Below, piece by piece: positions 1-49,322 of a DNA stretch of 49,322 bases (positions within the stretch are counted from its first letter, which is position 1; each line of letters starts with the position of its first letter). The translations under genes and the position numbers were made by a program. Under the pieces are notes generated by a model that saw only the letters and a program-made list of their open reading frames with translations, ran no database searches and was not told the origin of the DNA. This DNA is from a virus, in the IMG/VR virus record IMGVR_UViG_3300032322_001359, positions 1 to 49,322 of that record. One strand, written 5' to 3'.

Positions 1-7
1 AAGAAGC

Positions 8-1783
8 TTGGCTGAGAAGCGGTACAAGAGCGACGCATGGAAGGATCCAGTCGTCTGCGCCGAGTTGACAGCCGATCCTGCCGCCACGATTCAGCAGTTT
101 GGGCTCGTTCTCGACCAGGAGACTGGGCAGGTAGTACAGTACGACCCATACCGCATCACGAGCCGCCTTCAGGCTACCATTCTGTCGTACTACGCTGCTC
201 CACCACGCACCGAGGACGGCCGAACCCGCTTCCTCGATATCCTGGCGGCGCGCCAGACCGGGAAGTCGCTCACCGCCGAGTACGGGATCTACCCGAAGGC
301 CGCCTACACCGAGGGTTGGAGGCACACCTGTGTCGCCGACACCAGGGATCGTGCCGACACGCTGCACGAGCGTGTGCAGTTCATGCACAAGCACTGGCCA
401 GAGGCCATCCGCACCCCAACGGAGACCTCGACCGAGACCCGATCGCTGTCGTTCGTGAACAAGTCGAAGATGATCGTCCAGTCCGCGCACGTCGAGGACT
501 TCGGTATCGGTCAGTCGCTCAACTCGTTCCACGGATCGGAGTACCCGTGGTGGGCCAACGCCGCGAAGGCGATGTCGATGATGCTCCCGTCCATGATCAA
601 CCGCCGGGACGTGCTGCTCATCCGGGAGAGCACCGCAGCGCCCATGTCAGAGCCGTCCGCGGAGTACTGGCAGGAGACCTGCCAGACTTCGAAGCGGTGG
701 CGCTCGGACGAGAACGGCCGCGGGCTCTACGCGTTCTTCCCGTACTGGGACTCGCTCCTCAACCGGCGCCGCTGGAACCCGCAGTGGAAGATGGACGCCG
801 AAGAAGAGCGGCTCATGAAGGAGTACGGGGTCGGCGGCACGAAGGTCGACGGTTCGATGGGGTACCTCGAGCTTGAGAACCTCGCCTTCCGTCGCGAGAT
901 GATGTCTGTTGACCGCGAGATCCGCAGGAACCCGGATCTGTTCAAGGTCTACTACCCGTTCGACGACCTCACTTGCTGGATCTCCCAGGGATCCGGTGTC
1001 ATCCGCGAGCACGTCCTCGCCAGGCACAAGGACACGGCGAACATCGAGTGGAGCCCTCCACTGATGGTCTTCAAGGAGCCGAACCCGAAGGCGCTGTACG
1101 TGATGGGAGTCGACCCGGCCGGCATGGGCCTCCGGGACCACGCCGCGTTCGTCGTGCTCGAGGTCTGGTCTGACCGATGGGAGGTGGTTGCCGTCTACTC
1201 CCAGGCGGTTGACCCGATCCAGTTCCAGAACGTGATGCTGGAGACCGCGAGCAGGTACCACGCGCTGCTCGCCATCGAGCGCAACGGCGTTGGCATGTCC
1301 GCCATCACGCACGCCGTACGCGAGCGGTACCCCAGGCTGTACTACGACGAGAAGGAGAAGCCAGGCGTGGTGTCCCACGCGCACGACCAGCTGCTCGAGA
1401 ACATGATCGACGCGCTCATGGATGTCCTCGTCATCCCCGACAAGGATCTCGTCTCTCAGTTGGTCGGGTATCGCAACGACAAGGTGCTCGAGGCCGACCC
1501 GAGGTCGGAGATCCGACGCGAAGCCACCGGAAGGAATCAGCCGGCCGGTCGCAGGGCCAGGCATCACTGGGACAAGGTGTCCGCGCTCATGATCGCATGC
1601 AAGGCTGCACGGTCTGTCCCGAGACGGATCCGCGAAGGCGAGCCGGAGCTACCGAAGAACGTGATCTCGCTGCCGAACGCCAACTTCGATGTGTGGCAGA
1701 ACTACCGCAAGAAGGTTGCAGCGATGAACGAAACGGGTCAGGATAGGTCTCGATACAAGTCGTTTCGAAAGCGTAGGAGATGA
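8..1783 (+). CDS. terL: Terminase large subunit (possibly 5'-partial)
   Basis: This is the DNA-packaging motor: an ATPase that pumps DNA into the prohead and a nuclease that cuts it. A Walker A-type stretch ARQTGKS lies near residues 80-87. A Walker B-like HGSEYPWW segment follows around 175-182. The C-terminal RNase H-like nuclease carries VMGVDPAG near 363-370, AIERNGVG near 420 and a late acidic ENMIDALMD near 465. At 591 aa the length is normal for TerL. The TTG at position 8 is the first start in the window and has no visible ribosome site. The frame is open to the left edge, so the true start could lie outside. It sits directly upstream of the portal region, as expected. No small terminase subunit was recognised. 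Confidence 0.93.
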   Translation: MAEKRYKSDAWKDPVVCAELTADPAATIQQFGLVLDQETGQVVQYDPYRITSRLQATILSYYAAPPRTEDGRTRFLDILAARQTGKSLTAEYGIYPKAAYTEGWRHTCVADTRDRADTLHERVQFMHKHWPEAIRTPTETSTETRSLSFVNKSKMIVQSAHVEDFGIGQSLNSFHGSEYPWWANAAKAMSMMLPSMINRRDVLLIRESTAAPMSEPSAEYWQETCQTSKRWRSDENGRGLYAFFPYWDSLLNRRRWNPQWKMDAEEERLMKEYGVGGTKVDGSMGYLELENLAFRREMMSVDREIRRNPDLFKVYYPFDDLTCWISQGSGVIREHVLARHKDTANIEWSPPLMVFKEPNPKALYVMGVDPAGMGLRDHAAFVVLEVWSDRWEVVAVYSQAVDPIQFQNVMLETASRYHALLAIERNGVGMSAITHAVRERYPRLYYDEKEKPGVVSHAHDQLLENMIDALMDVLVIPDKDLVSQLVGYRNDKVLEADPRSEIRREATGRNQPAGRRARHHWDKVSALMIACKAARSVPRRIREGEPELPKNVISLPNANFDVWQNYRKKVAAMNETGQDRSRYKSFRKRRR

Positions 1784-1785
1784 CC

Positions 1786-2553
1786 ATGGCTGATCTGGTT
1801 CCAGGCCTGTACCGCTCCGCAAGCAGCACCGATCCGTGGGTGTACAAGGTCGAGAACGACGGGAAGGTCACCGTCTGGTCTACGGACGACACCTCCAAGA
1901 AGGTGACGATCGATCCTGCTTCGCCTGGTCGGAACGCAGAGGCGTTCAAGGCAATCAAGGAGCAGATCGGCAGTGGTCATCTTCGTGCCGCCGGCCGACT
2001 CAGTGAGTCCGCAGCTCCGCCCAGCGAGACCGGGGCATTCGACGAGTTCAAGGCAGCGATCACCCCGGACAAGCAAGACTCGGTGGCCAAGGCGTCGAAG
2101 GGCGCCATGGCCAAGACTGGCGGCAGCGAACCAGTGCCAGAGTCTACGGAAGCGATCGTATCGTCCAGGAAGAAGGGCTACGCCGACATGTTCCGGGACA
2201 AGATGGCCGAGATGCGTGGACTCCAGGCCAAGGAAGGCGGCCCATCGTTCATGAGCGACGCCGCTCGCGCCCAGGAAGCCATCGCCGCTCTCGGAGATGA
2301 GGGCATGAGGCTTCGCGGGGAACTCCTGCGCATGCACGGGATCGACATGAGCGGAGACGCTCCGAAGGTCGAGCCTCCGCCGAGGGCGACCACCCCGTCT
2401 GCGCCGAAGACCGGTGAACCCGGCTACCGCACCGCCCAGCCACCTCCCGGCAACGACGTGTCGCCGCAGCCGATCAGGAAGAAGATCATGATCGACACCG
2501 ACGGCGACGGGATCAGGGAGTCCGAGGTCATCGCCTTCCCTGGCGGGAGGTGA
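1786..2553 (+). CDS. Hypothetical protein with KMxEM motif and EF-hand-like loop
   Basis: I do not recognise the family. The ATG at 1786 is preferred over the ATG at 1780 because AGGAGA at 1775-1780 is spaced correctly for it. The protein (255 aa) is polar and low in hydrophobic segments. It has a basic/hydrophobic patch MFRDKMAEM near residues 128-136, similar to motifs in the next two genes. The C-terminus carries DTDGDGIRESE, which looks like an EF-hand or dockerin-type calcium loop. Its position between terminase and portal suggests a role in packaging or head assembly, by inference only. Confidence 0.75.
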   Translation: MADLVPGLYRSASSTDPWVYKVENDGKVTVWSTDDTSKKVTIDPASPGRNAEAFKAIKEQIGSGHLRAAGRLSESAAPPSETGAFDEFKAAITPDKQDSVAKASKGAMAKTGGSEPVPESTEAIVSSRKKGYADMFRDKMAEMRGLQAKEGGPSFMSDAARAQEAIAALGDEGMRLRGELLRMHGIDMSGDAPKVEPPPRATTPSAPKTGEPGYRTAQPPPGNDVSPQPIRKKIMIDTDGDGIRESEVIAFPGGR

Positions 2554-2556
2554 GTG

Positions 2557-2808
2557 ATGGCCGACAAGTCCACCATGGCCAAGCTTGTCCGACAGAAGAT
2601 GGACGAGATGAGCACCAAGGGGTCCGAGAAGACGAAGGACTCGGACGGGCCGATGGCCATCGCCGTGAAGATGGCGGCCGACTTCCGCGGGCTTCCGGAC
2701 TCCGACAAGCGGTCGTTCCTGGAGGAGATGGCGAAGGCCTTCCCGCTTCCGGACGGCATCACCTCCGGGCTACCGTTCAAGTTCGAGTACATCAAGGATG
2801 GTGAGTGA
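2557..2808 (+). CDS. Small hypothetical protein, KMxEM motif
   Basis: This is an 83 aa charged protein with no recognised family. GGGAGG at 2545-2550 is best spaced for the ATG at 2557 rather than the GTG at 2554. Near its N-terminus it has LVRQKMDEM, which resembles short motifs in the genes on either side. It overlaps the next start by one base (TGATG), implying translational coupling. It probably belongs to the head-assembly module by position. Confidence 0.75.
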   Translation: MADKSTMAKLVRQKMDEMSTKGSEKTKDSDGPMAIAVKMAADFRGLPDSDKRSFLEEMAKAFPLPDGITSGLPFKFEYIKDGE

Positions 2809-3080
2809 TGAAGGACAACTACGAAGACATGGCCGGCATCTTCAAGAAGAAGATGGGCGAGATGAAGCCGAGCGACGAGACCGCGGAGCCGGAGTCCGAA
2901 GAGGGCGACAGCTTCACTGGTCCGACGACCGACGACAACCGCAAGACCGCGTTCACTGGCCCGACCACCGACGACAACCGCAAGACCAGCCCTGCCGAGA
3001 AGAAGCTGCTCGGTCAGGTGCAGGCGATGGTCGAGACGTCTCCTTCCTTCAAGGAAGAGCTTCGCTCTCTGCTGGGGTGA
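2808..3080 (+). CDS. Small acidic protein with tandem 13-residue repeat
   Basis: This is a 90 aa polar protein of unknown function. It has IFKKKMGEM near the N-terminus, similar to motifs in the two upstream genes. An acidic stretch follows, then two tandem copies of FTGPTTDDNRKT (about residues 37-61). The C-terminus (VQAMVETSPSFKEELRSLL) is probably helical. The repeat and acidity suggest a flexible linker-type protein. Its place between terminase and portal suggests a packaging or head role, which is inference. Confidence 0.75.
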   Translation: MKDNYEDMAGIFKKKMGEMKPSDETAEPESEEGDSFTGPTTDDNRKTAFTGPTTDDNRKTSPAEKKLLGQVQAMVETSPSFKEELRSLLG

Positions 3081-3083
3081 CGA

Positions 3084-4844
3084 GTGGACGCGAAGCAGTG
3101 CTACGGGATCATCAACACCCACGTCTCCCAGGAGAGCGAGGAGCGCAAGGAGTGGGACCAGTGGACTGACTGGTACCACGCCGAGGCCACCAGCGCGGGC
3201 GGTACTCGCTCTGGCGACGCCCTCTTCCTGTCGCACAACCAGGCGCTCGACGCCGAGGAGGCGATCGTCGTCGAGACGAACTACGCCTTCGCGTTCATCG
3301 ACACGATGACCGCCAACGTCTGCCCGAAGAACCCGCAGATCACTGTCGGCGCGGTCCTCGAAAAGCACAAGCGGTTCGCGAAGGCTCGAGAGCGACTCGC
3401 GAACTCCTGCCTGCGGCGCGACAACGCTGGGGCGCTGTCCGTCCAGTTCGCCACCAACGCTGGCATCTGTGGTAGGGGCGTGACCAAGGTGGTCTGGAAC
3501 GCTTCGCTCAACCGTCCTGAGGCGTCGGACATCGATCCCAGGCGCTTCTTCTTCGACATGACCGTCCCATTCCACAAGAGCCGGTACGCGATCGAGGTCA
3601 CCCTCGTCACCGAAGACGAACTGAAGATGAGGGTGAAGCGCAAGAAGAGCGAGTTCAAGTACAACAAGGACGTCGCCGCTCGGGCACAGTACGGCTCCTA
3701 CCCCGACTGGTTCAAGGAGACGGACGGCGGGAAGAGCATCTCGTCGGCGTTCCGATGGGCCGTCGTGTACGAGTTCTGGGACTTCGTCGGCGGGAAGTAC
3801 TTCCACTTCCTCGACGGGAACGAGGAGCCGCTGCTCGAGGGGCCGCTTCCGTACACCTACGTCCGGAACCCGTTCATCGTGAAGACGTTCAACCGCTCGC
3901 TGCGCCACCACGGCGGGCTGAGCGACATCAAGCTCATCGCATCGCACCAGGAGCACCTCAACGAGATCGACTCGCTGGAGTTGACTCACGCGATGAAGAG
4001 CATCCCGGCCACCGTCGTGAACTCGAGCGCCGTGGACTCCCCCGAGGAGTTCATGTCCGCCATCACCGCGGTCGACCGTCCGGGCGCCTACATCGAGGCC
4101 AAGTGCTCGACGAACATCAGGAACCCAGCGGACTTCTTCGCGCAGCTTCCGACCCCGACCCTGATTCCGTCGTTCGCTACGATGCGAAACGTGGCGAAGG
4201 AAGGCATGGCGTTCACCCTCGGCATGGCCGACTACCAGCGCGGGAAGGGCGGCGGGTCTGACCTCGCCACCGAACTCTCGCTGATGGACCAGTCGCTGCA
4301 GACCAGGAACGGCCGTCGCGTCATCACCATGATGTCCTGGGTCAGCGAGTTGGCTCAGAAGTACATCGGGCTCTACCGCCAGTTCCTGTCGCCGGACGGC
4401 GTCGCTCCCGTCTTCGAGTCCACCACGTCTGTCTCCGAGGTGCTGGACATCGACTCCCTCGGCTTCAGCCAGGGTGCCACCCTCGGCGAGGCCGAGCAGG
4501 AGTGGTGGTACATGTACGAGAGCGTGGCCTTCGACCCGGCAGAGAACTCTCGCCTCGTCCAGCTTCGCTCGATCCAGCAGTTCTTCCAGTTCCTGGTGAA
4601 CAACCCGAACGTCGACCAGGCGAAGCTCGTCCACAAGCTGCTGGACCTGCTCAACATGAGCGAACTGGCTGCGGTCGTCACCCCGCAGGCGGCGATGCCG
4701 CAACAGCCAGTCCAGTCCGCTGGCGGCGCCCAGAACCAGCCGGTCGATCGCCCGGCCACTGGTGGCATGCCGATGAGCATGGCTACCGATCCCACCGCCA
4801 ACCTTCCGCCGCAAGCCACGGCGGATCAGCCCAAGGTCATGTGA
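3084..4844 (+). CDS. Portal protein
   Basis: This is the likely dodecameric ring at the unique capsid vertex through which DNA enters and leaves. The call rests on size (586 aa), position between terminase and scaffold/capsid, and portal-like sequence. That sequence has an early segment ANVCPKNPQI, then DIDPRRFFFD, and a central helical region from about 275 to 310 (SDIKLIASHQ, then HLNEIDSLEL). The C-terminus (from about residue 530) is rich in Pro, Gln and Ala. The start is GTG at 3084, just after the preceding TGA. It overlaps the next gene (TGATG). No catalytic motif is expected, so this is a pattern and context call. Confidence 0.78.
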   Translation: MDAKQCYGIINTHVSQESEERKEWDQWTDWYHAEATSAGGTRSGDALFLSHNQALDAEEAIVVETNYAFAFIDTMTANVCPKNPQITVGAVLEKHKRFAKARERLANSCLRRDNAGALSVQFATNAGICGRGVTKVVWNASLNRPEASDIDPRRFFFDMTVPFHKSRYAIEVTLVTEDELKMRVKRKKSEFKYNKDVAARAQYGSYPDWFKETDGGKSISSAFRWAVVYEFWDFVGGKYFHFLDGNEEPLLEGPLPYTYVRNPFIVKTFNRSLRHHGGLSDIKLIASHQEHLNEIDSLELTHAMKSIPATVVNSSAVDSPEEFMSAITAVDRPGAYIEAKCSTNIRNPADFFAQLPTPTLIPSFATMRNVAKEGMAFTLGMADYQRGKGGGSDLATELSLMDQSLQTRNGRRVITMMSWVSELAQKYIGLYRQFLSPDGVAPVFESTTSVSEVLDIDSLGFSQGATLGEAEQEWWYMYESVAFDPAENSRLVQLRSIQQFFQFLVNNPNVDQAKLVHKLLDLLNMSELAAVVTPQAAMPQQPVQSAGGAQNQPVDRPATGGMPMSMATDPTANLPPQATADQPKVM

Positions 4845-5239
4845 TGCCGCTGTACCGGTTCGTCTGCGAAGAGTGTGGTGAATTCGAGGCGCTGTGCAGG
4901 TACGAGGAGCGCGCGACGCAGCGGTGCTCCTGCGGGATGCCTGCCGAACACACCTACGCACCGACCAGCATGCTGCTCGTCGGCGCTGCCCCGTCCAAGC
5001 CGATCGAGGTCGGTGGTGCAGGGAAGGTGTTCGAGACCAACCACGAGTACCGCAAGTACCTGAAGGACAACCCGAACGTGAAGATCGTGGATCCGAAGGA
5101 TTCCGAGTTCCGCCGGTACAAGGATCGGTGCGACGATGACGCCAACAGAATGGCGCGCAAAGCAGGCTACTCCGACATCAACCACATGAGGCACACCAGG
5201 CGAAAAGAGGCCGACAGGAAGAAGGAACTCGGAAGTTGA
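4844..5239 (+). CDS. FmdB-like zinc-ribbon protein
   Basis: The 131 aa protein opens with MPLYRFVCEECGEFE, the signature of FmdB-type zinc ribbons, which usually start MPxYxYxCxxCGxxFE. Cysteines at residues 8 and 11 form the first knuckle. The second pair is compressed to C-S-C-G near residue 29 instead of the usual CxxC, so metal binding may be altered. The C-terminal half is charged and helical, with many Lys and Arg. FmdB-like ribbons occur in many phage head modules with unknown function. The gene starts inside the portal stop codon. Confidence 0.8.
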   Translation: MPLYRFVCEECGEFEALCRYEERATQRCSCGMPAEHTYAPTSMLLVGAAPSKPIEVGGAGKVFETNHEYRKYLKDNPNVKIVDPKDSEFRRYKDRCDDDANRMARKAGYSDINHMRHTRRKEADRKKELGS

Positions 5240-5277
5240 CTGTTGCGCTTCATTCGTTTTCGGAGTAGACACACCAC

Positions 5278-6132
5278 ATGGAAAAGACCGAAGCCACCAC
5301 TCCGCAAACCCAGCAGGCCGCTGCACCCGCCGCTGCCCCATCCGCTGAGCCTGCATCCTCCCGGGCCCCAGCGGGTGGGGCAACTTCTGGCGCGACCGAT
5401 TCTGCCAAGGCAGAGTCCGCCAAGGACCCGTGGAGCCCTGACTCGTTCGGGTGGGACGACTGGGACGGCCAGTCGTACGACTCCTTCCCCGAGGAAGTTC
5501 GTCCGCTGGCCGAGCGGTTCGGGAAGTGGCACGAGTCCAGGTCGACCTCCATCAAGGAGGAGCACGACCGGCTCCAGCTTCTCTACGATGCGCTGCTCGA
5601 TGGCGCCGAGGATCCTCGGATCCCCGAACTGACCTCGAAGTACGAGCAGGCCGAGAAGCTTCGCACCGACTTCGAGCAGCGGTCCAAGGCCTACGAGACC
5701 GAGCTTGCCTCGGTCATCCAGTGGGTCACCGACCGTGAGACCGAGCGTCTCACTGCCGAGGTGAACGCGTTCCAGGAGCAGAACAAGTGGCTCTTCACCC
5801 CGGAGTACGAGGGCATCGCCCTCGAGCTACTCGATGCCGGGTGGGACCCGCAGGCGCTCCCCAAGCTCGTCAAGCTTCCGAAGTCTGTCCGCGAGTCTGC
5901 CACGCAGATCTTCGCCAAGACCAAGGACGCAGACATCTCCCTCAGGGTCGCCCTCTCCGAGGCCGGTCCTCAGCGTGGTGAAACTTCCGGAACAGCGTCC
6001 TTTGTGGCGGGTTCCACTTCTCCGGCTCCAGCCGCCCGGACCGCGGAGAAGCCCAATACCGCAGGACTCTCTGACCGTGACCGGTTCGCCGCCATGGCCA
6101 GATCTGCAATGCAGCGCCTGAAGAAGGCCTGA
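5278..6132 (+). CDS. Capsid scaffolding protein (putative)
   Basis: This 284 aa protein lies immediately before the major capsid gene, the usual place for a scaffold. The first ~45 residues are Ala/Pro/Thr-rich and disordered. The middle (about 80-190) is highly charged and predicted to be coiled coil (EKLRTDFEQRSKAYETEL region). A basic helix ends the protein (AMQRLKKA). This disordered-helical-basic layout is typical of scaffolds, whose C-terminus binds the capsid protein. A 38-nt non-coding gap with a weak CGGAG precedes it. No protease was found. Confidence 0.72.
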   Translation: MEKTEATTPQTQQAAAPAAAPSAEPASSRAPAGGATSGATDSAKAESAKDPWSPDSFGWDDWDGQSYDSFPEEVRPLAERFGKWHESRSTSIKEEHDRLQLLYDALLDGAEDPRIPELTSKYEQAEKLRTDFEQRSKAYETELASVIQWVTDRETERLTAEVNAFQEQNKWLFTPEYEGIALELLDAGWDPQALPKLVKLPKSVRESATQIFAKTKDADISLRVALSEAGPQRGETSGTASFVAGSTSPAPAARTAEKPNTAGLSDRDRFAAMARSAMQRLKKA

Positions 6133-6139
6133 GGTTCAC

Positions 6140-7246
6140 ATGTCCTACAAGCTCGACGTGCTCAAGAGCACTCTCCCGGATCTCGTTCCGGGCTTCATCG
6201 ACAACTTCACCTCGTGGCATCCGCTCACGAAGTACATCAAGGACACCGGCGGGTTCAACAAGCGCAAGCTGAAGGGCCCCTGGGTCGAGTTCAACGTGAT
6301 CACCGGCGGCCCCGGCGCGGTGGACCCGGTGTACTCCGGCGGCGAGGCGTTCTCGAGCACCATCAACAACATGCTGGCCAAGGGCACCGAGTACCCGCAC
6401 CGGTTCGTCTACCACTACGCGATCCCGAAGAAGATGATCGACGAACTCGAGACCGAGTACGACTTCGCCGACCTCATCAAGGCCCTCCCCGAGCAGGCGG
6501 TCGGCGACCTGATGGAAGGCGTCAACGAGCAGGTCGTGCGCGCGGCCTTCTCGTCGGGAACGAACTCGACCGCGAACGGCACCAAGGGCCTGTTCTCGCT
6601 CAACGGCTCGCAGCAGTACTTCCCCCAGGACGGCGGCACCGGTCGCCAGGGCCTCTTCCAGTTCGCGGCTCCGGCCTCGCAGACGGCGACCGTTCACGGT
6701 CTCCCGATGCAGGGCGCGGCGAACGGGACGAAGGGCTGGTACCACCAGTACGGCGTCATCACGGACTTCATGACCGACGGCCGCCCCACGCTCGAGAGCG
6801 TGCGCGACAAGGCGAACCGCCAGGGCGCGAAGGCCAACACCTCCGTCAACCTGATCCTCTCGGATCCCGGCTCGCGCCAGCAGTACGTGAACAGCCTCGA
6901 CGCCCAGGTCCGCCTCGCGATGGTGGATTCGAAGGGTGAGAAGGTTCCGGACGGCATCCGTGACGCCATCAAGTTCGGCAACGCCGACTGGTTCTCGGAC
7001 GACGCCATCGACATCACCGACACCACCGCGTTCTCCAGCGCCGACGCGCAGGACGGCGTGGCCTACCTGCTCAACACCTCGTACTTCGAGCTGTTCACCA
7101 TCGGGAACGGCAAGCGCATGTTCGAGTTCGAGGAGCTGATGCCGAACCCGTTCGGTGACTCGGTCATCGCTCACATGGTCAACTACTGGAACATCTTCTG
7201 TTCCAACCTCCGTGCGCAGGGCTGCGTCACGGGCGGCAACCGCTGA
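6140..7246 (+). CDS. Major capsid protein
   Basis: This is a 368 aa protein directly after the scaffold. It begins MSYKLDVLKSTLPDLVPG and has an early FTSWHPLTKYI segment, a pattern seen in HK97-fold capsid proteins made without a cleaved prodomain. Later segments rich in Gly, Asp and Asn (for example SDPGSRQQYVNSLDAQVRLA) and a C-terminal FEFEELMPNP fit a capsid subunit. Codon use is strongly biased to C/G-ending codons, as in a highly expressed gene. Context is the main support. Confidence 0.82.
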   Translation: MSYKLDVLKSTLPDLVPGFIDNFTSWHPLTKYIKDTGGFNKRKLKGPWVEFNVITGGPGAVDPVYSGGEAFSSTINNMLAKGTEYPHRFVYHYAIPKKMIDELETEYDFADLIKALPEQAVGDLMEGVNEQVVRAAFSSGTNSTANGTKGLFSLNGSQQYFPQDGGTGRQGLFQFAAPASQTATVHGLPMQGAANGTKGWYHQYGVITDFMTDGRPTLESVRDKANRQGAKANTSVNLILSDPGSRQQYVNSLDAQVRLAMVDSKGEKVPDGIRDAIKFGNADWFSDDAIDITDTTAFSSADAQDGVAYLLNTSYFELFTIGNGKRMFEFEELMPNPFGDSVIAHMVNYWNIFCSNLRAQGCVTGGNR

Positions 7247-7264
7247 AAGGCACAGGAGAACACC

Positions 7265-7795
7265 ATGCTCATCCAGACCAGGATCGACACCTTCATCGAG
7301 TCGGGCACCGACCAGCTGTACCCGCTCATGTCGGAGGCCTTCGAGGGCCCGACCGAGCGGTTCAAGTGGGAGACGTCCGCGCCAGAACTGTACGCCTACG
7401 ACGGCGGCCGGAAGTGGCGCTACATCAAGAACGGTTCGGCCGCCGCCTTCGTCAAGGGCCAGGTCGTCACCCAGGAGGCCATCTCCGGTGGCGCCGTGCG
7501 CGGCCATGGCGAGAAGGCCCCGGTCACCTCCGTCCCGATCCTCATCCTCGGCATCGCGCAGGCCGCGATCGCTGCCGGTTCGTTCGGCTGGGTCGTGTTC
7601 GAGGGCGATTGCGAGGTTCTCGCCGGAACCGAGACCATCGACGTGAACGAGCCCATCTCCGTCTCCGATGCCGTCGCCGGCGCCGCGATGGAGTGCAACG
7701 GCGACGCTGCCGACCTGCTTCGGCAGTTCGGCTACGCCCGCGAGGACGCCGCGTCCACTGCCACCGCGCGGTGCTACGTCAAGTGCCTCGGCTGA
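7265..7795 (+). CDS. Hypothetical virion protein (head decoration or accessory candidate)
   Basis: This is a 176 aa protein right after the capsid gene, with AGGAG at 7254-7258 before its ATG. It starts MLIQTRIDTFIESGTDQLYP and has a central beta-rich Ala/Val/Gly region (AAAFVKGQVVTQEAISGGA). I do not recognise a named family. The position and beta-rich composition suggest a capsid-associated or decoration protein, by inference. Confidence 0.78.
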   Translation: MLIQTRIDTFIESGTDQLYPLMSEAFEGPTERFKWETSAPELYAYDGGRKWRYIKNGSAAAFVKGQVVTQEAISGGAVRGHGEKAPVTSVPILILGIAQAAIAAGSFGWVVFEGDCEVLAGTETIDVNEPISVSDAVAGAAMECNGDAADLLRQFGYAREDAASTATARCYVKCLG

Positions 7796-7828
7796 CGTGA
7801 TCGGATAGGATGAGTCCGGAGGCCCGAC

Positions 7829-9505
7829 ATGAATCGAAAGGAGATCCGCGAGGCGATCTTCGACGAGGCGGACTGGGCCCCGGACGAATCTTCTGAAGCC
7901 GTCACGAGAGTGAACGGCTTCATCAACCGCGCCTACATCCAGGTCGCGATGGAGGCGCCGTTCCTCGTGTTCGAGCAGACGCAGCGCCTGTTCACGCAGG
8001 CTGACGCCCTCCCTGCTGGCGACAGCGACACCATCCAGATGGTCACTCCTGACCCGGACCACATCGTTGCGGTCCAGAACCCGTGGGTGTTCCGAACGAC
8101 GCTCGAGGTCGGCGATGCTGCCGCCACGGTGTGGGCTGTCGACCGGTCGTGGGATGGCCGCAAGATCGAGATCATCGACGACGACGGCGTCAGGCACCAG
8201 AACACCATCCAGAGCATCTGGAACCAGACCGTCGACGGGAACGAGTACACGTACATCTCGCTCCAGAACCCGTGGCCGTCGAGCGTCTACGGCGCCGGCC
8301 CCTTCGCCTGGCGAGTGTACACCCCTGACTACTACCTCCCGGACAACATCATCGAGGTCCGCAACGCGCGCGTCCGATCGCCGGACGCCCCGTGGGACGA
8401 CATCGAGTTGATCGACCAGGCGGAGGCCTCTCGCCGTGGCATGACAGACGACGACGGTGACAGCGGCGGTGGCATCCCCCAGTTCATGCACAGGCGGGAC
8501 CACTTCCAGCTTCCGTCCATCAACACGGCGCCAGAATCGGTCGTGAACAGCCTGTACACCAGCAACGAACTGTACGAGTGGGTTGGTCCCGAGCCGGTCG
8601 GGGAGTTCGAGTACTGTGTCACGCTCGCGTGGGGCAAGCGAGACCACGTGCTCCAGTCTCCCGGGATCGCCCTCTGGTACGGCGGCAACGACGCCTACGA
8701 AGAGGACTCGGCTGAGTCTGCAACCCTTCCGACGGAATGGGCGAAGAACCGGATGCGTGAGCCGCTCTTCGAGAGCGCGCCATCGCCGGTCGTGGCCATC
8801 ACTGTCCCGGCTCCGGCCGAGACCGGAGACAAGGCCCCAGCCGTACTGCTTCGCGTTCCGAACATCGAGTACATGCTCGGCACGATGCTGACCGGAACCT
8901 CGAACTCTACTGCGTTCCGGCGCATCAGCACGTCTCACTCCGGGTGGCACGTTCGCATCTACCGCCGAAGGATCAGCGCGGACTTCACTAACTACTCGGA
9001 CTTCGAGACGAAGCTCGTCGGAGCAGCGGTTGCCGGCCTTCGGATGCTCGACATCCGCGACGACTTCTACCTGCTCGCCGAGATGCGCATCGACGAGTTC
9101 AACGCTGGCGTGTACATCGACAACGGTACTGTGCTTCCAGACCTTCGAAAGCCGCTTCGCGACATTCATGGATACGCCGGTATCAGGCTGTGGCCGGCTC
9201 CGGACGAGCGGTACGAGATCGAGCTTCGCACCGTCAGCCGCCCAGAGAAGCTCGCATCCGACCAGGACGTGCCACGGCTCCAACCAGATGCGATGCCGCT
9301 CCTCATCAACAAGGTGCTCGTCACGCTGTACAAGCACCTCAAGGACTTCCAGGCCGCCGCCTCCGCCGAGGCGGAGTACGAGCGCCAACTCAAGACCCTG
9401 AAGAACAGGTACGGCTCCCTGCGGCCCGGTACCCTGCCCCGCTACAGGACGCTTGCGCGCAGCACGAAGCAGCCTTACTACGTGATGACAATCCCCAGGA
9501 GATGA
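7829..9505 (+). CDS. Head-tail connector / adaptor-like structural protein (putative)
   Basis: The 558 aa protein begins with an MNRKEIREAIFDEADW helix, then VNGFINRAYIQVAMEAPFLV. This resembles the N-terminal helical pair of phage adaptor (gp4-type or DUF6682-like) proteins that sit under the portal. The middle is beta-rich. The C-terminal part (LLINKVLVTLYKHLKDF, then many Ala and Glu) returns to helix. It follows the capsid genes and precedes the tail nozzle candidate, as a connector would. The length is larger than a simple adaptor, so it may be a fusion with a tail-ring domain. Confidence 0.6.
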   Translation: MNRKEIREAIFDEADWAPDESSEAVTRVNGFINRAYIQVAMEAPFLVFEQTQRLFTQADALPAGDSDTIQMVTPDPDHIVAVQNPWVFRTTLEVGDAAATVWAVDRSWDGRKIEIIDDDGVRHQNTIQSIWNQTVDGNEYTYISLQNPWPSSVYGAGPFAWRVYTPDYYLPDNIIEVRNARVRSPDAPWDDIELIDQAEASRRGMTDDDGDSGGGIPQFMHRRDHFQLPSINTAPESVVNSLYTSNELYEWVGPEPVGEFEYCVTLAWGKRDHVLQSPGIALWYGGNDAYEEDSAESATLPTEWAKNRMREPLFESAPSPVVAITVPAPAETGDKAPAVLLRVPNIEYMLGTMLTGTSNSTAFRRISTSHSGWHVRIYRRRISADFTNYSDFETKLVGAAVAGLRMLDIRDDFYLLAEMRIDEFNAGVYIDNGTVLPDLRKPLRDIHGYAGIRLWPAPDERYEIELRTVSRPEKLASDQDVPRLQPDAMPLLINKVLVTLYKHLKDFQAAASAEAEYERQLKTLKNRYGSLRPGTLPRYRTLARSTKQPYYVMTIPRR

Positions 9506-9510
9506 TCCAG

Positions 9511-9819
9511 ATGCAGATCGACGACGAGGAACTCGTGGCCGGCGGGGTCTACGCGAAGAAGGAAGACCCGGAGGCGAAGCAGTCGCTGATGTCCACGTTC
9601 ATGAGGCGTGGCCCGTCCTCGATGGGGCTGCTCTTCACCGACGGGGGCCGAATCCCCGTCCGCAAGCATCGCGGCGGCATCGGCGACGTCGCGCATCAGT
9701 GGGATCTCATCGCTCGGCCGGTCCCGATCGAGATGTTCAAGACCCTCCTGAAGCTCGTCAGCCTCATCGACGACATCATCGAGATCGTCGAAGCGCACCG
9801 CAAGAAGAAGGGCAAGTGA
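9511..9819 (+). CDS. Small hypothetical structural-module protein
   Basis: This is a 102 aa basic protein. AGGAGA at 9497-9502 is spaced for the ATG at 9511, not for the ATG at 9502. It starts MQIDDEELVAGGVYAKKED and ends in an amphipathic helix with a Lys-rich tail (EIVEAHRKKKGK). Its stop overlaps the GTG start of the next gene. Function is unknown. Confidence 0.7.
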   Translation: MQIDDEELVAGGVYAKKEDPEAKQSLMSTFMRRGPSSMGLLFTDGGRIPVRKHRGGIGDVAHQWDLIARPVPIEMFKTLLKLVSLIDDIIEIVEAHRKKKGK

Positions 9820-12074
9820 GCACGAAGGCCAACACCTCGCAGTCCGGACCGTACCCGGTCGGGCCGACCTCCAATCGGCTCGTCAAGGGCGACGAAGTCT
9901 TCGAGTTCGTCGAGAACGCTGTCCGGTCAGAGGCTGGTGGTCTCACCAATGTGCCGATTCCAACTCCGTGGATTCACACCTCGGCTGGAGCGGTACCGAC
10001 CAACGGCACCGAGAACGTCACTGGTCCCGTGTACGGCGCGACGAAGGGCGTGTTCCACGCGATCGTCGGCGACCGTGACATCACCCTCCTCCACACCGGC
10101 GCAGAGGTGTGGAGCTTCGATGGGTGGCGCCGCGCGTGGCGGTGCATCATCGGGCCCTCTGGCTCGAGCCCCATCATCAACGCCCGCCTGCCGGACATCT
10201 CGGTCACTGAGTTCCCGACGCAGTTCGTCTCGACCCCGACCGGCGTCATCATCGTCCCGCAGGAAGCCAGGGCGTACTTCTTCGACGGCTCGAAGTGTCT
10301 CCAACTCGGCTACGACCGCGGTCCCGCTCCGCCCATCTCTCTCGGGCCGGAGTCGACCGAGGACCGCTGGGCTCAGCAGATCTCGACCATCCCGTGGATG
10401 GGTGTCAACGACGCCGGGTACGTGCTCGACGGGCTCGAGGGGCATGCCCCGAGCGAGATGTTCCCAGCGTTCCGATACGGCCGGATCGGTACCGTCTCCA
10501 CCCCCGGCAACGCCAACGCGCTCGCAACCGCTGGCGACGAGGACAGCGAGTCCCAGATCATGGGCTACCTCGAGCCAGGCCGCTGGACGTGGCGCTCGCA
10601 GTGGGTCGACGTCTTCGGAAATCTGAGCCCGTGGTCTCCGCCGAGCAACGAGGTGAAGGTCCAGCGCCAGCCGTCGATGAAGCTGGTCGACAACAGCCCA
10701 GGTCCGCCGGCCTACGTCCTCAAGTGGACCTCTCCCGACTGCGTGCAGAAGCAGTTCGCCATTGATGGGATCCAGCCCGGCCCGACCGGAACCATCGCGC
10801 GGAACGTCGCCAGGACCAAGGACCTGGTCAACAGCGGGACTGCGCGGCACTTCATCCTGCCGATCGACTCCTCCGTGAACGCCACCGCGTTCGCGTCCCT
10901 CCCGGACAACACCTCCGACCTGATCCCGGACAACATCCCCGACGCGTGGCTGCTGAACGAGGTGGTCGAGTACGACCCCGTTCCGGTCTTCCGGCTCATC
11001 GCCATCGCCTTCGGCAGGGCGTGGATCGCGAACTGGGATGGGGCTCGAGGCGCCATCAGGGCGTCGGAGGTCGGGCGATACGGCACCTTCCAGACCGACG
11101 GCCCGCTGTACTACCCCGACCCGTCTGGCGGCGAGGTCACCGGCCTGCACTCGACCAGCGCAGGCCTGCTGGTCTTCACCGAGACCGGTACCTTCCTGCT
11201 CAGCGATCCCAACGGGTTGCCACGCGACATCTCGAAGACGGTCGGGTGCGTCGCGCCGAGCAGCATCGTCACGATGCGGAACGGTGTCACGGTCTGGCTC
11301 GGCAGGGATGGGTTCTACGGATGGTCCGGGTCTGGCGAGCCGAACTTCCTGTGGGAAGACCACCGGAGGGACGCGCTCGAGATCAACTCCGCCTTCGCCA
11401 GGAAGGCGGTCGCGGTCTTCGACCCGGCCTCTGGCGAGTACAGGTGCTGGGTCGCCTGCAGGGGCTCGCAGGAGAACAACCGCTGCTGGACCTACGACGG
11501 GGTCGACTGGCACCACAGGACCGACCTGAGGGCCACCGGGGCCTGCGTCACCAAGGACCACCGGAAGTACGTCCTCACCTGCGGCGAGCGCGCCAGCGAC
11601 GGCCGGGACGGCGTATGGGTGCTCGACAAGGACGGTGAGCAGTCAACGATGACCATCCGCACTGGATGGGTCAGGAGCCAGCGGCTCGGCGAGAAGGCCT
11701 CCATCCGCCGCGGGTACCTGCTACTGAGGGAGACCGGCGTGCCGAACAACGCCGGGCAGAGGATCTCCGTCTCCGCCAGGACGAACTACAGGTCCGACGT
11801 CATCTCGACGACCTACGTGAACACGTACCCAGACGTGGCCCCAGTCGCCAGGCAGCAGCACGCGACCGGAGTGTACAGCCAGGACGGGACGTCGACGTGG
11901 GGCGACGGGAAGCCGTGGCGCGTCCGTCGCGTCTATCTCGCCAAGTTCGACCTCGACCTCCCGTCGTGCGACGTGTTCCAACTGGAGATCACCTGCGACA
12001 GGAGGTATGAGGTGCTCGGGCTCAGCTTCGAGGAGCAGAACCGGCCCACCAACGGCGCAGCGAACGTGAGGTGA
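9816..12074 (+). CDS. Tail nozzle / tail-stabilisation-like protein (putative)
   Basis: This 752 aa beta-rich protein starts at GTG 9816 inside the preceding stop (GTGA). Repeating segments of the type seen in beta-propeller nozzle proteins of short-tailed phages (P22 gp10-like) are visible: EVWSFDGWRRAWRCI, GTFLLSDPNGLPRD, VGCVAPSSIVTMRNG and WLGRDGFYGWSG. The pattern of VGC-AP followed by a dGfY motif is the strongest clue. It likely forms the tail tube or plug-holding ring below the connector. The assignment is from pattern memory, not alignment. Confidence 0.6.
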   Translation: MSTKANTSQSGPYPVGPTSNRLVKGDEVFEFVENAVRSEAGGLTNVPIPTPWIHTSAGAVPTNGTENVTGPVYGATKGVFHAIVGDRDITLLHTGAEVWSFDGWRRAWRCIIGPSGSSPIINARLPDISVTEFPTQFVSTPTGVIIVPQEARAYFFDGSKCLQLGYDRGPAPPISLGPESTEDRWAQQISTIPWMGVNDAGYVLDGLEGHAPSEMFPAFRYGRIGTVSTPGNANALATAGDEDSESQIMGYLEPGRWTWRSQWVDVFGNLSPWSPPSNEVKVQRQPSMKLVDNSPGPPAYVLKWTSPDCVQKQFAIDGIQPGPTGTIARNVARTKDLVNSGTARHFILPIDSSVNATAFASLPDNTSDLIPDNIPDAWLLNEVVEYDPVPVFRLIAIAFGRAWIANWDGARGAIRASEVGRYGTFQTDGPLYYPDPSGGEVTGLHSTSAGLLVFTETGTFLLSDPNGLPRDISKTVGCVAPSSIVTMRNGVTVWLGRDGFYGWSGSGEPNFLWEDHRRDALEINSAFARKAVAVFDPASGEYRCWVACRGSQENNRCWTYDGVDWHHRTDLRATGACVTKDHRKYVLTCGERASDGRDGVWVLDKDGEQSTMTIRTGWVRSQRLGEKASIRRGYLLLRETGVPNNAGQRISVSARTNYRSDVISTTYVNTYPDVAPVARQQHATGVYSQDGTSTWGDGKPWRVRRVYLAKFDLDLPSCDVFQLEITCDRRYEVLGLSFEEQNRPTNGAANVR

Positions 12075-12077
12075 GGC

Positions 12078-12752
12078 ATGTCCTGGGTCATCGTTCCGAA
12101 GAGGATCGCGAACACGTACCTGCTCGACGTCGACGAGATCAACGACGTGCTTGGCGTGTTCAGCAACGAACTCGTGAAGCTGAACGAGCACAACTGGACC
12201 GATGGCGCGTTCGAGGACATCGTCGTCAATGACCTCGCCGCGCCAAGCTTCGCGATCACATGTCACCAGGACATCAACGAGCGAGAGTGGACCTCTCCAG
12301 GCTCCACTGGCGTCGCCATTCCGCAGGCCACCCGTTGGTCGGCAGTGCCTGGGACGAGCATCGCGTTCCAGTCTTCTGGCGGAAAGGCGCTCGTCATCTA
12401 CTCCTTCCAACTCGGCACCGGTACGTACGCCCAGGACCAGTCCGGTCTCAACTTCTGCATCGAGGTCGACGGAACCCCGATGCTCAACGCGCTGCTCGGC
12501 ACCGGCGATCACCAGAACGACGACATCGACAAGGGTGTGAACGTCGTGTACGGCGGCGGTGGCGTCACCGGTACCTACGGCTCGAGCCCGAGCTTCAAGT
12601 CGCGCGCGATGCCGATCAGGGTGCAAGCCATCGTTCAGCTTCCGCCTGGTCGCCGCGTGGTGAGGCTGCTTGCACGAAACCTCTTCACCGATGACACTGC
12701 GTACCAGTTCATCTGCAACTGCGAAGGCATCGTCATCGATGCTTGGGCGTGA
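12078..12752 (+). CDS. Hypothetical virion protein
   Basis: This 224 aa protein begins MSWVIVPKRIANTYLLDVDE, and AGGTGAGGC precedes the start. The N-terminal third is helical (EINDVLGVFSNELVKLNEHN). The rest is beta-rich with Gly/Thr, ending in VRLLARNLF. This looks like a tail-attached protein with an N-terminal anchor and a beta domain. It sits in an unbroken run of structural genes. No family recognised. Confidence 0.75.
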   Translation: MSWVIVPKRIANTYLLDVDEINDVLGVFSNELVKLNEHNWTDGAFEDIVVNDLAAPSFAITCHQDINEREWTSPGSTGVAIPQATRWSAVPGTSIAFQSSGGKALVIYSFQLGTGTYAQDQSGLNFCIEVDGTPMLNALLGTGDHQNDDIDKGVNVVYGGGGVTGTYGSSPSFKSRAMPIRVQAIVQLPPGRRVVRLLARNLFTDDTAYQFICNCEGIVIDAWA

Positions 12753-12754
12753 AC

Positions 12755-13537
12755 ATGGCCTGGAACAACGTTTACTTCACCGACGGAAAGCTCGCTGACG
12801 ACTCACTGTTCGACAGGTTCGCTGATGGTGAGACTGCCATCAACAACCTGGACGAACAGTCGACGCAGCGCGCAGCGTTCAACGAAGACCACGCTGCCAC
12901 CGTGGTTGGCGGCCTGTACGGTGCGTCGTCTCTCTTCATCTCTGCAGACACTGGGGACCACAAGTACAGCCGCGCCGTGTTCACCGGCGCCAGCATGACC
13001 TACCCCGGGTGGGATAACGACAGCGTCAACGAGACAGGCATCGCGACCCAGCCCGCGTGGGTTGTCATCGGCCACGCGTCGGCGACCAGCGTCGAGGGGT
13101 ACTCGTCCGGACTCGCCAAGATCGCCTTCACCACCGGCGACGGTGTCCCGCTCGAGGCGGATGGGGCCATCCAGGGCGTGCTGGTCCTGTTCAACTGCGA
13201 GATCATCGACGCATCCGACGACTCCGACCTGGAGATTGCGTTCTGCATCCAGGCCAGAATCGGCACCTCCTGGCGCACGCTGGCCCACACTGAGCGAGCG
13301 GTCCGGCTCGAGAACCACAAGGTCGACCTGTCCAGCACGACCGAACTCGTCCTACTTGACGTCCCCATCGCTACGCTCATCTCGTACGACGTGTACCAGG
13401 CCGAGCCGGTGAGCGTCGGCTCTGGGCTGCGTGGGGTTCGTGCCTGTGTGTCGCTGAGGGGCGGCACTGGCACCTCCTGGGTTACGCTCGGGAGATGGAA
13501 TCTGTCCGCCATCCCGCTTCGGTGTGAGGCCCCCTGA
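12755..13537 (+). CDS. Hypothetical virion protein
   Basis: This is a 260 aa beta-rich protein. The ATG at 12755 (MAWNNVYFTDGKL) is chosen. A GTG at 12749, two codons upstream in the same frame, overlaps the previous stop as GTGA and could be used instead. The N-terminal part (LFDRFADGETAINNLDEQ) is likely helical, as in the preceding gene, and the remainder is beta-rich. Its end overlaps the next start (TGATG). It is a probable tail component by position. Confidence 0.73.
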   Translation: MAWNNVYFTDGKLADDSLFDRFADGETAINNLDEQSTQRAAFNEDHAATVVGGLYGASSLFISADTGDHKYSRAVFTGASMTYPGWDNDSVNETGIATQPAWVVIGHASATSVEGYSSGLAKIAFTTGDGVPLEADGAIQGVLVLFNCEIIDASDDSDLEIAFCIQARIGTSWRTLAHTERAVRLENHKVDLSSTTELVLLDVPIATLISYDVYQAEPVSVGSGLRGVRACVSLRGGTGTSWVTLGRWNLSAIPLRCEAP

Positions 13538-14223
13538 TGCCAGTCCTCAACCTACCCATCATCCCAGTCGATGGAGACAACCGGGACGCTGTCGTGGTTC
13601 GCGGGCTGCTGCACGATGAGGCCGCTCCAGAGGACTCGCTGAGCATCGTCAACGGGCTCCTGGACTACGAGAACATCGATGCCGGATGGATCGTCGGGAA
13701 GGAGCACACGCAGCGCGGCTCGTCCGTTGACATGTTCTCCGCGTCCCGCACCGCCAACATGGACTGGTCGTGGAGAATCTTCGGCACGAATCAGACCGGA
13801 GACTACGACGATGCGTCGTACGGAGACAACATCATCAACTCCGGGCTGTCCCGCCCCATCCCCGGCGCCTGCAGGGAGTTCCACTCGAAGTGGCCTGGGT
13901 ACGCCATCGTGATGTGGAGCGTGTTCTGGGCGTCCGACAACGGCTCGAGGGCGGCCGATGACGACGGGTACCTGACCAGCATCGCGTTGGTCGCCAACGG
14001 TGCCTACGTCGACTCTCAACTCAGGCACTCCGGGATGTGCGTCGACGCTGGCGACGCCAAGTTCTACGAGCGCGCTAGGGTCTGGAGCGGTCACGCCGTG
14101 GTTCCAATCACCGCCGGATTCAACTCCGTCGGCCTGCAGATCATCGGCGACAACAGGATCAGGTTGACCAGGACGTGGGCATCGAATATCCAAGTCGTAG
14201 CACTCAAGTACCCAGGCGGATGA
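13537..14223 (+). CDS. Hypothetical virion protein
   Basis: This is a 228 aa protein starting MPVLNLPIIPVDGDNRDAVV, coupled to the previous gene by TGATG. Its composition (Gly, Asp, Trp, Ser) suggests a beta-sandwich tail or head accessory protein. It has no recognised family and no membrane segment. Confidence 0.75.
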   Translation: MPVLNLPIIPVDGDNRDAVVVRGLLHDEAAPEDSLSIVNGLLDYENIDAGWIVGKEHTQRGSSVDMFSASRTANMDWSWRIFGTNQTGDYDDASYGDNIINSGLSRPIPGACREFHSKWPGYAIVMWSVFWASDNGSRAADDDGYLTSIALVANGAYVDSQLRHSGMCVDAGDAKFYERARVWSGHAVVPITAGFNSVGLQIIGDNRIRLTRTWASNIQVVALKYPGG

Positions 14224-14224
14224 C

Positions 14225-14488
14225 ATGGACATCAATGCAATCTTCCAGCAGAGGTACGGCTTCGTCCCGCCGGAGTTCGAGTCCGGAGCCCTGGTGAAGT
14301 CCCTCACCGATCAGTCCCTCGCTGGCCAGCCCGGCGCTGCCGCCGCCAGGATGGACTTCTCTGGGCTCGAGGAGGCCTCCGGCCAGCTGAAGTCGAAGCT
14401 CAAGAAGACGCCCACGGGTGACCCGAAGACGACCGACATCGACGCATCGGGTGGTACGATGACGACCAACACTTCTGGCGTCGTGTGA
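14225..14488 (+). CDS. Small hypothetical protein
   Basis: This is an 87 aa protein starting MDINAIFQQRYGFVPPEFE, one base after the previous stop. The polar, Ser/Gly/Thr-rich C-terminus (ASGGTMTTNTSGVV) is probably disordered. It is the first of a block of helical or disordered proteins (14.2-22.6 kb) that could be internal virion proteins. Confidence 0.7.
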   Translation: MDINAIFQQRYGFVPPEFESGALVKSLTDQSLAGQPGAAAARMDFSGLEEASGQLKSKLKKTPTGDPKTTDIDASGGTMTTNTSGVV

Positions 14489-14496
14489 GGTGATAG

Positions 14497-15018
14497 ATGT
14501 CGAAGGCAACTGACGCTCTTGTCTGGTCCGCGCGAAACCTGAATACCCCAGGCCTGATCTATCAGGCGGCCGATGGCAGGAAGGATAACCTTCGCCCCGT
14601 CAAGACCTACAAGGACATGCTGAAGCAGGACATCAACACGCTTCAGTCCGATCCGTCGAAGTTCGGAATGACCGAGGCCCAGCGCAGGCAGATGCTCGGT
14701 GAGGCCCAGCAGGCTGACGCCGCGCAGCGGCAGGCGCAGGTGCAATCGCTCGGTCAGCAGGCGCTGGCTGGCGGGCCCATCGCGCAGCAGCAGCTGCAGC
14801 AGGCCGCGAAGACTGCCGCGAGCGAGGGCGGGGAGGCTGCGGCGCAGGCGTCCGCCGACATTTCGAAGCTCAACCAGCGGATGATCGAGCAGCGCAAGCA
14901 GCAGATCTGGTCGGACCTCGATGCGGCCCGCCAGCGGTCGCGTGAAGACGTCCGGTTCTGGACGCAGTTCGGACTCGACTCCGCCGCCGCCGTTGGCTCT
15001 GTCGCCATGGGCATCTGA
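14497..15018 (+). CDS. Gln/Ala-rich coiled-coil protein (internal virion candidate)
   Basis: This is a 173 aa protein. Residues 60-145 are dominated by Gln, Ala, Arg and Glu, and would form long amphipathic helices (AQRRQMLGEAQQADAAQRQA). The C-terminus is hydrophobic (LDSAAAVGSVAMGI). Small helical, Ala-rich proteins encoded just before large virion proteins are often ejected with the DNA in short-tailed phages. That role is inferred from context. Confidence 0.7.
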   Translation: MSKATDALVWSARNLNTPGLIYQAADGRKDNLRPVKTYKDMLKQDINTLQSDPSKFGMTEAQRRQMLGEAQQADAAQRQAQVQSLGQQALAGGPIAQQQLQQAAKTAASEGGEAAAQASADISKLNQRMIEQRKQQIWSDLDAARQRSREDVRFWTQFGLDSAAAVGSVAMGI

Positions 15019-15048
15019 GTGATAGGCTTTCGCTTGTAGAGGTGCGTC

Positions 15049-16716
15049 TTGGCCGAGCCGACCGATCTTTCCTCCAGGATGCTGGACAAGTTCAAGGAAT
15101 ACCGCCGCATCAAGGGCGACACCTACAAGAGTGCCGCTGCTGCGCTGCCGATTGCGATGCAGGCGGCCCGCGCTGGCGCATCCCCGTGGGCGGCGGCTCA
15201 GGCGGTGATGAACCCGAAGCGCGCCCAGGGCCCGAACCAGATCGACATCGTCACCGCGAAGCAGTCCATCCTCAACGACCTCGCCGAGATGCGGGAGAAG
15301 GATCTCGATCGGAAGGCAGCCCGCGACGCCGGAAAGCTCGATGCCGCCACCGAACTCGCCGGCAAGCTCGCCCCTGGCGGAAGCGCGTGGGAGAAGGCCC
15401 TGGAGCGAGCTGTCGAACTCGCCAAGGCTCAGGGACAGACGAGCCAGGCTGACGCGGCCAACCTCCGGAACGCCGTCGCCGAGCACAAGAAGCAGATCCT
15501 CTCCGCGACCATCAACGCAATCTCCGGAGATGGTGGCACTGGCGGTGGCGCTGGCGGTGGCGCCGCTTCCGTCGCAGAACTCGGGTGGGAGGAGGTCCTC
15601 AAGCTGAATGCAAACTCCTCCGAGTACTACCAGCGGGCACTGGCCGTTCTTGGCCAAGCCCGGTCCACAAAGCAGAAGGCTGGCGTCCTGGTTGCGCTCT
15701 CCGCCGCCGACCCAATCGCGTGGAAGAGGGGGCTCGAGGATGCTGTCTCGAAGAACGTTTCCGGCGCGAGTGACATTCTGACCCTGTGGAACCAGACGGA
15801 AGCAGACCAGAAGGTCATCCAGCAGGAAACGCTTAACGCCATCGAGGCCGCCGAAGGCGATGGTGGAACCGTGGAAATCCTCCAGAGCATCAGTGGCGGG
15901 ACCCCTGGCGCCAAGAAGGTGGTGGAGATGGCGCAGGAGTTCATGAAGCTCTACGATGCCGCTCAGAAGGGGGTTCCCGCAGAGGACCTCGACCAGAAGA
16001 TCGGGAAGATCATCGGCGTCGCCAACGGGCTCGACCCTGAGTCCGAGGATCCGGCGGTGAAGGAGAAGTTCGACCAGCTACTTACTCAGCTGGATCAGCC
16101 TGACGAGGCGCTTCCGCCGAACATGCGTGAGGCGAAGGACCGCATCAAGAAGGATCCCGAGTTCCTTCGGTGGATGCAGCGGAACGGCTACACCGACGCC
16201 GATGCCGCGTTCCGCGAGTTCCGGAAGCGGTCGAACGACCAGATCTACGCCAACAAGCTGCACACCAAGAAGGTCATCGCCGCCCAGCGACAGGCTCAGG
16301 GCCTGACTCCAGTCGAGCCCGGCGAGCCACCGTCCGCCACTCCGGCTGACACGGGAACCTCCGGCATGGGAGACGCGACCACACGGGGCCGTGATGAGGT
16401 CGTCGCGAAGGCCGAAGAGCAGATCAGTGCTGCAGAGAGGGCTGGCGCCATGAAGGCGGTCGGCGGCATCAGTGGCATCCCTGAAGCGCCTCCTGCTCCG
16501 CCGCCATCGGACACCCCCGCCAAGCCCCCTGCTACGGCTGTCGGGATTGGACCTGCTGCGTACCAGGTGAGTCACGCCATCACGCATCCGTTCACCAAGC
16601 TCAACAGCCTGGGCTCCGAGCTTGCGGCCAGGATCCGCGACAGGGCGAAGAAGCGTCAGGATGAGGAAGGGGTTACCGAGTTGGAGCCGGAGGAAGTGGA
16701 TGGCGTCCCTCAGTGA
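15049..16716 (+). CDS. Putative internal virion / ejection protein
   Basis: This is a 555 aa protein. TTG at 15049 is chosen because AGAGGTG at 15037-15043 lies just upstream and no better start follows. It is rich in Ala, Lys, Glu and Asp and predicted mostly helical, with a Gly-rich hinge near residue 165 (GDGGTGGGAGGGAASV). A Pro-rich linker lies near residues 485-500. No enzyme motif was seen. It overlaps the next, giant gene by 17 bp, suggesting coupled synthesis and possibly a shared complex. Confidence 0.68.
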   Translation: MAEPTDLSSRMLDKFKEYRRIKGDTYKSAAAALPIAMQAARAGASPWAAAQAVMNPKRAQGPNQIDIVTAKQSILNDLAEMREKDLDRKAARDAGKLDAATELAGKLAPGGSAWEKALERAVELAKAQGQTSQADAANLRNAVAEHKKQILSATINAISGDGGTGGGAGGGAASVAELGWEEVLKLNANSSEYYQRALAVLGQARSTKQKAGVLVALSAADPIAWKRGLEDAVSKNVSGASDILTLWNQTEADQKVIQQETLNAIEAAEGDGGTVEILQSISGGTPGAKKVVEMAQEFMKLYDAAQKGVPAEDLDQKIGKIIGVANGLDPESEDPAVKEKFDQLLTQLDQPDEALPPNMREAKDRIKKDPEFLRWMQRNGYTDADAAFREFRKRSNDQIYANKLHTKKVIAAQRQAQGLTPVEPGEPPSATPADTGTSGMGDATTRGRDEVVAKAEEQISAAERAGAMKAVGGISGIPEAPPAPPPSDTPAKPPATAVGIGPAAYQVSHAITHPFTKLNSLGSELAARIRDRAKKRQDEEGVTELEPEEVDGVPQ

Positions 16717-19700
16717 AGCCGAGTTGAAGATCGCGCTCGATGCCCTTCCGAAGGAGAAGGCTGACAAGCTCCGCGAACTGTACCAACTCAACCAGGAGCA
16801 GGCCACGTACACCAATGTACGTGGTGTCGACTTCCCGACCCTCCAGACCGCAATCCGACAGCGCCGTCTCGCGATGGCGGTGAAGGCCGCGCAGGAGGAG
16901 GCCAAGGCCCAGCAGCCTCCCGAGCCAGTGGCTGCCGCTCCGGCGGCGCCAGCAGTTGCACCCAACACGCTGCCACCCGATCAGGTGCAGCAGCCAGAGA
17001 AGATCGAGCCCGAAACGGATGTGGCCAGCGACATCGCGTCACTCGACAGCAGGCTCGAGACCGTCGAGGCTCAGGAGTCTGCGCTCCGCGGCTCGAACCC
17101 GAACATGCCGCTCGTAGTCAACTGGGCCTACAGGACCATGTTCCCGGAGACCAGGGACACCGAGACGATCGCGAAGGAGCGTGCCGCGAAGGAGTTGAGC
17201 ACGGCCATCGAGGATCAGAAGGCGTCGCTGGTCGCCGCCGCGAAGGAGGCCGGTCAGAAGTTTCCGGACGAGTCTGCGGTGCGGGACCGTGCTGCAGCGA
17301 ACGTGATGAAGTCTTCCGCGTTCCTGTACGACGGCGGAACCATGCCTCTGTCTGGCGTCACCGGGTCGCCCGGATCCACCGCCGAGGGCCAGCAGTTCAG
17401 CCTCGCGAAGTCCATCGGTGACTACTCCGCCGCCATCCAGCGCAGGAAGCTCAAGGAGTGGGCGGACGCGAATCCGGGCGTCGGGATGCCTGCCGAGCAG
17501 CGGTCGAAGCTCGAGCAGGAGTCGACGGACGAGGCCAGGCGAGAGTTGTTCAGCATCGTCGGTACCGACCCGAGCCGTGAGAACGCGTTCATCCCGCTCG
17601 ACCCGTACGACAAGCAGGTCGAGAAGCTCCGCTCCGGAAAGGGGCTCGGCCCGATTCCGGTGCCCATCGCTGGCGCGTACGAGCTTGCCACCGGAAGGCC
17701 GTACAGCGAGTCGTACCTGTCGCAGGCACTCACCCCGTTCCTCGCCTCGGCGACGCCCGGCTTCAGCCAGAGCGACCTCGTCGACATCGATGGAAAGCGC
17801 ATCGGCCCAGCGACGCGTGAGTCCTGGTACTTCTCCGCCACGAGGAGCCCGCTCACTTCGCCGATCGCGACCTACCTGTACGCGCCGAACGTGAAGGAGT
17901 GGGGCGACGACGCCCACCTCGAAGCCCTGTCGCAGGGGTACGACATCACCTCGTACCCGTACGAGACCGGCGAGATGCTGACCCCGGACGCCGTCCCGGA
18001 TCCGGTGAAGGGTGCCATCGGGTTCGGTGCGGTGGCCATTGCCTCGATCCTCGACCCAGACATCCCGTCTCTCGCCACCGGCGGAGTCAGCGAGGCCTTC
18101 AAGATCGGGAAGACGGCTCGGCGCATCCTCGCCGGACAGAACGCCCAGATCTCGGACAAGCTCGCCGCTGCGCTCGCCGATGAGACCGAGGAGCTTGCTG
18201 ATGGCGCCACTGTCGTCGGCGGCGACCTGGAGAAGTATCTCGCCGAGAAGCAGAAGCTCGTCGCCGGCTCAGGTTCCAACGTGGCGAACCAAGAAGCCAT
18301 CATGGTCGAGTACGTCGAGAATGCGGCGAAGCTCAGGCTCGGGTCGGAGCTTGGCTCCGAGTCCGCGAACGCGCTGCTCCGCGCCGAGGAGTACGCCGGG
18401 CTCCTCAAGGCTGCCGAGGCCAAGGCCAGGAGGCTCGGCGTCGAGGCCTCCGACAACACCACGCGGCTCCGCGGCGCCATGGACGTGGTCGACGACGAGA
18501 TCCGTCAGAACGTGCAGAAGGCTGGGGCTGCCGTCAAGCAGGCGGAGAGCACGTTCCAGCTTGCCGATGATCTCGTCCCTGGCGCAGTTCGCCAGAACAT
18601 CGCGCTCGAAGGCAGGGCGGCAGACGTGGCTGCGAATGACGCACTGTCCAGGGCCCAGAAGATGGTCGAGCCAAGGGCCGCCGCCGTGGGCGAGGCCACC
18701 AGCGATGCGGCAAGGGCCGCTGGTCGCTCCGTCAGGAAGGAGTTGTCTGCCGCGGAGCAGGCGCAGGAGGTCGCCGCTGCCGCCGCTCCGCGCCGTCGCG
18801 AGTTCGAGGCCACCCGTGAGTTGGTGATGGCGCTCAAGGCTGACGCGCGCGCCACCGCGAAGCTGGCCGCCGAGAAGCTGAAGGAGTTGCGCGACTCCGT
18901 CGGCTACCAGTCCTTCACCGCCGACAAGCTCGAGGAGGTCATCGAGCGGTCCAAGACCCACAAGCTGCGCCGCGCTGCGCTCGTCGAGGCCATCGACGAC
19001 ATCAAGGCGATCAAGAAGAAGTCGCCCAAGGACGTCGAGGACCTGAAGCAGTTGAGCAAGCAGCTGCGTGCCCTCGACCGGGACGCGTTCGTCGACGTCG
19101 CCGACGGCGAGGTCCTCGGCGCTGTCGAGCGATGGAAGATCGCCAGGGGCGCCGCTGCCGCGTCATCCGCGATGGCTGACGACCTGTTGGTCCGACTCAA
19201 CCGCCTCGACCCCGGGATCGTTCGCGCGGAGCGAACCGCCAGTGCCGCGTCCCACAAGCGGGACAACATCCTGGCGAACGCCATCTCGAAGAAGCAGCGG
19301 GACCTCGAGCGCGCCAGGGCCAAGTTCGACGCTGCTGACGCGGCCTACAAGGACGCCGTCCTCCGCTCTCGCGACATCAAGGGTCGCGTTCCGGCCGAGC
19401 TTCAGCGTGCGGTCGCCAAGTCGAAGACTGGTGTCAAGCGCGCCGCCGATGTCCGTGCGAAGGCGCTCGACGCGTTGAACAGGGCGAAGGCGCAGTACGA
19501 TGACGTGCTGAACAGCCCGATGAAGTACCTCAAGTCGAACCGCGTCCGGGCCGCTTTCGCTGCTCAGCGCAAGTCGATCGACGCACTGGCCAAGCTCAGT
19601 GGTCAGCTTCGTGGCACGAAGAAGGACATCGCTGCGCTCGGACGGTATCGCCAGATCCTGCGTGAGGAGTACCAGAAGACCGCAGAAGCGTTCCGGAAGT

Positions 19701-22573
19701 ACGAGAAGTGGAACGAGTCTGGGTCGGCGCCGGGCGAGGTCGCCAGGGCCAAGGTCATGCTCGACACCGTCGCCAACCGAAGCTCCGACACCATGTTCGG
19801 CTTCGGCACCTTCAAGTACGGCTTCACGTCCGCGCTCGGGTTCCAGGCCAACATCACCCGCCTGATCGCCACCGCCAAGATGCGGACCGGTACCAAGCTG
19901 TACAAGTTCTTCGACGCCGTGTCCGCTCGCGGATTCGGCCCCATGAGCGGCGACCTGAAGGATGTCGCCGAGAGGAACTTCGGCCGGTTCCGGGTGAACG
20001 AGTTCGAGCGCAACGAGGTCGCGAAGGCGTCCACCGCGAAGCGGGCAGAGTTGTCTCGCGCCGGCAAGACGCTGATGGAAGAGCTTCAGACGCCAGTCAC
20101 GCCTCAGCGCAGGCAGGAGATCCTTCGCGATCTCCGGAAGCTCGAGGAGCAGTTCGTCGCTGGCGACCTGGAGTATATCACCTTCTCCACCCCGATCGAG
20201 TTCGGGAAGTACGGCGACCGCACGGTCATGAATGCTGGCGTGTCTCACGCCGACCGGGCGCTGGAGTACCTGAAGCTGATCCGCTCCGGAGAGGTCTCCG
20301 GAACCGACGTCGTGTACACCTCGCTGCTTCGTGCCTGGATGCCGGGTGGCGCCGGAACGGAGGCTGCGGCCTCGACGGAAGCAGCGACTCGCGCTGCGCT
20401 CAACCAGATGATCGACGACTCCAGCACCGGAGCCGAGTTCGTCGAGCGACTCCGGAGGGGCGAGCTTTCTGCGCCATGGCTCAAGGACACCGGGAACCTG
20501 GAAGCCCACATGCGCGCGTGGGACTTCATCGTTCGCGGCGTGCTCTCTGGCTCTGCCATGCGGGACGGGCTCCTCGACCTTGTGAAGGCTGGCGGCCCCC
20601 GGCTCACCGCTGCCGACGCGAAGATCTTCAACATGATGGCGTCGATTCCGCACAAGGGTCTCGCGAAGGACGCGTTCGAGGTGATGGCGCGCGACACCCT
20701 CTCGACGCTCGACAAGCTCGAGGGCAAGATCGCTGACTACGGCACCGGCATGACCGAGCAGATGGTCACCGCGTGGCGGCTCATGGACAGCTCGATCACG
20801 GGGCAGATGAGGATCCTCAAGGTCGGGTCGCTCAAGATCGGAGACGACGTGTTCATTCCGCAGCACGTCTACCAGGCGCTTCAGGACATCCCGGACCGGA
20901 TCGCCAAGCAGACCACCCGGTGGGACATGGATGGCTCTCCGGCGATGACGCTCGTGCGGAAGGTGATCGCCGCCAGGAAGCTGAACATGGTCTACGGGAC
21001 CTGGCTCCCGAAGCTGCGGCAGTTCTTCGTCCAGCCCATCGGCGACGCCTCTCAGGCCGCAACCCATGCTGGCGTCGGCAACGCGGTCCGCATCATGACC
21101 AAGTCCGCCGCTCACGCTGTACCGCTTGTCGGTCCGACGTTCTCGAAGTTCATCGAGTCCACCCTCGGACCGAAGTCTATCCTCGGCACGGCTACGTCCG
21201 TCGACCTCGACAGGATCATGAAGGCCGACGCGACCTACAAGATCTCGACCGGCGACGGCATCGTCTCCGCGCCCGACTTCCTGCGTGAAGCCTTCGAGGA
21301 TCGGATGTGGTCCGGCATGGGCACCGACGCGCTGCAGGATCTCGCCCAGCGCACGTTCGATGGGATGAAGAGCCGCAGGAGTTACCAGAAGCTCTTCGAT
21401 GCACTGTACGAGCCGAACCGACTCGTCACCGGGATGGCCGACACCCTGGAAGAACTGCAGAAGCGGACGCGACTGCGCATGTACTTCGAGTACAGGACCG
21501 GAAGGATCACTGGCACGCCGATGAGCCGCGTCGCCGCCAAGAAGATCACGCACGAGCAGCTGTTCGACTGGCAGTTGGGTACGCTCCCGTGGGAGAACGA
21601 GGGCATCTTCCGGCTGTTCCTCTTCCACAACTACCGCCGTGCCTCGCTCAAGCACACCATCTCCCTCATCACGGAGCCGTTCCTCGAGCCGACCGGCAAG
21701 TACCTGAAGCGGGCCGCCATCGGTCAGACGAAGCTCGGCCGGACCATCTCCGCGAACCAGGTCGCCATCGCCGCGGTGACTGCCGCAGAGCACGAAGACC
21801 CCGACCGCGAGGTCTCCGACCACGAGGCGTACATGGAGTTCGCCGGACAGGAGTACCCGACCTGGGCCGGTTCCGTCGGCGTCATGACGAAGGACACAAT
21901 GTCAGGTACCGAGTCTCAGTGGTACCTCGGGAAGACCGGTCGAAAGGTGACTCACGAGGCGTGGTCGTCCGCCAGTGTGCAGTTCTTCGAGGGGCTCTAC
22001 TTGCTGCACGAGGCTTCGAACCTCGCCGCGGTGACCAGCCTGTGGGCCCACGAGTTCGCCGGCGGGAAGCCGTCCGTCACGCATGCGTCTCTCACAGAGA
22101 CGTACCGCAGAACGGTCGAGCGAACCGCCGACATGTTCATCCCGGCGGTGCGTGGTACTGTGAAGGCTGGGCTCGACCATTGGTCCGGGAAGGATCACAG
22201 GGTGTACGACGAGCTTCGGGTGAACCAGGACACCATCCTGGCGGCCAGGGCTCTTGGTCTCGGCGGGTTCCTGTACGAGAACGACGAGGGCGTGCCAGTG
22301 CTCGATGGGTTCATCGCCAACACGCTCTCGGTGCTCGCCGATGAGCTGATTCCGCAGTACCGCGACATCGTCGGCGCCGTCGCTGCGACTCAGAACCCTG
22401 GGTACCAGGAGTCGTTCGTCGAGGGCGCAACCGAAAGCATCGCGAGGTACCTCGGTGTGTTCCGCAGGAATGTGTACGCCCCTGGCGAAGACATCTCTCG
22501 CGAACAGAAGTTCAAGGCCGGTCAGATCCGGACAGAAGTGAAAGACATGGATCCGTTGGACAGACAGCGGTAA
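16700..22573 (+). CDS. Giant virion protein (1957 aa), ejection-protein candidate
   Basis: This is the largest gene in the window. The start is ATG 16700 with GGAGGAAG just upstream. An Ala/Pro-rich linker lies near residues 70-100. Residues of roughly 480-1050 are Ala/Lys/Arg/Glu-rich with long coiled coils (EEVAAAA and RALDRDAF type). The C-terminal third is more globular, with segments KLNMVYGTWLPKLRQFF and LPWENEGIFRLFLFHNYRR. Very large helical proteins after the tail genes are typical of DNA-ejection or injection complexes. No transglycosylase, protease or polymerase motif could be read. It has no repeats long enough to suggest a tape measure. Confidence 0.7.
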   Translation: MASLSEAELKIALDALPKEKADKLRELYQLNQEQATYTNVRGVDFPTLQTAIRQRRLAMAVKAAQEEAKAQQPPEPVAAAPAAPAVAPNTLPPDQVQQPEKIEPETDVASDIASLDSRLETVEAQESALRGSNPNMPLVVNWAYRTMFPETRDTETIAKERAAKELSTAIEDQKASLVAAAKEAGQKFPDESAVRDRAAANVMKSSAFLYDGGTMPLSGVTGSPGSTAEGQQFSLAKSIGDYSAAIQRRKLKEWADANPGVGMPAEQRSKLEQESTDEARRELFSIVGTDPSRENAFIPLDPYDKQVEKLRSGKGLGPIPVPIAGAYELATGRPYSESYLSQALTPFLASATPGFSQSDLVDIDGKRIGPATRESWYFSATRSPLTSPIATYLYAPNVKEWGDDAHLEALSQGYDITSYPYETGEMLTPDAVPDPVKGAIGFGAVAIASILDPDIPSLATGGVSEAFKIGKTARRILAGQNAQISDKLAAALADETEELADGATVVGGDLEKYLAEKQKLVAGSGSNVANQEAIMVEYVENAAKLRLGSELGSESANALLRAEEYAGLLKAAEAKARRLGVEASDNTTRLRGAMDVVDDEIRQNVQKAGAAVKQAESTFQLADDLVPGAVRQNIALEGRAADVAANDALSRAQKMVEPRAAAVGEATSDAARAAGRSVRKELSAAEQAQEVAAAAAPRRREFEATRELVMALKADARATAKLAAEKLKELRDSVGYQSFTADKLEEVIERSKTHKLRRAALVEAIDDIKAIKKKSPKDVEDLKQLSKQLRALDRDAFVDVADGEVLGAVERWKIARGAAAASSAMADDLLVRLNRLDPGIVRAERTASAASHKRDNILANAISKKQRDLERARAKFDAADAAYKDAVLRSRDIKGRVPAELQRAVAKSKTGVKRAADVRAKALDALNRAKAQYDDVLNSPMKYLKSNRVRAAFAAQRKSIDALAKLSGQLRGTKKDIAALGRYRQILREEYQKTAEAFRKYEKWNESGSAPGEVARAKVMLDTVANRSSDTMFGFGTFKYGFTSALGFQANITRLIATAKMRTGTKLYKFFDAVSARGFGPMSGDLKDVAERNFGRFRVNEFERNEVAKASTAKRAELSRAGKTLMEELQTPVTPQRRQEILRDLRKLEEQFVAGDLEYITFSTPIEFGKYGDRTVMNAGVSHADRALEYLKLIRSGEVSGTDVVYTSLLRAWMPGGAGTEAAASTEAATRAALNQMIDDSSTGAEFVERLRRGELSAPWLKDTGNLEAHMRAWDFIVRGVLSGSAMRDGLLDLVKAGGPRLTAADAKIFNMMASIPHKGLAKDAFEVMARDTLSTLDKLEGKIADYGTGMTEQMVTAWRLMDSSITGQMRILKVGSLKIGDDVFIPQHVYQALQDIPDRIAKQTTRWDMDGSPAMTLVRKVIAARKLNMVYGTWLPKLRQFFVQPIGDASQAATHAGVGNAVRIMTKSAAHAVPLVGPTFSKFIESTLGPKSILGTATSVDLDRIMKADATYKISTGDGIVSAPDFLREAFEDRMWSGMGTDALQDLAQRTFDGMKSRRSYQKLFDALYEPNRLVTGMADTLEELQKRTRLRMYFEYRTGRITGTPMSRVAAKKITHEQLFDWQLGTLPWENEGIFRLFLFHNYRRASLKHTISLITEPFLEPTGKYLKRAAIGQTKLGRTISANQVAIAAVTAAEHEDPDREVSDHEAYMEFAGQEYPTWAGSVGVMTKDTMSGTESQWYLGKTGRKVTHEAWSSASVQFFEGLYLLHEASNLAAVTSLWAHEFAGGKPSVTHASLTETYRRTVERTADMFIPAVRGTVKAGLDHWSGKDHRVYDELRVNQDTILAARALGLGGFLYENDEGVPVLDGFIANTLSVLADELIPQYRDIVGAVAATQNPGYQESFVEGATESIARYLGVFRRNVYAPGEDISREQKFKAGQIRTEVKDMDPLDRQR

Positions 22574-22605
22574 CACTGATACCCTCACCACAATAGGAGA
22601 CACCC

Positions 22606-23319
22606 ATGGGTCATCCAGACATCGGCACCGGCCGGACCATCAATCCTGGCCTCATGAACGCGAACAAGGAAGCCAGGAAGCTCTTCTACACCGGCGCCGG
22701 CACCCCTGGACCCGGCACGATCGTCGTGATCAGTGGCGCCAGGGGCCAGACCCTGGAGTGCGTGCTCGCCTCGAACGCTGCTGTGGCTACCGCGATCGGC
22801 CCCCTGTACATGCTCACGAGCGAGCGCCCCGCCGACGGCTCCACGCCTGGCTTCCGGGCTGGGCACTGCAAGGGCCTGATGAATGGCGTGATCGAGAACC
22901 AGAACACGAGCGCTCTCTCGGTCGGTGACGCCGTCTACCTCTCCACCAACGGCGGCTGGACCGCGACGAAGCCGACCTCCGGGGCCGTCCGGCTCATCGG
23001 GTGGGTGCTCGAGGTGAGCGCCACAGCCGGCATGATCGTGTTCTGCGGAACCCCGAACTCCCCGGTCGTCCTCAACGGCACCACTCCGGTCATCGGCAAG
23101 AGCAAGGCGATCGCCGCCGCCCCGACCGTCGTCTTCTCCACCTCCGACCTCGGCGGGAACTACGACGGGCGTCCGTTCGTCCTTGGGGCCGAAGGCACCG
23201 CTCCCAACTACATCCAGAGCGCGGCGTGGAACGGCTCCGGATCGCTGACCGTCACCTTCAACTCGGCCGCCACCGGCCGGGTCAACGTCGGCATCCTCGT
23301 CACTGGCGACGACATCTGA
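22606..23319 (+). CDS. Beta-rich virion protein (DUF2190-like pattern)
   Basis: This is a 237 aa protein with AGGAGA at 22595-22600 before its ATG. Its middle (VGDAVYLSTNGGW, then AVRLIGWVLEVSATAGMI) resembles small beta-barrel domains in phage head-fibre or decoration proteins (DUF2190 type). Here it follows the giant virion protein rather than the capsid gene, so a tail surface role is equally possible. Codon bias is strong, suggesting high expression. Confidence 0.6.
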   Translation: MGHPDIGTGRTINPGLMNANKEARKLFYTGAGTPGPGTIVVISGARGQTLECVLASNAAVATAIGPLYMLTSERPADGSTPGFRAGHCKGLMNGVIENQNTSALSVGDAVYLSTNGGWTATKPTSGAVRLIGWVLEVSATAGMIVFCGTPNSPVVLNGTTPVIGKSKAIAAAPTVVFSTSDLGGNYDGRPFVLGAEGTAPNYIQSAAWNGSGSLTVTFNSAATGRVNVGILVTGDDI

Positions 23320-23327
23320 GGTGATCG

Positions 23328-23810
23328 ATGGCGTACGCAGCAACGGTCACCTGGATCGCTGAGAATCCCGCTCCTGGCCGGAGGCGGATCTCGATCTTCG
23401 TGGTCGAGACCGATGCCGGTGCCGGGAACGCGTGGTCCACCGATCCGGGCACGACCGGCGTCACGATCGTCTGCGCGAACAACTCGCACCTGGACGCGCT
23501 CGACGGCCAGAAGATCCCTCTCCCGCCGACGTTCACTGTCCGCAACTTCAAGCAGGAACTGGTCTCCGGCACCGGCACCACCGTTCACGGGATGATCGGC
23601 TGTCCATCGACTCCCGGTTCGTTCACGGACGACACGATGGACCTGCTGTACCACACGGATGCCGCCGCCGCGTTCATCCATGAGGCTGGCATCTCCACCG
23701 TGGCGTTCCCGCCAGACCGCAAGGCCCGACACATCTCAGGCATGAGCCGTGTCGACGCTGGCTCGGACAACGTCATCTACACCCACATCATCCTCGAAGG
23801 TGGCCTGTGA
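23328..23810 (+). CDS. Hypothetical virion protein
   Basis: This is a 160 aa protein starting MAYAATVTWIAENPAPGRRR. It is beta-rich and ends in TDAAAAFIHEAGI and IILEGGL segments. Its stop overlaps the GTG start of the next gene (GTGA). It is probably a tail component by position. No family was recognised. Confidence 0.72.
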   Translation: MAYAATVTWIAENPAPGRRRISIFVVETDAGAGNAWSTDPGTTGVTIVCANNSHLDALDGQKIPLPPTFTVRNFKQELVSGTGTTVHGMIGCPSTPGSFTDDTMDLLYHTDAAAAFIHEAGISTVAFPPDRKARHISGMSRVDAGSDNVIYTHIILEGGL

Positions 23811-24568
23811 GCATCTCCCCCGTCTTCACGCTCGGCGGAACTGCCGCCGCCAGTGCTGGTGACGAGGGTGCGCTCGCCACCTCCGGACAGGTGCTCGAGC
23901 AGTTCGACCACTTCCTGACCCCTCCGACGATCAGCAACATCACCTCGCTGTACGGGGAGCTGCTCGTGTCGGCGAGCGGAGCGGGTGCCGGCATCGGTGC
24001 GGTCGCGAGCAACGAACAGCGGCGACCTGGCGTCATTGGCCTCCTCATGGGCACGACCACCGCCGGTCGTGGTGGCGTTCATACCTTCCGCGACGGCATC
24101 CGCTTCGGTGGCGGGACGTGGAGGACGCGCTGGGGTGTTCGCCCAACGGTGCTGTCCACGGTCGCGCAGGAGTACGCGCTCGTTATCGGGTTCGCGGAGC
24201 TTATCACTGGACTGACCCAGGCCGACGGCGCGTTCTTCCTCTACGACCGCCTCGGATCCCACACTGGCTCGCCCGGCGGCGCCAACTGGATCGCGGTCAC
24301 CTGCAAGGCCGGCGGGCGCACGTTCACTGACACCGGCGTAGCTGTGTCCACCTCGACCTGGGCCGACCTCGACATCCGCGTGAATGCTGCGGCGTCGAGC
24401 GTCGGGTTCTACATCGGTGGCGCGCTCGAGGCGACGCACACCACGAACATCCCGAGCGCATCTTCGGAGCAGACCTCCGTCATCGCGTGCGCCTTCAAGA
24501 GTGCCGGAACCACCGACCTCCCGGTCCACCTCGACTACTACGGGGTGCGCGCGGTACTCAACCCATGA
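23807..24568 (+). CDS. Lectin-like (jelly-roll) tail appendage protein
   Basis: This is a 253 aa protein with a GTG start in the preceding stop. After an N-terminal MSISPVFTLGG it shows the alternating pattern of a concanavalin A-like or LamG sandwich: EYALVIGFAEL, GAFFLYDRLG, NWIAVTCKAGG, WADLDIRVNAAASSVGFYI and a closing LDYYGVRAVL. Such domains in phages often bind host sugars. The N-terminal MSISPxF is repeated in the next gene, suggesting a shared particle anchor. Binding specificity is unknown. Confidence 0.62.
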   Translation: MSISPVFTLGGTAAASAGDEGALATSGQVLEQFDHFLTPPTISNITSLYGELLVSASGAGAGIGAVASNEQRRPGVIGLLMGTTTAGRGGVHTFRDGIRFGGGTWRTRWGVRPTVLSTVAQEYALVIGFAELITGLTQADGAFFLYDRLGSHTGSPGGANWIAVTCKAGGRTFTDTGVAVSTSTWADLDIRVNAAASSVGFYIGGALEATHTTNIPSASSEQTSVIACAFKSAGTTDLPVHLDYYGVRAVLNP

Positions 24569-25686
24569 CGATCTCACCAGCCTTCGACCAGTTGGCCGGT
24601 GGCGGCGGCGGTGGCGGCGGTGGGGTCACCGACCACGCCGCTCTCACGTCCAACATGGACTTCCTGTCGTCAGACCACACCTTCTCGGCCGTCGACAAGA
24701 TGATCTACGGCACCACGGGCGGGGCGATGGCTGAGACCACGCTTACCGCGTTCGCCCGCACGCTCCTCGACGACGTGGACGGCGCAGCGGCGCGGACGAC
24801 GCTGGGCGCCCTGGCCGACGTAGGGTTGTCGATCGACATCCAGGGCGGGACGACCAGCGGGACCTACACGGCGCCGGCCGGTGCGGTGGCCTGCCACATC
24901 CGGATGTGGGGTGCTGGCGGCGGCGGTGGTGGTGGCCGAAGGGAAGACGCGGCGGCGGCAGGATGCGGTGGCAGCGGCGGACAGGCTGGCGAAATCGTGT
25001 CGTGGTTCGACCTGCCCGCGAACTTGACGACGCTCGGATGGACCGTCGGTGCCGGCGGAACAAGTGGCGCCGGACGGACGGGCAGCACCGGCAACGGGAC
25101 CATTGGCGGAAAAGGTGGCGACACCCTGTTCGCTGGACGTCGAGCGACCGGCGGCGATGGTGGAACGTCCGGCACGAACTCTGCGCAACCTGGGGCGGGC
25201 GCGTCAACGAACGCCCCCGCCACGGCCGCGCGTCTGTGTTCTTCCGCGCTCGGCACCCCGAGCAGGGCCACCGTATCAAACGGTGCCGGTCTGGCTGGTT
25301 TCCAAGGTAGCTCCGCTACTGGCGGCGGTTCGGGCGGCGGTGGCGGCGGCCTCGCGACGGGCACGACCGCGCACAACGGAGGGGCTGGCGGAGCGGCTCC
25401 GAACGGTGCGGCTGGCGGTACGGCTGGCACCGGTGCGGTTGCTGCGCCCGGTGGAGTCGGCGGCGCAGGGTTGCAGACGCAGACGTACGAGCCCGGCAGT
25501 GGCGGCGGCGGCGGCGGCAATGCTGGCGCGGCCGGCACGGGTACGGCTGGCAACGGTGGAGCCGGGGCCACGGGTGCTGGCGGTGGCGGTGGCGGTGGCT
25601 CGCACGGCTGCGACGCGGGTAGCGGTGGTGTGGGCGGAAGCGGCGCGTGCTGGATCTTCACGCTCGTTCGGACGGTGACGCCATGA
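24565..25686 (+). CDS. Glycine-rich tail fibre / adhesin
   Basis: This is a 373 aa protein. It opens MTISPAFDQLAGG, matching the start of the upstream lectin-like gene, followed by nine glycines. Residues 28-90 have a fibre-like HAALTSNMDF and TLGALADV stretch. From about residue 100 there is a Gly-rich region of more than 250 residues (GGGG, GGAGG, GTGGT runs) ending in a hydrophobic CWIFTLVRTV. This resembles phage glycine-rich adhesins that form polyglycine sandwich tips and recognise receptors. The Gly-rich region is prone to replication slippage. It overlaps the next gene at ATGA. Confidence 0.72.
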   Translation: MTISPAFDQLAGGGGGGGGGVTDHAALTSNMDFLSSDHTFSAVDKMIYGTTGGAMAETTLTAFARTLLDDVDGAAARTTLGALADVGLSIDIQGGTTSGTYTAPAGAVACHIRMWGAGGGGGGGRREDAAAAGCGGSGGQAGEIVSWFDLPANLTTLGWTVGAGGTSGAGRTGSTGNGTIGGKGGDTLFAGRRATGGDGGTSGTNSAQPGAGASTNAPATAARLCSSALGTPSRATVSNGAGLAGFQGSSATGGGSGGGGGGLATGTTAHNGGAGGAAPNGAAGGTAGTGAVAAPGGVGGAGLQTQTYEPGSGGGGGGNAGAAGTGTAGNGGAGATGAGGGGGGGSHGCDAGSGGVGGSGACWIFTLVRTVTP

Positions 25687-26231
25687 GGTACGCGCTGGTC
25701 AACGCAGAGGGCAAGGTCGACACCGTGATCGAGTGGGACGGCGTGTCCAAGTGGGTGTCGCCCGCCGGAACCACGGCCATGCGGTCCGACGAGGCCCAGC
25801 CGGGCGACGCACTGGTTGACGGCGGGTTCGTGCGGTGGCACCTCCGCAGCGTCGAGGCCGCACGGGAGTGGGCGCTCGCCGAGGTCGCGGCCATCGCCGA
25901 GTCGAGGACGACCGTCGTCCTCCCCGACGGGATCCGCTACGCCGTCGGCGACGAGGCGCAGCGGTCGTGGTCGTCGCTGCTCCACACGCTCGAGACCGCG
26001 GCCAAGCTCGGCGCGCCGGTCGACTGGCCGATCCCGTTCGTCGCAGCCGACGGGACGGTGGTCGACCTCGACGACGCGACCGAGGCGCGCGCGCTGTACC
26101 TTACCCTGTTCGCCGCTGGCGACCGGCTGCGCCGCCGAGCCATGGTGGCTACGTGGGCCATCCAGCAGGCGGCCACCGTGGCCGACATCATCTTGGCGCT
26201 CGAGGCGTACGCTGGGGAGGGGGGACCATGA
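25683..26231 (+). CDS. Tail-fibre-assembly-like / DUF4376-like protein
   Basis: This is a 182 aa protein. Its N-terminus MRYALVNAEGKVDTVIEWDG fits a widespread phage domain placed after tail fibre genes. The C-terminal two-thirds (RTTVVLPDGIRYAVG, then an ALYLTLFAAGDRLRRRAM helix) resembles DUF4376-type modules. It is likely a fibre accessory or assembly factor. The position immediately after the glycine-rich fibre supports this. The family name is from memory of the pattern. Confidence 0.6.
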   Translation: MRYALVNAEGKVDTVIEWDGVSKWVSPAGTTAMRSDEAQPGDALVDGGFVRWHLRSVEAAREWALAEVAAIAESRTTVVLPDGIRYAVGDEAQRSWSSLLHTLETAAKLGAPVDWPIPFVAADGTVVDLDDATEARALYLTLFAAGDRLRRRAMVATWAIQQAATVADIILALEAYAGEGGP

Positions 26232-26506
26232 AGCGGTGGGCGATAGTGAAGGACAACGCCGTGATCACGATCGTGCGGAGCCCGACTCCGCCGACGCCGG
26301 GTCCCGGGGTGCAGGTCTTCGAGGCGACGCCGGACACCCGCCGCGGGTGGGTGGTGTCCGGCGACGTCGCCAGGGCACCCTGGACGGTGCGGCGCGTGGC
26401 GATCCGGTGCGGCGTCACCCTCGCCACTATTGGCCCCGTCCTCCTCGGGCTGTGGGGGATGCGGGACAAGCTCGCGGCCCTGTGGCACGCGGTCGTCTCC
26501 ATGTGA
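26228..26506 (+). CDS. Small membrane protein (holin candidate)
   Basis: This is a 92 aa protein. Its N-terminus MKRWAIVKDNAVITIV echoes the start of the previous gene, suggesting a partial duplication. Residues about 63-80 (GVTLATIGPVLLGLWGM) form one clear transmembrane segment near a basic VRRVAIR stretch. A single-span small protein between fibre and endolysin genes could be a holin or a tail-associated membrane protein. Coupled to the previous gene by ATGA. Confidence 0.62.
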   Translation: MKRWAIVKDNAVITIVRSPTPPTPGPGVQVFEATPDTRRGWVVSGDVARAPWTVRRVAIRCGVTLATIGPVLLGLWGMRDKLAALWHAVVSM

Positions 26507-26529
26507 TACGCATGGAAATGGAGGCCGGC

Positions 26530-26754
26530 ATGCCGCAACTCTCGTCCGGTGTTCAGTTCATGGTCCAGTCGAAGACGACCCAGCAGTCGCACTGGCAGAC
26601 CGAAAGCGAGCATGAGGTTACCGCCGAAGTCACCATCGGCACCGCCTACGAGCAGGCGCTGGAGTCGTTCGCCTCTGCCGTGGCCAGTGGCTCCGGCAGT
26701 GGTCGCGAGTACCGACTGCTCCAGTGCAACGAAATGATGTACGAAGTGCAGTGA
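26530..26754 (+). CDS. Small hypothetical protein
   Basis: This is a 74 aa protein. GGAGG at 26520-26524 fits the ATG at 26530 (MPQLSSGVQFMVQSK) better than upstream ATGs at 26512 or 26518. It is polar with Gln/Ser/Thr enrichment and a Gly/Ser run (ASGSGSGRE). It ends in TGATG, coupling to the next gene. Function unknown. Confidence 0.66.
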   Translation: MPQLSSGVQFMVQSKTTQQSHWQTESEHEVTAEVTIGTAYEQALESFASAVASGSGSGREYRLLQCNEMMYEVQ

Positions 26755-27047
26755 TGGAGTACACGATGACTCACTGGCGCTGCATCTCCTACGCAATGAT
26801 GGGCCTCCTGACCGGGTGCGCCGCGCTGGCTCAGGACGGATCCGTTCCTGCCCTTCCGGCGCCAACCTCGACCGAGTCCCTCGTTCTGGAGGGCCTTCGT
26901 GTTGGCGGCCTTCCTGGGGTCCTCGCGCTCACCGGCTGGATGGTCGGGAGGGGCGGCATCCCGGTCACGCTTCAGTTGTCCGACAAGGACCGAGAACTCC
27001 TCCAGCGGCTCGCGGACGAAGACGAGAAGAAGCCCAGGAGCAGGTGA
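26754..27047 (+). CDS. Small two-segment membrane protein (holin candidate)
   Basis: This is a 97 aa protein. It has an N-terminal hydrophobic stretch SYAMMGLLTGCAALA that contains a lipobox-like LTGC, and a second hydrophobic segment GLPGVLALTGWMVG near residues 53-66. A charged tail (DKDRELLQRLADEDEKK) follows. Two hydrophobic segments with a charged C-terminus fit a class II holin. A lipoprotein spanin is less likely because only about 30 residues separate the Cys from the second segment. The next gene is the endolysin candidate. Confidence 0.65.
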   Translation: MEYTMTHWRCISYAMMGLLTGCAALAQDGSVPALPAPTSTESLVLEGLRVGGLPGVLALTGWMVGRGGIPVTLQLSDKDRELLQRLADEDEKKPRSR

Positions 27048-27050
27048 CAG

Positions 27051-27542
27051 ATGAGAAAGCTGTTGAACGCGTTCCTCTGGGTCTCCGCCAACCTGAGGCT
27101 GGACAACCCGAACGACGAACTCTGCTGCATCTTCGTCCGCGCAGTGCTGTCGCGACGGTACGGTGAGCAGGTGGTCGCGAAGTCTCCGGTCAAGCTGTGG
27201 TTCCTGTGGCCAGAGGCTGGTGACCCGTGGGGCCCGGTCACTGCCGCGGTTCAGGCAGGCATCGCGACCAAGGTCACCGCACCGCTGCCGGGCAGGGCGC
27301 ACATTGCGCAGGTCTGGCGAGGCACTCCACTGGCAGATGGCTCGGTCGGGCACACCTTCCTGTGGTACGAGTCTCCGGACGGGAGCGGCGGCATCCGACT
27401 CGACTCTGCCGACAACCGAAAGGGTGACGGCGACATCCTGGACTCCCGTGAGGACGGCCCCGCCATCTGCCAGACCGACTGGTCGGCAATCACCAAAGAC
27501 AGGACGTTCGCCATCGCCGTGCTCGAGGGGGCCATCGAATGA
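27051..27542 (+). CDS. Putative endolysin, papain-like (NlpC/P60 or CHAP-type)
   Basis: This is a 163 aa protein. A Cys pair ELCCIFVRAVL near residue 25 and a downstream GHTFLWY near residue 102, followed by LDSADNR, form the Cys-His-polar order of papain-like peptidoglycan hydrolases. The stretch PGRAHIAQVWR fits phage relatives I recall. There is no signal peptide, so it would need a holin, and two candidates lie just upstream. The catalytic assignment is by pattern only. It overlaps the next gene at ATGA. Confidence 0.55.
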   Translation: MRKLLNAFLWVSANLRLDNPNDELCCIFVRAVLSRRYGEQVVAKSPVKLWFLWPEAGDPWGPVTAAVQAGIATKVTAPLPGRAHIAQVWRGTPLADGSVGHTFLWYESPDGSGGIRLDSADNRKGDGDILDSREDGPAICQTDWSAITKDRTFAIAVLEGAIE

Positions 27543-28498
27543 ACAACCTGCTCCGAAAGATGACCGAGGCCTCCATCGTCCAGCTGAGGGACGACGTCAT
27601 CGAGTGGGGAGCGGTGGCCACGGTGTCATCGCGCGATGAGCTTTCGGAGATCATCGGCGCGAAGCGCGCTGAGAGGCTCAAGTCGTGGGTCAGCAACTAC
27701 GGTTCGGTGCTGCCGAACGTGAAGCGCAGCCCGACGAAGGCCGCGAAGCGGCCGTCATCCGGCGCCACCCACCTCGTCGTCGGTGACTGCCATGCTGCGC
27801 CAGGCCAGTCGATGGAGCGGTTCGAGTGGCTGGGCAGGATGATCGCGAAGCTCCAGCCCGACACCGTCATCCAGGTCGGCGACTGGTACTCGATGGACTC
27901 CCTGTGCCAGCACAGGACCCTGAAGGACCGAGCGGAAGAGCTTGTGATGGACGACATCCTTGCCGGCCAACAGGCGCTCGCGACCCTCGAGCACGCGATG
28001 CGCGGCTGGAGCGGCAGGAAGGTGCTCACGCTCGGGAACCACGACGTCAGGGCAGACAACATCTCCGGCTCCGCCCCGTGGATGGATGGCGTGCTCGACA
28101 TCGGGAAGTCGCACCGCGATGCCGGGTGGGAGGTGGTCGACTTCCTTCAGCCATGCAGGATCGACGGCGTCCTGTACCAGCACTACCTCACGGTGAAGGG
28201 TACGGCCCGACCCATCTCCGGCAAGTTCCACTCACTCCGGCTCCTGGAGCGAGTGAAGTTCGCGGAGTCGGTCGTCGTCGGTCACGCCCACGTCCTCCAG
28301 CACCGGATGGAGTCGAGGCCAGGGAAGCGCGTCCACTCGCTCGTCGCTGGCTGCTACTTCGATCACACCGAGAGCTACGCCGGAGAGGACAACCACGAGT
28401 GGTGGCGTGGTGTGATCGTCCTCCGCGGCGTTCGTGACGGCGACTTCGACATGGAGACCTGGTCCATCGACCGGATCCGTTCCGAGTTCGGTCGCTAG
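27539..28498 (+). CDS. Calcineurin-like metallophosphoesterase
   Basis: This is a 319 aa protein with the full metal-binding signature: GDCH near residue 81, GDWYS near 113, GNHD near 165 and GHAH near 248. These fit the D-x-H, GD, GNHD and GHxH blocks of the family, which uses two metal ions to cut phosphoester bonds. About 80 residues at the N-terminus are helical and basic and may bind nucleic acid. Substrate is unknown. Its TAG stop forms a shared CTAG with the convergent minus-strand gene. Confidence 0.88.
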   Translation: MNNLLRKMTEASIVQLRDDVIEWGAVATVSSRDELSEIIGAKRAERLKSWVSNYGSVLPNVKRSPTKAAKRPSSGATHLVVGDCHAAPGQSMERFEWLGRMIAKLQPDTVIQVGDWYSMDSLCQHRTLKDRAEELVMDDILAGQQALATLEHAMRGWSGRKVLTLGNHDVRADNISGSAPWMDGVLDIGKSHRDAGWEVVDFLQPCRIDGVLYQHYLTVKGTARPISGKFHSLRLLERVKFAESVVVGHAHVLQHRMESRPGKRVHSLVAGCYFDHTESYAGEDNHEWWRGVIVLRGVRDGDFDMETWSIDRIRSEFGR

Positions 28499-28704
28499 TC
28501 CTCGGACTCTTCGATCGGATGCGGCTCCACGTCGTCTTCGATCCGCTTCTTCTCTCGGCGAGGCGACGTGTTGCGGTAGTCCAACTCGAACAGGGTGGGC
28601 TCTCCGCATCCGCTGCACGGCTTGCGGAACGCGGCGACCTTCAGTTGGACCACTCGCGCCTCGTCCTTGGTCGCGCACCCGAGACAGTACCTGAGCCTTG
28701 CCAT
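28495..28704 (-). CDS. Small zinc-ribbon protein
   Basis: This is a 69 aa protein with CLGC near residues 8-11 and CSGC near 30-33, a four-Cys zinc ribbon. The C-terminal half is charged (RREKKRIEDD, then EPHPIEESED). It lies just downstream of the DUF927 helicase with 1 bp between them. Its stop overlaps the stop of the convergent metallophosphoesterase gene. Confidence 0.78.
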   Translation of the reverse strand: MARLRYCLGCATKDEARVVQLKVAAFRKPCSGCGEPTLFELDYRNTSPRREKKRIEDDVEPHPIEESED

Positions 28705-28705
28705 C

Positions 28706-30787
28706 CTACTCTCCCTTGAAAGCAGACATCTTGACGGCCATCAGCCTGGAGCGGCTCGGCCCGACCTGCGGATTGTTCCCGCTCTTGTCGAGCAGCAGCC
28801 AGCCACGCTCGCGAAACGCGGTGATGACCGACGACGAGTCGTAACCTGCCTCGGCGAGGACCCTGGTGGCCTTCGGCACGTCGAACGCGATCCACTCCGG
28901 AACGGAGTCGTCGTGGTCCCAGCGCCCGTACCAGCCGGCATGCGGCTCGGCGTTGGTGGCGGAGCCACGGCGATGGAACTTCTCGCGGTTCGCCGCAGCC
29001 CAGGAGTAGAGCACCTCGAGCGCGGCGCGCGGGATGTCCGACGAGTTCGAGGCGGTCTGCAACGTCGAGTGCAGGAGCTTGATGGACGCGGCGCTGTCGC
29101 CAGGAACACCGAGGGACAGGTGGCACACCTGCGCGGCCAACTCGATCGTCGCCACGTACGCAGCCATTCGGGCGGCCACCCCAGACGCGACCGGGTAGCC
29201 GGCGAGGATTGCCGCGTGCCGGGCCTTCAGGTCGGTCCACGAGGTCGACAACAGGTACTGGACGACCTTCGGGCCGAGGTGTCCGTAGTGCCGGTCCAGG
29301 ATGGCCACCAGGCGCTTCTGGCGCTCGGCCATGAGTGGAGTCGGGGTGCCCCATGGCGTGCCCTGCAGACAGATGGCGCGCGCGTGGGCGCCACCGTCAC
29401 GGCTGAAGGCGGTGATGGGAGCCTCGCCGGTGGTGAGGGCGATCGAGCGCCACCGCTTGGCGATTCGGGCCGTGCCGTCCTCGGCGGAGCGCATCGAGTC
29501 CTGGCCGGACGGGAAGTCGTAGAGGAAGTCCCGCACCAACTCCGGCTTGTTGGCTCGCTTCGTCTCGTCCAGGTACAGCGGGAAGTTGTGCAGCATGGAG
29601 GCGGCGTACATGCGCGAAGCGTTCGACGGGCTGCGCCAGGAGCGGATGAGCCCGCCCTTGTCGGACTCGCTCGGGGACCCCAGCGAAGATGCGGCGACCA
29701 TGAGCGTGGTGGTCTTTCCGACCGACGTCAGTCCCGACCAGTCGACCACGAACCCGCGCTCGCCCAGCGGCTCGAGCATCAGGGACGCGACGGACGCGTA
29801 GATGCCGACCATCACGGACGGGTACGGCGCGACGTACTCCTCGATGGCCTCCGCCCACACGTCCCAACTCCCCTCCTGGCGGAGTCCCTCGAAGAACTGC
29901 ACGGCGTTCGGAGCGGATGGCGGCACCAGCTTGGCGAGGCCGAAGGAGGTGGTTCCGTACAGGAACGACCCGCCGTTCCACCCGACGTGCGGCGAAGAGA
30001 GGGCCGGAATCAACTGGGCCTCGTTCGCCTTCTCGAAGGCGCTGAAGAACGACATCAGCAGCGGCGCGGAGATGCTGTCGACCGGCGCTCCGAACTGGGC
30101 GAGGTCGATGATGTGCTTGCTCGATGCCAGCGTGCGGCGAGGAACGCGCTGACGATGCCACTGGCCCCACTTCCGCCAGGCCACCTCCACCTGCACCGTC
30201 CCATCCGGCAGGACCTCGATGGCCACCGGCAGGATGGGGGAGGAACTCACCCGCTCACCGGAGTCCGTCCGGACCCCCTCCATGTCGATCTCGTACCCGT
30301 TCGGCATGCGGAAGCCCTCGAGCCCAAGCTCGCGCACGACAGCGTCGAGCAGCGCCTTCGGCCGCTTCTCTTGCATCAGCCCAGCGACTCGGTCCCGCTC
30401 CCGGATGGAGTCGCCGAACTCCTGGCGGGCAGCGTTGAGCACCTTCCGGAGCGCGCTCAGCGGCGCCTTGATCTTGGTCCCCATCGCGCTGAGGTAGGCC
30501 AGGAGAGATTCCACCTCGGCCCTTCGCTCGTGGTACGCGGCGCCGAGGATGAAACGGTGCTTCTCGGCGGAGGTCGCCTTGACCATGTGCTCGGCGGCGA
30601 GCCTGGGTCCGTCGAGCGGGTCGCGCAGGTCGAGTTCGACCTGGGACGAGATGGCCTTCAGGTGGAAGATGCCGTCGATCGCGAGCTGCGACACATCGGC
30701 CGGGGCAACCGGTTTGGACGCTGCAGCCTTCCCGAGGAGCGGTGCGGCTGCACCCTTGGCCGCCGCGTCGTTCAGGTCCTTGGTCAT
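28706..30787 (-). CDS. DUF927-type replicative helicase/ATPase
   Basis: This is a 693 aa protein. The middle (about 250-480) matches the DUF927 P-loop ATPase module: GWNGGSFLYG, Walker A GLTSVGKTTT near 356 and Walker B-type FPLYLDET near 403. These modules are usually joined to or placed next to phage primases. Here it follows the primase gene with start/stop overlap, so the two probably act together at the replication fork. The N-terminal 250 residues and C-terminal 150 residues are less defined. Confidence 0.82.
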   Translation of the reverse strand: MTKDLNDAAAKGAAAPLLGKAAASKPVAPADVSQLAIDGIFHLKAISSQVELDLRDPLDGPRLAAEHMVKATSAEKHRFILGAAYHERRAEVESLLAYLSAMGTKIKAPLSALRKVLNAARQEFGDSIRERDRVAGLMQEKRPKALLDAVVRELGLEGFRMPNGYEIDMEGVRTDSGERVSSSPILPVAIEVLPDGTVQVEVAWRKWGQWHRQRVPRRTLASSKHIIDLAQFGAPVDSISAPLLMSFFSAFEKANEAQLIPALSSPHVGWNGGSFLYGTTSFGLAKLVPPSAPNAVQFFEGLRQEGSWDVWAEAIEEYVAPYPSVMVGIYASVASLMLEPLGERGFVVDWSGLTSVGKTTTLMVAASSLGSPSESDKGGLIRSWRSPSNASRMYAASMLHNFPLYLDETKRANKPELVRDFLYDFPSGQDSMRSAEDGTARIAKRWRSIALTTGEAPITAFSRDGGAHARAICLQGTPWGTPTPLMAERQKRLVAILDRHYGHLGPKVVQYLLSTSWTDLKARHAAILAGYPVASGVAARMAAYVATIELAAQVCHLSLGVPGDSAASIKLLHSTLQTASNSSDIPRAALEVLYSWAAANREKFHRRGSATNAEPHAGWYGRWDHDDSVPEWIAFDVPKATRVLAEAGYDSSSVITAFRERGWLLLDKSGNNPQVGPSRSRLMAVKMSAFKGE

Positions 30788-31662
30788 TCAGTCGCCTCGA
30801 ACGGCATCCGTCGCACCGGGTGCCGGAGAATAGAGCTTACCCTGTCCTGGTAGGACAGCCCAGCGCCCGAGTCGAGGTGTGTTCCGAAGACCACCACTGC
30901 GTCGTCCGTGAGCTTGATGTCTTGCAAAGCGTAGTCGCTTCCAGGAAAGATTCCAATCAGCGGCACGTCCCACATGATAGCGGCCGTCAAGAAGTCGATC
31001 ACCCCCTCGACGATCAGAAGCTCGTTGAACCTGCTGCCGTCACGAAGCATCGTCCTGGTCTTCCGAGCAGCGAAGATGAGGCCCCTGTTGTCGATCCCTT
31101 TGGGCCACCTCTTCAGCGAGGTCGCCATGTCTACGCCCTGGAACGATTGAACTACACCCGATGAATCGCAAGTCGGAACCAGGAGCCTGTACTGCTCCGC
31201 CATCGGCCTCGGCCAGAAGGAGAAGGACGTCGTCCCGTCGGACACACCGGCCGGAATGGACCGGTTCAGCGACCTCGCTTCCAGAAATGCCGCAAGCTGT
31301 CCGTCGTCGCACGCTTCGACCGGCCTTGCCGAGGCGAGGTACTCTCGAATCAGTGAGCCACATCCCCTGTCTGGCGGAGCCTCTGGCTCGTACTCGTGCT
31401 CGAGCACTTGCTCGACATCTTCTCCCAGAAGCTCCTTGGCCCTCCAGAAGTTCTTCCCCCTTGGGGACTCCAGGCCGAGGTGGTTGGCTGCGAACTGGAG
31501 CGCGTCACCTCCTCTCTGGCAGGCCGAACACGTCCACAAGTCTTGCTTCACCCTCAGTGGTGGTCTGCGATCCTTCTTCGTCGAGGCCGAGCCACACGCC
31601 GGACACGGGCCCCACCGCTTGTGCTGCTGCTTGTACCCCAGCCGTTTCAGCAGTTCGATCAT
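30784..31662 (-). CDS. DNA primase-like protein (zinc finger + TOPRIM)
   Basis: This is a 292 aa protein. CPACG near 15-19 and CSACQ near 41-45 form a CHC2/CxxC primase zinc finger, followed by RGGDALQFAANHLG. A TOPRIM-like domain is suggested by LLIVEGVIDF near 216. The usual DxDxxG is replaced by THLDSGAG near 260, so the acidic pair is shifted. The start is ATG 31662, with GAGGAA before it. The first 158 bp overlap the preceding gene in another frame. It probably primes DNA with the adjacent DUF927 helicase. Confidence 0.8.
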   Translation of the reverse strand: MIELLKRLGYKQQHKRWGPCPACGSASTKKDRRPPLRVKQDLWTCSACQRGGDALQFAANHLGLESPRGKNFWRAKELLGEDVEQVLEHEYEPEAPPDRGCGSLIREYLASARPVEACDDGQLAAFLEARSLNRSIPAGVSDGTTSFSFWPRPMAEQYRLLVPTCDSSGVVQSFQGVDMATSLKRWPKGIDNRGLIFAARKTRTMLRDGSRFNELLIVEGVIDFLTAAIMWDVPLIGIFPGSDYALQDIKLTDDAVVVFGTHLDSGAGLSYQDRVSSILRHPVRRMPFEATE

Positions 31663-31789
31663 CCCATTCCTCGAAGATCTCTGAGAGCATGATCGCGACG
31701 GTGGCCCGCAGTCCATCAGGCATGTATGGCAGCGCCAACTCGAGCGCCATGGTCGCCACCTGTAGCCGCCTGGTGCTTGGGTCCATCAT
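31505..31789 (-). CDS. Small hypothetical protein overprinting the primase start
   Basis: This is a 94 aa reading frame starting at ATG 31789, in the stop of DUF3310 (ATGA) with GGAGAAG upstream. The first ~45 residues (TRRLQVATMALELALPYM) look like a normal helical protein. The last ~50 residues lie over the primase zinc-finger coding region in another frame. The long overlap lowers confidence that the full length is functional. It may be a short regulator or a coupling gene. Confidence 0.55.
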   Translation of the reverse strand: MMDPSTRRLQVATMALELALPYMPDGLRATVAIMLSEIFEEWDDRTAETAGVQAAAQAVGPVSGVWLGLDEEGSQTTTEGEARLVDVFGLPERR

Positions 31790-32004
31790 CGCTTCTCCAG
31801 CTGCTTGATCCTGCGATCCAGATACCACGCTGCCTTCTTCAGATCCTCGACGACGTTGTCACCTTTCTTCCCGGCGCGGCTGATGTACTTCAGCACGTTG
31901 CCGAGGCAGAAGTCCATCTCCCAGGCCTCGATGACCTTGATGGCTTCGTACGGGTTGTCGGCTCCACCGTAGTGAGGCGGGTTGTTGATCACGTCTCCGA
32001 GCAT
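31786..32004 (-). CDS. DUF3310 family protein
   Basis: This is a 72 aa protein starting MLGDVINNPPHYGG and continuing IKVIEAWEMDF and GNVLKYISRAGKKG, the signature of DUF3310 (SaV-like), a common phage family linked to nucleotide metabolism. GGAGGAG precedes the start. The C-terminus (DLKKAAWYLDRRIKQLEKR) is the usual helix. It sits among replication genes. Its precise reaction is not known. Confidence 0.9.
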   Translation of the reverse strand: MLGDVINNPPHYGGADNPYEAIKVIEAWEMDFCLGNVLKYISRAGKKGDNVVEDLKKAAWYLDRRIKQLEKR

Positions 32005-32070
32005 CTTCTCCTCCTCGTGGTGCCTCTTCGTAGCAGTTGCTATGGTTGTGCTTGCTCCACACTTGGTACT

Positions 32071-32727
32071 TCACTGGAACACCACATCGTCGAAGCGGTT
32101 GACGATCTCCCACAGGGAGTCGATGTCGTCTTCCAGGTGGGTCGTGATCTTCTTGTACTCGCCGCGGGCGTAGGCGTTGGCGACCATCGACCCGTCGAAC
32201 GAGTTGTCGTGATGGATGCCGAAGAACTTGCACGCTGCCGACAGCTTGAGCTTGTCGTCCCACCGCTTCCCGAACAGCCGATGCATGGGGTCAACGCCAC
32301 GCCGAAGGAGGTAGCCGGGCAGTCTGCTTACCCCGTACTTCATGGCGCGAACAGCCATGAACCGGAAGTCGAAGTCGTGGCCGTTCCATGCGCACGGTGT
32401 CCCGGCCAGAACCTGGTTCGCGTCCAGGATCGCCTGGCGCTCGAGCCGGTAGTGCTCCGCCGGGTCGGTTGAGTAGGCGGTGAAGACGTGCTTGTCGCCG
32501 AGCGACGTCTTGATCCCGATGGCGCAGATGCTGCCGTGCAGCGGATCGAACGACGTGTCGTTGTACGCCTTCTGCATCTTCTGCGCGACATCGGCAGTGA
32601 TCTTGCCTGGGTCCTTGAGCCTGGAGTCCGGCTTCACCTCGATCGTCGACATGATGTCAGGATCAAGCGACGGGATCGTCTCGATGTCCAGCACGCACCA
32701 GGTCACGTACCGCTCTCCGGTTGACAT
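32071..32727 (-). CDS. DnaQ-like 3'-5' exonuclease
   Basis: This is a 218 aa protein with the three exonuclease motifs in order: LDIET near 13-17 (Exo I), WNGHDFDF near 114-121 (Exo II) and HLEDDIDSL near 197-205 (Exo III). These resemble the predicted PolB-type exonucleases found in phages. It could proofread, degrade host DNA or trim recombination ends. No phage DNA polymerase was seen, so it may work alone or with the host enzyme. It is 66 nt from DUF3310. Confidence 0.85.
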   Translation of the reverse strand: MSTGERYVTWCVLDIETIPSLDPDIMSTIEVKPDSRLKDPGKITADVAQKMQKAYNDTSFDPLHGSICAIGIKTSLGDKHVFTAYSTDPAEHYRLERQAILDANQVLAGTPCAWNGHDFDFRFMAVRAMKYGVSRLPGYLLRRGVDPMHRLFGKRWDDKLKLSAACKFFGIHHDNSFDGSMVANAYARGEYKKITTHLEDDIDSLWEIVNRFDDVVFQ

Positions 32728-32866
32728 TCAGCGACTCCCTGTACTTGATCAGTTGTTCCACTGTCTCGGTATCCCCTGCGCCGGAATGGACCCTGTCAAG
32801 GGTTGTCTCCACTCTTCGCAGCTTCGCATCGATCCTTCGCAGCTGTCGTTCGAATGCGCTCCGCAT
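32663..32866 (-). CDS. Small helical protein
   Basis: This is a 67 aa protein starting at ATG 32866 with GAGCGGGGG upstream. It is a basic helical protein (ERQLRRIDAKLRRVETTLDR) that overlaps the exonuclease start by 65 bp. It probably forms a coiled-coil. Function unknown. Confidence 0.6.
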   Translation of the reverse strand: MRSAFERQLRRIDAKLRRVETTLDRVHSGAGDTETVEQLIKYRESLNVNRRAVRDLVRAGHRDDPVA

Positions 32867-32877
32867 GTGGCCCCCGC

Positions 32878-33264
32878 TCAGTCGTGTTCGCACTCTTCGA
32901 CCGTCATGTTCATGTCGCGGTCGATGGTGATTCGGAACCCATCTCCGAGGTGCTCGACGATGTCTTCGTCGAGTTCGATCCGCTTGAAGATTGGGTGCTT
33001 ATATTCGTAGGCGTACCTCCACCCGTTCCCGTACTCGATTTCTGGGTCGCCGCCAACCATGAGGGCGGATGGGTCGCACACCCGAAACACGCACGGAGAG
33101 CCATCGTTGAAGTACGGGGTGTACTGGTCCCAACGGATGGCCTGCACATCCGGGTGCGCCCTGAACAGGCTCGTGAAGTGCTCGAGCAGCGCATCCTTCG
33201 CGCTGGACTCGAGCGCCTTCTCGTAGTCGGCCTTCATCTTCTTCAGGTCTTCGAACGTAGGCAT
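32878..33264 (-). CDS. Hypothetical protein
   Basis: This is a 128 aa protein starting MPTFEDLKKMKADYEKALES, a helical N-terminus, followed by a mixed region with YEYKHPIFKRIELDEDI. It is acidic toward the C-terminus (NMTVEECEHD). No recognised family. It lies in a tightly packed replication/accessory operon downstream of DUF6915. Confidence 0.7.
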   Translation of the reverse strand: MPTFEDLKKMKADYEKALESSAKDALLEHFTSLFRAHPDVQAIRWDQYTPYFNDGSPCVFRVCDPSALMVGGDPEIEYGNGWRYAYEYKHPIFKRIELDEDIVEHLGDGFRITIDRDMNMTVEECEHD

Positions 33265-33265
33265 G

Positions 33266-33616
33266 TCAGTCCCTCAGGTTGGTGGTGGTCTTCGTCTTCG
33301 GTCGTCCGCCGAGCCAGTCGTACATCGGCATCCCCGACAGGTAGTCAGAGACGCTCGGGATCTGGCCCATGTCCTCGATGATGTGCTTCTCTGCGATGTC
33401 GCGAACGGACACCTCGCGTCCGTCGCTGTTCACGATGTTGATTCCGAACACCCGCTCGGCGATGAACGGGCCCAGGCTGTTGTGCAGGATCGCCCGGTGC
33501 CGCATGTCCGCGTGGCAGGACTTGCTGCAGTCGAGGAAGTCGTGGATGGGCTGGTAGTCCTCTCGCCTCCCGCCCCACTTCTTCACGCTGTTGATCGCAT
33601 GAATGTCCGGCTTCAC
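33266..33616 (-). CDS. DUF6915 family protein
   Basis: This is a 116 aa protein starting at GTG 33616, which overlaps the RecU-like stop. The sequence HAINSVKKWGG, EDYQPIHDFLD, HADMRHRAILHN and VFGINIVNSDGR is the recognisable core of DUF6915, a phage/plasmid family of unknown activity. The HADxRHRA helix with conserved His residues suggests metal or nucleic-acid binding. Family identity is from pattern memory. Confidence 0.8.
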   Translation of the reverse strand: MKPDIHAINSVKKWGGRREDYQPIHDFLDCSKSCHADMRHRAILHNSLGPFIAERVFGINIVNSDGREVSVRDIAEKHIIEDMGQIPSVSDYLSGMPMYDWLGGRPKTKTTTNLRD

Positions 33617-34047
33617 TTCATCACCTCCAGCCAGCCGTTCTTTCCGAACTCGAGCCCCTTGCTCACATCGAAGCTCGAGTCTCCATTCCAGTAACCGTCG
33701 CCGATCAGGGTCCAGTCTAGCCAGTACATTCTTTGACCGAGCTTCGCCATGATGCCCGCCCTCCACCCCGGCGCCGCCGCATACGTCTCCAGGTACTCCG
33801 CCTGGTGGCGCTTCAGCAGCGAGCAGTAAAGCAGCTTCCCTTCCGCCACCTCCTTGGCGTCGAAGATGAAGTTCCCCTTCACGGTCCAGCCGATGTAGTC
33901 GGGTGGCCCCTTGTCGGAGAAGAACACCTTGCCGCCCGCTCCGACGCCTACAGCCGGGTGCTGGTGCATCATGCAGCCGAGTCGCTGTTCACGGTACTGG
34001 CGGTGCCAGACGTCGAGTCTTGTCTCCCATGCTTTGCCGCGTTTCAT
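33613..34047 (-). CDS. RecU-like Holliday junction resolvase
   Basis: This is a 144 aa protein starting MKRGKAWETRLDVWHRQY. It then has GPPDYIGW near 47-54 and GNFIFDAKE near 58-66, the D-x(n)-(E/D)xK nuclease arrangement of RecU-type resolvases. These enzymes cut four-way DNA junctions made during recombination and replication. GAGG at a good distance precedes the start. It belongs with the Rad52-like and SSB proteins encoded upstream. Length is short but typical of phage versions. Confidence 0.8.
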   Translation of the reverse strand: MKRGKAWETRLDVWHRQYREQRLGCMMHQHPAVGVGAGGKVFFSDKGPPDYIGWTVKGNFIFDAKEVAEGKLLYCSLLKRHQAEYLETYAAAPGWRAGIMAKLGQRMYWLDWTLIGDGYWNGDSSFDVSKGLEFGKNGWLEVMK

Positions 34048-34054
34048 TGATACC

Positions 34055-34273
34055 TCAAGGCATGTGCAAGTCGTACTGGATGATGATGGTGTACTGGTCG
34101 GCCCCCGACTCCGTGTCAAAGCAAAGCCCCTCCGTCTCTGGCACGAGGGAGCAATCTGGTCCTGAGTCGGAGTTGATCCCGATGCTTGGCCAACACCGCT
34201 CGTGTAGCTCGAGAAAGTCCCGCCGAGGGTACTCCCATCCGCACCACGGCACAGGTCCGTTCTCGCACCTCAC
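34055..34273 (-). CDS. Small hypothetical protein
   Basis: This is a 72 aa protein from GTG 34273, which overlaps the preceding stop (GTGA), with GGGAGG just upstream. It starts MRCENGPVPWCGWEYPRRDF and ends QYTIIIQYDLHMP. It has four Cys (residues 3, 11, 22 and 39), so metal binding or disulfides are possible. Function unknown. Confidence 0.65.
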   Translation of the reverse strand: MRCENGPVPWCGWEYPRRDFLELHERCWPSIGINSDSGPDCSLVPETEGLCFDTESGADQYTIIIQYDLHMP

Positions 34274-34656
34274 GCGCACCTCCCGAGCGCCACCAGGGCA
34301 CGCGCAGCGGCCTCGGCAAGGGTGGAGCCGCGGTAGTACTCCTCGCGGACCACGAGCTGCAGGGTGACGGTACCCCGCATGCCATTCAGGTCGACGAGCG
34401 CGGCGGCCATCAGCATCCCCAGTAGCACCCCGCCCGTAGCGTCGTCGGTGAGGTCGGGGAGGTCGTCGCAGTACACGGGCGCGGACACCCACGCGCCCGA
34501 CGGCAACATGCGGGCCCCGGTTCCGGCCACGGCGTCGCCGTCCCACTGCACCACGCGCACGAGGCGTCCGCTGCACTGCGCCAGCATCCCCGCCCGCCAC
34601 CGCCACCCCGGCAGCGCCACGAGGGCGCGGGCAAGCTCGACCTGCGCGGGGGTCAC
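34270..34656 (-). CDS. Phage ABA-sandwich domain protein
   Basis: This is a 128 aa protein starting at GTG 34656. The pattern of LARALVALPGWRWRAGMLA, LPDLTDDATGGVLLGML and a C-terminal helix LAEAAARALVALGRC resembles the phage ABA sandwich domain family, often found in runs of small early genes. The family's activity is unknown. It is coupled on both sides by GTGA overlaps. Confidence 0.62.
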   Translation of the reverse strand: MTPAQVELARALVALPGWRWRAGMLAQCSGRLVRVVQWDGDAVAGTGARMLPSGAWVSAPVYCDDLPDLTDDATGGVLLGMLMAAALVDLNGMRGTVTLQLVVREEYYRGSTLAEAAARALVALGRCA

Positions 34657-34877
34657 GAGAGCACCACGTCGCGCAGGAGCAGCGCGTGGGCGAGGGCCTC
34701 GTCCTCGGTGGGATGGTGCCATATCCACTTGCCCCGCCACCCCGTACTCCACCGGTCTGGGCCGGTCATGGCTGTCTCGCCTGCCGGATAGGTGCGATCG
34801 TCGCTGTAGGGCGACACCCACCACGCGCCCTCGCTGCGCACCCACCCCAGCGCCTCCGCACGCTCGCGTGGGGTCAC
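34653..34877 (-). CDS. Small hypothetical protein
   Basis: This is a 74 aa protein from GTG 34877 (overlap with preceding TGA). It starts MTPRERAEALGWVRSEGAWW and contains several Trp residues. Its C-terminus (EDEALAHALLLRDVVLS) is helical and resembles the end of ABA-sandwich-type proteins. Probably a small relative of the downstream gene, which is inference. Confidence 0.6.
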   Translation of the reverse strand: MTPRERAEALGWVRSEGAWWVSPYSDDRTYPAGETAMTGPDRWSTGWRGKWIWHHPTEDEALAHALLLRDVVLS

Positions 34878-35326
34878 GGGGCCACCCCCGCCAGCACCCA
34901 GCCGTCGGCGATGAGGGCGGCGTCCACAGCCGCGCGGGCGGCTTCCGGTGTGTCGCAGCGGCTGTCTACGTGCCGGCCGCGCTCCTCGGTGAGCGCAGTC
35001 GCCCAGTACCCGCCGCCGTGGTGCGGCAAACCAGCGGCCCCGACCCACGCACCGTGCGCCCGGGTAAGCGGGCGGCGCTCCTGGTCGTCCGGGTCACGCG
35101 CCGTCCCCACGTTGCAGCGCACCCACGCCCGCGCCACCTTCGCCCCGTCCACCACCCGCACCGCTCGGTCCGGGTCGGCGCGCAGCAGCTCGCGGAGGAT
35201 GGCGTCCCCACCGTCGGGCTGGGCGGCGAGGTGAGCGATGAGGTCGTGCAGCACCGTGTTCGACGGCCGGGTCCGTGAGGGCGCCTGCCCGCATGTGGTC
35301 ACGCCGCCCCACGTCGACTCACCCAC
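34874..35326 (-). CDS. Hypothetical protein
   Basis: This is a 150 aa protein from GTG 35326, with GGAGGTGACTC upstream encoded within the end of the previous gene. It starts MGESTWGGVTTCGQAPS and ends in a helix (TPEAARAAVDAALIADGW). It is Arg/Asp-rich. Some of the composition comes from very GC-rich codons. Function unknown. Confidence 0.62.
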   Translation of the reverse strand: MGESTWGGVTTCGQAPSRTRPSNTVLHDLIAHLAAQPDGGDAILRELLRADPDRAVRVVDGAKVARAWVRCNVGTARDPDDQERRPLTRAHGAWVGAAGLPHHGGGYWATALTEERGRHVDSRCDTPEAARAAVDAALIADGWVLAGVAP

Positions 35327-35807
35327 GAGTCACCTCCCGCGCCACCGCCGCCAGGGCCAGCGCGTCCACGAGCCGCGAGCCGTCGGGCAGGCGGGTGTCG
35401 TCGTTGGGGTCGAGGGCGGCAAGGGCCGGCGCGCGGTCGTCGTCGAACCAGCGCCACCGGTCGCCGTCCTCCGGCGTGACGGTCAGCAGCCCGAACAGCA
35501 GCCCTGGCGCTCCGCCCAGCCCGCGCCGCCCCGGCACCACGCACGCCGACGAGTGCGGGCCGTCGGTGTACAACGTGGCGGCCAGCACCCGGCACACCCG
35601 ATCCCGAACCTCTGCGTGCGAGGCGTCGAGAGAGATCAACGCGATCGGGACACACCCAAACCGCCCGGTGCTTGGCACGGCGACATCGCACAGGCCTTTC
35701 GGCGTGATCCCGCAGGCGATCACCCGCGTGCCACGCTCCAGCACCGGCCCACACCAGCCCTCGAGCAAGGCGCGGGTCGCTGGGATTCGCAGTCGCTCGT
35801 CACTCAT
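35319..35807 (-). CDS. Hypothetical protein
   Basis: This is a 162 aa protein from ATG 35807 (GAGG upstream). It starts MSDERLRIPATRALLEGWCG and has a conserved-looking middle (CGITPKGLCDVAVP, then GCVPIALISLDASHAEV). It is Arg/Asp/Gly-rich and not recognised. Its end overlaps the next start and its start overlaps the methyltransferase end. Confidence 0.65.
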   Translation of the reverse strand: MSDERLRIPATRALLEGWCGPVLERGTRVIACGITPKGLCDVAVPSTGRFGCVPIALISLDASHAEVRDRVCRVLAATLYTDGPHSSACVVPGRRGLGGAPGLLFGLLTVTPEDGDRWRWFDDDRAPALAALDPNDDTRLPDGSRLVDALALAAVAREVTRG

Positions 35808-36474
35808 TGGCTGCCTCATGGTTGAACTGTCCGAAGTTCGCTGGCTTCTTCTTCGGAGGCTTCCCGCCGCCGGCGAGGAACAGCTTCCGAATCTCGGCGC
35901 TCTCCTTGCGGCGCACGTCTGGCGGCGTTTCCTCCAGGAATCCGACGCCACCTTTGAGCGGGCCCCAGATGAACCACGCGTACTCGGTTGCGTCCGTTCC
36001 GTACCCGGTGAACGACGGTCGGTTCGGAAGAACTTGCATGCTGCATGGGCGGAAGACGTCCCTGAACAGACGCGACTGGCTACGTGGTCCGGCCAGGAAT
36101 CCAACGCGGAGCAGCATGGCGCATCCCTTGATGTTCCCCATGTTGTACATGCAGTGCTCGATGGACTCCTGCGCGATCCGGTACGGTGGGTTTGAGATGA
36201 CGAACGTGCCGTTCTCCACGGTCTGGACGTCGAAGACCGAATGCTGGGTGAACTCGTGCTTGCACCCACGATCGACGATGTCGCTCCCCCGCAGCCTTGC
36301 GCTCGCTCCACGGGGGTGCTCAGCGATGGCATCGAGAATCCGTCCGTCGCCGCAGAACGGGTCGTACCACACCTTCGACCACGGAAGGATGTCGAGCAGG
36401 CGGTGCGTAGCCCACTTCGGGGTGCGGTAGAAGTCGTCCTTCTCGCGCGTCGCTCCTCGGTTCGTTGCGCTCAT
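35800..36474 (-). CDS. DNA adenine methyltransferase
   Basis: This is a 224 aa class I methyltransferase. YDPFCGDGRI near 37-46 is the SAM-binding motif and ISNPPY near 92-97 is the catalytic (D/N)PPY motif of N6-adenine or N4-cytosine enzymes. The preceding DDFYRTPKWATHRLLDIL segment fits phage Dam-like enzymes. It may protect phage DNA from restriction. The specificity cannot be read from the sequence. A GATC target would be relevant to the octamer region at 46.9-47.2 kb. Overlaps the helicase stop (ATGA). Confidence 0.85.
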   Translation of the reverse strand: MSATNRGATREKDDFYRTPKWATHRLLDILPWSKVWYDPFCGDGRILDAIAEHPRGASARLRGSDIVDRGCKHEFTQHSVFDVQTVENGTFVISNPPYRIAQESIEHCMYNMGNIKGCAMLLRVGFLAGPRSQSRLFRDVFRPCSMQVLPNRPSFTGYGTDATEYAWFIWGPLKGGVGFLEETPPDVRRKESAEIRKLFLAGGGKPPKKKPANFGQFNHEAANE

Positions 36475-38267
36475 TTGATGCTCCAGACCTTGTGTGTTCT
36501 TGCCAGCGCCAGCGCGTCAGCCACGATGCGCTTCGCCTTCTTCCCGTCCTCGGCTCCGCCGTAGGCCCCGTTCACCTTTTGCGCTCGCCTGGCCACGTCC
36601 TCGAGCAGGGCTTGCGTCATCAGCTTATGCACCGGGGATGGTGACAAACGAAACAGTCGGTCATCGTTTGTCACCCACACCGGATGCCAGTGTTCCTCGT
36701 CCGCGCGAACCATGAACAGGCACCCGTGCCGACCAAGGTTCGAAGCGAACACCTCACCGCTGACGGAGAGCTTGTGCCACGCGATCTTCTCGCGAGCCTT
36801 CGGCGGTCGGAACAGCGCCGAGGTGGAGTCCAGCATCTCCGTGCCGCAGCACACGCACTTCCGCTTCTGGTCCTCCCACGGGACCCACTCGTGCTCGAAG
36901 TTCGGCGAGTCCTTGCACTGCAGCGCGCCACACCCACGGCACACGCCGTCAACGAACCGATGCCCGCCCAGCCTGGCATAGCATCGAATCACCTTCCCAC
37001 AGTCCAGGCACCGGCCCTCTCCCGTGCCCTCGATGGGGACGAACCGGTGCGTACCGTCGTCCGCGTTCGGGCAGTCGTCTCCATCCACCAGCACCGGCGC
37101 CGCCACGATGGAGTGGACCTTCGTCGCACCAACCAGGTCGAGTACCAGCGCCTTCGACTGGTCCCCGTACGGGCGGAGCACACGCCCGACCATCTGCACG
37201 TACAGCGACCACGACTTCGTCGGTCTGGCCAGCACGCACCACTGCGCGCGAGGGATGTCGACGCCTTCCGTGATCAGCTGCGCGTTGCACAGGACATCGA
37301 TCTCTCCGCGCTCGAACCTGCTGAACATGTCCTCGCGCAGAGCCTCTGGGAACGGAACCCGCTTGTGGCTCCCGTCCTCGAGCACCTCGTCCGTGATCAT
37401 CTCCCCGGCGATGTACTCGGCGCGCCATCCGTCTGCACGCAGCGCTTCCGCCGTACGCTTTGCCTGCTCCACCGTGGCGGTGAACACGATGCCACCGCCG
37501 ACGTTCAGGTCGCACTCCAGGTAGGCGGTGTGGTCCCGGAAGGGGAGCCGCTCCGCGGCATGAGTCTTCGCTACCGCGGCGACGGTGTGCTCGACGATGT
37601 GCGCCTTGAGCAGTGCGCGCTCGAGGTCGGGGGCGGTGTAGTCGCGACGACCGCCAACCTTCGACAGGTCCAGGTCCGGCACCCGGTCGAGCGCCACGTA
37701 CGGCTGCAGTAGCACGCCGTCCGCCAGAGCATCGGTGATGGTGTAGCTGTAGACCACGAGCCACCGGTCGGAGAGTCGGCGGGTATCCTCCCGGTCCGGC
37801 GTTGCCGTCAGCCCGAGGAAGTGAGCCCCACCGAGGGTGGAGAGGAGTCGGTCGTACTGCGGGGATACCGAGTGGTGTGCCTCGTCCACAACCACCAGGT
37901 CGAATGCTCCATATGCCAGTACCTGCTGCAGTCGCTTGTCCTTCGCGAGCGTCTGCATGCTGGCATACACCAGCCTCGCGCTGTGGTCCTTGTACTGTTG
38001 TCCCTGCACGATCCCAGCAAGTGGAAGGAACTCCGGGAAGTACTTCCTCAGTGCTCCATCGTTCGTCAGTGGCTGCTTCACCAAGCGATTCTGGTGCGCA
38101 AGCCACAGCACCCGCTTACCTGCGCGGAGGTAGTCCGCCATGATGAAGTGAGCGGTCGCCGTCTTCCCAGTTCCGGTCGCCATGACGAGCATGGCTCCCT
38201 TCGTGTGGTCGTGCGCGAGGTACGCGTCACGAGCGGCGATCTGGTGCTTGCGCGGAGCGAAGGTCAC
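36471..38267 (-). CDS. DEAD/DEAH-box superfamily 2 helicase
   Basis: This is a 598 aa protein with the helicase motifs in order: ATGTGKT at 30-36 (I), DEAH at 128-131 (II), TATP at 154-157 (III), and QMVGRVLRP near 360 (VI). A Cys-rich segment near 420-480 (CLDCGK, CRGCG, CVCCG) probably binds zinc. It could unwind or remodel DNA during replication or recombination. It sits downstream of the tRNAs and DUF7448, coupled to both neighbours by overlaps. A perfect 12-bp inverted repeat lies inside its 3' part (36640-36675). Confidence 0.93.
   Translation of the reverse strand: MTFAPRKHQIAARDAYLAHDHTKGAMLVMATGTGKTATAHFIMADYLRAGKRVLWLAHQNRLVKQPLTNDGALRKYFPEFLPLAGIVQGQQYKDHSARLVYASMQTLAKDKRLQQVLAYGAFDLVVVDEAHHSVSPQYDRLLSTLGGAHFLGLTATPDREDTRRLSDRWLVVYSYTITDALADGVLLQPYVALDRVPDLDLSKVGGRRDYTAPDLERALLKAHIVEHTVAAVAKTHAAERLPFRDHTAYLECDLNVGGGIVFTATVEQAKRTAEALRADGWRAEYIAGEMITDEVLEDGSHKRVPFPEALREDMFSRFERGEIDVLCNAQLITEGVDIPRAQWCVLARPTKSWSLYVQMVGRVLRPYGDQSKALVLDLVGATKVHSIVAAPVLVDGDDCPNADDGTHRFVPIEGTGEGRCLDCGKVIRCYARLGGHRFVDGVCRGCGALQCKDSPNFEHEWVPWEDQKRKCVCCGTEMLDSTSALFRPPKAREKIAWHKLSVSGEVFASNLGRHGCLFMVRADEEHWHPVWVTNDDRLFRLSPSPVHKLMTQALLEDVARRAQKVNGAYGGAEDGKKAKRIVADALALARTHKVWSIK
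36640..36675. repeat. Perfect 12-bp inverted repeat inside the helicase gene
   Basis: The arms GGTGACAAACGA (36640-36651) and TCGTTTGTCACC (36664-36675) are separated by 12 bp, within helicase codons. The GTGACAAAC half-site also occurs in the promoter-like elements at 42.9 and 45.3 kb. It could be an operator, a protein-binding site or an RNA hairpin. Confidence 0.7.
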
Positions 38268-38671
38268 TTGGTCACCAGCACCACGTCGACGTCCTCCGAG
38301 TAGTATCCGTTCGACTCACCGACCCACCGAAGGCACACGTCTCCGGACATCGTATGGATTCGGTAGAACGTCCACGTCGACGTCCCGTCCTCGACCGGCC
38401 GATCCCCGGACGACACCTCCGCCATCGAAACGACCTCACCGATGATGTCGGACGGATCCCCTGCCACGTCCTCGATGCACACGTACTCACAGCAGTCCTG
38501 GTTGTGGAACAGCACGAACGTCCCAGCCTCAGTGTCGATCTCCACCTGCTCGCTGTTCTGGTCCATCCCCCTGATGGCCAGGATCTTCTGGCCGGCGAGC
38601 TTCTCGAAGACATCCTTGCTGGACTCGTCTTGTTCGTAGTACATGTCGCGCAACGTCACGCGGTCGATCAT
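38264..38671 (-). CDS. DUF7448-like protein
   Basis: This is a 135 aa protein. GGGAGAA fits the ATG at 38671 (MIDRVTLRDMYYEQDE) rather than ATG 38683. The segments FHNQDCCEYVCIEDVAGD, TSTWTFYRIHTMSGDV and RWVGESNGYYSE are the recognisable core of the DUF7448 family found in phages. The conserved CC pair and GESNGYYSE suggest a metal site or enzyme pocket, but activity is unknown. Family naming is from memory. Confidence 0.75.
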   Translation of the reverse strand: MIDRVTLRDMYYEQDESSKDVFEKLAGQKILAIRGMDQNSEQVEIDTEAGTFVLFHNQDCCEYVCIEDVAGDPSDIIGEVVSMAEVSSGDRPVEDGTSTWTFYRIHTMSGDVCLRWVGESNGYYSEDVDVVLVTK

Positions 38672-38690
38672 TGGTTCTCCCATGAGAAAG

Positions 38691-38763
38691 CGCCCACGAC
38701 AGGAGTCGAACCTGTGACATACGGCTTAGAAGGCCGATGCTCTGTCCGCTGAGCTACGTAGGC
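38691..38763 (-). tRNA. tRNA-Arg (anticodon TCT)
   Basis: This folds as a cloverleaf on the minus strand: acceptor GCCTACG pairs with CGTGGGC, the loop CTTCTAA gives anticodon TCT (reads AGA), and the T-loop is TTCGACT. The anticodon stem has one T-T mismatch at its top. No CCA is encoded. AGA and AGG are usually rare in GC-rich hosts. Confidence 0.93.
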
Positions 38764-38770
38764 GAAGTGA

Positions 38771-38843
38771 TGTCCGCGGCAGGACTTGAACCTGCGGCCC
38801 CCTGATTAGGAATCAGGTGCTCTATCCACTGAGCTACGCGGAC
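38771..38843 (-). tRNA. tRNA-Arg (anticodon CCT)
   Basis: On the minus strand, acceptor GTCCGCG pairs with CGCGGAC and the anticodon stem CCTGA/TCAGG holds loop TTCCTAA, anticodon CCT (reads AGG). T-loop is TTCAAGT. AGG codons are visible often in the phage structural genes, for example in the giant virion gene. Confidence 0.94.
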
Positions 38844-38846
38844 GAG

Positions 38847-38920
38847 TCGGGGTGGTCGGATTCGAACCGACGACCAGCAGCTCCCAAAGCTGCTGCGCTA
38901 CCTGGCTGCGCTACACCCCG
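38847..38920 (-). tRNA. tRNA-Pro (anticodon TGG)
   Basis: On the minus strand, acceptor CGGGGTG pairs with CACCCCG and stem GCAGC/GCTGC holds loop TTTGGGA, anticodon TGG (reads CCA). The CGGGG start is typical of bacterial tRNA-Pro. T-loop is TTCGAAT. Confidence 0.94.
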
Positions 38921-38926
38921 TGAGTG

Positions 38927-39313
38927 TCAGAACGGGAGGTCATCGTCCGGGAGGCCGGTCGGGTTCGGGTCGGCCTCGCGCTTCCCGCCGCCGCCACCGA
39001 TCAGGGTGAGCCGGTCGATGGTGAGTTCGGTCGAGTACTGGTCCTTCCCGTCCTTGTCCTGCCACTTCCGGGTGTGCATGCGACCCTGCACCGAGACCTC
39101 CGAGCCCTTGCTCAGGTACTTGGCGGCGATCTCTGCCGTCTTCCCGAAGCACACGGCGCGGAACCACTCGGTCTCCTCCACGTACTCATCTCCCTTCTTC
39201 ACCCGCTCGCCCACGGCGATGCGAAGGTTGGCGATCGGCTGCCCGGACTTCGAGGCCCGGACCTCCGGGTCGGCGCCGAGCCGGCCGATGACGACGACGA
39301 TCTGGTATCCCAC
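38927..39313 (-). CDS. ssb: Single-stranded DNA-binding protein
   Basis: This is a 128 aa SSB from GTG 39313. The OB-fold pattern is clear: VVVIGRLGADPEVR, ANLRIAVGE, TEWFRAVCFGKTAE and KGSEVSVQGRMHTRKW. The Gly-rich linker leads to the acidic tip DDDLPF, which binds partner proteins. It coats ssDNA during replication and recombination. The Rad52-like annealase lies 8 bp upstream in the same operon. Confidence 0.97.
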   Translation of the reverse strand: MGYQIVVVIGRLGADPEVRASKSGQPIANLRIAVGERVKKGDEYVEETEWFRAVCFGKTAEIAAKYLSKGSEVSVQGRMHTRKWQDKDGKDQYSTELTIDRLTLIGGGGGKREADPNPTGLPDDDLPF

Positions 39314-39321
39314 TGCTCACC

Positions 39322-40167
39322 TCACTGAAGAGTCTGTCGAGACTCGATGATGTCGTTGACGTACTTCGAGAACTGCGCGCGACCCTTGCCGAGGAGCCAG
39401 CCGAGCAGCTGCTCGCGCTTCTCCTTCGGCATCTGGCTCGGGCGCTGCTTGCCGATCGACTCTAGGAAGTCGGCCAGCATGTCGTAGTCGTACCCCTCAT
39501 CGGCCGGGAAGTTCGCAGAGTACTTCGCCATGAAGGCTCGGTTCCCACCACTGGTCCACTCGGGATCGTGGGGCGCGTCGGGCACCGGGTCGACCCGTCC
39601 GGCGCTGCCCTCGGGCGCATCCTTGCGGGTGCCTGCGGCGACCTGCTCGCGAGCAGCCTGCATTGCGCCACCCGGCGGCTTGCTCTTCGGCCGGGCCCAC
39701 TCGGGCATCTTCGGGCGCAGGACGAACCCGTACGAACCGTCCGGCTTCTTCACGGAGATGGAGCCCTTCGGCCCCCGCCCGGACTCCACCTTCGCGAACT
39801 CCTCGCCGAGGTCGTACAGGTACCGGCCGATCCCGAAGAGCACCGCGCACCGCTTGAGCGCGCCAGACACGCCGCCCTTCAGCGGTTCGACGTCCGTGAG
39901 GTCGCTGATGTCCTCCTTCGTCACACCACCGGCGGTGATGCGGCACATGAATCCGGCGTGCTTCCCGAGTTCGATGGTCCGGTACTCGACCGAGTACCCG
40001 TCGACGCCGAACACCAGGTCGAGCCGGTCCATCACCGCTCGAGCGGTGACGTACGCGATGAGCGACGCAGAGGTGCCACCAGAGTGGACCCGCTGCACGC
40101 GCCACTCGATCTCGTTGTCGGGATCGAATGGCTCCCGAAGCATGGAGCACTGTTCCTCAGAGAGCAT
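39322..40167 (-). CDS. Rad52/22-like single-strand annealing protein
   Basis: This is a 281 aa protein starting at ATG 40167 (GAGGA upstream). The segments EIEWRVQRV, AYVTARAVMDRLD, WGVDGYSVEYR-like (FGVDGYSVEYR) and GALKRCAVLFGIGRYLYDL are the core of phage Rad52-type annealases. It would pair complementary single strands coated by the SSB next door. A Pro/Lys-rich linker and a C-terminal helical domain (GYDYDMLADFLESIGK) follow. Confidence 0.88.
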   Translation of the reverse strand: MLSEEQCSMLREPFDPDNEIEWRVQRVHSGGTSASLIAYVTARAVMDRLDLVFGVDGYSVEYRTIELGKHAGFMCRITAGGVTKEDISDLTDVEPLKGGVSGALKRCAVLFGIGRYLYDLGEEFAKVESGRGPKGSISVKKPDGSYGFVLRPKMPEWARPKSKPPGGAMQAAREQVAAGTRKDAPEGSAGRVDPVPDAPHDPEWTSGGNRAFMAKYSANFPADEGYDYDMLADFLESIGKQRPSQMPKEKREQLLGWLLGKGRAQFSKYVNDIIESRQTLQ

Positions 40168-40330
40168 TGAAGTCCTCGGTCGTGTAGTTGGTCGTCGTTC
40201 CGGTCTCGTCGTCGGACGAGTACCCATCGTCGTGCAGCGCGTCGAGCGCCGACTGCCACAGCGAAAGGTGGTAGGTAGTGTATTCCGGATCGTCGTCGTA
40301 CGGGGCATCGAAGTCGTCACCGTAGGTCAC
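40157..40330 (-). CDS. Small acidic protein (57 aa)
   Basis: This short gene starts at GTG 40330 with GGAGGTGATGA directly upstream, overlapping the stop of the Gly-repeat gene (GTGA). It ends 11 bp inside the annealase gene. It is very acidic (MTYGDDFDAPYDDDPEYTTY, then HDDGYSSDDET). It may be a DNA mimic or a partner of the annealase, which is speculation. Confidence 0.72.
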   Translation of the reverse strand: MTYGDDFDAPYDDDPEYTTYHLSLWQSALDALHDDGYSSDDETGTTTNYTTEDFNAL

Positions 40331-40527
40331 TCATCACCTCCACTGCCGTTGCCGGAGCCGAAGCCGAAGCCGAAGCCGGAGCCGGAGCCGTAGCCGGAGC
40401 CGAAGCCGAAGCCGGAGCCGTAGCCGGAGCCGGAGCCGTAGCCGGAGCCGGAGCCGAAGCCTTCGCCGTCGGTCCATGGCTCAGCCTCGACGATGGCGCC
40501 GTTGAGGATGCGGCGGAGGCTACTCAT
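40327..40527 (-). CDS. Glycine-X repeat protein, paralogue C
   Basis: This is a 66 aa protein with an N-terminal block MSSLRRILNGAIVEAEPW shared with the other two Gly-repeat proteins. It then has repeats of Gly alternating with Ser, Tyr or Phe (GFGSGSGYGSG) and a closing SGGDE. The last codons contain GGAGGTGA that serves as ribosome site for the next gene. No enzyme or membrane motif. The low-complexity region is probably disordered or forms extended strands. Confidence 0.85.
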   Translation of the reverse strand: MSSLRRILNGAIVEAEPWTDGEGFGSGSGYGSGSGYGSGFGFGSGYGSGSGFGFGFGSGNGSGGDE

Positions 40528-40787
40528 CCTTCACCTCCACTGCCGTAGCCGTAGCCGTAGCCTGAGCCGCAGCCGCAGCCGGAGCCGACGCCGTAGCCGG
40601 CGCCGTCGCCGTCGGCGTAGCTGGAGCCGTAGCTGGAGCCGACGCCGTAGCCGTAGCCGTTGCCGACGCCGTCGCCGGAGCCGTTGCCGTAGCCGCAGCC
40701 GAAGCCGAAGCCGTCGGCCCACGGCTCGGCCTCGACGATGGCGCCGTTGATGATGCGGCGAAGGCTACTCTTCTGGTGCTGGTCCAT
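40524..40787 (-). CDS. Glycine-X repeat protein, paralogue B
   Basis: This is an 87 aa protein starting at ATG 40787 inside the end of the RHH gene, with GGAG upstream. It has SSLRRIINGAIVEAEPW and a Gly-X region with Cys, Tyr, Asn, Asp and Val (FGCGYGNGSGDG). It ends SGGEG; these codons include the ribosome site of paralogue C. It is the most divergent in the X residues and the only one with three Cys in the repeat. Confidence 0.85.
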   Translation of the reverse strand: MDQHQKSSLRRIINGAIVEAEPWADGFGFGCGYGNGSGDGVGNGYGYGVGSSYGSSYADGDGAGYGVGSGCGCGSGYGYGYGSGGEG

Positions 40788-40968
40788 CTGGATTCTCCGC
40801 CTTGAACTCTCGAATGAGCCACGAGATGAACGCTGACCGGTTGACGACCGTCGACCGCATCCAGTCGACCAGGTCAGATGGCACCGTGATGTCGAGGTGT
40901 ACCACCTTACCTGTATCCAGCCCCTGAAAGTGAGGGCGCGTAGAGAACACGTTCTTCGGCGCCTTCAT
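40765..40968 (-). CDS. Ribbon-helix-helix DNA-binding protein
   Basis: This is a 67 aa protein starting MKAPKNVFSTRPHFQGLD. VVHLDITVPSDLVDWM followed by RSAFISWLIREFK is the strand-helix-helix layout of CopG/MetJ-type regulators, which dimerise on inverted repeats. Its place between Gly-repeat paralogues A and B suggests it regulates this operon. It starts in the stop of paralogue A (ATGA). Confidence 0.75.
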   Translation of the reverse strand: MKAPKNVFSTRPHFQGLDTGKVVHLDITVPSDLVDWMRSTVVNRSAFISWLIREFKAENPDGPAPEE

Positions 40969-41345
40969 CCTTCACCCCCACTGCTGAAGCCGAAGCCGAC
41001 GCCGTTGCCGGAGCCGGAGCCGACGCCGCTGCCGTCGCCGGAGCCGCTGCCGTCGCCGGAGCCGTTGCCGTTGCCGTTGCCGTAGCCTTTGCCGTAGCCG
41101 TAGCCGTTGCCGTAGCCGTAGCCGTCGCCGTCGCCGTCGCCGTAGCCGTTGCCGTTGCCGTAGCCGTAGCCGTAGCCGTAGCCGTCGCCGTCGCCGTCGC
41201 CGTAGCCGTTGCCGTTGCCGTTGCCGTAGCCGTAGCCGTTGCCGTTGCCGTTGCCGTTGCCGTAGCCGTAGCCGTTGCCGTTGCCGTTGCCGTAAGTACA
41301 TGGCTCAGCTTCGGTGATGGTTCCGTTGAGGATGCGGCGGATCAT
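40965..41345 (-). CDS. Glycine-X repeat protein, paralogue A
   Basis: This is a 126 aa protein starting at ATG 41345 (overlap with DUF6948-like stop). MIRRILNGTITEAEPCTYG matches the N-terminal block of paralogues B and C. The rest is Gly alternating with Asn, Tyr, Asp or Ser, encoded mostly by GGC plus NAC codons. His, which would be CAC, is absent from the repeat. It ends SSGGEG, whose codons contain the ribosome site of the next gene. Function unknown. Confidence 0.87.
   Translation of the reverse strand: MIRRILNGTITEAEPCTYGNGNGNGYGYGNGNGNGNGYGYGNGNGNGYGDGDGDGYGYGYGYGNGNGYGDGDGDGYGYGNGYGYGKGYGNGNGNGSGDGSGSGDGSGVGSGSGNGVGFGFSSGGEG
40980..41294 (-). repeat. GGC-NAC hexanucleotide repeat tract
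   Basis: The plus strand shows about 50 units of gccgta, gccgtt, gccgtc and gccgct over 315 bp. On the coding (minus) strand these read GGC followed by TAC, AAC, GAC or AGC. The units vary almost only at the first base of the second codon. The tract encodes the Gly-X region of paralogue A and is expected to change length by slippage. Shorter related tracts lie at 40334-40465 and 40533-40718. Confidence 0.9.
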
Positions 41346-41743
41346 CGTCCGGTCCACACCGGGAGCGAGTCCCACTGAGCACAGGCCGCCGGGGTACACT
41401 CGACGATCTCGACGTACTCTTCGATGGCGACCTTCGCCACCGCGCCAGCGATCCGGCCTCCGGTCGGGCCGGTGATCGCGAGGCCGGAGCAGCTGCCGGC
41501 GCCGGTCCAGTAGTGGGCACGGCGAGCCTGCTCCAGCACGAGCTGGCCGTCCGGGTGGGCGACGGACAGGGTTCCGAACCAGACCCCCGACTGGTTGGAG
41601 CGCACGATCACCCGCTGTCCCAGGAAGATGGAGGCGATGGGCGCCTGCTGTGCGGTGGGCTGGGCGGGCTGCGCCGACCCGAAGATGCTGGCGATCTCGC
41701 GGGCCTGAGCGATGGTGAGGTTGTCGATGATGCTGTTGTCCAT
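41342..41743 (-). CDS. DUF6948-like protein
   Basis: This is a 133 aa protein with GGAGA upstream. FLGQRVIVRSNQSGVWFGTL, VLEQARRAHYWTGAGSCSGL and GRIAGAVAKVAIEEYVEIVE match the core of DUF6948, a family of small phage proteins. It heads the operon that runs through the Gly-repeat genes to the annealase and SSB. A promoter-like element lies at 41768-41811. Confidence 0.82.
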   Translation of the reverse strand: MDNSIIDNLTIAQAREIASIFGSAQPAQPTAQQAPIASIFLGQRVIVRSNQSGVWFGTLSVAHPDGQLVLEQARRAHYWTGAGSCSGLAITGPTGGRIAGAVAKVAIEEYVEIVECTPAACAQWDSLPVWTGR

Positions 41744-41767
41744 GGTGTTGTCTCCGCTGTGTGTTTG

Positions 41768-41811
41768 TTCTGTATCTGTATGCGGGTCAGCCGCTTGTCA
41801 CGTTGTGTCTA
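41768..41811 (-). promoter_or_regulatory. Promoter-like element, copy 1
   Basis: On the minus strand: TAGAC-N5-GTGAC then 22 bp to TACAGAA. The TAG of the first half is the stop codon of the upstream gene. It precedes the DUF6948-like operon. It shares spacing with five other copies in the window. Confidence 0.62.
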
Positions 41812-42072
41812 CTCGTCGTCGAAGCTGTACTCGATCACCAGGGTTGCGCATTCCAGGCCGAGCCAGACCTCGCGCCACCACCTTCCTCGCCCGAGGTTCC
41901 CGATCATGTAGTTGTGGACCGACATGGCCGAGGCCCAGTCTGCGCCGCGTCGCATGGCCTCACCCCTTCGGCGGCGCTCCACCTCCTCGCGGACCCACGC
42001 GATCACATGGAAGCAGAAGTACTCCGGGATGACGTGGAACGCGGGGAAGTCGACATCCTTGGGGCGGCTCAC
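41809..42072 (-). CDS. Small hypothetical protein
   Basis: This is an 87 aa protein from GTG 42072 (overlaps preceding stop). It starts MSRPKDVDFPAFHVIPEYF, has a basic Arg-rich middle (EEVERRRRGEAMRRGADWA) and ends EYSFDDE. Trp-rich segment RGRWWREVWLG. Function unknown. Its TAG stop forms part of promoter-like element copy 1. Confidence 0.72.
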   Translation of the reverse strand: MSRPKDVDFPAFHVIPEYFCFHVIAWVREEVERRRRGEAMRRGADWASAMSVHNYMIGNLGRGRWWREVWLGLECATLVIEYSFDDE

Positions 42073-42293
42073 CGGGGCACCGGCCGAACCGAGTAGATGG
42101 CCTCATCGAGATCATCGCCTGCATCCCAGAACCTCACTGGCTCGCCGACGGCCAGCGATACCTCGTCGTCCGACGGCCACTTGATGTCGCCTGATTCATC
42201 GGTGCCAATGCACCGGAGCGACCACGACTCGTCGCTGAGCGGAGTCGCGCGGAAGAGGTTGGTCTTCGTCGTGAAGATGATGTCGTGTCTCAC
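42069..42293 (-). CDS. Small hypothetical protein
   Basis: This is a 74 aa protein from GTG 42293 (GTGA overlap). It starts MRHDIIFTTKTNLFRATPLS and is acidic toward the end (DAGDDLDEAIYSV). Probably a beta-rich small domain. No family recognised. Confidence 0.65.
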   Translation of the reverse strand: MRHDIIFTTKTNLFRATPLSDESWSLRCIGTDESGDIKWPSDDEVSLAVGEPVRFWDAGDDLDEAIYSVRPVPR

Positions 42294-42595
42294 CGTCCAC
42301 CCCCGATCGTCCACGTCACCTTGATCCCGTTCGGGGCGTGGTTGCCACCGAGCGAGTAGCCGTTGGGCTTCACCTCGGCATCGCCCCACTTGAGGCCCGC
42401 CCCCTTGACGGACATCGGCAGACGGACGTGCCGCTTGAGCAGCGCGAGCCAGGCGTACGTCTTGTCCTCCTTCGGCCCCGGGCTGTTCCACCCGTCGCTC
42501 TCGATGCAGTCGTGGCTGTCGTAGATGTAGTAGTCCACTGCTCGGTCGACCTGTTCCGACGGACCGATCGTGATCGCGACGTAGTACGGTTCCAT
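42290..42595 (-). CDS. Hypothetical protein
   Basis: This is a 101 aa protein starting MEPYYVAITIGPSEQVDRAV, with GGAGGA upstream. It continues with DYYIYDSHDCIESDGW and ends ITWTIGGGR-like (KVTWTIGGGR). Mixed alpha/beta. Not recognised. Confidence 0.7.
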   Translation of the reverse strand: MEPYYVAITIGPSEQVDRAVDYYIYDSHDCIESDGWNSPGPKEDKTYAWLALLKRHVRLPMSVKGAGLKWGDAEVKPNGYSLGGNHAPNGIKVTWTIGGGR

Positions 42596-42606
42596 CCTGT
42601 CCTCCC

Positions 42607-42891
42607 TCACTCGCTCGCGAAGCCGAAGAAGTACCACTCGCCATCGTCGATCTTCACGCACCCGGCGGGTCCCCACTTGTCGTCGAAGGTGCCGATGTCC
42701 ATGTGCCGGTTGACGCACTCCATCACGGACTCTCCAGCCTTCGGCTTGACTTCCTGGAACTCCGACTTCTCGGCGATGGTACCGGTGTACCCTCCGTTCC
42801 CGTGCTCGTATCGCGCCTGCTGGACGGCGCTTCGAAACGCCTCCGCCGCCGTCTTTCCACGCGCCCTCGTGAAGAACTCGCTGGCACCCAT
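42607..42891 (-). CDS. Conserved phage hypothetical protein
   Basis: This is a 94 aa protein. GASEFFTRARGKTAAEAFRS, then YEHGNGGYTGTIAEKSEF and DDKWGPAGCVK, fit a small phage protein family I recall without a known function. Its GGYTGTIAEK and WGPAGC motifs are distinctive. GGAGGACG precedes the ATG. It is first in the operon driven by promoter-like copy 2. Confidence 0.76.
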   Translation of the reverse strand: MGASEFFTRARGKTAAEAFRSAVQQARYEHGNGGYTGTIAEKSEFQEVKPKAGESVMECVNRHMDIGTFDDKWGPAGCVKIDDGEWYFFGFASE

Positions 42892-42911
42892 CTCGTCCTC
42901 CGTTGTGCTCT

Positions 42912-42955
42912 ATCTGTATCAGTGTCTGAAGGTTTCGCCGGTCACTGTTTGTCAC
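42912..42955 (-). promoter_or_regulatory. Promoter-like element, copy 2
   Basis: On the minus strand: GTGAC-AAACA-GTGAC, then 22 bp to TACAGAT. The TGA of the first GTGAC is the stop of the upstream gene (42952). It precedes the 42891 operon. Confidence 0.7.
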
Positions 42956-43170
42956 CGGATTTTGCGGATGCCTTCCGATCGGATCCGCTCCATCACCGCA
43001 TCGTGCAGTCGATCTTCGTGTTCCGGCTTCACCCTGGGCGACACGTCGTACTCGATCTCCTCGGGGTAGCAGAAGTCCGGCGGTCCAGTCAGCCTACCGG
43101 CGTCGTAGTACACGACATGCACGATGTAGTCGATGTCCTCGTCGATGCTGTCGATGGTGAAGATCATCAT
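42952..43170 (-). CDS. Small hypothetical protein
   Basis: This is a 72 aa protein from ATG 43170 (ATGA overlap). It starts MMIFTIDSIDEDIDYIVHVV and ends VMERIRSEGIRKIR. Acidic N-terminal half and basic C-terminal helix. Function unknown. Confidence 0.68.
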   Translation of the reverse strand: MMIFTIDSIDEDIDYIVHVVYYDAGRLTGPPDFCYPEEIEYDVSPRVKPEHEDRLHDAVMERIRSEGIRKIR

Positions 43171-43556
43171 GACGCACTCCGCGCGATGGAGATCAGCAGG
43201 TCTCGGAACGCGACCGGGGTGGCCGCGCGCTTCCGGCGCGACATCAACTCCGGGGTTGCGTACACCCGAAGCCCGCGCTCCTGCCGCCACCGAAGCCACG
43301 CTCGGCGCTGGTCGCGCCACTGCTGACGCACCGATGCCAGCGCCGAGGCGAAGCATCCGCCGTCGTCGCCCGTCACCTTCGAGCCGCGGTACCTCGGACC
43401 GCCGCTGGAGTACGCGCCCCACCGCTCGCACGGGGGGTGGGCCACCACGGGGTAGGGTCCAGCGTAGGACCGCGCGTCTCGCGACTCCGGCCACGGGTCC
43501 ACCCCGTCGAGCCCGGTGTAGCAGCCACCCTCCTGCACGTACAACGCTGCGATCAT
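43167..43556 (-). CDS. VAHPPC-motif phage protein, apparently internally shortened
   Basis: This is a 129 aa protein starting MIAALYVQEGGCYTGLDGVD. PVVAHPPCERWGAY is the hallmark of a phage family I recall as about 240-300 aa, with a methyltransferase-like HPPC. The C-terminus here (ATPVAFRDLLISIARSA) matches that family's ending. The region between (GDDGGCFASALASV to RRKRAATP) is only ~45 residues, so the core of about 100 residues seems to be missing. It may be inactive or a reduced form. Confidence 0.72.
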   Translation of the reverse strand: MIAALYVQEGGCYTGLDGVDPWPESRDARSYAGPYPVVAHPPCERWGAYSSGGPRYRGSKVTGDDGGCFASALASVRQQWRDQRRAWLRWRQERGLRVYATPELMSRRKRAATPVAFRDLLISIARSAS

Positions 43557-43642
43557 CACTCCCTCCGAAGCAAGGCGTCGATACCGAACCACATGGCGGC
43601 ACACCCCGCCAACAGAATCCCGGCTGCGATGATCTCGGTCAC
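43556..43642 (-). CDS. 28-aa single-span membrane peptide
   Basis: A GTG at 43642 starts a 28-codon frame overlapping the preceding stop (GTGA) and ending in a TGATG with the next gene. The peptide is MTEIIAAGILLAGCAAMW then FGIDALLRRE: one transmembrane helix with a positive tail. The last codons contain GGAGGGAG, the ribosome site of the next gene, so it could be only a leader for coupling. Confidence 0.5.
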   Translation of the reverse strand: MTEIIAAGILLAGCAAMWFGIDALLRRE

Positions 43643-43830
43643 GCCGGTGGCTCACTGGTCCACTCCCCGAGGAGAGCGGCCACATCCTGAGGCCATGCCC
43701 AGCTGGGCATGCGGTTCCACACCATGCGCGCACGCTCGAGGTCCCTCGCCTCGATCGCCTTTCGCATTGCGTCGTACGTTCGGAGCTTCGTGTCCAGTGC
43801 GTGAAGCGCCGCCGAGGTGGTCGGGTCCAT
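43639..43830 (-). CDS. Small helical protein
   Basis: This is a 63 aa protein from ATG 43830 (TGATG). MDPTTSAALHALDTKLRTYD and AMRKAIEARDLERARMVWN are helical, followed by a Trp-containing WAWPQDVAALLGEW. No family recognised. Confidence 0.65.
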   Translation of the reverse strand: MDPTTSAALHALDTKLRTYDAMRKAIEARDLERARMVWNRMPSWAWPQDVAALLGEWTSEPPA

Positions 43831-44087
43831 CACCTCACCCCCAGGAAGATGTGCCCCATGATGACTCCATCGAGCGTATGCGACAGGGCTTCCCACCGCT
43901 CGGCATGCTGGTGCAGGTTGTACTTCCACCGATCCTCGTGGAGCTTCGCCTCATCAGCCCACCGCCTCATTCGTTGCAGCGCAGGCAGGCGATCCTCATA
44001 CGACATCGCAGACACTTCAAAGACGATGCCTGCGGCCACGACGACCGGTGGGTCATCGAACGGCCAGACAACCGGAGAGGCGTCCAT
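43830..44087 (-). CDS. Small hypothetical protein
   Basis: This is an 85 aa protein from ATG 44087 (TGATG overlap). It starts MDASPVVWPFDDPPVVVAAG and continues with a long helix (ALQRMRRWADEAKLHEDRW) containing several His (LHQHAERWEALSHTLDG). Function unknown. Confidence 0.66.
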   Translation of the reverse strand: MDASPVVWPFDDPPVVVAAGIVFEVSAMSYEDRLPALQRMRRWADEAKLHEDRWKYNLHQHAERWEALSHTLDGVIMGHIFLGVR

Positions 44088-44563
44088 CACTTCGTCTCCT
44101 CGTATTCGTGGCGGGGCTTGTGCTCGTCGTACGTGGGACCGTCGACGAACCCGTCGATGATCTTCCCAGTCATGGCGTAGTGCCACCGCGCGCGACCCCG
44201 CTCGGCGGAGCCGAACACCTTGTTCGCCACCGCTTCCGCGATGGCCTGCAGGTCCTTCTCGTAGGGGTCGCCAGCGATGTCGAGCATCGCGCCCATCGGC
44301 AGCGTGACGTCCTTACCCCCGTGGAAACGGGCCAGGCGCCACACGTAGTAGGGACGGGTGCCGTGCTTGTGGTCGGGCCGGCTCGCCTTCCACACCCTCC
44401 GCCCTTCCTTTCCTCGCTTCGTGAGGACGTGCAGGATCGCTTCGATGTCGGGGGCGGGGAAGGTCCCCACCCCGTCGCAGTAGAAGCACTTCCGCTGGCT
44501 CTCGCCGTACGTGGTGTCCAGGATCCCGGTGCCCGTGCAGCGGGTGCAGTCCCTCCGTTCCAT
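44087..44563 (-). CDS. DnaJ-type zinc-finger protein
   Basis: This is a 158 aa protein starting MERRDCTRCTGTGILD, then CFYCDGVGTF: two CxxCxGxG knuckles as in DnaJ. The rest (YYVWRLARFHGGKDVTLPMG and KVFGSAERGRARWHYAM) is not recognised. It probably binds zinc and possibly nucleic acid or protein. It sits in the copy-3 operon. Confidence 0.76.
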   Translation of the reverse strand: MERRDCTRCTGTGILDTTYGESQRKCFYCDGVGTFPAPDIEAILHVLTKRGKEGRRVWKASRPDHKHGTRPYYVWRLARFHGGKDVTLPMGAMLDIAGDPYEKDLQAIAEAVANKVFGSAERGRARWHYAMTGKIIDGFVDGPTYDEHKPRHEYEETK

Positions 44564-44880
44564 CACTTCACCTCGGCGCAGCGCGCGCGGAACTCGTGAT
44601 TGACCACTGGAGCCATGTCGAGCAGGTGCTTCGGACACACGGCATACGGCCCGGCGTCTTCCTCGATCGCCTTGAATCCCCACATGTCTCCGTCGCTTTC
44701 GAGCAGGTAGACTACGAGGAACGGCACCGCATCGTAGTGGGTGGCGGTGGCCGCCACCCACAACCCATCATCCGTGACGGCCTCGCCCAGGATGTCGAAC
44801 CCGGCCGCGAACAGGTCCTTTCGGATCGCGCGGATCGCCTTGTCCTTCGTAGTCCATTCCTTGCAGTAGTCCCAGCCCAT
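44563..44880 (-). CDS. DUF6927-like protein
   Basis: This is a 105 aa protein starting MGWDYCKEWTTKDKAIRAIR and containing VVYLLESDGDMWGFKAI and GPYAVCPKHLLDMAPV. This resembles the DUF6927 phage family (MGWxxxxEW start and a PYxxxCPxxLLD motif). It is shorter than the versions I recall. GGAGGGAG precedes the ATG and promoter-like copy 3 lies just upstream. Confidence 0.68.
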   Translation of the reverse strand: MGWDYCKEWTTKDKAIRAIRKDLFAAGFDILGEAVTDDGLWVAATATHYDAVPFLVVYLLESDGDMWGFKAIEEDAGPYAVCPKHLLDMAPVVNHEFRARCAEVK

Positions 44881-44898
44881 CGCTCCCTCCGTTGTCTT

Positions 44899-44942
44899 AT
44901 CTGTATCAGTCGGTGCCGGTTTCGCCGGTCACGTTTCGTCAC
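44899..44942 (-). promoter_or_regulatory. Promoter-like element, copy 3
   Basis: On the minus strand: GTGAC-GAAAC-GTGAC, then 22 bp to TACAGAT. The first GTGAC contains the TGA stop of the upstream gene (44939). It precedes an eight-gene operon. Confidence 0.7.
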
Positions 44943-45280
44943 TCGATCCGTGCGCCGTGGTCCGACGCGAGCAGACGGATCGCGGCGTCGAGCAGCCCAG
45001 CGTCGAGCCGGCCCGTGCCACCCTCCAGCATGCGGATCAGCCCGCGCGCCATGGCTTCCCACGCCCTGCCGAGGACGAAGTCATCACCGATCCGGGCCCG
45101 GTAGCGGGCTTGGTGGAAGAATGCGATCTGTTCGAGCGCTGCGAACGCCTGCAGGATCCCGGTCTCAACCCCCCGGGGGTGCCGCGCGGCCTCGCAGTGA
45201 AGCCTGAACACGCGCTGGTTGTGCTCGTTCCACGACTCGGCCGGCGGAGTCAGCCGGTGTACGATGGTTGCGGGGATCAT
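44939..45280 (-). CDS. Conserved phage hypothetical protein
   Basis: This is a 113 aa protein with GGAGAAACG upstream. MIPATIVHRLTPPAESWNEH, FRLHCEAARHPRG and RYRARIGDDFVLGRAWEAMA form a family pattern I recall among phages (VLGxAWEAMARGLIRML). Helical. No known activity. Single-gene operon behind promoter-like copy 4. Confidence 0.74.
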   Translation of the reverse strand: MIPATIVHRLTPPAESWNEHNQRVFRLHCEAARHPRGVETGILQAFAALEQIAFFHQARYRARIGDDFVLGRAWEAMARGLIRMLEGGTGRLDAGLLDAAIRLLASDHGARIE

Positions 45281-45302
45281 CGTTTCTCCGTTGTTCTACT
45301 TG

Positions 45303-45346
45303 CTATGTATCTGCGGTTCGTTCGGCCGCCGGTCACTGTTTGTCAC
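45303..45346 (-). promoter_or_regulatory. Promoter-like element, copy 4
   Basis: On the minus strand: GTGAC-AAACA-GTGAC, then 22 bp to TACATAG. The second GTGAC holds the TGA stop of the XF1762-like gene (45333). It precedes the 45280 gene. Confidence 0.7.
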
Positions 45347-45827
45347 GGTTCGGGCGGCCGACGTGGGCGAGCTTCGGATCCTCGGTCCCGCACCACGCGG
45401 GAGCCCAGCGGATCTTGTCGACCCCGTCGACATCGCCCGGCCTGCGAGGCCTGCTAGGACAGGACCACCGACGCCCCCGCACGAACGCTTCCGGAACCCA
45501 CCCCGCCGCCCGGAGGGACGTGCCCGGTTCCGATGCGAGGGTGTATGTGACGATCGAATGGCCGGCCTTGCGGGCCCACCTTGCAGCCGCACCATACAGT
45601 GCCGAGCATGCGTTGCGGGTGCCGTCCGTGGCAACCCTGGTAACCTCCATGTATCCGCGTGCCTGCAGAACCCGAGACACTGGGCGCCCCACGATCGCGA
45701 ACGACGTGAGCTGCCCGTCAACATCGACGGCATACGCCACCTTCCCGCCGAGTGGCGGCCGATGGTGTCGATGAAGCCGGGCCACGCCATCCCGCGCGAC
45801 CCGTATCGGAACCTGTACCACGCGCAT
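45333..45827 (-). CDS. XF1762-like (GNAT-type) protein
   Basis: This is a 164 aa protein starting MRVVQVPIRVARDGVARLHR. HRHHRPPLGGKVAYAV, AIVGRPVSRVLQARGYMEV, TRVATDGTRNACSALYGAAA and TYTLASEPGTSLRAAGW form the XF1762 family signature, an acetyltransferase-like phage protein. Its substrate is unknown. It lies 1 bp after the Gp88-like gene. Confidence 0.84.
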   Translation of the reverse strand: MRVVQVPIRVARDGVARLHRHHRPPLGGKVAYAVDVDGQLTSFAIVGRPVSRVLQARGYMEVTRVATDGTRNACSALYGAAARWARKAGHSIVTYTLASEPGTSLRAAGWVPEAFVRGRRWSCPSRPRRPGDVDGVDKIRWAPAWCGTEDPKLAHVGRPNRDKQ

Positions 45828-45828
45828 G

Positions 45829-46620
45829 CTACCCCCGAGAGAGGACATCCCGAAGCTTACCCTCCCGCAACCCCATCGCGTCGAACGCGACGGCCTTACC
45901 CGGGTTCGTCCAGCACAACCGGCACTCCGCGCACGTAAGACCGCGTGCCTGCTCCAAGCACGCGAACGCGTTGCGGCGGCGGAGATCATCGGCATCGAAC
46001 CCGTTGACGACGATCGACCCCATCGCGCCGTCCCGATCCGAGATCCGGATCATGATGCCGGCTTCCCACAACGTGTCGAGCCACGGTCCGCCCTCGAAAT
46101 GTGTGTAGCCGAACGCGACTTCCCTCCGCCCCGAGAGACGCTGAACCTCGCGACCGATGGCGGCCACCGCCTCCACATATTCGACGTCCACCACGCCGTC
46201 GGCGCCGAAGTCTCCGACCCCGTGGATACGGGCCGCGACCGGCCGACCCTTGGAATTGACCGTCGTACCCGCCACCCCGATCGCGAGGCAAGCCGCCCGG
46301 ATCGCGTTGTCGCGGGGGCTTCCGGCCTCCCGGTCCCGCTTCGACGAAAGAGCCGTCCTCCCGAAGAGGCCGAAGCACGTCCCGTCCCCGCCCAGATGTT
46401 CCGGGAGACGCGGGCACGAACCCGGGCACGTTTCCCCCACCGCGCGGTACGTCGTCGGAACCGCAGTCTTCCCATTGCCGAAGCCAACCGGAGCCGTGTC
46501 CGGGAGGCGGGCCCGGTGGATAGTCCGAGCCTTCAATCGCATGCTCGCGAGGTAGTAGCCGCGAGCCAGCGTGACGTACCACGGCTCCGCCATGGTGACG
46601 GTTTCGATCTTGTCCAGCAT
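45829..46620 (-). CDS. Gp88/DUF7227-like Cys-rich protein
   Basis: This is a 263 aa protein. TYRAVGETCPGSCPRLPEHL, GDGTCFGLFG, RIHGVGDFGADGVVD, AFGYTHFEG and CAECRLCW resemble the Gp88 (DUF7227-type) family found in phages and plasmids. The Cys clusters suggest a metal or Fe-S centre. The start is ATG 46620 with GGAGGAGCG; promoter-like copy 5 lies upstream. Activity unknown. Confidence 0.7.
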   Translation of the reverse strand: MLDKIETVTMAEPWYVTLARGYYLASMRLKARTIHRARLPDTAPVGFGNGKTAVPTTYRAVGETCPGSCPRLPEHLGGDGTCFGLFGRTALSSKRDREAGSPRDNAIRAACLAIGVAGTTVNSKGRPVAARIHGVGDFGADGVVDVEYVEAVAAIGREVQRLSGRREVAFGYTHFEGGPWLDTLWEAGIMIRISDRDGAMGSIVVNGFDADDLRRRNAFACLEQARGLTCAECRLCWTNPGKAVAFDAMGLREGKLRDVLSRG

Positions 46621-46645
46621 CGCTCCTCCGTTCGTTGTCTGCCTA

Positions 46646-46689
46646 CTATGTATCAGCGTGCCTCGGAACCGCCGGTCACGAAATGTCTC
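46646..46689 (-). promoter_or_regulatory. Promoter-like element, copy 5
   Basis: On the minus strand: GAGAC-ATTTC-GTGAC, then 22 bp to TACATAG. The second GTGAC holds the TGA stop of the upstream gene (46676). It precedes the Gp88-like/XF1762 operon. Confidence 0.66.
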
Positions 46690-46885
46690 CGCTGTAGTTC
46701 ATACGGAACCGACCGCAGGGGGACCAGCGCCAAGGACGGGACATGTCCACGATCCTCACGTTGGACATGCCTTCGGAGCGGAGCCGATCGGCGAGGGAGC
46801 GTGCCTCGGACAAGGTGTCCACGTCCTCACGTCGATCGGGATGAATCCGCATCCAAGCCGGAACCGTCCAGGTAACGAGGTACAT
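46676..46885 (-). CDS. Small hypothetical protein
   Basis: This is a 69 aa protein starting MYLVTWTVPAWMRIHPDRRE, with GGAG at a good distance. A helix (TLSEARSLADRLRSEGMSNV) and a strand VRIVDMSRPW follow. It resembles small phage proteins of unknown function. It lies directly downstream of the GATCACAC repeat region and is probably transcribed from it. Confidence 0.72.
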   Translation of the reverse strand: MYLVTWTVPAWMRIHPDRREDVDTLSEARSLADRLRSEGMSNVRIVDMSRPWRWSPCGRFRMNYSGDIS

Positions 46886-46920
46886 TTTACACTCCGTGCG
46901 CCAGGCGACATCACACGTAA

Positions 46921-46959
46921 GATCACACAGTGTGATCTCCGTGTGCAGGTTGTGTGATC
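46921..46959 (+). repeat. Left arm of 39-nt inverted repeat
   Basis: This arm matches the reverse complement of 47172-47210 at 37 of 39 positions. It contains three GATCACAC octamers (two as a palindrome) and a GTGTGCAGGTT core. The arms are 212 bp apart. Confidence 0.9.
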
Positions 46960-47136
46960 TAGAAAGATCGAGTTAGAAGCTTGCGAATAGACAGAAAACA
47001 CTACCCAGATCACAGAGATCTAGATCTATACCCCCGCGAGAGAGAGCTGCATCCATGTGTGCGATATCACACACATCTCCCGTTCACCCTAGGGGGGGGG
47101 TGCAGATCCGAAACTGTGTGATCTTGACCCCATTTT

Positions 47137-47155
47137 CCGGCTAAAGAGTAGCCGG
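47137..47155. other. Short hairpin (7-bp stem)
   Basis: CCGGCTA and TAGCCGG flank the loop AAGAG. No T-run follows on either strand, so it is not a standard terminator. It lies inside the control region. Confidence 0.6.
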
Positions 47156-47171
47156 AACCTAGGGAAAAGGT

Positions 47172-47210
47172 GATCACACAACCTGCACACAGAGATCACA
47201 CGGTGTGATC
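47172..47210 (-). repeat. Right arm of 39-nt inverted repeat
   Basis: This is the inverted partner of 46921-46959, with two mismatches. A further GTGTGATC at 47214-47221 mirrors the ATCACAC at 46909-46915 with a 1-nt spacing difference, so the symmetry extends outside the arms. Confidence 0.9.
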
Positions 47211-47230
47211 CTCGTGTGATCTCGGACCGG

Positions 47231-47491
47231 CTACCGCCTGACGAGCGCCTTCCGGAGAATGGCGATCGCATCCGCCAGTACCCGACGTTCCTCCGGATTC
47301 ATCGGCGCGTCGGGGTTCGGGTCGAAACCCCATCCCTTGCGGAGCATGAAGGTCGACTCGCTCGGGGCATACTCACGTGGCGGAGCAATACAGAACTCAC
47401 GATCGAGGCTTTCCATTGGACGATCCTCCACTATTCGAGTAACTGGCTTGGAAGCTACGTATTGGCTTGATAGCGGTAGGCTATCAGTCAC
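47231..47491 (-). CDS. Small hypothetical protein
   Basis: This is an 86 aa protein from GTG 47491 (GTGA overlap). MTDSLPLSSQYVASKPVTRI leads to a helical C-terminus (PEERRVLADAIAILRKALV). An ATG at residue 26 is an alternative start. Not recognised. Confidence 0.65.
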   Translation of the reverse strand: MTDSLPLSSQYVASKPVTRIVEDRPMESLDREFCIAPPREYAPSESTFMLRKGWGFDPNPDAPMNPEERRVLADAIAILRKALVRR

Positions 47492-47778
47492 CGCACCCAG
47501 AAGATGACGGAACGGTAACCGCGGATGTGGGCCGATCCGATGATGAGGTTCCGGAACGAGACGTCGGGATCCTGCCGAAGTTGATCCTCCAAGCTCACAT
47601 CCGAAACCATGATGTCGTCACGGTAGATCACTTCCACATACTCCCTCGGTCCCCGCCGAGGCCAACGCAGCACCCCGAACGATGCCAACCACTCCTCCGG
47701 CGGAGCCGGACGGGTTCCCGTCTCGTATTCGGCAACGTCGAGAACGGCTCTTGACACAACCCTACACCAATCGTTCAC
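47488..47778 (-). CDS. Hypothetical protein
   Basis: This is a 96 aa protein. GAGGAGG upstream fits GTG 47778 (MNDWCRVVSRAVLDVAEYET) better than an upstream TTG at 47814. It continues EEWLASFGVLRWPRRGPREY and ends in a strand (AHIRGYRSVIFWVR). Function unknown. Behind promoter-like copy 6. Confidence 0.7.
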   Translation of the reverse strand: MNDWCRVVSRAVLDVAEYETGTRPAPPEEWLASFGVLRWPRRGPREYVEVIYRDDIMVSDVSLEDQLRQDPDVSFRNLIIGSAHIRGYRSVIFWVR

Positions 47779-47876
47779 GGAAGCCTCCTCTATGTACTTG
47801 TTCGGGCGAGCCAAGGATCGGACCTTCGGAGGGTGAAGACCCGATCGTCGTTTCGTCCGACCCGCCCCTACCCTGT

Positions 47877-47915
47877 AACTGGTACAGAGTAGGGGATCGT
47901 GTCACTGTTTGTCAA
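47877..47915 (-). promoter_or_regulatory. Promoter-like element, copy 6 (variant)
   Basis: On the minus strand: TTGAC-AAACA-GTGAC, with TACAG 23 bp on (one longer than the other copies). TTGACA also gives a conventional -35, with TACTCT 18 bp on as a sigma-70-like -10. It does not overlap a stop codon, but lies 5 bp from one. Confidence 0.6.
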
Positions 47916-47919
47916 GCGT

Positions 47920-48114
47920 TCACGGAACCTCCGGAGCGGACAGAACCGTCCGAGCAAAGTGACGGGCCGACTCTTCCGGAGTCAATCCATGGACCTTGCA
48001 CTCGTCAAAGTCGGCGTGCATCCTGGGCGAGAACCTCTCGCCCGCCGGATTCTCGTGCCACCAGTGCAACCTGACAACGCCCGGGCGCAGGGTTTCGATC
48101 TTCGCTTTCACCAT
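47920..48114 (-). CDS. Small hypothetical protein
   Basis: This is a 64 aa protein; GGAGG fits ATG 48114 (MVKAKIETLRPGVVRLHWWH). An ASxP-like C-terminus (TPEESARHFARTVLSAPEVP) is helical. Not recognised. TACTCTGTAC upstream (about 48155) repeats a sequence in copy 6 and may be part of its promoter. Confidence 0.68.
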   Translation of the reverse strand: MVKAKIETLRPGVVRLHWWHENPAGERFSPRMHADFDECKVHGLTPEESARHFARTVLSAPEVP

Positions 48115-48387
48115 TGGAGCCTCCATGTCTCGGTCGGGCGATCGTCGCTCCGACATGTACAGAGTAACCCCGCCCGGGGGACCGGCGAGGCGATCGCGGC
48201 GCGAATGACGTCTCGTGACGGCGCCGAGACACTCGAGGACAAGTTACCGCTACGGCGAAAGGCTCGAGCAGGTGGCGCCAGGCGCTCGAGCAGCTGGGGG
48301 TAGGGGTCTGGGCCCCGAAGGGTGGGGGGTAGGTAACGAAGTTACCCCGGGAGTCTCAGTTGGTGAATGAATCCTTCCAACCCATTC
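48115..48387. other. Non-coding region with G-rich tract and small inverted repeat
   Basis: No gene is seen in 273 bp. A G-rich plus-strand tract at 48297-48330 has five runs of three or more G (possible G-quadruplex). GGTAAC-GAA-GTTACC lies at 48333-48347. GCTCGAGCAG occurs twice (near 48263 and 48285). Likely a transcription end or regulatory stretch after the 48388 gene; no T-run was found. Confidence 0.55.
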
Positions 48388-48756
48388 TCACCCCTCCTCG
48401 CCAAGCCAGTCCTTCCAGAACCCAACGTCCCTCAGCCCATTCACCCTTCCGGCGATGTACGCGATCTTCAACTCCATCGGCAGCGCACCGATATCCACCC
48501 CGAAAGCGCGCGGCAGCGAAGCCTGCACGAGAAGCTTGACGGCTTCACCCAGCGGATCCAGGCTCGACCTGGCCTCCCACGCCGGACACCCGTCAGCGCC
48601 ACGGTCGCACGTCTGCGAGCCGTTATCCTTCCGCCCGTGCGAGAAGTTGATCCAGTCATGAACGTCCGGATCGTCGATCCTCGGCGAGGTACAGATCTCT
48701 ACACCGTCTTCGACACCCATGTGCTTGCACGTCCAACAGTTCCGAAGCACCGACAT
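48388..48756 (-). CDS. Cys-rich hypothetical protein
   Basis: This is a 122 aa protein from ATG 48756 (TGATG overlap, GGAGGGAG upstream). The N-terminal half has CWTCKHMG, EICTSPR, QTCDRGADGCPAWE: six Cys that suggest a zinc or Fe-S site. The C-terminal half is helical (AVKLLVQASLPRAFG and ELKIAYIAGRVNGL). Not a recognised family. Confidence 0.72.
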   Translation of the reverse strand: MSVLRNCWTCKHMGVEDGVEICTSPRIDDPDVHDWINFSHGRKDNGSQTCDRGADGCPAWEARSSLDPLGEAVKLLVQASLPRAFGVDIGALPMELKIAYIAGRVNGLRDVGFWKDWLGEEG

Positions 48757-49001
48757 CACTCCCTCCTTGCGCTTCCGCGCAGTAGCATCTGCTCCAACCC
48801 ACCCCAGTCCACACGCGACTGGAGCGCCTCTTCGTAGAGCGCCCAGTACGCGAGAAGGTTCTCAGGCACCGGAACCATCGACGTCACGCCGTACAGCGGC
48901 TCACATCGACCCGGCTTCGCCCTGTGCTTCCCGTCGTACGGGCGACACACGGACATCTCCGACTGCGGGAACGTCATCCGGTATCGGGCACGCTCATCCA
49001 T
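48756..49001 (-). CDS. Small hypothetical protein
   Basis: This is an 81 aa protein from ATG 49001 (MDERARYRMTFPQSEMSVCR), overlapping the previous gene by 8 bp. It has RAKPGRCEPLYG and a helical C-terminus (LLAYWALYEEALQSRVDW). Function unknown. Confidence 0.68.
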   Translation of the reverse strand: MDERARYRMTFPQSEMSVCRPYDGKHRAKPGRCEPLYGVTSMVPVPENLLAYWALYEEALQSRVDWGGLEQMLLRGSARRE

Positions 49002-49320
49002 GGTCTTCTTCTTGGAACCCGTGGATCTGGTAGTCGATGTCGCCATCGGCGAGCTTCGCCTCGTCCAGGTACTGCTTCTTGTGATCGGCTGCCTCCACCT
49101 CGCCACGCTTGGAGCACTTCTTGAACTCGCGTCGCACCTCGGAAGGCCGGACGCCAATGCCCTCGGTCGCCACGATGATGCGTTCGGCGTCGTACTCACG
49201 GATGCGGTGGCCAGCGATGCGCATCATCAGGATGACGCGGTGCTGCATGGTCCGCATGTGGCGGATCCGCCAGGCGTCCCACGCGAGCACCTCCTTGAGA
49301 CTCGAGCCACTGCCCGTCAC
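48994..49320 (-). CDS. Hypothetical protein, possibly 5'-partial
   Basis: This frame reads to the right edge; GTG 49320 may be its start or an internal codon. The 108 aa in view (HMRTMQHRVILMMRIAGHRI, then RPSEVRREFKKCSKRGEVEA) are helical and basic. No family recognised. It could be the first gene of the minus-strand arm if the ends join. Confidence 0.6.
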   Translation of the reverse strand: MTGSGSSLKEVLAWDAWRIRHMRTMQHRVILMMRIAGHRIREYDAERIIVATEGIGVRPSEVRREFKKCSKRGEVEAADHKKQYLDEAKLADGDIDYQIHGFQEEDHG

Positions 49321-49322
49321 CC

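Follow-up and report, generated by a model that had tools for sequence, protein, structure and literature searches.

The 345-bp intergenic gap at 46886-47230 of this viral contig is probably an iteron replication origin of the SaPI/PICI (DUF927 initiator) class, with the product of gene 31 as its initiator, a reading for which both analogy and anatomy speak well but which is unproven. Its computed basis is an octamer array, a dyad symmetry, a minimum of DNA stability, the family to which gene 31 belongs and the arrays found beside most relatives of that gene. The window, meaning the whole stretch of DNA that was analysed, is a virus record of 49,322 bases formed by the single contig IMGVR_UViG_3300032322_001359, in which the plus strand carries the structural genes (1-28.5 kb) and the minus strand the replication genes and small genes (28.5-49.3 kb). 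The gap has a minus-strand predicted gene on either side, coding support being weak for its downstream neighbour, gene 65. With that reservation, an earlier note on this DNA was right to describe the region as non-coding and AT-richer, its GC being 0.516 against ~0.64 contig-wide. GATC occurs 13 times in it, and 7 times in the next 345-bp bin.

Several other features of the contig deserve mention. Rfam matches in it were confined to three tRNAs, whose genes, Arg(TCT), Arg(CCT) and Pro(TGG), lie at 38690-38920 between a DUF7448 gene and that of the single-strand binding protein (SSB), and 750 bp close to the contig end (47638-48387) are without a confidently called gene. A minus-strand frame at 45333-45995 is like Mom-like DNA modification proteins (phrog_1384, 2.5e-29) and a DNA methyltransferase-like gene is located at 35800-36474, two features which together suggest that the phage DNA may be self-modified.

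The GATCACAC/GTGTGATC octamer is present in eight exact copies, of either orientation, within 46921-47221, the number that the earlier note had counted, whereas 2.58 would be expected for the entire 49 kb. The contig total of 10 was reached by no shuffle, and when the 345 bp were simulated 5000 times with a first-order Markov model, every 8-mer had three copies or fewer. The inverted repeat described in the same note was likewise recovered, with 37 of 39 positions (95%) complementary, and is the longest of the contig. Three additional sites with one mismatch (46909 CATCACAC, 47008 GATCACAG and 47065 TATCACAC) bring the array to 11 sites, each of 8 bp and separated by gaps of 1 to 49 bp. Their orientations are 46909+, 46921+, 46930-, 46952-, 47008+, 47065+, 47116-, 47172+, 47194+, 47203- and 47214-. 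The elements of the region are as follows.

46886-47230, no strand assigned: whole non-coding element, candidate replication origin (intergenic gap)
46909-47222 (314 bp), no strand assigned: 11-iteron dyad-symmetric array, axis 47065.5, 92/155 mirrored
46909-46916, plus strand: outer iteron CATCACAC, one mismatch
46921-46959, plus strand: left arm of the 39-nt inverted repeat, with sites 46921(+), 46930(-) and 46952(-)
47008-47015, plus strand: left inner iteron GATCACAG, one mismatch
47063-47073, plus strand: axis site GATATCACACA, with GATATC centred exactly on 47065.5
47116-47123, minus strand: right inner iteron, exact mirror of 47008
47172-47210, minus strand: right arm of the 39-nt inverted repeat, with sites 47172(+), 47194(+) and 47203(-)
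47214-47221, minus strand: outer iteron GATCACAC, mirroring 46909 with the register off by 1 bp

Exact mirror pairs about 47065.5 are formed by 46921/47203, 46930/47194, 46952/47172 and 47008/47116, the last with 100 bp in between, leaving out the outermost pair, which is 1 bp off register, and the one site at the centre. The dyad match (z 7.4) was the maximum in a scan of the whole contig, where the runner-up scored 72, and none of 3000 Markov versions reached 92, their highest score being 67. By part, the mirror match amounts to 37/40 in the arms, 8/10 in the inner sites and 59/117 outside sites. A run of nine G (47092-47100) and a run of five C (47031-47035) are mirrored inside the dyad. 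The repeated-8-mer score of the array, 84, is exceeded only by two Gly-repeat coding tracts (40.3-41.3 kb), and the same scan detected no competing non-coding array elsewhere in the contig. Array and dyad are far above chance level. Genes 48, 49 and 51, minus-strand neighbours at 40327-41345, encode Gly-X dipeptide repeat proteins with tandem expansion, and an N-terminal RRI(L/I)NG motif is common to all three products. A hairpin at 47137-47155 was considered as a terminator and rejected, having no T run and showing no excess over shuffles.

The array also contains the weakest DNA of the contig, listed here as an additional element.

46950-47029, no strand assigned: candidate DNA-unwinding element, least stable 80 bp of the contig

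Mean nearest-neighbour dG in this stretch is -1.248 versus -1.587 (z 4.7), no other 80-bp window of the contig being weaker, and the stability minimum of the contig falls in the array at the 40, 80, 150 and 300 bp scales. The weak stretch lies off-centre, in the left half of the dyad, mostly between the two arms and outside the interval of the inner sites. GC skew, which had been proposed as a check, does not decide on an origin: GC and AT skew gave no consistent origin signal, the result being mixed and confounded by gene direction. Detrended GC skew was lowest at 11.0 kb and highest at 30.2 kb, the TA extremes fell at 45.5 and 22.9 kb, and third codon positions did not reproduce this pattern.

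As to the proteins that might act on this region, the following genes are relevant.

28706-30787, minus strand: gene 31 (693 aa), DUF927 + HTH_56 helicase, proposed initiator
30784-31662, minus strand: gene 32, candidate primase partner, weak zinc-ribbon matches only
38927-39313, minus strand: gene 45, single-strand binding protein (phrog_44 4e-44; PF00436 8e-31)

The earlier note had seen no obvious replication-initiation gene, which turned out to be wrong, since gene 31, judged by its profile and structure matches, belongs to the SaPIbov1-Rep/Cch initiator-helicase family. It matches PF06048 (DUF927; 6.6e-31), PF18662 (HTH_56; 1.8e-07) and phrog_8841 (DNA primase/helicase; 7e-79), and among solved structures PDB 8tch, a SaPI protein (E 5e-25), and PDB 5dgk, the active helicase Cch (E 5e-17), the alignment to 5dgk covering residues 302-669 with the C-terminal domain included. 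Presumably this is the helicase or primase which that note had in mind. Its family suggests a self-loading helicase, and the same matches make gene 31 a strong initiator candidate for the array; a single-sequence structure model of the protein (pLDDT 40) was too poor for use. Gene 32 adjoins the helicase gene in the same placement as in relatives and gave a sub-threshold PF01807 CHC2 match (E 0.048). The profile family search of the 68 proteins predicted in the contig returned no other initiator family, and the contig yielded no match to a DNA polymerase family.

From this anatomy we infer that gene 31 would bind the octamers, that the region would serve as a start site and that firing would be bidirectional. 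In the mechanism proposed, the C-terminal winged-helix domain of gene 31 would bind GATCACAC sites, and the protein would assemble as two oppositely facing hexamers, one per mirrored half, which would melt the weak stretch and launch two forks. The phage primase and SSB would assist, while a host polymerase would copy the DNA, a role assigned to the host because of the missing polymerase family.

The Rep protein of SaPIs recognises iterons by its C-terminal domain, and Cch, which carries DUF927, is related to SaPIbov1 Rep (PMC7581432); by that paper's own statement, no SCC origin was known prior to its Cch2 work. In PICI origins an AT-rich region is always flanked by two sets of iterons, and the origin is situated immediately 3' of the gene for the initiator (PMC6092414). 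As in the SaPI/PICI elements (SaPIbov1 type, PT1028), inverted sets of short iterons extend here over ~300 bp of a compact non-coding region (11 sites in 314 bp), constitute the top dyad of the genome, contain weak DNA and coexist with an encoded DUF927-type, presumably self-loading helicase with a C-terminal HTH domain. The PT1028 iteron, GGGAACT, differs from the octamer, and the PT1028 array directly follows the helicase gene, whereas the array at 46.9-47.2 kb lies ~16 kb away from the helicase gene at 28.7-30.8 kb and not immediately 3' of it. Likewise, the AT-rich core of PT1028 lies between the inner sites, in contrast to the off-centre weak stretch of the contig. Given this lack of adjacency and an AT-rich core that is less clear-cut, the element would work like the SaPI/PICI class, as a variant of it. 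SCCmec Cch (5dgk) resembles gene 31 in an alignment that takes in the C-terminal domain, PF18662 being named for Cch, but the Cch element is a chromosomal cassette, whereas gene 31 belongs to a tailed phage in whose genome no integrase was recognised. A DUF927 helicase with a primase region is shared with the phages THSA-485A, FP_Epona, Roseburia phage Jekyll, phiRg507T2_3, AC844P1 and phiAH14b; most of these six have inverted iteron sets, with the array beside the helicase gene and not separate from it.

The association of arrays with such helicases was surveyed by scoring repeated 8-mers in 350-bp windows around gene 31 homologues at 31 testable loci (12 phage or satellite records and 19 genome loci). 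In 22 of the 31, from several phyla, the 700 bp that follow the helicase gene downstream held a dense iteron array with a score of at least 25, a fraction that is indicative only because the cut-off was fixed after the scores were known, locus L066 passes it only via a window whose start falls within the helicase gene, and the genome loci are of short length. The high-scoring array was often the top window of its stretch. Clear arrays occur in PT1028 (GGGAACT), THSA-485A (GGTAACC), FP_Epona (AGGTGAAA) and phiAH14b (GGGGAAC), as well as in the Planctomycetota G992 and G919, whose GTGTAGT iterons loosely resemble GTGTGATC. The PT1028 array is the highest dyad of its record (z 6.1), and inverted sets surround an AT-rich core in FP_Epona, phiRg507T2_3, Jekyll and THSA-485A, with an inner-pair spacing of ~80-100 bp, close to the 100 bp observed here. 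GC between the inner sites is 0.55 in the contig versus 0.19-0.30 in relatives. The helicase relatives were too diverse for their alignment to be used in scanning.

Among nearest kin, the best match found for gene 31 was the 73-kb contig C246 of G944 (loci L086-L089; 32-35% helicase identity), which also matches the terminase, portal, major capsid, tail and several other phage genes and is therefore regarded as a distant sister phage. G944 derives from a Planctomycetota genome sample, the phylum being taken from locus L061, a Pirellulales genome, and this hints at a Planctomycetota host. No iteron array or strong dyad was detectable in C246, which constitutes the weightiest negative result of the analysis. 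The GATCACACNGTGTGATC pattern had no match in viral contigs, the CACACAACCTGCACAC pattern had 21 chance matches, none with an array, the promoter motif described below had five, none beside an array, and the octamer dyad pattern gave 22 scattered single matches in genome contigs, with at most three sites per 350 bp. Protein searches of viral contigs with gene 64, portal, helicase and terminase yielded no relatives, and the closest capsid relative (L003, 88%) is an 8-kb fragment that ends short of the array; these DNA-pattern and protein searches of viral and genome contigs thus returned no relative spanning the array.

Counted against the origin reading are the ~16 kb separation, the inner GC, the off-centre position of the weak DNA, the lack of a detectable array in G944 and the inconsistent skew signal. 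As for the first, a possible reading, which we judge less likely than not, is a DUF927-type replicon whose origin and initiator gene have become separated, the helicase acting in trans from ~16 kb off (30787 to 46909), and in which the following pair might be a remnant, or a second crr-like site, of the ancestral origin.

28361-28417, no strand assigned: two octamers in inverted orientation within the terminal part of gene 29, weak candidate for a remnant or an accessory site

Directly past gene 31 there is no iteron array, just these two octamers (28361 and 28410), ~290 bp beyond the helicase stop; synonymous-codon resampling gave P = 0.007 for two, in a post hoc test picked after the pair was seen. 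In the satellite phage P4, the alpha protein is an initiator-helicase that acts on iterons at separate sites, ori and crr, although alpha belongs to a different helicase family and the P4 distances are of a few kb. The Planctomycetota contig G1036 (15.7 kb; L092 1189-1378 and 12554-12650) has decayed GTGTAGT copies behind its DUF927 helicase and an array of 11 intact GTGTAGT copies at a distance of 11 kb. This may be a precedent for the separation of origin and initiator; alternatively, the second array may come from a different element, or the contig may form a circle.

The region had also been put forward as a master control site, and the corresponding explanation, a cooperative operator, appears unlikely to us. 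A regulator such as gene 50 would bind octamer pairs, loop the arms and control leftward early transcription starting just downstream. Paired inverted octamers would suit dimers, and five minus-strand promoter-like elements, GTGACCGGCG-N15-GATACA, occur at 41801, 42945, 44932, 45336 and 46679, the array lying ~210 bp upstream of the first that leftward transcription would meet, 46679. Four of these are exact and one is a variant (41801), each ahead of a gene start, and they are probably phage-specific early promoters. In a comparison limited to these five recurrent leftward promoters, all five were without octamers, and the array was without any such promoter, so that master control gains no support. 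The ribbon-helix-helix protein suggested as a binding partner has some basis in the strand-helix-helix prediction for gene 50, but the single-sequence model is weak (pLDDT 64) and no family match was obtained. Eleven sites at one place, a stability minimum and an initiator of an iteron-using family suit an origin better, and the origin half of the original suggestion is supported strongly, if circumstantially.

It is rather improbable that an iteron origin at this location is opened by another initiator, either a host or an unrecognised phage protein, gene 31 being the fork helicase only. The array, dyad and stability minimum are independent of gene 31, the array lies away from it, and the G944 phage possesses a similar helicase and no detectable array. 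Nevertheless, gene 31 carries the C-terminal HTH_56 domain of the family itself, and the 68 predicted proteins offered no further candidate.

We regard as very improbable a partition centromere, similar to that of pSM19035, for a ribbon-helix-helix ParB-like protein. The octamer has ATCAC in common with the pSM19035 heptads, WATCACW. Arrays of parS do have mixed orientation, but full activity of pSM19035 parS needs at least four contiguous gapless repeats (PMC9499535). The sites found here are spaced 8-bp units rather than contiguous 7-bp repeats, and ParA was absent from the 68 predicted proteins, which makes a centromere unlikely. An invertible or resolvable segment, or a genome-end or packaging site, acting through the 39-nt arms is equally remote: the arms enclose 212 bp, as those of invertible promoters do, and the site is at a distance of 2.1 kb from the end of the contig, adjoining the terminase end, but the family search of the predicted proteins detected neither an integrase nor a resolvase nor any other recombinase, the contig ends are without a repeat, and mirrored sites also occur between and outside the arms, so that the arms are not a boundary. 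A protelomerase site was set aside, its gene family not having been found.

If the origin reading is true, gene 31 and the array would provide a well-defined pair of initiator and origin, open to testing, in a phage lineage that has otherwise received no study. Furthermore, the 31 loci surveyed suggest that genes for DUF927 helicases can serve as guides to origins in unannotated mobile elements.
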